Notes under the pieces: generated by a model
Databases searched by the model: none
What the model saw: only the letters and a program-made list of their open reading frames with translations
What the model was told of the DNA's origin: nothing
Virus record (IMG/VR): IMGVR_UViG_3300043409_001170
Coordinates: 1 to 30,111 of that record
Strand: one strand, 5' to 3'
DNA from: a virus
DNA length: 30,111 nucleotides
Made by a program: the position numbers and the translations under genes
In this document: positions 1 through 30,111 of the stretch, piece by piece
How positions within the stretch are numbered: position 1 is the first letter of the stretch
How the letters are laid out: every line of letters starts with the position of its first letter

Positions 1-1247
1 AGCTCGTTGTGCAGACGTTCAAGCACCGGCCCAAGCATCAGCAGCTTTTCTTCGTGACGCTCGGCCACTTCCGTTGCAGTCATGCGTGTATCGGTAGCAT
101 TGGCAAGCATCAAGAACAGATCAGCATAGAAAGAACCTCGGATACGCTCGCGAACATCTTGGATGTCCATAAGTAAATGGTTCAAATCTAAGTTTACTTC
201 CCAAGCAGTTTTGATGCCATTTGCATTAGAAGCAGCATCAACATAAGTAATACCTCCGGGAAGTGTCTCCACATCTCGGTTCTTCATACTTGTAGGTACT
301 TGTAATGGGGGCTTTGTTTTATAATCGATTACTTGCGCTTTTCTTAATTGTTCATGTTGTAACTGTTTAACATCGCCCAATGCTTCCATTGCGGGCGAGT
401 TGCCATAGATGTCGCCGCCGGCCACGGCCCATCTAGGCACGACAGCGGGGAATGTTTTAAACCCGCTTTCACTTAAGAACTTGTTGGGGTTGCCACCTAC
501 CTCGAAATAGTAGGAACCCCACGCCATGTTCTTATCGTCTTTCATGCGCTCGTCACGGTCGGCACGAGGCTCGATCGCGTGGATGATCCTGATCCACTGG
601 TCGAGGCTGCCGCGATCGTACATGTTCTGCACCACCGTCGAGCAGTTCTTGTACCCGAACTCTTTCACCAGCTCGCCAACCGTCTTCTCGAATTCGCGAT
701 ACAGGGTGCAAACGCGGCCCTGATAGTCCTGAGCGATTGCGTATTCACCGACCGTCACCGGATAGTGATGGATCACGGTTTTGAAGTCGGGCAACACGAT
801 CGAGGCTGCGGTGCCGAACGCGCCCAGCTCCTCGTACAACTGGTGCAGAGTGCGATAGGTGTTCGAGCGGTTGAAGATGATCTGCATGCGCCGCGTCACA
901 TCATCAAGCCACAGCTTGACCGGTGGATAGGCATTGAGCTGCGGGTCTTGGGTGCCAAGCCGGAACCAAGGCCGAGCCGGTGATGTGGCCCCTGCCATCA
1001 TGCCTGCGCCCAGCGTCCGCAATGCGCGGGTGCCGGTGCTGTCATAGATGTTGTTGTGCCTGCGCCAACCTTTGTCGCGATCCTGCACAAAGTACCGGCC
1101 AGACCGAGGCAGCACATAGGTCGTGATCTCCTGCCAGTGCGCCCACCAAGATGCGCGCTCGGACTTCAGCATTCCCCAGCGGGTAAAGAGCTTGTCACGC
1201 CTCGGTGCGTTGGGATGCGATCCCGCGTCACTGGTATAATCACTCAT
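1..1247 (-). CDS. Portal (head-to-tail connector) protein, 3' end outside window
   Basis: The frame reads from an ATG at 1247 to the left edge (415 codons) without a stop, so the C-terminal part is missing. The translation looks like the phage head-to-tail connecting family (PF12236): an N-terminal segment with WWAHWQEITTYVLPRSG, then DSTGTRALRTLGAGMMAG, a GTAASIVLPDF segment, and near the window edge ERHEEKLLMLGPVLERL, the conserved helix of this family. Members form the dodecameric ring at the unique capsid vertex through which DNA is packaged and ejected; they usually run to about 500-560 residues. A GGGAAG Shine-Dalgarno lies 8 nt before the ATG, overlapping the stop region of the upstream gene. 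It is the last visible gene of the terminase-portal run. The family call is by recognition of sequence pattern. Confidence 0.9.
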   Translation of the reverse strand, partial: MSDYTSDAGSHPNAPRRDKLFTRWGMLKSERASWWAHWQEITTYVLPRSGRYFVQDRDKGWRRHNNIYDSTGTRALRTLGAGMMAGATSPARPWFRLGTQDPQLNAYPPVKLWLDDVTRRMQIIFNRSNTYRTLHQLYEELGAFGTAASIVLPDFKTVIHHYPVTVGEYAIAQDYQGRVCTLYREFEKTVGELVKEFGYKNCSTVVQNMYDRGSLDQWIRIIHAIEPRADRDERMKDDKNMAWGSYYFEVGGNPNKFLSESGFKTFPAVVPRWAVAGGDIYGNSPAMEALGDVKQLQHEQLRKAQVIDYKTKPPLQVPTSMKNRDVETLPGGITYVDAASNANGIKTAWEVNLDLNHLLMDIQDVRERIRGSFYADLFLMLANATDTRMTATEVAERHEEKLLMLGPVLERLHNE

Positions 1248-1250
1248 GGT

Positions 1251-1592
1251 TTAGCTTCCCAACAGTGTGGACTTGCCAAGGGCCAGATTGCTCGTGTCAA
1301 CACCGGCAGGACCGGTCAACATCGTGCTGGCCACTCCGCCTTTGCTGTCTTCCTGAGCCGCTGACAGGATCGATGCGGTATCAGGCTGCTTCTGGTTGGC
1401 TCTATTCACCGCCTGCTGCGAGGACTGCTCCTGCTTCAGCGCGCTTGCCTCGGCAGACTTCTGAGCTGCGGCCTGCATGGCCAACCCTTTTTTCTGCGCC
1501 TCGGCGTTCTGCATGCCCGAATAAACCGAGAATGCGGTGCCTGCCACCGTTGCGGCAGCGGCAGCAGCCGTTAATGAAATACTACCAGCCAT
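1251..1592 (-). CDS. Small Ala-rich protein with N-terminal hydrophobic segment, unknown
   Basis: A 113-aa protein starting with a hydrophobic Ala-rich stretch (LTAAAAAATVAGTAFSVYSG, residues about 7-26) that could cross a membrane, followed by a helical Gln/Ala/Lys-rich region (residues 28-75) and a Gly/Ser-rich tail. A good ribosome site (GGGAGAATAGAC) precedes the ATG and spans the stop codon of the gene upstream, so the two are translationally coupled. Its place directly upstream of the portal suggests a small virion or head-completion protein, as is common in podovirus clusters, but no family could be assigned from the sequence. The function is unknown. Confidence 0.75.
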   Translation of the reverse strand: MAGSISLTAAAAAATVAGTAFSVYSGMQNAEAQKKGLAMQAAAQKSAEASALKQEQSSQQAVNRANQKQPDTASILSAAQEDSKGGVASTMLTGPAGVDTSNLALGKSTLLGS

Positions 1593-1594
1593 GT

Positions 1595-2056
1595 CTATTC
1601 TCCCGTGATCGTGATGTGGTTGGTTGACCCCTCATGGCGGGACATGAGCTGGTCTGCTTCAGATGTGAATTCATTCTCGGCCTCGGCAACGGTTGTGGCT
1701 GCGGTGGCAAAGATCATGGTCATGTCGAGATCGGAGATGGCAACGAATGCCTGTTTGCGTCCGGCACTGCCCGCAATCACGTTATAGCCGGTGAACAGGC
1801 AGACCTTTTCGCCGATCAACAGTTTGGCATCGCCATTGATGATCAGCATGGTCGGCACATTGATCAGCGCGCCGGTCATGATCTCGCCCGCTTTCATGCA
1901 AATGGTGCGAGAATACATGCCGCCGTGGATGGTGTGATGCGTCTCAAGCTGGTGTTGGTCGCACTGCTTCACGACATCCTGCAACACATACACGGCCTGC
2001 AACGCTTCCGCGTTCATTGCCGGTATCCGATTGCCTGCCGCAGCGATGTCCATCAT
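1595..2056 (-). CDS. Conserved cupin-like protein of the head cluster, unknown function
   Basis: A 153-aa protein. The centre (residues about 40-115) carries alternating short beta-strand segments with Gly and His residues (THHTIHGGMYSRTICMKAG, then PTMLIINGDAKLLIGE, then AGSAGRKQAFVAIS), a layout typical of a small double-stranded beta-helix (cupin) fold. The C-terminal 30 residues are acidic and helical. The start overlaps the stop of the upstream GNAT gene (ATGA, 4 bp), showing coupled translation. Proteins of this look recur beside portal genes, but no enzymatic activity can be claimed; a structural or decoration role in the virion is a guess. The fold is inferred from strand pattern only. 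Confidence 0.75.
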   Translation of the reverse strand: MMDIAAAGNRIPAMNAEALQAVYVLQDVVKQCDQHQLETHHTIHGGMYSRTICMKAGEIMTGALINVPTMLIINGDAKLLIGEKVCLFTGYNVIAGSAGRKQAFVAISDLDMTMIFATAATTVAEAENEFTSEADQLMSRHEGSTNHITITGE

Positions 2057-2553
2057 AGCACCTTCAAAAACACTTCATTGGTCTTGCGGTATCCAACCCT
2101 CGGCATGATGCTTGACAGCTTGCCATGAGCAGGCACCGTCATTGCAAAACTTGCCGCACCTAAATCTCGGGCCATGCTTTCAGCTTCCTTGATCAGCTTT
2201 AAACCGGCTCCAGACTTTCGGTGCGCCTTGCCGACGAACAGGCTTTCCATCGACGCTGACAGGTGACCATAGTGAGGTAGCACCGCAACAATCAAACCAG
2301 CGAACCCCACCAGCTTGCCGTCAATGAACGCACCGATCGCGTGTAGGTACCCCGCTTCTTCCATCTTGATATAGCTGTCCATCTGTGGGGCCGGTGCCGC
2401 CAACAATTCATTGGCCTGCTCCGCGTATTCCCGCAACAGATCGGCAATCTCAGGGCATGCAAACAGGTGTGGCACCGATGTTCGCATGACCTCACATTGC
2501 CTGCGAAGGATAGGTTCGGGCTTTTCCTTTACGGATACCTTAGAGCTTGGCAT
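2053..2553 (-). CDS. GNAT-family N-acetyltransferase of the head cluster
   Basis: A 166-aa protein whose C-terminal two thirds have the GNAT layout: a strand pair GAFIDGKLVGFAGLIV, the strand ASMESLFVGKAHRKSGAG with the acetyl-CoA pyrophosphate-binding R/Q-x-x-G-x-G/A-like loop (RKSGAG), helix LKLIKEAESMARDLGA, and a final strand-turn with RVGYRKTNEVFLKVL. GNAT proteins transfer an acetyl group from acetyl-CoA to amines; the phage target is unknown. The frame is open upstream to 2601, but the ATG at 2553 is preferred because GGAAGGAG sits 10 nt before it, inside the end of the large terminase gene, which it overlaps by 14 bp. GNAT genes between terminase and portal are frequent in podovirus genomes. 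Confidence 0.85.
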   Translation of the reverse strand: MPSSKVSVKEKPEPILRRQCEVMRTSVPHLFACPEIADLLREYAEQANELLAAPAPQMDSYIKMEEAGYLHAIGAFIDGKLVGFAGLIVAVLPHYGHLSASMESLFVGKAHRKSGAGLKLIKEAESMARDLGAASFAMTVPAHGKLSSIMPRVGYRKTNEVFLKVL

Positions 2554-4069
2554 ACGGATCGTACTCCTTCCGGTGCCGGTAACCGCCCAGCTCCATGACA
2601 ATCGAGCGTTTGGGCGTGTCCATCAGGCCCAGCACATAGGCCGATGCAAAGTCAGGCGATCGACCGATCTTGTCCATGATCTCTTCACGGCTGGCGACTT
2701 GGATGATCGGCCCCACCAGCTTCCATGTCGGCGCACACAGATCGGCAAACAGGCGCGGGTCAGGTGGCAGGCTGACACCCATGTTGTTTGATGGGTCGAG
2801 GGCTTCGCGCATGCGCCACCACAGCTCGGATCGCTGATTGCGGAACCTGAGCCTGCCGGATCGATCGGTGCCGAGCGCGCTTTCGGCCACGTTCACGCCC
2901 AGCACCTGTTGCCGCATCTCGGTCAGAAAATCGTAGGGGCTGGACCCGACACCGATCACATCGATATGCAGCGGCGCACCGTCTCGAGCGGCGGCCACCA
3001 CCAGACCGGCAACGGTCGGGCCATCGGGTGTGGCCTTGCCCTCATAGGTCAGCGGCTCGTCAAACCACATGCCATGCCGGCGGGCAATGATGGTCATGTC
3101 CTTGCCGCCTCGCGCCACATCGACCCCGACACTGTCCATCGGTTGCAGCTTGATCGGCTTGACCCACCGAGCCTGTGCCGCCTCGACCCATGCAGTCGGG
3201 ATCACTTGCCACGGATCATCTTCCATCCCCGCTTGGAAGTCACCGTTCAGCATCTGCGAGCGCAATGGCTCGGGCAGGGATTGCAGTTGCGCCATGTATC
3301 CAGTCCCCATCAGGTACGGGTTGTCGCTGATCCGCGATGGTATGAAGGTGCGGGACAGCGGTTTGATTGTTTCGCCATTGTGTTCGAACGGCTCGCCGGT
3401 CTCGACCTCTTCATCCTTGCCATCGACGGTTGCAAACCATCGCAGCTCACCGGCAACGGCTGGGTTGGGATGCTTCTTGTCTAGCCAAGGCCCAAAGAAC
3501 TTGACGATCCACCGGCCCTCTGCGGTGGTCGGCGGGTTGAAGGTGAGCAGGGCTTGGCACCGCTGATCGCGCACGATCGTTCGCAGCCACCCGAGCAGGA
3601 AGCGCACCGCGTCCTCGCGCATGTTCGCGGCCTCATCAAAAACCAACAGGTCATGCGGTCGGCCCTGATACTTTTTTTCGTCGCCGGCATTGGGGAAAGA
3701 GCCGAACTCGATCTGACACCGGACGCCATCGGCCCTTGTCGTGCGCCAGATGTTGTCCTTGCCATTGTATCCCTCGCGCCCGCCCAACAGCTCGGTGAAG
3801 CGATCGATCACGCCGGTCAGCTCGGTGCCGTTAAGCCGGAACACGCCAACCTTGCGGTGTTGCGTCAGTGCTTTGCCGCAGGCCAGATCGGTCTTGCCAC
3901 CACCGGCGGCACCACCATAGCCGATGATGTCGGCGCGGCTGCTGTAGGCCATGCTCTGTGGCCCCTCGAGCGGTCTCCAGATGGTCTTGTCGCTGACCAA
4001 TAACTGATCAAGCTCGGCGCGCTCTTCCGGTGTCAGGTATGACAGCAAGGACGGATCAAACGCCACCAT
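2540..4069 (-). CDS. terL: Terminase large subunit (packaging ATPase-nuclease)
   Basis: A 509-aa protein with the full two-part terminase plan. The ATPase part has a Walker A motif GGAAGGGKT (residues 52-60), a Walker B strand LLVFDEA (141-147), and a coupling segment LLTFNPPT shortly after. The nuclease part has the RuvC/RNase H-like start VGVDVARGGKD and later IDVIGVGSS. TerL cuts concatemeric DNA and pumps it through the portal by ATP hydrolysis. An upstream in-frame start exists at 4135, but the ATG at 4069 has GGAAGG 8 nt before it and overlaps the TerS stop by 14 bp, so it is chosen. The order TerS-TerL-GNAT-cupin-Ala-rich-portal is continuous and overlapped, indicating one transcript. 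Confidence 0.95.
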   Translation of the reverse strand: MVAFDPSLLSYLTPEERAELDQLLVSDKTIWRPLEGPQSMAYSSRADIIGYGGAAGGGKTDLACGKALTQHRKVGVFRLNGTELTGVIDRFTELLGGREGYNGKDNIWRTTRADGVRCQIEFGSFPNAGDEKKYQGRPHDLLVFDEAANMREDAVRFLLGWLRTIVRDQRCQALLTFNPPTTAEGRWIVKFFGPWLDKKHPNPAVAGELRWFATVDGKDEEVETGEPFEHNGETIKPLSRTFIPSRISDNPYLMGTGYMAQLQSLPEPLRSQMLNGDFQAGMEDDPWQVIPTAWVEAAQARWVKPIKLQPMDSVGVDVARGGKDMTIIARRHGMWFDEPLTYEGKATPDGPTVAGLVVAAARDGAPLHIDVIGVGSSPYDFLTEMRQQVLGVNVAESALGTDRSGRLRFRNQRSELWWRMREALDPSNNMGVSLPPDPRLFADLCAPTWKLVGPIIQVASREEIMDKIGRSPDFASAYVLGLMDTPKRSIVMELGGYRHRKEYDPYAKL

Positions 4070-4586
4070 CTTGCGCCTTCCGAGCGGCGGCAGCGGCGAT
4101 GATCGCTTGCAGCTTGGCTGCGCGCTGCGTGTCATCCATCGGCTCGATCAGCGGGTTGTCAGGATCACCCGAGATGGTGGTGCGGTTGCCGTACTTCTTG
4201 GGGTTCCACACGGCCAGCAGCTTCAGACGCTGCTCAACACGGTTGCGCGCCCATGCAACGTACCCGTTGTCGATCTTGCCTCCGCCCTCGCCGGCAATGC
4301 GTTCAGGCTGCGCGTCGATGATCTCCATCGTTTCATCAGCAATCGCATCGTGTCCGATATCCCGTGCCTGCGCGAAGCGTTGAGCAAACTCTTTATCTTT
4401 TTCCAACCACAGATAGACGGTTGAATAGTGAACGCCATTTTCTCTAGCCCATTGGCGCAGTGTTTTGCCTTCAGAAATCCATTTGATTAATTGATCTGCG
4501 GCCCATTGCGGCACCGGCTCAACCGGTCGGCCCATTTTTTTGCCTGATGACTTTCCACCGGTCTGGGGTTTGCGCTCGTCGGTCAT
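4056..4586 (-). CDS. terS: Terminase small subunit, Sf6 gp1-like
   Basis: A 176-aa protein. After a basic N-terminal tail (GKSSGKKMGRP) there is a helix-turn-helix-like region LRQWARENGVHYSTVYLWL (about residues 46-64), then the oligomerisation helices with FAQRFAQARDIGHDAIADE, and a conserved VAWARNRVEQRLKLLAVWNPKKYG segment. This matches the Sf6-type small terminase family, which binds the packaging site and regulates TerL. The ATG at 4586 is chosen; an in-frame ATG lies at 4625, and neither has a strong ribosome site, so translation may be coupled to the upstream HTH gene, which runs 68 bp into this one. Confidence 0.9.
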   Translation of the reverse strand: MTDERKPQTGGKSSGKKMGRPVEPVPQWAADQLIKWISEGKTLRQWARENGVHYSTVYLWLEKDKEFAQRFAQARDIGHDAIADETMEIIDAQPERIAGEGGGKIDNGYVAWARNRVEQRLKLLAVWNPKKYGNRTTISGDPDNPLIEPMDDTQRAAKLQAIIAAAAARKAQDGGV

Positions 4587-4797
4587 AGTTGCACAATTTC
4601 TGTATGGTTGATCGGGGCATGCCAAACATTTTGGCTAGTTTTCTATAGCCTATTTTCTGGTCTTCGTGAAGGTCACGAATTAGATCGACGGTGTCATCAG
4701 GTATTTTAGAATTGTGATGTGATGATCCTATCCGATATCCGCGTTCGTTAACCGCAATCACTCTGGCCGGTGCTTTAATCACTTGTTTGCCTTTCAA
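4519..4797 (-). CDS. Small helix-turn-helix protein, non-ATG start
   Basis: Up to 92 aa. The conserved block begins at IAVNERGYRIGSSHH and continues as TVDLIRDLHEDQKIGYRKLAKMFGMPRSTIQKLCNYDRRAQTP, a classical helix-turn-helix (residues about 37-65). This resembles small phage proteins with a resolvase/homeodomain-like HTH that often sit before terminase genes. There is no ATG near the expected start: TTG at 4797 overlaps the previous stop, and GTG at 4782 has GAAAGG about 7 nt before it; either could be used. The usual family end (RRAQTPxRWK) comes before residue 85, and the remaining tail overlaps terS. It probably binds DNA; the target is unknown. Confidence 0.7.
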   Translation of the reverse strand: MKGKQVIKAPARVIAVNERGYRIGSSHHNSKIPDDTVDLIRDLHEDQKIGYRKLAKMFGMPRSTIQKLCNYDRRAQTPDRWKVIRQKNGPTG

Positions 4798-5012
4798 GAT
4801 TGAGCCATCTCAGCGACACGCTTTTCTTTAGCGATCTGTTGTATGGATGGCAAATCACCAGTGACCTGTAATGCCCACTCGACTTTCGACCAGCTTTTGT
4901 ATTCGCCGTGGATTGCTTTGTTAATAATCTTTTTGGCCTTTGCCAGATCACGGCAATATTCACCTCGATTGCACCGGCCTTGGCATGGCGGGCAATCCTT
5001 CTTTTTGCTCAT
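4794..5012 (-). CDS. Small Cys-rich protein, possible zinc binder
   Basis: A 72-aa protein with four cysteines spaced C-x2-C-x3-C-x5-C in its first 20 residues (CPPCQGRCNRGEYC), followed by a basic helical region (DLAKAKKIINKAIHG) and a neutral C-terminal half. The cysteines could hold a zinc ion. The ribosome site GGGGGAGG is 2 nt from the ATG, rather close, and the ATG overlaps the stop of the upstream gene (ATGA), so coupled re-initiation is likely. No family was recognised. It lies between two other nucleic-acid-binding-like small genes. Confidence 0.7.
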   Translation of the reverse strand: MSKKKDCPPCQGRCNRGEYCRDLAKAKKIINKAIHGEYKSWSKVEWALQVTGDLPSIQQIAKEKRVAEMAQS

Positions 5013-5242
5013 GGCCTCCCCCTATCGAATAAATGGCGCATGACAGCCTTCAATTCTTCCACTGCTCGTTTCCCCCTGATCCGTTCCCGAGCCCCAAGGG
5101 CGTCCCTCCTTATGGCAAGGGGCCGCCTTAAAAGCTCACGGGCTTCACACTCTAAGGCCCAGCGCGGGCAATAGTTGCAAACCGTGTCGCCGGTTGCGAG
5201 GGTGATGGTGTCATCCCGTATGCACTTGCGGCACTTGGCCAT
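5009..5242 (-). CDS. Small protein with two CxxC pairs
   Basis: A 77-aa protein. The N-terminus has CRKC and CNYC, two CxxC pairs about 18 residues apart, which can form a zinc ribbon. The rest is a basic helical segment of the recurring phage pattern ECEARELLRRPLAIRRDAL...RGKRAVEELKAVM. The start is taken as the ATG at 5242 because it overlaps the preceding stop (TGATG); an in-frame extension to 5287 exists but would lie wholly inside the upstream gene. It ends with an ATGA overlap with the next gene. A nucleic-acid-binding role is plausible but not shown. Confidence 0.7.
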   Translation of the reverse strand: MAKCRKCIRDDTITLATGDTVCNYCPRWALECEARELLRRPLAIRRDALGARERIRGKRAVEELKAVMRHLFDRGRP

Positions 5243-5505
5243 CAGTGTTTGTCTGCCGGTGCCACCGAGGCAATCCAGCCCGAGCATATCTCAACAACCT
5301 CGCGTTTATTAATTTCAGCGAATGCCTGTTTAGATCGTTCTTCTGGGTGCTGATCCCAGCCGATCGAAAAGCTGGACACTGCGCCTTCCTGCTGAAACCA
5401 GAAACGCACTTCCGGTTCGCCTTCATCGTTTTGTTTCCGCATCATTACGATTTGCCCAAGATCGGGACTAAAAAAAAATTTACAAAATTCATGGTTTTTT
5501 TTCAT
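5242..5505 (-). CDS. Hypothetical protein, 87 aa
   Basis: The product starts MKKNHEFCKFFFSPDLGQIV and looks like a small alpha-beta protein with strands around QIVMMRKQNDEGEPEVRFWFQ and an acidic helix EERSKQAFAEINKREVVEIC. No family was recognised. Its ATG lies 17 bp inside the end of the upstream 39-aa membrane peptide gene; an AAGG element is about 10 nt before it. Two long A/T homopolymers lie in the first 45 bases (8 A after the ATG and a 9-T run shortly after), which would be prone to slippage. The stop overlaps the next ATG by one base (TGATG). Confidence 0.65.
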   Translation of the reverse strand: MKKNHEFCKFFFSPDLGQIVMMRKQNDEGEPEVRFWFQQEGAVSSFSIGWDQHPEERSKQAFAEINKREVVEICSGWIASVAPADKH

Positions 5506-5608
5506 TGTCTTTGACCTTGTCCCATAAACGTATCATCTCGATACCGATCCAGACTTGGACCAGAACCCACACAACAACAATTGCCAGAGTGATTTCATAA
5601 TCACCCAT
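5489..5608 (-). CDS. 39-aa single-span membrane peptide
   Basis: This short ORF (start MGDYEITLAIVVVWVLVQVW) has one clear transmembrane segment at residues 7-23, then a short amphipathic positively charged tail (MIRLWDKVKDNEKKP). The ATG overlaps the stop of the 21-aa peptide upstream (TGATG), and the end overlaps the 87-aa gene by 17 bp, so it sits exactly in register in the overlapped chain. This placement is the main evidence that it is real. The function is unknown; tiny membrane peptides of this kind in phage early regions can modulate host envelope or defence, which is only inference. Confidence 0.55.
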   Translation of the reverse strand: MGDYEITLAIVVVWVLVQVWIGIEMIRLWDKVKDNEKKP

Positions 5609-5673
5609 CACTGGCACCCAACCATCGAAACAGCGATCAGTGCCAATACAACAACTAGAACAGAACTATCCAT
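5608..5673 (-). CDS. 21-aa hydrophobic mini-peptide
   Basis: A 22-codon ORF with a strong ribosome site (GGAGGTGAGTG then ATG) and single-base overlaps with its neighbours on both sides (TGATG at each end). Apart from the first four residues the peptide is almost wholly hydrophobic (VLVVVLALIAVSMVG) and ends in CQ, so it would be a bare transmembrane helix. Its ribosome site region is identical over 17 bases to that of the 75-aa gene at 5900. The ORF is very short, so the call rests on the ribosome site and the junction pattern. Confidence 0.5.
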   Translation of the reverse strand: MDSSVLVVVLALIAVSMVGCQ

Positions 5674-5900
5674 CACTCACCTCCTGTTGCTTTGGCGAAT
5701 GTTGCCTTTGCCTCATTTGATACGTTCTCATCCCAATCCCGCTTGTTGATATGGTTTCGCATGTCAATCAGGGCTTCAACCAACTCTGCCTTGTCTTCAC
5801 GCAACCGTTCAATCTCGTCAGCGGCTTCATTTTTTAAATCACGGTCAGGGTTATCTCGCCACCCTACAAACCTGTCCCGCAACCGTTCAACGATGTCCAT
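5673..5900 (-). CDS. MDI-type coiled-coil protein (Ea22/Ead-like)
   Basis: A 75-aa protein beginning MDIVERLRDRFVGW followed by an acidic coiled-coil helix NEAADEIERLREDKAELVEALI. Small proteins starting MxDIVERLRD and continuing with AADEIERLR are widespread in phage early regions (Ead/Ea22-like); their role is not established. The ATG at 5900 is preferred over an adjacent in-frame GTG because GGAGGTGAGTG precedes it. It overlaps the stop region of the preceding gene by 14 bp and resembles that gene's product at its N-terminus, suggesting an old duplication. Confidence 0.7.
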   Translation of the reverse strand: MDIVERLRDRFVGWRDNPDRDLKNEAADEIERLREDKAELVEALIDMRNHINKRDWDENVSNEAKATFAKATGGE

Positions 5901-6096
5901 CACTCACCTCCTTGTATTTTTCTTCCCACTTATCTGCAATATCTTTGGCAATCGATATGTTTGTGATCCACTCCGCCTCACGTTTGTATGCTGCTCTCAA
6001 TTTTGCATGCAATTCTTCTAATTCCTCATATGCTTCACGATGAAGTGGATCGCCTAAAAAGGCATAGGCATCTTTTAATTTTGTAATAATGTCCAT
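5887..6096 (-). CDS. MDI-type coiled-coil protein, paralogue of the next gene
   Basis: A 69-aa protein starting MDIITKLKDAYAFL, followed by a long charged helix (REAYEELEELHAKLRAAYKREAEW) and a C-terminal helix rich in Lys and Glu. The beginning (MDI, two residues, then K/R-L-K/R-D) and the coiled-coil composition match the protein encoded just downstream. The ATG at 6096 has AAAGG 11 nt before it; an in-frame TTG at 6114 is possible but less likely. It overlaps both neighbours. Function unknown. Confidence 0.65.
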   Translation of the reverse strand: MDIITKLKDAYAFLGDPLHREAYEELEELHAKLRAAYKREAEWITNISIAKDIADKWEEKYKEVSDGHR

Positions 6097-6212
6097 TGTG
6101 TTTTGCCTTTGCAAACTGGGATTTGTGAAATTTTATCGACCACCATAAACATACCGAACAACAGGCCGGCGCAGATTGTTGACCAAAACAAATTTTCAAT
6201 GATGTAAATCAT
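6075..6212 (-). CDS. 45-aa single-span membrane peptide
   Basis: An ORF of 46 codons beginning MIYIIENLFWSTICAGLLFG. Residues 8-25 form a transmembrane helix and the tail is short and positively charged (DKISQIPVCKGK). The ATG overlaps the stop of the 32-aa peptide upstream by one base (TGATG), and the gene fills what would otherwise be a gap between 6097 and 6212, running 22 bp into the next gene. GGGGGC lies before the start. Function unknown. Confidence 0.55.
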   Translation of the reverse strand: MIYIIENLFWSTICAGLLFGMFMVVDKISQIPVCKGKTQWTLLQN

Positions 6213-6310
6213 CAATCGCCCCCAAAAATAAATTCGTGAGCATAAGACAAGATGCCCAAAAGACAGGTGGTGCCAATGCAGACAACAATATCAAGCATGT
6301 CTCGGGTCAT
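6212..6310 (-). CDS. 32-aa single-span membrane peptide
   Basis: A 33-codon ORF beginning MTRDMLDIVVCIGTTCLLGI with one transmembrane segment (residues 6-23) and a short acidic end (HEFIFGGD). Two adjacent ATGs exist (6313 and 6310). The second overlaps the upstream stop as TGATG and has GGAGGGA at normal distance, so it is used. The longer frame to 6400 would add a soluble Cys-containing stretch lying inside the upstream gene and lacks its own ribosome site. Function unknown. Confidence 0.55.
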   Translation of the reverse strand: MTRDMLDIVVCIGTTCLLGILSYAHEFIFGGD

Positions 6311-6534
6311 CATTCCCTCCATGTCACAGCTTTCACAGCCCACATTTGCGCGGTCACCAAAGCGTTGATAGCTGACACAATAAGTTGCCGGTGCAGCCAC
6401 GATGTCGGCGGGGCCAGCTCTATCAAATCGATAACGGCTGCAATTGCCTGCTTGATCCTCAGCACCTTTTCATCACCGCTCGGGTTAAAATCAAGGCCAA
6501 CCATTTTCTGGCCGGTGGTCAATTTGTCAGTCAT
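6310..6534 (-). CDS. Acb2/Tad1-hairpin-like small protein, candidate anti-CBASS sponge
   Basis: A 74-aa protein with the pattern VGLDFNPSGDEKVLRIKQ (residues 12-29), a helix IAAVIDLIE (31-39), a short linker containing R49, and a last helix ending ALVTAQMWAVKAVTW (58-72). This two-helix plan with NPSG near the start and a terminal A-x-M-W-A-V-K-A helix matches the phage proteins grouped under the Acb2/Tad1 hairpin domain. The founding Acb2 proteins bind cyclic di- and trinucleotides and so block CBASS immunity. The match is by eye; whether this member binds nucleotides is not known. A strong AAGGAGG precedes the ATG, and the gene sits in a chain of accessory mini-genes. Confidence 0.65.
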   Translation of the reverse strand: MTDKLTTGQKMVGLDFNPSGDEKVLRIKQAIAAVIDLIELAPPTSWLHRQLIVSAINALVTAQMWAVKAVTWRE

Positions 6535-6781
6535 TTCCGGCCTCCTTTGTGCCGAGCAGCTCGGCCACCTCCTCAACAATCTGTTCGTGCAATTTCTGAC
6601 TGGCCTCGATCTGCTCTTTGTACGCGGTCACCAGCTTGAGGTATTGGCCGTGCGCTATATCCACCGCCATGATCGCGTGTTGATATCTCTCGTCATCGAT
6701 CTCGAGGCTTTCAACTTTATTTAAAATCTCAATCCACATGGCGCATGCAAGCACCACATCATTCGGGTCAATATCAGTCAT
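6527..6781 (-). CDS. Hypothetical acidic helical protein, 84 aa
   Basis: The product starts MTDIDPNDVVLACAMWIEIL and is almost all helical and acidic, with a likely coiled coil in the C-terminal half (KEQIEASQKLHEQIVEEVAELLG). The ATG at 6781 follows AGGGA by 7 nt and overlaps the upstream stop (ATGA). The end overlaps the Acb2-like gene by 8 bp, so the two are co-translated. No family recognised. Confidence 0.65.
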   Translation of the reverse strand: MTDIDPNDVVLACAMWIEILNKVESLEIDDERYQHAIMAVDIAHGQYLKLVTAYKEQIEASQKLHEQIVEEVAELLGTKEAGND

Positions 6782-6987
6782 CTGCAATCCCTCTCGATTT
6801 TGTAGTGAGGCTGACCACCGCGCACCCGTGTGCAATAGGTGTCGTGATTAATAACAGGCTGTATCGATACGTTAAGATGTTTAATTTCTGACGGGCTAGA
6901 TGCCGTGTCAACGGCAATGATGGCTGCAACCATCACTGCTATCAACAACAAGCTGTCTAACATCCAATCAATATGTCGATCGTTCAT
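6778..6987 (-). CDS. 69-aa protein with N-terminal membrane segment
   Basis: After a short charged start (MNDRHIDWML) comes a long hydrophobic stretch DSLLLIAVMVAAIIAV (residues 11-26) that can act as a membrane anchor or uncleaved signal. The remaining 43 residues contain two cysteines and would lie in the periplasm if the anchor orients N-in. AGAGGATCGAG precedes the ATG. It overlaps the upstream gene by 20 bp and the next by 4. Function unknown. Confidence 0.65.
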   Translation of the reverse strand: MNDRHIDWMLDSLLLIAVMVAAIIAVDTASSPSEIKHLNVSIQPVINHDTYCTRVRGGQPHYKIERDCR

Positions 6988-7366
6988 CTCGATCCTCTGG
7001 CATTTTCATTCCGATCAGAGCATAGACACGGCGCACCACTGCCTCTCGATCTTCCGTGCTTATTTCCTGTGGTTTATAAAACCGATCTTTTGATTTTTCA
7101 AACGATGGGTCAAGCTGCTCTGGCCATTCGCATGGCACCATGTACTGGCGACCCTGTCGCATTTGGCTAGCCAAAAATGAAGCCTTCTTGTCAAAGCCCA
7201 TCCCTTTAAAGTACCGGTACCACTCTCGCCCCTGCGGCCCGCGTTCGATTATAAAACCAAGCATGCCGTCAGCCCCTTTGTTCGCATACATAAAATTAAG
7301 GGCCATCTGATCCCACGGGGTCAGCTCTGGTTGAGCTGCTGTTTTTTTCTGAAATCTAGCATCCAT
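6968..7366 (-). CDS. Hypothetical protein, 132 aa, next to the replication initiator
   Basis: A soluble protein with a Gly- and Arg-rich middle (RGPQGREWYRYFKGMGFDKKASFLASQMRQG is split here by position: residues 43-73), an EWPEQLDPSFEKSKDRFY stretch, and a C-terminal helix REAVVRRVYALIG. No family recognised. A strong GGAGG precedes the ATG, and the start lies 46 bp inside the end of the replication initiator gene, an unusually long overlap that suggests the two are expressed together. Confidence 0.65.
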   Translation of the reverse strand: MDARFQKKTAAQPELTPWDQMALNFMYANKGADGMLGFIIERGPQGREWYRYFKGMGFDKKASFLASQMRQGRQYMVPCEWPEQLDPSFEKSKDRFYKPQEISTEDREAVVRRVYALIGMKMPEDRDERSTY

Positions 7367-8031
7367 TGTTGTGCCTCCTGTTTTGTGCGCTCGCGCTCTT
7401 CATCTGACATCACCCGATCAACCTGATCCAGTGTTAGCTGGTGCTGATCATTCCACCGCTCCGCGTTCAACCATGTCGCCGGATGCGGGATGTACTGTTC
7501 ATCGGTCGAAAACACTTTTGATTTTTTCCAACCGTCAACTGCATTCAAAAGATGCTCTGGCGATGCCTTGCCGATAGCCTTGGCATATGCCTTTGCTGCC
7601 GCCACTTTGGAAATCTTGCGCGGGTATGCCTGCCAGAACTCTTCGAACAGGATTGCTACGCTCGCACGAGAATATGTCTCTCCCTCTGTCTCTGTCTCTG
7701 TCTCTGTCTCTGGTGCATCAACTTGATATCGAGCTGATATCAAATCGATATCATCGTGTATCAGCCAATGTTTTAGCTTGGTAAGTGTTTGAATTGTCTT
7801 GCTTTCCGATATTCTTAACCGAAATGCCAGCTTCCGCAGCTCCGGCAACTTGCCTTCCTGCTCGTCATCCTCACTTGCGATCAGCCACAGGGCCACAAGT
7901 GCCTTTGCAGCGTCTCCATCCAGCTCGTGCCAGTCAGGGTCTTCGAGAATATCTCGGTACAATTTGACCCACGGTGGGCGGCGATCTTTAAAATGCTGGA
8001 ACTTAGACCAGCCTTTAATCCGGTACACCAT
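7321..8031 (-). CDS. Replication initiator / primosomal protein (phage O / DnaD-like)
   Basis: A 236-aa protein in two parts. Residues 1-105 contain FKDRRPPWVKLYRDILEDPDWHEL and a winged-helix-like region RKLAFRLRISESKTIQTLTKL, the N-terminal DNA-binding type seen in phage replication proteins. Residues 130-200 contain FWQAYPRKISKVAAAKAY and YIPHPATWLNAERW, a signature of phage O/DnaD-like primosomal partners. The two are joined by an ETETETETE linker encoded by a hexanucleotide repeat. Such proteins bind the phage origin and load host helicase. It is followed by SSB-like and RusA genes upstream in the same operon. ATG overlaps the HNH stop (TAATG). Confidence 0.8.
   Translation of the reverse strand: MVYRIKGWSKFQHFKDRRPPWVKLYRDILEDPDWHELDGDAAKALVALWLIASEDDEQEGKLPELRKLAFRLRISESKTIQTLTKLKHWLIHDDIDLISARYQVDAPETETETETEGETYSRASVAILFEEFWQAYPRKISKVAAAKAYAKAIGKASPEHLLNAVDGWKKSKVFSTDEQYIPHPATWLNAERWNDQHQLTLDQVDRVMSDEERERTKQEAQQWMLDFRKKQQLNQS
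7684..7711 (-). repeat. Hexanucleotide tandem repeat coding for a Glu-Thr linker
   Basis: On the plus strand CTCTGT is repeated four times perfectly followed by a partial copy. Read on the minus strand it is GAGACA, coding for Glu-Thr dipeptides at about residues 109-116 of the replication initiator, between its two domains. Gain or loss of one unit changes the linker by two residues and keeps the frame. Confidence 0.95.
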
Positions 8032-8465
8032 TACGCACCCGCCTTCCGCGCCTTGCCTTTGCGGGCAGGGCTGTTATCGCCGGTGCGAGACCGGCAATAC
8101 TCAATGAAGCGTGGCATGTTCATATTTTCTTTTTGGGTTCCCCAGCGAAGGTTCTCTGGCCGGTTGTCTAGGGCATCCTCATTAAGGTGGATGACCACCG
8201 CCCGAGGAAACGGCGCAGGGCCGTGGAACGCCTCGCAGACCAACCGGTGTACTTTCATGTTGCCCAATGCCCGCGACTGGATGCTGTAATACTCATGCAG
8301 CGCGGTCTTGTTTGCCCGCTGTTTCACGCCATAACGCGGGATCGTTTGATATGTCCGCTCGCCACCGAACGGCATTGGCATCGATCCCTCGGGCAATTTA
8401 ACCCGCCCGAGGCTCGAGGCCTGTACGCCGGCCTTTGATGGTACCGGCTTCCAGATTTCTTCCAT
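8031..8465 (-). CDS. HNH homing endonuclease (NUMOD4 + HNH)
   Basis: A 144-aa protein. Residues 1-24 (MEEIWKPVP...SSLGRVK) form a NUMOD4-type DNA-binding module. A later VHRLVCEAFHGP block (72-83) and VIHLNEDALDNRPENLRWGT (91-110) form the HNH_3 nuclease with H73, H93, N101 and N105 in the expected places. Free-standing HNH enzymes of this type cut DNA and spread themselves between phage genomes. The ATG at 8465 follows GGAGGGAAAC; the in-frame ATG at 8510 has no ribosome site. It sits between the SSB-like gene and the replication initiator without visibly breaking either. Confidence 0.88.
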   Translation of the reverse strand: MEEIWKPVPSKAGVQASSLGRVKLPEGSMPMPFGGERTYQTIPRYGVKQRANKTALHEYYSIQSRALGNMKVHRLVCEAFHGPAPFPRAVVIHLNEDALDNRPENLRWGTQKENMNMPRFIEYCRSRTGDNSPARKGKARKAGA

Positions 8466-8485
8466 GTTTCCCTCCAATAGATGCA

Positions 8486-8518
8486 CTGATCTTTGATTTA
8501 GATCAGGCATGGTGTCAA
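8486..8518 (-). promoter_or_regulatory. TTGACA box and perfect inverted repeat before the HNH gene
   Basis: In the 54-bp gap before the HNH start, a TTGACA hexamer (8513-8518, minus strand) in the same GTTGACAC context as the two plus-strand promoters is followed by an inverted repeat with arms CTGATCT / AGATCAG separated by 7 nt (8486-8506). No good -10 hexamer is found at 16-18 nt, so a promoter is doubtful; the inverted repeat could be an operator or a small hairpin. Confidence 0.35.
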
Positions 8519-8519
8519 C

Positions 8520-8819
8520 CTAAAATGGAATAACGTCATCAAGATCGCGAGCGGCGGGCTTGGCGGCAGCAGGCTTGTCCTGTGGTGCCTGACCGTCCGC
8601 ACCCTTTGGCTCATAGCAAGAGATCAACACGCTCTCGCCACCTTTGCCTGAAAAGTCAGTAACACCGGCAGGCGAAAACCACTTAGCCAGCATCAGGAAC
8701 GGCGCGCCGCCGTCCTTGCCTTCCATCATCGCGCCGATGTTCTGAAACCGGCCCTTCTTATGGCCTTGCCCATCGGTGTATTCCCCAACCTTGACCACAA
8801 GGTCATACATTTTAGCCAT
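8520..8819 (-). CDS. Putative single-stranded-DNA-binding protein with SSB-type acidic tip
   Basis: A 99-aa protein starting MAKMYDLVVKVGEYTDGQG. The N-terminal 65 residues are beta-rich (LVVKVGEY, FLMLAKWFSP, SVLISCYEP), followed by a Pro/Ala/Lys linker and the terminal residues DLDDVIPF. A flexible linker ending in an acidic D-D-x-I-P-F tip is the hallmark of bacterial-type SSB proteins, which use it to recruit repair and replication partners. The body is shorter than a normal OB fold, so the family is not certain. It lies between RusA and the replication genes and overlaps RusA by 8 bp. The ATG at 8819 follows AAGGA. Confidence 0.7.
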   Translation of the reverse strand: MAKMYDLVVKVGEYTDGQGHKKGRFQNIGAMMEGKDGGAPFLMLAKWFSPAGVTDFSGKGGESVLISCYEPKGADGQAPQDKPAAAKPAARDLDDVIPF

Positions 8820-9177
8820 TGGTCTCATCCTTATAAATACGAACCACAACGGTACCGAATTTTACGATCTCGCCGGTTCTTGCGATGACGGTTTTAAACT
8901 GGTTGTCGTTAATCTTGAGCGCATCGCATACGCCATCGATCCCAGATTTCATGCGCCCGATCAGGTTGTCCTTATCAAACGATCGTTTGTTTGGTGGGTT
9001 AAAAGTATATTCCAGCACCAGATTACCGTCCATCTCGGGGATCGGAAACACCTGATCCTTTGCCATCCCCCAACAAATCCGGCGATGGTTGCTGACGGCT
9101 CTCGCTTTAAGCCGCCAGTGAATTCGAGCGTTTGGCGACAGCCGAGGTGTCGGCCAATGCAATGTGACCTCGATCAT
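8812..9177 (-). CDS. rusA: RusA-family Holliday junction resolvase
   Basis: A 121-aa protein of the usual RusA length. An N-terminal LSPNARIHWRLKA segment is followed by the catalytic block FDKDNLIGRMKSGIDGVCDAL (residues 67-87) with D68, D70, N71, K77 and D81, then D91 in KINDNQF. RusA dimers cut four-way DNA junctions and debranch replicating phage DNA before packaging. ATG at 9177 is used, with GAGG 7 nt before it; an upstream TTG is possible but would overlap the preceding gene. Confidence 0.9.
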   Translation of the reverse strand: MIEVTLHWPTPRLSPNARIHWRLKARAVSNHRRICWGMAKDQVFPIPEMDGNLVLEYTFNPPNKRSFDKDNLIGRMKSGIDGVCDALKINDNQFKTVIARTGEIVKFGTVVVRIYKDETNG

Positions 9178-9185
9178 AACCGGCC

Positions 9186-9401
9186 TCAATCGCAGCTCGA
9201 CCAGTGACTGCAAAACACAGACACCGCGCCGGTTTCATGGTTGGTCGAAACTTTGGCCAAAGGGCTGTAACCCATCTGCCGATCCTCATAGTTGCGCGCC
9301 CAGTCTGCGGCCTCAACCACATTGGCAAAGCCGATCGCCTCGAACGAAACCTTGCCGCCACTGGTGCGCTGATCAATGTAAGTGATTTCAGATTTAGTCA
9401 T
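9186..9401 (-). CDS. Hypothetical protein, first gene of the leftward operon
   Basis: A 71-aa soluble protein starting MTKSEITYIDQRTSGGKVSF, with a helix around VVEAADWARNYEDRQ and a C-terminus SVFCSHWSSCD holding two cysteines. No family recognised. GAGAGGGAAACAAA before the ATG is a good ribosome site and directly follows an 8-T tract and hairpin in the leader. It is 8 nt from the RusA start. Confidence 0.65.
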   Translation of the reverse strand: MTKSEITYIDQRTSGGKVSFEAIGFANVVEAADWARNYEDRQMGYSPLAKVSTNHETGAVSVFCSHWSSCD

Positions 9402-9415
9402 TTTGTTTCCCTCTC

Positions 9416-9444
9416 AAAAAAAACGAAGCAGGGGGTTTCCCCTG
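9416..9444 (-). terminator. Hairpin plus T-tract in the leader of the leftward operon (attenuator-like)
   Basis: On the minus strand CAGGGG-AAAC-CCCCTG (9429-9444) forms a 6-bp G+C stem, then CTTCG, then eight T (9416-9423). The T run starts 5 nt after the stem, so it is not an ideal intrinsic terminator. It ends just before the ribosome site of the gene at 9401, so it would act as an attenuator of the leftward operon or as a stop for readthrough entering from the right. Confidence 0.4.
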
Positions 9445-9494
9445 TCTCATATTCATGCCTCATAACAAAACGTATTTCAACATAAAAAAACCTG

Positions 9495-9523
9495 TTGACA
9501 CTATTTTTTTGCACATCTATCCT
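9495..9523 (+). promoter_or_regulatory. Sigma70-type promoter P1 for the plus-strand operon
   Basis: TTGACA (9495-9500), a 17-nt spacer, and TATCCT (9518-9523). The -35 is perfect and the -10 matches four of six positions. It lies 38 nt before the ATG at 9561. The flanks (an A run, then CTTGTTGACACTA-like sequence, then GCAC) recur at P2 around 10237. Confidence 0.8.
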
Positions 9524-9560
9524 ACACATATCGAAACAACAGACACAAGGAAACACGACA

Positions 9561-9920
9561 ATGGCTTCTATCAAAATCCTCAACGAGACCTTCCAGTCCC
9601 TCGGCGTTAACAAGTACGGCGACATTGTCGGAACCGTACAGATTGATTTGGGATACGGCAAAATTGTAACGGCTAAAGCATCTCCAACATCTATCGGCAA
9701 AACTGGTTCGCTTTGTGTGGCAGGGTTTGTTGGCCGGTACGTCACCAGCCCAAAGCCTTGGTTGGCCACTGTCTCTGGTTTTGAAAAAAGCCTTTATGTT
9801 TTTTTTGGCCGCGATGATCGTTCGGGTCGGTTTAACAAAGCGAACGCAATCAGCTTCGACCCAACAACCTACGCCACCCTGTGCAACCCAGCCCGCTGGG
9901 ATGCTGTCGAAGCCGCTTAA
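9561..9920 (+). CDS. Hypothetical protein, 119 aa, first gene after P1
   Basis: The product starts MASIKILNETFQSLGVNKYG and is predicted beta-rich in its first half (DIVGTVQIDLGYGKIVTAKA) with many Gly and aromatic residues; the end is helical. No transmembrane segment and no known motif is visible. AAGGA lies 10 nt before the ATG; an in-frame ATG at 9495 lies upstream of the predicted transcript start and is rejected. It is followed by a stable hairpin and a second small gene in the same unit. Function unknown. Confidence 0.7.
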   Translation: MASIKILNETFQSLGVNKYGDIVGTVQIDLGYGKIVTAKASPTSIGKTGSLCVAGFVGRYVTSPKPWLATVSGFEKSLYVFFGRDDRSGRFNKANAISFDPTTYATLCNPARWDAVEAA

Positions 9921-9925
9921 CCAAC

Positions 9926-9941
9926 GGGGGCGCAAGCCCCC
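9926..9941 (+). terminator. GGGGGC-GCAA-GCCCCC hairpin after the 119-aa gene
   Basis: A perfect 6-bp G+C stem closed by a GCAA (GNRA) tetraloop directly after the stop codon. No T-tract follows (ACCCTTTCCCC), so it is more likely an mRNA-stabilising or processing hairpin than a full terminator. It belongs to a set of three similar hairpins in this operon. Confidence 0.5.
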
Positions 9942-9968
9942 ACCCTTTCCCCTTTAAGGAGCATCACC

Positions 9969-10178
9969 ATGACCGCCACCCAGAATTGGTTTCCCACTTT
10001 GAATTCCGCCCTTGAGGCAGAAGGTTTGCTTGAGGCTTGGGATTGCTCATCCCCACCGGTTGCGTATGGCGAGAGCCGGTCGTTCACTTGGCAGGACGGT
10101 TCCCGATATGGTCGGTTGATCTCGGTCTATCGCGACGAACGCGGGATGTACGAGCGGCCTGTTCATTATAGCCGCTGA
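9969..10178 (+). CDS. Hypothetical protein, 69 aa
   Basis: The product starts MTATQNWFPTLNSALEAEGL, with many aromatic and charged residues (SFTWQDGSRYGRLISVYRDERG) and a likely short beta sheet at the C-terminus. AAGGAGCATCACC before the ATG is a strong ribosome site. It shares the P1 unit with the gene at 9561 and ends just before a terminator-like hairpin. No family recognised. Confidence 0.7.
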   Translation: MTATQNWFPTLNSALEAEGLLEAWDCSSPPVAYGESRSFTWQDGSRYGRLISVYRDERGMYERPVHYSR

Positions 10179-10185
10179 TCGGCAC

Positions 10186-10205
10186 GGGGGCTTCGGCCCC
10201 CTTTT
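10186..10205 (+). terminator. UUCG-tetraloop hairpin with TTTT, end of the P1 unit
   Basis: GGGGGC-TTCG-GCCCCC (10186-10201), a 6-bp stem with a very stable UUCG loop, followed by TTTT (10202-10205). This is a plausible intrinsic terminator between the P1 unit and the P2 promoter. The same 16-nt hairpin sequence recurs at 10555. Confidence 0.6.
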
Positions 10206-10236
10206 GCTGACCCATATGGCAACGTAAAAAAACTTG

Positions 10237-10265
10237 TTGACACTAATTTGCACTACCCATATTGT
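10237..10265 (+). promoter_or_regulatory. Sigma70-type promoter P2, near-copy of P1
   Basis: TTGACA (10237-10242), a 17-nt spacer, TATTGT (10260-10265). It shares with P1 the A-run, the GTTGACACTA core, a GCAC motif in the spacer and a CGAAACAA motif in the untranslated leader. It lies before the ATG at 10304 and would transcribe the recombination genes. Confidence 0.8.
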
Positions 10266-10303
10266 GTTTATACCGAAACAAACACACCCAACGGAGATAC
10301 CCA

Positions 10304-10552
10304 ATGACCAAACTGGCCTTTTCCTTCTCAGCCATCTTCAAGATTTCCCGCACAGACGGTTCTGACATTAAAGACGTAAGAATTGGCAAAGCTGTAATAG
10401 TCAAGGACAGGAACGATGTTGAAGGCATCGCTCATTCGCTTTTCTTCGACAAAACACTTCCTGCACTGTTTCTTGGATATAAGGTTCTTCAACTTCCTAC
10501 AGAAACAAACGGCAAACTTCGCATTGATACCGCTTCAGATGCGGCTTGGTAA
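10304..10552 (+). CDS. Hypothetical protein, 82 aa, first gene after P2
   Basis: The product starts MTKLAFSFSAIFKISRTDGS and is a soluble alpha-beta protein with Lys-rich strands (KDVRIGKAVIVKDRNDVEG). GGAG lies 8 nt before the ATG. Its position as first gene after a promoter that copies P1 mirrors that of the gene at 9561, but the two proteins show no clear sequence similarity by eye. No family recognised. Confidence 0.7.
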   Translation: MTKLAFSFSAIFKISRTDGSDIKDVRIGKAVIVKDRNDVEGIAHSLFFDKTLPALFLGYKVLQLPTETNGKLRIDTASDAAW

Positions 10553-10554
10553 CA

Positions 10555-10570
10555 GGGGGCTTCGGCCCCC
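10555..10570 (+). terminator. UUCG-tetraloop hairpin, second copy
   Basis: The 16-nt hairpin GGGGGCTTCGGCCCCC occurs again directly after the stop of the 82-aa gene. No T-tract follows, and the next gene starts 22 nt later with its own ribosome site, so partial termination or mRNA 3'-end protection is more likely than full termination. Confidence 0.5.
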
Positions 10571-10591
10571 ACCACCACCGGAGGAAATACA

Positions 10592-10756
10592 ATGTGTAAA
10601 TTTCGTGTTGGGAATTTTGAAGGTTGGCTGCTCGGCAAACAAGTCTGGGTTGTCAAAGACCGGCGCACCGGCGCGGTTGTTGGCTCGGCCACCAATATGT
10701 CTGACTGCTGCAAAAAAGCAGAACGACTGCACAACGAAGAATTGATGGGGGGTTAA
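10592..10756 (+). CDS. Hypothetical protein, 54 aa
   Basis: The product starts MCKFRVGNFEGWLLGKQVWV, a short beta-rich protein with a basic patch (VKDRRTG) and adjacent cysteines (SDCCKKAERL). GGAGGAAATACA before the ATG is a very good ribosome site, and the stop is one base from the next ATG. The compact beta then helix plan could suit nucleic-acid binding, but nothing specific is recognised. Confidence 0.65.
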   Translation: MCKFRVGNFEGWLLGKQVWVVKDRRTGAVVGSATNMSDCCKKAERLHNEELMGG

Positions 10757-10757
10757 C

Positions 10758-11006
10758 ATGACACAGCTCACAGTTGCCATTATCCGCAAAATCATCAAAG
10801 GCAATCCAAAGGTTGATCAGGCGATCGATCTGGATGAAGAAGGCAAGGCCATCCTTTACACCACCGATGGCTGGACTTGGCAGGCACTTGACGGCAACCG
10901 CACTGTCGAAGGGTTCAACCTTCGCGGCAGTCATTGGGATCAGCCCGACACCGTGGACTATCTCAAGTGGCAAATTGAAAACATTGAAAAAGTTATGGAG
11001 GACTAA
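10758..11006 (+). CDS. Hypothetical protein, 82 aa
   Basis: The product starts MTQLTVAIIRKIIKGNPKVD and is acidic, with a Trp-rich middle (TTDGWTWQALDGN) and a C-terminal helix VDYLKWQIENIEKVMED. GGGGGG lies 5 nt before the ATG. It is one base from the previous gene's stop and one from the next gene's start, so the three are co-translated. No family recognised. Confidence 0.65.
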   Translation: MTQLTVAIIRKIIKGNPKVDQAIDLDEEGKAILYTTDGWTWQALDGNRTVEGFNLRGSHWDQPDTVDYLKWQIENIEKVMED

Positions 11007-11007
11007 C

Positions 11008-11100
11008 ATGCGCGCTTTTTTTGAAGACCTGTTTGAGGTTGTTTGCATCATCACCGCAGTACCCGCTTGGGTGCTGCTCATCGTCGGCTTGATCGGTTAA
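11008..11100 (+). CDS. 30-aa membrane mini-protein
   Basis: A 31-codon ORF starting MRAFFEDLFEVVCIITAVPA, with one hydrophobic segment (VVCIITAVPAWVLLIVGLIG, residues 11-30) that runs to the C-terminus. GGAGGACTAAC is a strong ribosome site and the gene starts one base after the previous stop. The N-terminus is short and charged. Function unknown; the ribosome site and packing between neighbours support it. Confidence 0.6.
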   Translation: MRAFFEDLFEVVCIITAVPAWVLLIVGLIG

Positions 11101-11112
11101 GGGAGAGAAACA

Positions 11113-11325
11113 ATGATCAACGTATCAATTCACGGCACGACCGGATTTTATATCTCGGAAATTTTCACCCACCAGTGCGACCATACTTTTGTAACCCGCG
11201 AGATCGTGTTTACCAGTGATCGCGGTGACAAATTTAAGGTCACAATGTTTGCAGGAAAAGAGGACGAGCATCGCCTTGATCCTCTAGTTCCGACCAATGC
11301 ATTCTTGCTTAAACACTCATGCTAA
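11113..11325 (+). CDS. Hypothetical protein, 70 aa
   Basis: The product starts MINVSIHGTTGFYISEIFTH and is beta-rich (CDHTFVTREIVFTSDRGDKFKVTMFAG), with no transmembrane segment. AAGGGAGAGAAAC precedes the ATG. It ends 11 nt before the YqaJ start, inside whose leader the next ribosome site lies. No family recognised; it may assist the recombination genes by position only. Confidence 0.65.
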   Translation: MINVSIHGTTGFYISEIFTHQCDHTFVTREIVFTSDRGDKFKVTMFAGKEDEHRLDPLVPTNAFLLKHSC

Positions 11326-11336
11326 GGAGATCGATC

Positions 11337-12287
11337 ATGACAAAAGAAATTATTGAAATCACCAGCCGTGACCAGTGGCTGGCCGAACGCACCCGAGACA
11401 TCACCAGCACCGAGGCCGCAGCCCTCTATGGCCTGTCGCCTTACCTGACGCAGTTTGAATTGTTTCACCAGAAACGCGATGGTGTGGTCGTGTCGTTTGA
11501 TCCGAACGAGCGCATGCGGTGGGGTACCCGTCTCGAGGACGCGATCGCCAAGGGCGCAGCCGAGGACAATGGCTGGCAGATCGAGAAGCTCGATGTCTAT
11601 ATGCGTGACACCATCAACCGCATGGGCAGCTCGTTTGATTACGAGATCACTTCAGCCGGTGAAGGGCGCGGCATTCTCGAGATCAAGAATGTCGATGGCA
11701 TGCAGTATCGCCAGAACTGGATCGATGATGGCAACGGCAACATCGAGGCACCCGAGCATATCGAGCTGCAAATCCAGCATCAAATGGAAGTGTCCGGCTA
11801 TGAATGGACGGCACTGGCCGCGCTTGTCGGTGGCAACGAATTAAAAATAACAATCCGCAAACGCGACCATGAGATCGGTCAAGATTTGCGCGCCCGCTCT
11901 GCCGCGTTCTGGGCCAGCATCGCATCCAACAAGGCACCGGCACCAGACTATGTGGCCGATGCCGAATACATGATTAAGAAACTGTACAACAAGGCCGAGG
12001 CTGACCGCGTTCTTGAGGCAAACGAAATGCTCGAGGACATGATAAAGCAATACAATTTTATCAGCAGGGAAATGTCTGACCTTGAAAAAATAAAGGACCA
12101 GTACAGGGCGCAGATACTTGAGGCCATCGGCGAGGCCAGCAAGGTCACCAGCTCGATTGGCACCATCTCATGCGGGATGGTGAAGCCGAGCCTTGGCACC
12201 CTGATCACACCAGAGATGGTCGGCACCCATGTTGGTGGCCGATCTGGATATCGCGGTTTCCGTTTCACAGCAAAGAAGGACAAATGA
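11337..12287 (+). CDS. YqaJ-type phage exonuclease (lambda Exo-like)
   Basis: A 316-aa protein. It carries ITSTEAAALYGLSPY (residues 22-36), MRWGTRLEDAI (60-70), the catalytic aspartate in SSFDYEI (D101) and the E-x-K pair in GILEIKNVD (E115, K117), then HIELQIQHQMEVSGY. These are the YqaJ/PD-(D/E)XK viral recombinase motifs. The enzyme resects duplex ends 5' to 3' so that a paired annealase can load. The C-terminal 80 residues hold a coiled coil (EANEMLEDMIKQ to AQILEAIGE). AAGGAGATCGATC precedes the ATG. It is followed by recT, the usual partner. Confidence 0.92.
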   Translation: MTKEIIEITSRDQWLAERTRDITSTEAAALYGLSPYLTQFELFHQKRDGVVVSFDPNERMRWGTRLEDAIAKGAAEDNGWQIEKLDVYMRDTINRMGSSFDYEITSAGEGRGILEIKNVDGMQYRQNWIDDGNGNIEAPEHIELQIQHQMEVSGYEWTALAALVGGNELKITIRKRDHEIGQDLRARSAAFWASIASNKAPAPDYVADAEYMIKKLYNKAEADRVLEANEMLEDMIKQYNFISREMSDLEKIKDQYRAQILEAIGEASKVTSSIGTISCGMVKPSLGTLITPEMVGTHVGGRSGYRGFRFTAKKDK

Positions 12288-12288
12288 T

Positions 12289-13164
12289 ATGACAACCACC
12301 AAAGCACTCACACCGATGGAGGATGTGCGCGGCACTTTGCAGCGCATGCAGCCCGAATTCATGGCCGCGCTTCCTGCACAAATACCTGTGGATAAGTTTG
12401 TCCGCACCACATTGACCGCGATCCAGATGAACCCAGCACTGCTCAATGCCGATCGCCGATCCCTACTCGGCTCATGCATGAAGGCAGCGCAGGACGGGTT
12501 GTTGTGCGATGGCCGCGAGGCAGCACTGGTCATGTTTAAAAACACCGTCCAGTACATGCCAATGTATGCGGGTATCTTAAAGAAAATCCGCAACAGCGGA
12601 GAGCTGGCCACCATCTCGGCACAGGTCGTGTACGACAAAGACCAGTTCGACTATACGCTCGGCGACGAAGAACGGATCAGCCACAAGCCGTTTCTTGGTG
12701 CCGATCGCGGCAAACCAATTGTTGTGTACGCCATAGCGAAGACCAAGGACGGCGCAATCTATCGCGAAGTCATGTCGGTGGCCGAGATCGAAAAGGTGCG
12801 GGCTGTCAGCCGCGCCAGTGGCAACGGTCCTTGGGTTCAGTGGTGGGATGAGATGGCCAAGAAGACCGTCATTCGCCGGTTGGCTAAACGCCTGCCATCG
12901 AGCGCAGATGTCGATCAGGTGTTCGATCACGACAACGATGCCACAGGGATCACAGAGCAGCCCCAGCAGGCCGTTGTTTCTGATGCCGCTGTGTCAGGCA
13001 CCGCGCCCAAACAAATCAGCCGGCTTAAGCGTTCTATTGCGGAGCAGACCGAGGTGCTGGACACAATCGAAATGGTGAAGACCGAGGATTTGATTGATCC
13101 GGTGACGGGCGAAGTGTTGGAGGTGACCGATGTTGAAGTTGTTAACGACAAAGCAACTGTCTGA
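12289..13164 (+). CDS. recT: RecT-family single-strand annealing protein
   Basis: A 291-aa protein of the usual RecT length. It contains FVRTTLTAIQMNPALLNADR, SLLGSCMKAAQDGLLCDGRE, MPMYAGILKKIRNSGEL and VVYDKDQFDYTLGDEE, in RecT order. RecT coats resected DNA and anneals complementary strands during phage recombination and concatemer formation. The C-terminal 70 residues (after VDQVFDHDND) are low in structure and rich in Glu and Thr. AAGGA lies about 10 nt before the ATG, inside the end of the exonuclease gene. The last 35 bp overlap the HTH gene. Confidence 0.93.
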   Translation: MTTTKALTPMEDVRGTLQRMQPEFMAALPAQIPVDKFVRTTLTAIQMNPALLNADRRSLLGSCMKAAQDGLLCDGREAALVMFKNTVQYMPMYAGILKKIRNSGELATISAQVVYDKDQFDYTLGDEERISHKPFLGADRGKPIVVYAIAKTKDGAIYREVMSVAEIEKVRAVSRASGNGPWVQWWDEMAKKTVIRRLAKRLPSSADVDQVFDHDNDATGITEQPQQAVVSDAAVSGTAPKQISRLKRSIAEQTEVLDTIEMVKTEDLIDPVTGEVLEVTDVEVVNDKATV

Positions 13165-13312
13165 AAGATGGGGCATCACCGAGCATGGGTTGCGAAAGAG
13201 ACGCATGCAGGGTGCCGGTCCTCAATATGTTAAGCTGGGTGACGGGCGCAATGCCCCGATCCGGTACCGGATTGAGGACATAGAAAAATACGAAAAAGAA
13301 AATAGGTACTAA
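13130..13312 (+). CDS. Small HTH protein, excisionase/AlpA-like
   Basis: A 60-aa protein with a MerR/HTH_17-type fold: LTTKQLSERWGITEHGLRKRR (residues 4-24), then GPQYVKLGDGRNAPIRYRIEDIEKYE, the usual wing and final helix. Such proteins are excisionases or transcription regulators. GGAGGTGACCG before the ATG is very good although it lies inside recT, with a 35-bp overlap in another frame. No integrase is seen in the window, so a regulator is at least as likely. It is the last gene before the convergent terminator. Confidence 0.85.
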   Translation: MLKLLTTKQLSERWGITEHGLRKRRMQGAGPQYVKLGDGRNAPIRYRIEDIEKYEKENRY

Positions 13313-13313
13313 T

Positions 13314-13345
13314 AAAAAAAGCCCCCTGCTGTTTAGGCGGGGGGC
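13314..13345 (-). terminator. Terminator between convergent operons, strongest leftward
   Basis: GCCCCC-TGC...GGC-GGGGGGC (13321-13345) forms a long G+C stem with loop GTTTAG. Reading leftward it is followed by seven T (complement of 13314-13320), a textbook intrinsic terminator for the lysis transcript. Reading rightward it is followed by TTAAGTTT, a weaker stop for the recombination operon. Confidence 0.85.
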
Positions 13346-13407
13346 TTAAGTTTGGGAGGAAACGCCGATTAGCTTATCGGATATTCCTTGCAAGGCAATT
13401 GAAAAAA

Positions 13408-14004
13408 TTAAGCACTGAATTTTTCATATGCGGTTTCAAGTTTTTCATCATATTTGTTTTGAGCATACGCAGGCCCATTATAGCCACGGGCAAAGCCTGC
13501 CCAGTTCTTGCTTTGCAGCTCGTCCAACAGGCCAGCCGACTTAATAAAATTTGCCATGTGGCGAAGCTGATTGGCTTCAGAAATCATGGCTTCTTCAACC
13601 ATTTCTTGAGCGGATCGGCATCCAGCCAATTTGTAATTGCTGCCCATGATTTGACCAAGCCCCCACGAAACAGAGCGTAGCGCACCATCAAGATCAATTT
13701 CACATGCTGCCTCAATCTCTGCATAGACAGCGTCTGAACCTTTTGGATAAGGTCGTTCACCCCACTTTGGATATGCAAGACCCGCGTCAGCAGCCAATTG
13801 TAAAGCATCTGGTTTATCCTTCAGCATCTTGTAAAAGTAATGACGTTCAAACAAAGCCTTTGGCCGGCCAGCTTTATCAAAACCAGACCCGCCGGTTTCA
13901 ACAGATAGCACGGCACGGAGGGCGGCGGGTTCAATGTCGAGAGCCTCTGCCGTAGCATCGATGTCACCCGCTTGCATGGGGATGGCTGCACCTACAAAAT
14001 TCAT
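13408..14004 (-). CDS. Endolysin, N-acetylmuramidase
   Basis: A 198-aa protein of the N-acetylmuramidase family (PF11860, formerly DUF3380). SVETGGSGFD (residues 34-43) holds the likely catalytic Glu36; PKALFERHYFYKML, VSWGLGQIMGSNY and FARGYNGPAYAQNKYD follow in the family order. It cleaves the glycan strands of peptidoglycan. There is no peptidoglycan-binding domain and no signal or SAR segment, so a holin is needed for export. AGGAGAGAAAAA precedes the ATG, which overlaps the holin stop (ATGA). Confidence 0.93.
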   Translation of the reverse strand: MNFVGAAIPMQAGDIDATAEALDIEPAALRAVLSVETGGSGFDKAGRPKALFERHYFYKMLKDKPDALQLAADAGLAYPKWGERPYPKGSDAVYAEIEAACEIDLDGALRSVSWGLGQIMGSNYKLAGCRSAQEMVEEAMISEANQLRHMANFIKSAGLLDELQSKNWAGFARGYNGPAYAQNKYDEKLETAYEKFSA

Positions 14005-14495
14005 TTTTTCTCTCCTGTTTGGTGACTGCTGCCGAACCAGAACGACAGCACCAGCATCAGCGCGCCGTCAAGTGTACCCAGCACACGAGCAATCAGCTCC
14101 CGCATGCTTGGATCAATGACGGTCGTAAACAAATAATATTGAATAAACACCCACGCGATGATGACTGAATAGGACAACACCGCAGGGGTCTGCACACCGG
14201 TCTGAACCATCATCTGCCGAGCAGACTTGCGATCACCGGCAGCGATCTCCTCAAGGTTGATGTCCAATTGTTTCATCTGAACCTTGAAGTCGGCATCGAT
14301 TTTCTTGACCGCAGACAATTGCTCTGGGCTTGCGCTCAACAGGGCTGTCTGCACATCGTCCGACGATGCCCCCTCTGATAGGCCCAGTGCGCCGGCCAAT
14401 GCTTTGACGGCCATCCCTGCAACGGGGCCACCAATAGCTGTCGCTATGGTCGGTGCGATTTGGCCCAAAAGGCCACCTATTTTTGACAGGTCCAT
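14001..14495 (-). CDS. Holin, GTA-type 3TM family
   Basis: A 164-aa protein with the plan of the 3TM holin family found in gene-transfer agents (PF11351): a hydrophobic Gly/Ala-rich N-terminus (TIATAIGGPVAGMAVKALAG), a charged helical middle containing LEEIAAGDRKSARQM, and two membrane spans (VLSYSVIIAWVFIQYYLF and DGALMLVLSFWFGSS). It would permeabilise the inner membrane and release the endolysin. It follows directly after the previous gene (TGAATG) and overlaps the endolysin by 4 bp. Confidence 0.88.
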   Translation of the reverse strand: MDLSKIGGLLGQIAPTIATAIGGPVAGMAVKALAGALGLSEGASSDDVQTALLSASPEQLSAVKKIDADFKVQMKQLDINLEEIAAGDRKSARQMMVQTGVQTPAVLSYSVIIAWVFIQYYLFTTVIDPSMRELIARVLGTLDGALMLVLSFWFGSSHQTGEKK

Positions 14496-14966
14496 TCATT
14501 TGTCCTCGATGTTAAAAGTTAAGTTTTTGTGATCGGGGTAAGCGATTACAACATTGCCTTCAGGACATTTGTATATAATGCGGGCTAGTAATTTTGCTGG
14601 CCCAACAGCAACAGTATCAGGGTTTTCGAGGGTTATGGTGTAACCGAATTTATCCACTGTCGAAGAAGCCGGCCCCGAAAATTTGGCAACAGAAGGCTTG
14701 GCTTTGTGAACAATGTATTCCGCGTCTTTAACCTCAAGGCCAAATTCTTCGACCGTACAATCGTCGCGAATTTTTTGACGGGCAACCACTACTTTAAACG
14801 CGCCAGAAGCATGGCTGTTAGAGATGTTAAAATGTTCCGCGTCCCATTTAAGGATGTCTTTAGGCGGCAATTTAATTTGATCGTACAAAGAATAGCCGCC
14901 ACCAATCATTGCCATGATTGCGGTCACAACGGCGATGGGCTTGGTTATGGCATCGGTGTCGAACAT
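14496..14966 (-). CDS. Membrane-anchored periplasmic protein of the lysis cassette
   Basis: A 156-aa protein with one N-terminal span (ITKPIAVVTAIMAMIGGGYS, residues 7-26) and a beta-rich outer domain with two cysteines (DDCTVEEFGLEV, IYKCPEGNVVIAYP). Its place between holin and another membrane protein suggests a role in lysis, possibly spanin-like, but there is no lipobox or usual Rz/Rz1 pair. A conserved phage protein by general look; no function assigned. The ATG follows the previous stop by one base and has only a weak ribosome site, so coupling is likely. Confidence 0.75.
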   Translation of the reverse strand: MFDTDAITKPIAVVTAIMAMIGGGYSLYDQIKLPPKDILKWDAEHFNISNSHASGAFKVVVARQKIRDDCTVEEFGLEVKDAEYIVHKAKPSVAKFSGPASSTVDKFGYTITLENPDTVAVGPAKLLARIIYKCPEGNVVIAYPDHKNLTFNIEDK

Positions 14967-14967
14967 C

Positions 14968-15438
14968 TTACACTCGCACCAAAAACACCATGCCGATCAG
15001 GCCCATCATACCGATCAGGCCAAGCACGATCATGCTGATCACAGCCATGTCACGAATTTCCTCGAGCTTTGCAGCCCGCGCTTTTTCTTCCGCGAATTTT
15101 TCGCGCTCGATTTCTTTGCGGATGTTGATCACTTCTCTTTGCACTTGATCCCACGCTGACAGACCGAACTGCCCCACAAACAAATTCTTCGCCTTGGCCG
15201 CCAAGTCCTGCGCCTCGGCCCGTGCCGTGTATCGCTCGATTGCAATCTGCTCTGGCGTTTTGTTGCTGAAAAAAGTTTTCTTAGGTGGCTCTGCCGCAAT
15301 CTGCGTGAGCTTGGCAAGGTTGCCCCATAGCTCGGATAGATCGGCGGCCATGCCTTGTATTTCTTTGCCCGCTGCAATGCCAGCTTGGATGCCGGCATAA
15401 GCAGCTTGCGCCGCTGCAAGTATGGTCAACGGGTCCAT
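14968..15438 (-). CDS. Coiled-coil protein with C-terminal membrane segments
   Basis: A 156-aa protein. The start MDPLTILAAAQAAYAGIQAG is an Ala-rich helix, the middle (residues 90-130) is a highly charged coiled coil (INIRKEIEREKFAEEKARAA), and the end (MAVISMIVLGLIGMMGLIGM, 131-150) is a membrane helix. This tail-anchored layout fits a partner in lysis or a virion envelope-interaction protein. No family assigned. It lies 3 bp after the upstream gene. Confidence 0.75.
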   Translation of the reverse strand: MDPLTILAAAQAAYAGIQAGIAAGKEIQGMAADLSELWGNLAKLTQIAAEPPKKTFFSNKTPEQIAIERYTARAEAQDLAAKAKNLFVGQFGLSAWDQVQREVINIRKEIEREKFAEEKARAAKLEEIRDMAVISMIVLGLIGMMGLIGMVFLVRV

Positions 15439-15441
15439 GTT

Positions 15442-15663
15442 TCACTTGTCCGCTTTGCTTTCTAGACGGTCAAAGATTTTGCCCAAGATGTCTTTCACTT
15501 CCTTGATATCAGATTTGTAATCATCTTTTGTGACATAGTTTAATGGCATAGCGCGGACGTCACCGTCCAACCGCTCGACCGCCCGCGAGATGCGCTCAAG
15601 CAAGAAACCGCCAAAGAAGGCGGCAACTGCAACGGAGAGGTTAAATAAAATTTGGTAATCCAT
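15442..15663 (-). CDS. Small membrane protein, holin or antiholin-like
   Basis: A 73-aa protein with one N-terminal span (LFNLSVAVAAFFGGFLLERI, residues 6-25) followed by a charged helix (YVTKDDYKSDIKEVKDILGK). A single span plus coiled-coil tail is typical of small holin/antiholin (XhlA-like) proteins, but no specific match is claimed. AAAGG lies 9 nt before the ATG. It is the first gene of the lysis cassette, downstream of a candidate -10 box. Confidence 0.75.
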   Translation of the reverse strand: MDYQILFNLSVAVAAFFGGFLLERISRAVERLDGDVRAMPLNYVTKDDYKSDIKEVKDILGKIFDRLESKADK

Positions 15664-15711
15664 AATCAGAACCTTTTTAAATCTATAACCACTCGTGTAT
15701 CATCCGTTGTC

Positions 15712-15717
15712 ATTATA
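15712..15717 (-). promoter_or_regulatory. Perfect TATAAT box before the lysis cassette
   Basis: TATAAT on the minus strand overlaps the stop codon of fibre 2 and lies 49 nt before the first lysis gene. The best -35 at 17 nt is TGGTGA (three of six matches), so promoter strength is uncertain. Confidence 0.35.
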
Positions 15718-16657
15718 CAACCTCCGCCGATGCGTCACCAGTTGCAGAAAACCCAACAGCCCCATACCCTGTGCCGCCTGCAAAAGTCGCATTAACTTTA
15801 GCAAAATCCACCGTTGTGCTTGATGAATTTAGTGATATACCAACCGCGCTTACTGTTGCTCCTGTAAGGGTTGGGTTGGTTCTTTTTGTAACTTTATACG
15901 GAAATAAATATGAGCCTAAACCGCTCGAACTATAAGCTGTATTAGCTGGAATATCGAATTGCGCTGAGTTCATTTTTTCGTAATACCGCTGACACAGCGC
16001 AAGCTCCGGCCCATAAAGCCGTCGTTCAAATGGCGTGGCGACAGTGCCGACTTCAAGCTGTGCATTGCCAATTTGCCATGTGCCAGATATTTGCGCCCCA
16101 ACCGTAAACAGGATTTCAATGCCCGTTGTAGCGGCGGCAGGGACAGCAATGTTTACCGTATATTGCGTTAAAGTCGCTGTAACGGTAAACGTGCCAGTTG
16201 CTATCTGGGTCTTGGTTGGTGTCCCGATTGTGCCAAATGTATCGGCAGTGGTTGTAGCGTATGAAGCTGTCCAAGTTACAGTGGTAAGCAAACTGTTAGC
16301 TATGTTCACAGACAAGGTGCATGTTTGCCCTGCAAGGTCATACGAGTTCAACTGTTCAATGCGCTGACCAATGCCTACAGCAGTGACAGATGCCGCGCCA
16401 GTGACTTGCAAAAGGTTCTTATTGTTGGTTGCCCCTGCCACTTGAGCGGCGGTTACGTTCGCCCCAGTGGAATATACAAACCAGCGATCAACACAAGGGT
16501 AACCCGTGGATATTGTAGGTACGGTTGTTCCTGCTGTCACAGTTGCCGAAGTAGCGCGTTGGGCAACATACATATTACCATTAATGATGCGGTTACGCAT
16601 ACCAAGCGGACCGCCATCAAAGGCAAGCATCGAGTTGGTTACTTGTGTCAGTGCCAT
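15713..16657 (-). CDS. Tail fibre 2, headless copy of fibre 1 with a different tip
   Basis: A 314-aa protein. After a 20-residue start (MALTQVTNSMLAFDGGPLGM) residues 21-228 repeat residues 510-717 of fibre 1 with only about 20 changes, most of them in the last 25 residues. The module holds NGNMYVAQRAT, CVDRWFVYSTG and LCQRYYEKM, a beta-rich fibre domain pattern seen in many phage fibres. The last 86 residues (from NSAQFDIPANTAYS) are unlike fibre 1 and should form the receptor-contacting tip. It lacks the T7 gp17-like anchor, so it would attach through another protein or be an alternative tip. GGAG lies 8 nt before the ATG. Confidence 0.85.
   Translation of the reverse strand: MALTQVTNSMLAFDGGPLGMRNRIINGNMYVAQRATSATVTAGTTVPTISTGYPCVDRWFVYSTGANVTAAQVAGATNNKNLLQVTGAASVTAVGIGQRIEQLNSYDLAGQTCTLSVNIANSLLTTVTWTASYATTTADTFGTIGTPTKTQIATGTFTVTATLTQYTVNIAVPAAATTGIEILFTVGAQISGTWQIGNAQLEVGTVATPFERRLYGPELALCQRYYEKMNSAQFDIPANTAYSSSGLGSYLFPYKVTKRTNPTLTGATVSAVGISLNSSSTTVDFAKVNATFAGGTGYGAVGFSATGDASAEVV
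15974..16597 (-). repeat. Fibre module copy A (copy B at 16977-17600)
   Basis: Direct repeat of 624 bp, offset 1003 bp from copy B with no length change. Synonymous differences are scattered along it, except 16311-16424, which is identical to 17314-17427 for 114 bp. Confidence 0.9.
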
Positions 16658-16737
16658 GATGCGGCTCCATCAGCGGGTGCGATTGTAAGTTTACTAGCAG
16701 CTACAAGTGCCATATATTGCGCGTTTGTGTACATCAT
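16648..16737 (-). CDS. 29-aa ORF coupling fibre 1 to fibre 2
   Basis: A 30-codon ORF in the gap between the two fibre genes (start MMYTNAQYMALVAASKLTIA). Two adjacent ATGs overlap the fibre 1 stop, with GGAG at 5 or 8 nt, and its stop overlaps the fibre 2 start by 10 bp. It may be a real mini-protein or simply keep ribosomes moving to fibre 2. No function can be assigned. Confidence 0.45.
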   Translation of the reverse strand: MMYTNAQYMALVAASKLTIAPADGAASWH

Positions 16738-19127
16738 GGTATCTCCGAACTAAGACTAAATGTAGTTGACGCCCCGCCGTAACCCGCTGCGGTAATAGTT
16801 GGGTCCATACTTCCTGCGCTTGGGCTTAACGGACTAATTTGTATTGCTGATGTATTAGCAAATAGACCCGCCGATATAGTGGCGGCTACGGGCGTTGCCC
16901 TCATAGCTGACCAAATCAAAGGAGAGTAAAGATTAGCTGGACCACTACCAGCGTACATATAAACGCGTGCAATCATTGTTTGATAATACCGTTGGCACAT
17001 CGACAACTGGTTACTGAATATCTGCCGTTCAAATGACGTGGCGACAGTGCCGACTTCAAATTGTGCATTGCCAATCTGCCAAGTTCCAGATGTCTGTGCG
17101 CCAACTGTAAACAGAATTTCAATGCCCGTTGTAGCGGCGGCAGGAACAGCAATGTTAGCCGTATACTGCGTCAGGGTTGAAGTGACAGTAAACGTGCCAG
17201 TTGCAATCTGGGTCTTGGTTGGTGTTCCAATTGTGCCAAATGTATCAGCGGTGGTAGTGGCGTATGAAGCAGTCCATGTCACAGTAGTAAGCAGACTGTT
17301 GGCTATGTTTACGGACAAGGTGCATGTTTGCCCTGCAAGGTCATACGAGTTCAACTGTTCAATGCGCTGACCAATGCCTACAGCAGTGACAGATGCCGCG
17401 CCAGTGACTTGCAAAAGGTTCTTATTGCTACCAGCCCCTGCCACTTGGGCCGCAGTTACGTTTGCCCCAGTAGAATATACGAACCAACGATCAACACATG
17501 GGTAGCCAGCGGATATTGTTGGAACGGCTGTTCCTGCTGTTACAGTTGCCGATGTGGCGCGTTGAGCAACATACATATTTCCGTTGATGAGCTTGTTGCG
17601 AAGGAACGATGACCCCATGGCAACCGTTCCAGCAGTAGTTAGATTGCCGGAAGAAGTCCAAGATGGACCACCAGTAGAAAGTTTAGCTGGGGTGACTGTA
17701 CCATCGCTAGGTGTGCCAATAGAAAGTGGCTGTGTCCACACAACCTCAATATTAGCCGTACCAGAAGGAGGGGCTGTCGAAAAAGTTAAGGTAGTACCTG
17801 ATAGGCTGTATGTTGCCTTGGATTGATAAACACCGCTGACATAGACATAGGTGTTGTTCTCAACGCTAGGATCGCCAGAAAGCGTAAATGCAGTCTGAGA
17901 ACCAGTGCCGTTAAATGCATCGACTACAACATTGGTTGCGCCAAGACCTGATGTAGATGCAAACCATTGGTTAGTTTCAAGATCAGCTACAAATGTTGTT
18001 TGAGTATATTGCAGCCCAATGCTTGCGCTAGTTGCACCATTGATTGTGTCAGAGCCAGAGCGCGCAATGTTTACGGCATTGCTGTCTGCTGACCACTTAA
18101 CAATAGCTATTTTAAAGCCATCGGGAAGACCGCTGATCAAAGGCAATGTAATTGTAATTGCGCCGCTAGTTGTGGTCACTCGCAACAAATCGCCTGCGTC
18201 AGTCAAAGCAACCGTATAGTTGGCACTTTTATCTTGAACGGCAGAATATAAGCCAGAAGCCACAGAGGCCGCTGCTGCGGCTGCGCTGGCCGCTGCGGAT
18301 GCTGCCTGTGTGGGCGCGTCGATGATTGCCGCCATGTTGGTGGCCGCGCTGTTTACCGATGCAATGTTTGTGGCAACAGTGGTCACATTAGAATTGTTGC
18401 TGGCAACGGTGGTGACGTTAGAAGCAATGCCAGCAACAGTGTTAATGTTAGTGCTGTTGCTATTAACAGCATTAATGTTGGTGCTATTACCAGCCACAGC
18501 ATTAATGTTTGTAGAGTTGCCCGCAACCGAGGTGACATTGGCAGATATCCCCGCAACCGTGGTGACATTTGCGTTGTTGCCTGCCACCGTGTTGACGTTT
18601 GAAATGTTTGTGGCAACGGTATTGACCGAGCTGATATTGGTGGCAACGGTATCGATGTTGTCCGCGCTGTCGGCGATCCGCATGATGTCGGCAACCAGTG
18701 CATCGGCATCTTCCGCGCTGGTGATCGGCAACTGAGCTGCACGGTCTAGACCTTCCTGCAACTGCTGGATTTGGATCGTTGCCCGATCGAGAGCCTGCGT
18801 AATGACCTCGGGATAGAACCCGCCCTGATTGGTCAGGTCAGTCTGTTGCAGATTGGCGATGTCAGAGGTGATAACAAGATTGTATCCCGCCGCAAGCGCA
18901 CCGGCCACCAGCGTGATGCTGCCACCGGCGTTTGAATTCTGATCGGCATTAAGCGTCACCGTATAGTCGGTGGTTAAGGCCAGTGTGGTTTCAGTGCTTG
19001 TTGAAACCGTAAGTTTCACAACCTCGAGATCAGAGGCTTGGAAAACTTTAAACGAGAACGCAAATGTTGCGGCAGTCCCGTTGCCGATATAAGGACCGGC
19101 CTTGCGGTTGGTTGAACTGATCGTCAT
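16734..19127 (-). CDS. Tail fibre 1, T7 gp17-like anchor, repeat shaft and variable tip
   Basis: A 797-aa protein. Residues 1-125 resemble the T7 gp17 N-terminal tail-attachment domain (GPYIGNGTAATFAFSFKVF, LTTDYTVTLNADQNSNAGGS, GGFYPEVITQALDRATIQIQ), which binds the tail. Residues 161-270 are eleven 10-residue repeats of the type VAxNxxNVxT, a shaft. Residues 275-290 are an Ala-rich turn. A beta region with TFSTAPPSGTANIEVVWTQP (about 450) follows, then the module shared with fibre 2 (510-717) and an 80-residue unique tip. It should be the main receptor-binding fibre. AAGGAG lies 9 nt before the ATG. Confidence 0.92.
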   Translation of the reverse strand: MTISSTNRKAGPYIGNGTAATFAFSFKVFQASDLEVVKLTVSTSTETTLALTTDYTVTLNADQNSNAGGSITLVAGALAAGYNLVITSDIANLQQTDLTNQGGFYPEVITQALDRATIQIQQLQEGLDRAAQLPITSAEDADALVADIMRIADSADNIDTVATNISSVNTVATNISNVNTVAGNNANVTTVAGISANVTSVAGNSTNINAVAGNSTNINAVNSNSTNINTVAGIASNVTTVASNNSNVTTVATNIASVNSAATNMAAIIDAPTQAASAAASAAAAAASVASGLYSAVQDKSANYTVALTDAGDLLRVTTTSGAITITLPLISGLPDGFKIAIVKWSADSNAVNIARSGSDTINGATSASIGLQYTQTTFVADLETNQWFASTSGLGATNVVVDAFNGTGSQTAFTLSGDPSVENNTYVYVSGVYQSKATYSLSGTTLTFSTAPPSGTANIEVVWTQPLSIGTPSDGTVTPAKLSTGGPSWTSSGNLTTAGTVAMGSSFLRNKLINGNMYVAQRATSATVTAGTAVPTISAGYPCVDRWFVYSTGANVTAAQVAGAGSNKNLLQVTGAASVTAVGIGQRIEQLNSYDLAGQTCTLSVNIANSLLTTVTWTASYATTTADTFGTIGTPTKTQIATGTFTVTSTLTQYTANIAVPAAATTGIEILFTVGAQTSGTWQIGNAQFEVGTVATSFERQIFSNQLSMCQRYYQTMIARVYMYAGSGPANLYSPLIWSAMRATPVAATISAGLFANTSAIQISPLSPSAGSMDPTITAAGYGGASTTFSLSSEIP
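16977..17600 (-). repeat. Fibre module copy B (copy A at 15974-16597)
   Basis: Second copy of the 624-bp module, inside fibre 1. See copy A. The identical 114-bp tract is 17314-17427; elsewhere silent differences are frequent, so the two copies diverged before that tract was made uniform. Confidence 0.9.
18318..18647 (-). repeat. Eleven degenerate 30-bp repeats coding decapeptides
   Basis: The repeats code for 10-residue units in perfect register (for example VATNISSVNT, VAGNNANVTT, VAGNSTNINA twice in a row). Units differ by several bases, so they are old at DNA level but kept at protein level. Each would give one turn or strand of a fibrous shaft. Confidence 0.95.
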
Positions 19128-19188
19128 AGACGCGGCTCCTTGAGATTGATTGGATCGTAAATAAACGGGGACTTGTTACGGGTACCCG

Positions 19189-22100
19189 TTATTTCTTGGC
19201 GTACCCAGTGACAACTGCCATTGGGTTTCGGGTCTTTTCGTCAACGATTGCTTCGATACCGGTCCATGTCCGATTGATCTGGGCAGACGGCAAGCCGCTA
19301 AAATCACCAATGATGTTAATTACCGACTTGCGGAAGCCTGCATCGAGCTTGCCTTGGCTGGTTTCTTTCAGCAGCTCAAACACATCCGAGATCATGCGGG
19401 TGCCGGCAGGGCCACCGTATCCACGGTCCTTGCCTTCAGCACCAAACACAATCTTGCCTGCGTCCCCCAGCTCTCGAGCAATGATCATCATGCCCATCAG
19501 GTACGATAGCTGTTCGGCGGCCAGACTTTTTGCAATCTTGTTCCAGTCCCAAGGTTCATCATCGCCGCCACTTGGCTGCAAGAACGCCTTAAGAGCGTGG
19601 TTCAAAACCACCGGCGCAACAAACAGCAAAGCATAATCTGCTGCCAGCTTTGCCTTGCTTTTTTCTGTCATGCCTTGCACGACAGCCATGTTCATGGTGG
19701 TACTCATATAGTTGTAGAACACGGTAAAGATTTTCATTGCGGACCCGCCGCGCTGAACCTGTGCCAAGTCTTTTAGCAGGCCGCTGCCCTGCGTATCGAT
19801 GACGGTTTGATCTGCAATTGCAATCGAGGTTTCCTCATCGCGCCCTTCGTGCAAAGCCTTTTCATATGCTCCATGCCACGTTGGCACATCAACCACTTGC
19901 TGCATTTTTGTCATCATCAAATAAGCATTCATTTGAATTGACCGCAGGGCGGTGGATTTACCTTGAATAATGTTTTGCAATTCGTTCAGCTCGCGGAACT
20001 GTGTGCGCGACCGATCGGCCATGAACTGTGATTTTTCTGCTGCCTCAAGCGATGCGCGCTTGGGGTTTGACGAAAAGATCGCAATGCCTCTGCCCATCCA
20101 TCCGGCACCGAGGCGCACAATAGATTGGTTAAAGCCGGTGATCTGCAACGCAGCCGACATCACATTGAAGCCCAAGCCGCCAATGCTGACGTTGCGGCGC
20201 AAGACATCAAGAGCAATTTCGCCGTCCATCTGGATGCCGCGTTCGCCCTCGGCAATGTCGCTGACCCACTTGGTCAATTGCGTTTTGAATTCAGGCCCGT
20301 ATTGATTGCGGATTGCAACATCGATCGATTTAGACCGCAAGATTTTGTTGGCATCGATCAGCCACTCATGCCACGCAAGATCGTGGATCACATCGTTAAA
20401 GCCGGAATACATGCCTGCAAGGGTGTAGATCAAAGGACGGCCAACCACTTCTTCCACGCGAGCTTTGGTGTATGACCGGCGTGTTGTTGCCGATGTATAG
20501 GCCGAGTTGAGCTGACGGCGCGCTGCCTCTGCCGCGTTAAACTGCTCGGCTCTGATGCCTGCTTGCGGATCGTACTTCACCGGATAATAACCGCCGGTCA
20601 TCTGCACCGTTTTGCCGTCCGATGACACAACAGTAAACGGCGTAGGCTCAACCCACTTAGGTTCTTTACCGTTTACCCTGCGTTCTTTTTCGGAAACCAG
20701 TGGCCTGATTTTTTCGAAGTAAGCCCACACACCGTTAACCGCCTCAAGCTCGGCAGCGGTCAGCGATTTAAGGATCGGCATGACCTGATCAATTGTCCAG
20801 CCTTCACCACCTAACAGACGCTGCAAGTTTCCAGAGTTGCCCATGTTAAGCGCGATTGTAATTGCACTTTCACGGTTGAAGCTCCGGTTTACCGTTTCAA
20901 AATATTTCCCGCTGCCGCCCATCTTGCCCTGTTTCAAAACAGGCTCAAACAATCTGGACAGCTCTGCCGTTGCCTCGGCGCGCATGGTGGTCTCCATATC
21001 AGCGCGGGTGTTGGCGGTTCGGATCAAATAGTTCCACACAGGTCCACCATCTTTGCCGCCATCGAGGATGCGGGCAATTGACGAGGCCTTGATGTGAGAT
21101 GAATAAAACCGCTTCAGCATTTGTATTTTCCGACCCATTTCGGTGGTCGGTGTTCTGGCATCAGCGGTGCGGCCACCAGCATATAGATTAATGCTAGAGA
21201 CCATTTCGTCGCGGGCTTCCTTATAGGATGCGTTCTTTGCCGAGGTCAGCATATTTTGCTCGGTGCGGCCAAGATGCTCGATCTGTTTGACAGCATCGAT
21301 CAGCTCGGCAAATTCAGCAACCGTCATTTCGGTATAAGGTTTCCGATAATTCTCATTGAGAATTGCCTCGGCAATATCAGGAACCCGCCCGTTTTCTTCT
21401 TGCTGATCCATCCATTGTGTCAGCGTCTTGCGTTCGGCAACTTGCTTTTGTGGTTCTGGGCCAAGGCCAAACCGATACAAGATTGCGGCAACCTGATCGA
21501 AATTGTCCGCGCCCATGCGCTTAATGGATTTCGCGTCTTGCACCTTGCTGAAATAGGCAACGCCTTTTTTGACATCCGCTTCTGCTGCCGTTGCCTCGAT
21601 CGTCAACAGATTGTTAAGCAGGCGAGTTTGCAATGCCTTCACAGCTTCTGGCGTATTGGATTTTTTAAGCGCATTGGCCGCAGCCCTGTTGGCCTTGGTT
21701 TCCTCTGCGCTGTATTTCTTCGGCTTAATGTCCGTAATCTTTTTGCCTTCAATTATCTGTTTGGCAACAGCTCGAGCAGCATTGACCATCACACGCACAG
21801 GTGCGATCGCTTTGGCAACGGCTCGCAGTTCAACGGCAGCAAACCGTGTGCGGGCTTCATTGTGCAAGGCCTTATCAACTTCAGCGGCAACCTGTGCCGG
21901 TGTGGACATGTCAGAATATTTTTCAAGCATGACCTGATCTGTGCGGGCATCCACCTCTTCATTAAACGGACGAGCGGCCAGCAGGGCGCGGATCATCTGA
22001 TCGCCGGAGGTAAACCCGAACTGAGAGGCAACGACATCTGGGTGCAGCCCCTCTTGCGCCACAAGCCCATATTTACCATTGGGCAGATTGCGCCAGATCG

Positions 22101-25100
22101 CGTTGCCTTCTTCACCGTACATCTGCTTAAGATCGGCAAGAGACAGCTTGGTGCCTTCCATACCGGTTTCAGTGGCAAAGCGGCGTTGCTCTTTTGAAGC
22201 ATCACTGGCAACGGTCAATTCACCCCTACGAAGGAACATCCCCACACGATAGACCGGCTCGTCTGCAACCTCGGCAGCAATGACCGCCCGTTCATTGGCG
22301 CGGTCCTGTGCATGCTCCTTTTGCATCTGTTTAAGGATGCGGCTTTTAGCGTTGCCCAGCCACTTCATGTTCCGCAAAGATGCTGTGGTCAGATTTTGCA
22401 CAGACTGTTCGTGCGCTTCTGCGGCCATCTGCTGATAGGCAGCCCACGCATTGTCATCCATGCCCGACAATTTCTGATCTTGGAACATCGGCATCATCTG
22501 CCGCATCTGTTCGGCCTGCTTGATCTGGGCTTCCGATGCCAGCATGCGATCCATAACCTGACGCACTTCGCCGGTCAAAATCGGCAAATCAACGCCGTTT
22601 TCCTGCCGATATAATGCGTTCAAGTCATCGCGAATAGATTGATAAACGCGGCGCAACCATGCAGAGAATTTCTCAAATACGCCTTCCATTTTTGCGCTTG
22701 GGGACTTGCCCTCAAACAAATAGATTTCGTAACTGTAAGCCCACTGCTCGTGATATTTGCGCTGCTGCTCGAGGCTCATGGCATTCCATGTCTCGATGTC
22801 TTTGACACCAAACCAGTCCAAGACCGTTTGCATGTCAGCTTTCATCTGCTCTGTCGCGTTTGGCTGAACAGCCATGTCCGCGTACACGGTCAAGAAAAAG
22901 TGCGCGGTCTCATGCAAGAAGGTTGAATAATCAGCCTTCTCGTTGAGGATCGTGGTCAGACGCTTGGGGTCGAACCCCCCTCGGGTTTGTTGAGCAAACT
23001 GGCCATTATCTCCGGCAGCTTCTCCACCAATTCCTGTGGGTTCAATTCCGCGCTGGTTGTAGATGGCTCCGCTGTCGAGGAGGTTTCTGACGGCATCTCG
23101 GTCGGAGGTGCTGATGCCGAGGTTGGCTGCCTCGAGGTCTGAGAGTTCTCCGATGCTTCTGGCAATCGACTGAGCGCGGGATGCCAAAGATGCTCGGTTA
23201 CGAGTTCCTTGATCCCCTCCAGCTCGTCCTGTGTCGGAGGTGGCCCCTCCCTCTCCAGCCGCCGCCGTAGCATCCCTGCTAATGCCAGACCAGTCTGCCT
23301 CGGCATTTTCAAGATTTCTTCCGGCGAGAAGACCTTCAATGCCATCTCTGAGATATCGCTCGGTGATACCTTTCCGCTCTGCATCTGTTCCCATCCACTT
23401 CATAATAACGACAGGTGGATACCCGTCAGTTTCCTTGTTCCACCCGCCTTTTGACCAGAACGCCTCGGCATCTGCCAGCTTGCGCGCATCATAGTATTGC
23501 GGATCGAACGGCAATTCCCCAACAACTTCAAACCCAAACAAACTGTAAAGCTCGGGCAGGAAACCGTTCGGGAACTTACTAGACCTTACTGCAAAAGCAT
23601 CAAGAACGCTAGCACCTTCTTCGATTGCCTTCAAAACAACCGCCGGTGCGGCGATCCCTCGTGCGCCCTGCTCATTGTTGATGACGGCGGTCAGAGTGAT
23701 GTCTTTGTCAGACAACCCAGCAATTTCGAGGCCATAGCCTGTGGCGGGGTTTCCTTTTTTAAGAGCAAACCAAATGCCACTATTCTCGTCTCCAAGCTGA
23801 AAAAGGCGCAAGGTTTTGGCTCTTATGCCTTTATCAACGTCTGCTTTGCCGTATTCATCAAGGGTTGAAACGGCATCAGAATTCTTGACAGCGTCAACAA
23901 ATCCCTGCGGAGAAGCCCCGCCTTCCTTGATTTTATTGTCGCTTGTTTTCCATTGATCCAACGCCATATTGACAGCAAGTTGCGCTTGACGATTGCCATC
24001 GATGACAGATGGTCGAATATCTTCAAGTCGAGCAACCAGCTCAGGCGTAATTTTTAATGCAGGCTTTGCCATTTCAAAAGCCCGTCGAGAATTTAACGAG
24101 GCCATAAATTTATCTTTGGCATCCTCAATCCGATTTGTGCCTTCAAGCAAACTTGCATCATATTCAGCGGGTGACATTTCACCGTCTGGATTTTTCTTTG
24201 TCGGAGCATTATTTTTTATTTCTTGAAGAACCAAATTTTTGACATCATCGGAAATTCCATTTTCCTTATTTGATGCAGAACTTTTAATGGCCTGTTTTCT
24301 TTCCTCCCATGTGCTTAGGGAAGTCATCTCAGGCGATGTCATGATGTCAAAGAATTGCGATTTGTTTGCATTGAATTGATCAATCCAATCTTTCCAAAGC
24401 AATTCGTAATTTAACGGAACATTTAATTTTCCAACAATCTCACCACGCAAGCCCAATGGAAAATCAGGGTGCGCCATTGTTCCTTCTTCGCCAAGATTGA
24501 CAAATGGTTTTTCATTATCAACTTTTACAAGAACAACACCGTCTCCCCACCGATGGCTTGAAAGCTCGGTTTGACGAGTTGCATCAAGAATTTTTTTCAT
24601 TGAAGGCGCGCCAAATCTTTGGGCTTCTTTTAAGCCGACAACATCCAGCAATCTTTTACGAGCTTCGAATGAAAGAGTATGCACATATGCATCAAGCTCT
24701 TTGATGTTTCCAATATAGGGAAAATCTTTTTTGAATTTTTTGCGAACAAGATTTGTCAGGCTATCCATATCTTGCGTTGTTATGCGGCCACTCGTAACAT
24801 ATGCTTCGAGCGTTGCAAAAAATGCATTTGATACTGTTGTGTTTGACTGATGCATGTCTGGATCGCCCAGCACAATCAGCATGTAATTTGCGCCCTCTTT
24901 CAATCGACGAGCTTTTTGAGCCATGACACTTTTGCCACGATTTGCCCAAGCAACTTTTGATTTAATATTGGTTTCACGCAATGGGAAAAATGGGCCTCCC
25001 AAAAGCTGAATTGCCAGTTGCAGTTTGCTGCTATCAATGCCGTGGAACAATGCCCCTGCTGCCGTACGATCGGCAATTGTCGGGAACATAGTCATGCCAA

Positions 25101-27942
25101 GCATGTCCTTGATCGAAATCAAAGGAACATCTTTATCTTCAATAAGCTGATCGGCAATAATCGGTTTGACATTTGTCGCACCTTCAGCCTCGAGCTGGGA
25201 TGCTATTGCCTGAGTTTCAGCAATTTTTGCGTTTGTCTCGGCCTCCTCACGGGCTTCTATTGATTGTTGGTTGAAGACGGCTCCGGCGGTTCCTGTTCCA
25301 GCTCCCTCTTCACTTCTCTGAACAGCCTCGCTGCCAGCCTGAATGCCTCCTCCTTCTCCGCGTCCGTGACGGGTTCGTAAGGCTGCGATGAGGTCTGCTT
25401 TTCGTTCAAGGATTGTGTCATAGCTCACCACCTCTTTAGGGTCGGCACCAAGCCGGACCTGATTAAATGCCCACAGCGCAGCCTGCACTTGACGCGCTTC
25501 CCACCCAAGCCGTTGAGCCACTTCGCGAATGCGCTGCTTGGCAATCTCAACTTGTGCAGGGCTTGGACTTTTAACATCAAAAAACAGCATAGCAATATGC
25601 CGGTCAACCGCAACCGCGTCAGCGTTGCCTTCATTAGCCTCGCCGTACTGTGCAATTTTCTGCCCCTTCATGGCCTCATCTGCGCGAATGCGGTTGAGGT
25701 TCCCAATGACGGCGGGCAGATAGCCGGTAAATTCTGCGCCAGACAAATACTGATCATATGCCTTGATTGCTAATCCAACATTAGATGCAACGCTTGCGGC
25801 TTGGCTGGTTACAGACAGCAATTTTTGGAACAGATCACTGTCGCTGCCAAACATTTTGTTCAGTGCATCTTCGTGCTGCTTGTACCAATCTCGCCAACTG
25901 GATTGGCTATTGGCCGCGTCAACCAGCTCATCGACGGTTTGGTTGATTTCAAGCTGCGCTTTTTTGCGCGCCTGCTCAAACATCTGCACACCCTCGGGCA
26001 GGGATTTCTGACCCTCGATCTTGTACATATATTTTTCATAGAACTCATGCGGCATCATGTTCGCTTTAGCAGCTTGCGTCACAATGAAATCACGCACAAA
26101 CTCTGAATAATTTTTAGCCACCCGATCGGTATAGGTGCCGGTCTGTTTGATCTGATCGAAAATTTGATTTTCAACTTTGCGCGCAGACTGCGTAAAGGTT
26201 GTGTCAGTTTTTTCGCGCTGCTCAACAATCTGCTTGGCCTGCTCAAGAAGCTCGGCGCGGTTCTGCTCAAACACCTTAACGTCTGCAATGCTCATTGCAT
26301 CCGGTGCCAAGCGCATGTGGGGCAACAAGGCATTGCCAACATCGGTGCCAGCAATGCGGGCCGCATATTGAGCAATCGGGATTGTGACATCGCCGCCACT
26401 GGCCACGGCTTCTTGCAACTGCTCGGCAATGTTGGGGATTACTTTTTCCAGCTCGGCAACAGACAAGCCCGCCTGATTAAGCACATTTGTAACTTGCTCG
26501 GCATCAAGGTAGACGTTCTCGGCTTTGCCACCTTCGGCCTGCTCTCCAATAAAGGTCTCGTAAGCGCGAGGATTGCGATCGCGTACAGGGTTGTCGGTTG
26601 ACTGATCTGTCAGGTCTGTAAGAAATTTTGCATCCCGTGCGGCTTCTTTTGCGCGGATATTATCGGCGGCAAAATTTACACCGGCGACAGGCAGGCCAAG
26701 CAGGGTCATTGCCTTCAGCGTCTTTACGAACACCCCACCAATGCGCTCGCCAATCTCGGCGCGGCCCTGCTCGGTCTTTAATTTGACTTCAAGATTGCCG
26801 TCAGACATGGCGGCGGCAATGTCTTCTCCAACAGCGGCAGTAATTTCTTGGGCAATTTCCGTACCGCCTTCAAGCAAACCGGCCACAACATAATTTTTGA
26901 AAAACCCCATTGCAGCGTCACCAGTGGTGGCTTTCGTCAATTCTTTCGCCACAACGCCGGCAGCTTTTTCAGTAATGTATTTACGAACAGGTGCAGTTAT
27001 TGCCCCAAGGAAAAACGTCTCAAGCGCGCCGTTAATAACACCCACACCGGTGGCAACAACTTTTGAAACGGCAGGCGATGCACCGCGTTCAATCATATCC
27101 TGATATGCCGCACCGGCTTCAGACACGCCGGTTTCAACACCCATGCCCACACGCCAAGTAATACCGGCAGCGGCAACACCCGTAGCAATCGCGGGCGCGG
27201 CTGCAACACCACCGGCAACTGTTAAGCCCGCTGCAATGGATGATCCGGCAAAAAACGATTTAGCGGCCTCGCCAGTTTGTCTGACAAGCTGCGGCTGCAT
27301 TTGCCCAACAACCTCGGCAGCAGCCCCCCAAAACCCATCGTCTGCTGGGTTAGCCTTCATTTGAGCTTTTAGCTCGACAATGCGCGCCTTGTCTTGATCC
27401 GTTGCTGTGCCGAGCAGCTCCTTAAATCCGAGCTTGCCCATTTCGTCTTGCATTCCACCGGCTTCGTAAGAGGTCGAAACAACTTGCGGGATGTTCTTGA
27501 TGTCGGTGAAAAGCTGCTCGATAAAAGACAAGCGCGGCGTGTTGTCATACGCAATCTTTGCAAAATTAGGGTCGCGCAATTGCATGGCCAGCACGGGGCT
27601 GGTCTTTGCAAGGTTTTGCATTTCAATCTGTTTGAGCAATGCTCTGCGCCGATTGGCCTCGATGTCAACGGCAACTATGCTCGCAGGCAAACCAAGCTCG
27701 TCACCGATGCGCTGCTCTTCCCCCACCTTGTCTGGGTGAAATGTCGAGGCCTGACTTAACACGCTCATGTCGCCAAGGTCATCTTGCATCTGCCTAATGA
27801 TGTCGGCATATGGATTTTGTTTTGGCTCTTTAGCAATAGTGCTAATTGTAGCAGGCACAGAGGTGCCTATGCTAGGTACAGTTAAAGCACCACTAACATC
27901 AGCCGATGCAGCATCACTAATAATTGGAATATCAACACCCAT
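19189..27942 (-). CDS. Giant polyvalent virion protein (2917 aa) with HExxH metallopeptidase motif
   Basis: A single uninterrupted frame. A hydrophobic segment at about residues 227-264 could enter a membrane. Around 1461-1476 LPELYSLFGFEVVGE resembles the GNAT motif in phage polyvalent proteins. At 1677-1681 HETAH in STFLHETAHFFLTVY is an HExxH zinc-peptidase motif. Near 2584-2620 VSIGGLGFNVMSAALQITGF, followed by VPTWHGAYEKALHEGR and VFYNYMSTTMNMAV, matches the conserved end (LPD38-like) of phage ejected proteins; another hydrophobic stretch lies near 2767. Gly/Ser-rich linkers occur near 865-890 and 1570-1610. Such proteins are packaged and injected with the DNA. AGGG precedes the ATG, 9 bp after the M23 gene. 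Domain names are by eye. Confidence 0.88.
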   Translation of the reverse strand: MGVDIPIISDAASADVSGALTVPSIGTSVPATISTIAKEPKQNPYADIIRQMQDDLGDMSVLSQASTFHPDKVGEEQRIGDELGLPASIVAVDIEANRRRALLKQIEMQNLAKTSPVLAMQLRDPNFAKIAYDNTPRLSFIEQLFTDIKNIPQVVSTSYEAGGMQDEMGKLGFKELLGTATDQDKARIVELKAQMKANPADDGFWGAAAEVVGQMQPQLVRQTGEAAKSFFAGSSIAAGLTVAGGVAAAPAIATGVAAAGITWRVGMGVETGVSEAGAAYQDMIERGASPAVSKVVATGVGVINGALETFFLGAITAPVRKYITEKAAGVVAKELTKATTGDAAMGFFKNYVVAGLLEGGTEIAQEITAAVGEDIAAAMSDGNLEVKLKTEQGRAEIGERIGGVFVKTLKAMTLLGLPVAGVNFAADNIRAKEAARDAKFLTDLTDQSTDNPVRDRNPRAYETFIGEQAEGGKAENVYLDAEQVTNVLNQAGLSVAELEKVIPNIAEQLQEAVASGGDVTIPIAQYAARIAGTDVGNALLPHMRLAPDAMSIADVKVFEQNRAELLEQAKQIVEQREKTDTTFTQSARKVENQIFDQIKQTGTYTDRVAKNYSEFVRDFIVTQAAKANMMPHEFYEKYMYKIEGQKSLPEGVQMFEQARKKAQLEINQTVDELVDAANSQSSWRDWYKQHEDALNKMFGSDSDLFQKLLSVTSQAASVASNVGLAIKAYDQYLSGAEFTGYLPAVIGNLNRIRADEAMKGQKIAQYGEANEGNADAVAVDRHIAMLFFDVKSPSPAQVEIAKQRIREVAQRLGWEARQVQAALWAFNQVRLGADPKEVVSYDTILERKADLIAALRTRHGRGEGGGIQAGSEAVQRSEEGAGTGTAGAVFNQQSIEAREEAETNAKIAETQAIASQLEAEGATNVKPIIADQLIEDKDVPLISIKDMLGMTMFPTIADRTAAGALFHGIDSSKLQLAIQLLGGPFFPLRETNIKSKVAWANRGKSVMAQKARRLKEGANYMLIVLGDPDMHQSNTTVSNAFFATLEAYVTSGRITTQDMDSLTNLVRKKFKKDFPYIGNIKELDAYVHTLSFEARKRLLDVVGLKEAQRFGAPSMKKILDATRQTELSSHRWGDGVVLVKVDNEKPFVNLGEEGTMAHPDFPLGLRGEIVGKLNVPLNYELLWKDWIDQFNANKSQFFDIMTSPEMTSLSTWEERKQAIKSSASNKENGISDDVKNLVLQEIKNNAPTKKNPDGEMSPAEYDASLLEGTNRIEDAKDKFMASLNSRRAFEMAKPALKITPELVARLEDIRPSVIDGNRQAQLAVNMALDQWKTSDNKIKEGGASPQGFVDAVKNSDAVSTLDEYGKADVDKGIRAKTLRLFQLGDENSGIWFALKKGNPATGYGLEIAGLSDKDITLTAVINNEQGARGIAAPAVVLKAIEEGASVLDAFAVRSSKFPNGFLPELYSLFGFEVVGELPFDPQYYDARKLADAEAFWSKGGWNKETDGYPPVVIMKWMGTDAERKGITERYLRDGIEGLLAGRNLENAEADWSGISRDATAAAGEGGATSDTGRAGGDQGTRNRASLASRAQSIARSIGELSDLEAANLGISTSDRDAVRNLLDSGAIYNQRGIEPTGIGGEAAGDNGQFAQQTRGGFDPKRLTTILNEKADYSTFLHETAHFFLTVYADMAVQPNATEQMKADMQTVLDWFGVKDIETWNAMSLEQQRKYHEQWAYSYEIYLFEGKSPSAKMEGVFEKFSAWLRRVYQSIRDDLNALYRQENGVDLPILTGEVRQVMDRMLASEAQIKQAEQMRQMMPMFQDQKLSGMDDNAWAAYQQMAAEAHEQSVQNLTTASLRNMKWLGNAKSRILKQMQKEHAQDRANERAVIAAEVADEPVYRVGMFLRRGELTVASDASKEQRRFATETGMEGTKLSLADLKQMYGEEGNAIWRNLPNGKYGLVAQEGLHPDVVASQFGFTSGDQMIRALLAARPFNEEVDARTDQVMLEKYSDMSTPAQVAAEVDKALHNEARTRFAAVELRAVAKAIAPVRVMVNAARAVAKQIIEGKKITDIKPKKYSAEETKANRAAANALKKSNTPEAVKALQTRLLNNLLTIEATAAEADVKKGVAYFSKVQDAKSIKRMGADNFDQVAAILYRFGLGPEPQKQVAERKTLTQWMDQQEENGRVPDIAEAILNENYRKPYTEMTVAEFAELIDAVKQIEHLGRTEQNMLTSAKNASYKEARDEMVSSINLYAGGRTADARTPTTEMGRKIQMLKRFYSSHIKASSIARILDGGKDGGPVWNYLIRTANTRADMETTMRAEATAELSRLFEPVLKQGKMGGSGKYFETVNRSFNRESAITIALNMGNSGNLQRLLGGEGWTIDQVMPILKSLTAAELEAVNGVWAYFEKIRPLVSEKERRVNGKEPKWVEPTPFTVVSSDGKTVQMTGGYYPVKYDPQAGIRAEQFNAAEAARRQLNSAYTSATTRRSYTKARVEEVVGRPLIYTLAGMYSGFNDVIHDLAWHEWLIDANKILRSKSIDVAIRNQYGPEFKTQLTKWVSDIAEGERGIQMDGEIALDVLRRNVSIGGLGFNVMSAALQITGFNQSIVRLGAGWMGRGIAIFSSNPKRASLEAAEKSQFMADRSRTQFRELNELQNIIQGKSTALRSIQMNAYLMMTKMQQVVDVPTWHGAYEKALHEGRDEETSIAIADQTVIDTQGSGLLKDLAQVQRGGSAMKIFTVFYNYMSTTMNMAVVQGMTEKSKAKLAADYALLFVAPVVLNHALKAFLQPSGGDDEPWDWNKIAKSLAAEQLSYLMGMMIIARELGDAGKIVFGAEGKDRGYGGPAGTRMISDVFELLKETSQGKLDAGFRKSVINIIGDFSGLPSAQINRTWTGIEAIVDEKTRNPMAVVTGYAKK
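22956..23384 (-). CDS. Nested ORF in the +1 frame of the giant gene, 142 aa
   Basis: The ORF lies wholly inside the giant gene, starting at an ATG 18 nt after a stop in its own frame, so it needs its own initiation; only a weak GGGA is near. The product starts MQSGKVSPSDISEMALKVFS and has ordered-looking helices (EEILKMPRQTGLALAGMLRR; ELEGIKELVTEHLW), a Ser/Thr/Pro-rich middle, and a last helix PQELVEKLPEIMASLLN. It covers the linker region before the metallopeptidase and ends about 40 bp before HExxH. It is the longest same-strand alternative ORF in the gene and reads like a protein, but chance cannot be excluded. Confidence 0.35.
   Translation of the reverse strand: MQSGKVSPSDISEMALKVFSPEEILKMPRQTGLALAGMLRRRLEREGPPPTQDELEGIKELVTEHLWHPALSRLPEASENSQTSRQPTSASAPPTEMPSETSSTAEPSTTSAELNPQELVEKLPEIMASLLNKPEGGSTPSV
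25257..25421 (-). CDS. Nested ORF in the +1 frame of the giant gene, 54 aa
   Basis: A 55-codon ORF in the same relative frame as the 142-aa nested ORF, at the other Gly/Ser-rich linker of the giant protein. It starts MTQSLNEKQTSSQPYEPVTD and continues as an amphipathic helix AEKEEAFRLAARLFREVKRE, then a Pro/Ser tail. AGAGGTGGTGAGCT before the ATG is a fair ribosome site, and a stop in frame lies 3 nt before the ATG. A small size makes chance possible; composition and initiation signals favour a real gene. Confidence 0.35.
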   Translation of the reverse strand: MTQSLNEKQTSSQPYEPVTDAEKEEAFRLAARLFREVKRELEQEPPEPSSTNNQ

Positions 27943-27951
27943 CTATATGCC

Positions 27952-30111
27952 CTACCTATTACTTTGATTTTGCAGCATCTTTAATTTGTATGCGTACAAG
28001 ATGGTTTGATCGTTTACGGGAACGCCTTTTTCTTTCAAAGCGTCTGTAATTGATTGAAGCTCCGGCTGGAATTTAGCAATCTGATCTTCAGATACCCACG
28101 GCACAAAATTGTTCAATATCTTTTTAGACAAGGCTCTGTTTTCCGGCGTAATGCTGGCAACAGGGATTTCGCGGCGAACGCCTGCGGCATCTGTTTGAAC
28201 TGTAAATGCTTCATTAAATTGTTCTGGAGTTGCGGTTGCTGTTATCATTGGCCGGCCGAACAACCCTCCTCCTTGTATCTGATCGCCAACAACTTGCGTC
28301 ATAATGGTCTTTTTTTCATTATAAGTCAGGTTGCGTTTCATCTGAGACTGCTGAGAAATAATCGCTTGATTAACTGCGTCATGCAACTTGATCATGTTGC
28401 GTTCTTCAGCACTGTCTTTTTCTGGGTGCATATATTTTTTGAACCCAGCATCAACCAGAACGCCTTTGAAGATTTCTCTGTCAAACGTAGCGTCACGAAT
28501 TTCGTCCGGCTTCATGCCTTCGGCGCGGTATTGAGCATATGTTGCCGCAGACAAGTATGGACGAAACTGTTCGATCTGCCCCTTTGTTTTTAAGTTTGGG
28601 TTGTCTTGTATTTGGAAAATTACGTTTTGATCGTCGGCGCGAGGAACACCGCGCTGCAAATGGGCGCGCTGTTCTGCCGTCAACAAAGATGCTTCGACTG
28701 GATGCTCTTGAACGAAAGCCTGATAATTATTGCCATCGCCAGAATAGCTAAAATCCATTGCGAAATTCCACGCTTCAATCTTTTGTTTGCGTTCGGCCTC
28801 ATCAAATTGATTGACCAAATGTTCAAATTGAACAAGCGCAATTTTCCTGACGTTGTCGTTTGGAATTGCTTCAATGCGTTGCTTTTGTTCTTGTCTGTTT
28901 TTTGTTGTGGCAATCACCTTACCTTCGCCAATTGCCGTCCCCCAAGCGTACTTTGTCGGATCAATTGGCACACCTTTTGGGTCGTACGCTTCAAAGTGCA
29001 AATGCGTTCCAGTAGCGGTGCCTGTCTTGCCAACCACACCAATCGGTTGACCGGATGTAACAACTTGACCAACAGTCACGTTGGCTTCTGACATGTGAGC
29101 ATAGAGGGTTTTGGCTTTTTCGCCATGCCCAATAGTCACCATGATACCGTAACCTGTCGCGGACCGCTTGACATCCGTCACAGTGCCATCAGCGGCGGCA
29201 AGGATTGCCGATCCTTCAGGCATCGCATAGTCCGTGCCTTTATGGTTTGTGCTTGCACCGGCCATAGGGGCAACACGAGTACCCATCCCGCTTGTCATTC
29301 TTACATCGGCAGGAGCCGCGCCGTAAGGCGCGTTATATGTTACGCCGCCTTGAACCTGATACCCAGAGAATATTTCTCTGGCCGCTTTTTCGCCCTGTTT
29401 TTGATCGTCTGCGGTTCCAACCGCGCCCTTTAGTTTCTGGTAGCTGTCAGTGTCAATGCGTCCGGCTTTCCATTCATCTTCAAGAAATCTGTTTGCAGCC
29501 TCATGGCTTCCACCGCGAAGCAGACTTTGCGTGACGCTTGCAACAGCGGGGCCATAAATTTTTTCTTGGGCCAGCGTCTTGAAGGTTTCAGTCAGTTCGC
29601 CGTTTTCATTCCTGATCGGAATACCGGATTTGTTGGCGTACTCTTCGAGCTTGTTGATCGCGGCAGCTTCGTACATTGCAAAATTGCCAGAGGGTTGGCC
29701 ATCGGCATCTTTGGCCCCAATCGATCCATATTCACGCGCCATGCTTTGCACATGGTTGCCCACGGTCGCAAGCGTTTCAACAGTATCAACCTTCTTAAAT
29801 TCCTTTTGAGCGTGAGTATTTACAGACGCTGTAAAAGTGCGCTCGAGAGGCATGGTGTTGACGTTAAACAGCATGCGCTGGCCATCGTTCTCGGCCTCGC
29901 CAAAAGTAAGTTTTTTTATTTCATTAAATTTTTGAACAAACTCAGGTTGCCGTTTCAAAGCCTCGGCACCACTAAGCATGGAAAATTCAGTGTGCAGCCT
30001 GTCAGCTTCCGTAGCAATTTTGTTGTACAAAACCTTGGATTTATAATCATTGATTTCGTCTTGGATATGGGTGGCCGTGCGAACTATAACGCCGCCCATG
30101 TCGCGTTCGGC
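27952..30111 (-). CDS. M23 metallopeptidase virion protein, 5' end outside window
   Basis: The frame is open to the right edge (AERD before the first ATG at 30099), so the true start is probably outside. Numbered from that ATG, an M23 (LytM-like) peptidase lies at about residues 265-380: HKGTD (H286, D290), YAHMS (H335) and THLHFE (H366, H368), the zinc ligands and catalytic histidines. The N-terminal 260 and C-terminal 330 residues are long charged helices. M23 enzymes cut peptide cross-bridges of the cell wall. As a virion protein upstream of the giant protein it should open the wall for DNA entry, the role of T7 gp16. Endolysin use is unlikely given its place and size. Confidence 0.9.
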   Translation of the reverse strand, partial: AERDMGGVIVRTATHIQDEINDYKSKVLYNKIATEADRLHTEFSMLSGAEALKRQPEFVQKFNEIKKLTFGEAENDGQRMLFNVNTMPLERTFTASVNTHAQKEFKKVDTVETLATVGNHVQSMAREYGSIGAKDADGQPSGNFAMYEAAAINKLEEYANKSGIPIRNENGELTETFKTLAQEKIYGPAVASVTQSLLRGGSHEAANRFLEDEWKAGRIDTDSYQKLKGAVGTADDQKQGEKAAREIFSGYQVQGGVTYNAPYGAAPADVRMTSGMGTRVAPMAGASTNHKGTDYAMPEGSAILAAADGTVTDVKRSATGYGIMVTIGHGEKAKTLYAHMSEANVTVGQVVTSGQPIGVVGKTGTATGTHLHFEAYDPKGVPIDPTKYAWGTAIGEGKVIATTKNRQEQKQRIEAIPNDNVRKIALVQFEHLVNQFDEAERKQKIEAWNFAMDFSYSGDGNNYQAFVQEHPVEASLLTAEQRAHLQRGVPRADDQNVIFQIQDNPNLKTKGQIEQFRPYLSAATYAQYRAEGMKPDEIRDATFDREIFKGVLVDAGFKKYMHPEKDSAEERNMIKLHDAVNQAIISQQSQMKRNLTYNEKKTIMTQVVGDQIQGGGLFGRPMITATATPEQFNEAFTVQTDAAGVRREIPVASITPENRALSKKILNNFVPWVSEDQIAKFQPELQSITDALKEKGVPVNDQTILYAYKLKMLQNQSNR

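Follow-up and report, generated by a model that had tools for sequence, protein, structure and literature searches.

The window analyzed here is a stretch of 30,111 bases that makes up the whole virus record and is not drawn from any larger genome sequence. The genes recognized in it, together with the gene for a 74-amino acid (aa) Acb2/Tad1-hairpin protein (hereafter the hairpin protein) and its surroundings, are arranged as follows:

2540-4135, minus strand: terminase large subunit
within 4056-4625, minus strand: Sf6-like terminase small subunit
5673-7366, minus strand: small-gene block that includes the hairpin gene, with conserved flanks at 5009-5505 and 7321-8031
6310-6534, minus strand: 74-aa Acb2/Tad1-hairpin protein, from the ATG through the stop codon
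6541-6548, minus strand: perfect Shine-Dalgarno sequence AAAGGAGG, 6 nt before the ATG of the hairpin gene
7321-8031, minus strand: replication initiator
8031-8510, minus strand: HNH endonuclease
11319-13164, plus strand: RecE- and RecT-like genes
13408-14004, minus strand: endolysin
15713-19127, minus strand: tail-fiber proteins

In addition, a minus-strand open reading frame (ORF) of 2917 aa at 19189-27942 occupies nearly one third of the record.

The preliminary description of this DNA gave no strand for the hairpin gene, which lies on the minus strand; the plus strand of 6310-6534 is interrupted by a stop in that frame. The minus-strand translation of this interval, MTDKLTTGQKMVGLDFNPSGDEKVLRIKQAIAAVIDLIELAPPTSWLHRQLIVSAINALVTAQMWAVKAVTWRE followed by the stop, bears out the earlier account of a 74-aa protein with NPSG near its start and a terminal AQMWAVKAVTW helix, and places these motifs at residues 17-20 and 62-72, respectively. 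The start of the gene is well supported by AAAGGAGG and by the fact that it overlaps by 8 nt the ORF before it, which stops at 6527.

Gene neighborhood

The nearest relatives found for this phage are Limnohabitans phage DC33, whose terminase is 81% identical, and the isolate ctEw122. Both share with the record, in the same order, the replication initiator, the small genes at 5009-5287 and 5242-5505, and the terminase genes, but the hairpin gene and the other small genes of 5673-7366 have no match in either phage. Since the hairpin gene is missing from the two nearest relatives and lies between conserved genes, it is part of a variable block, and this block is probably a cargo site that fits accessory genes such as those for anti-defense functions. 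The preliminary description had placed the gene among mini-genes that may form an anti-defense island. The variable position of the block, absent from both relatives, favors cargo; however, no neighbor scanned (5242-8031 and several small ORFs beyond) matches an anti-defense family, and an island defined by gene identity was rejected, as the scanned neighbors lack informative families. A fixed gene neighborhood was also looked for among relatives of the hairpin protein and not found, the shared neighbor clusters being small, with portal and terminase genes the most frequent.

Two minor points concern these flanks and relatives. The 5009-5287 protein, conserved in both nearest phage relatives, matches DUF7696 (E=8.2e-9). 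The DC33 record (PQ492659.1) is filed under Inoviridae, yet it is 39 kb long and has large and small terminase matches, so its taxonomy line looks wrong.

Membership in the Acb2/Tad1 hairpin family

A search with the Pfam model PF24729 (Acb2_Tad1_hairpin), suggested in the preliminary description, places the hairpin protein narrowly above the cut-off (27.6 bits against 27, a margin of 0.6 bits; E=3.3e-6). Other comparisons with the single protein gave little: phrog_717 was its sole match among the PHROGs (E=0.042), convincing only once relatives were added, and neither a phmmer search of the PDB nor a search of NCBIfam returned a match. Scores against a PaP2 profile (E=0.7) and a Vs.4 profile (E=0.053) were weak, so the link to Acb2 runs through the relatives of the protein. 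Given the narrow margin over the PF24729 cut-off, testing moved from the hairpin protein alone to its family.

These relatives number 318 in IMG/VR, as matches to six short peptide patterns, together with 90 phage records, and by that count the subtype, named here for its FNPSG motif, is common. From the 318 matches, 80 IMG/VR loci were kept, and 55 aligned members were tested. A family profile built without the hairpin protein gives it 88.9 bits (E=9e-27), compared with about 6 bits for unrelated neighbor proteins, and on this evidence the protein can be assigned firmly to the FNPSG-type family. All 55 aligned members match PF24729 (best 1.2e-14) and 54 of them match PHROG 717 (best 3.3e-10), the group from which Jenson et al. 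drew the 198 homologs of T4 Vs.4 (PMC10097602).

Comparison of profiles by hhalign supports the same relationship. The family profile aligns with that of 67 proteins of the PaP2 gp26 (PaP2 Acb2) lineage with a probability of 96.1% and a score of 48.4, against at most 1.5% and 15.0 for 39 column shuffles and 0.1% for the reversed profile; alignment with the Vs.4 lineage reaches 64%. In addition, Vs.4 (PDB 7UQ2) is the sole genuine sequence match of the family profile in the PDB, and the PaP2-lineage profile ranks the family as a group above neighbor-protein controls, with the hairpin protein lowest of the family at 6.0 bits, where the best controls also lie. Profile similarity of this kind argues firmly for homology of the family to Acb2. 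The grouping of the protein with the Acb2/Tad1 hairpin domain that was first proposed from its sequence is upheld by its own PF24729 score and by its relatives' matches to PF24729, PHROG 717 and the PaP2 lineage.

Predicted fold and comparison with known sponges

The AlphaFold2 monomer of the hairpin protein (mean pLDDT 94.7) has helices at residues 7-11, 22-39 and 46-71, and so shows the plan reported for Acb2 (PMC10419184), in which a short helix at the N-terminus precedes two long ones. The two-helix protein described earlier is recovered in the two long helices, to which the model adds a short third helix in front. The expectation that structure prediction would give the Acb2 helix plan is likewise borne out by the predicted protomer, but a Foldseek search of the PDB returned nothing at E<=0.001 and no sponge (Acb2, Vs.4 or Tad1) at all, so that one refuting test named in the preliminary description was half negative. 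This Foldseek result is uncalibrated and carries little weight, because the PaP2 Acb2 model meant as its control had been folded with no alignment and was weak (pLDDT 70.6). The best BFVD entries (E 1.6e-4 and 3.5e-4) carry the name Acb2/Tad1 hairpin protein. The hairpin protein stands on an outlying branch of a known family, an apparently unsolved branch for which, as for the FNPSG subtype as a whole, no solved structure was found.

Among characterized proteins, Pseudomonas Acb2 (PaP2 gp26; PaMx33 Acb2; PDB 8H2J) is a homologous hairpin by profile comparison (96%) with the same helix plan, but it is 93 aa long, has GYRDLS where FNPSG is found here, and has R67, T74 and Q77 in place of Q, N and V. 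T4 Vs.4/Acb2 (PDB 7UQ2) belongs to the same Pfam and PHROG family and has a similar end (...MWA..(K/R)A..); it differs in its N-terminal loop and helix start, its Y8, H11 and F82 are without proven counterpart here, and its profile match reaches only E=0.019. Tad1 (PDB 8SMD), a prophage gcADPR/CBASS sponge, has the hairpin domain named in PF24729, preceded by an N-terminal antiparallel beta-sheet (PMC12043709), whereas the 74-aa hairpin protein is predicted by AlphaFold2 to consist of three helices only; as the model has no strands, membership in Tad1 was rejected. Also close are proteins of the same subfamily in Pasteurella phage Pmp11, Enterobacter phage EcP1 and Flavobacterium columnare phages (41-48% identity), all hypothetical in the phage records ('Acb2/Tad1 hairpin domain-containing').

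Hexamer-interface and ligand positions

In Vs.4, the residues that bind cGAMP are Y8, H11, K23, R79 and F82, while L29, A66, A73 and A77 hold the hexamer together (PMC10097602). The segments of the hairpin protein that are compared with these residues are encoded as follows:

6475-6489, minus strand: FNPSG codons (residues 16-20); F16 and P18 invariant in 112/112 relatives, N17 in 110/112
6418-6471, minus strand: helix 22-39, which holds K28 (PaP2 Acb2 K26, Vs.4 K23)
6322-6399, minus strand: helix 46-71, with A55/A62/A66 and K68; positions 50/57/60 are Q/N/V, not R/T/Q
6319-6354, minus strand: TAQMWAVKAVTW signature (residues 61-72)

The hhalign register against PaP2 Acb2 equates family positions K28, R50, T57, Q60 and K68 with K26, R67, T74, Q77 and R85, respectively. 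The small residues of the Vs.4 hexamer interface are kept (A66/A73/A77 correspond to A55/A62/A66), as are both basic ligand positions, K23 as K28 and R79 as K68; the equation of K28 with K23 was made by hhalign against PaP2 plus inspection, and K28 is invariant in all 112 other relatives.

For the base-stacking aromatics of known Acb2 proteins (Tyr8/Tyr11 and Phe82) there is no certain counterpart, as the joint alignment leaves the N-terminus unaligned and is uncertain at both ends. We propose that FNPSG is the counterpart of the ligand loop GYKPHT (Vs.4) or GYRDLS (PaP2). F16 would then replace Y8 of Vs.4, and the helix start would be shorter by about one turn; W72 is a possible stand-in for Vs.4 F82; the joint alignment recovers neither pairing, and at its uncertain end it sets Vs.4 position 82 against T71. 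Position 7 is Phe or Tyr in nearly all relatives and Thr in the hairpin protein.

A candidate cyclic-nucleotide sponge

With the gene, its family membership, the protomer plan, the interface alanines and the two basic ligand positions established here, the reading that we favor, as reasonably probable, is that the hairpin protein is a cyclic-nucleotide sponge of the Acb2 (Vs.4) family. A small all-helical protein would be made during infection, and its protomers would most likely assemble as a hexamer of helical hairpins. This hexamer would hold the host's cyclic di- and/or trinucleotide alarm signals tightly and leave them uncleaved, which would keep the effector of CBASS, or of a similar nucleotide-signaled defense, switched off.

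The helical hairpin could also have been reused in another role that involves no nucleotide binding, for example as a small structural component, a regulator or a protein-binding module. The lack of a solved-structure match, the unplaced stacking aromatics, the many changed conserved columns and the frequent location of relatives next to genes for terminase or portal, and not next to recognized anti-defense genes, are all compatible with such a role. It is nevertheless improbable, as FNPSG, K28 and K68 are near-invariant, lie at or near Acb2 ligand positions and persist in phages of many hosts, and as this gene, in contrast to a structural one, varies in position among phages and is missing from both nearest relatives.

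Replacement of the Arg-Thr-Gln stripe in a divergent branch

Among 115 aligned sequences, 77 have an Arg-Thr-Gln stripe at the helix-3 positions 50/57/60, as does PaP2 Acb2 (R67, T74 and Q77). The stripe is kept in the Pmp11 and EcP1 proteins, whereas the hairpin protein has Gln-Asn-Val. Overall, the hairpin protein departs from the family in 8 of 35 conserved columns (the median of its relatives is 1). Together with its long branch (1.18), these deviations could indicate a decaying, non-working copy, but the ORF is intact, the ribosome-binding site is strong, the signature helix is untouched, and N57 and V60 are common to other intact members of the branch; decay is therefore very improbable.

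After thinning, 19 of 98 sequences lack all three letters of the stripe, and they cluster on the tree, where 2 label changes are needed and shuffles need 17.7; the branch that contains the cluster has support of 89/87, a moderate result from few columns. FNPSG, K28, K68 and T71 are near-invariant with and without the stripe. We take the stripe, from R67 of PaMx33 Acb2, to be the trinucleotide site. Its replacement here makes it probable that the hairpin protein has another ligand range than PaP2/PaMx33 Acb2. It is conceivable, if rather doubtful, that the branch, by swapping the stripe that its sister group conserves and keeping FNPSG, K28 and K68, came to sequester different or narrower immune nucleotides than any tested Acb2.

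The same pattern bears on a further alternative, namely that the protein is a sponge of the same build directed at a non-CBASS signal or at a single ligand class, having lost the Arg-Thr-Gln site and kept the FNPSG/K28/K68 site. In addition to the clustering of stripe-less sequences and the constancy of the second site in both groups, this alternative draws on reviews that report a varied ligand range of Acb2 homologs and gcADPR binding by Tad1. However, T4 Vs.4, a working cGAMP sponge, keeps the Thr of the stripe but has Asp in place of the Arg and Lys in place of the Gln; since this proven sponge also lacks the Arg and Gln, loss of the stripe is not an argument against function, and the target system need not have changed. 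The modest branch support and the presumed nature of the stripe's trinucleotide role also weigh against a changed target, which we consider unlikely, though less so than reuse of the hairpin or decay, and the sponge of the Acb2 family remains the preferred reading.

Annotation of the FNPSG subtype

Most tested members of the branch that contains the stripe-less cluster score under the PF24729 cut-off. For example, FNPSG relatives such as L223, L226 and L254 have Val-Asn-Val or Leu-Gly-Leu at positions 50/57/60 and fall under the Pfam cut-off, and therefore the current model under-annotates this branch. Should FNPSG members prove to bind cyclic nucleotides, a function could be given to a large number of 'hypothetical' phage proteins, and the split between Arg-Thr-Gln and Gln-Asn-Val would provide natural variants for the mapping of ligand specificity. 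Acb2 sponges determine whether a phage survives CBASS and, conversely, whether it sets off Panoptes (PMC12657218). In one relative, Providencia phage PSTCR8lys (L086, 4992-5215), the FNPSG hairpin gene is split across two frames, which reflects either a sequencing error or a broken gene.
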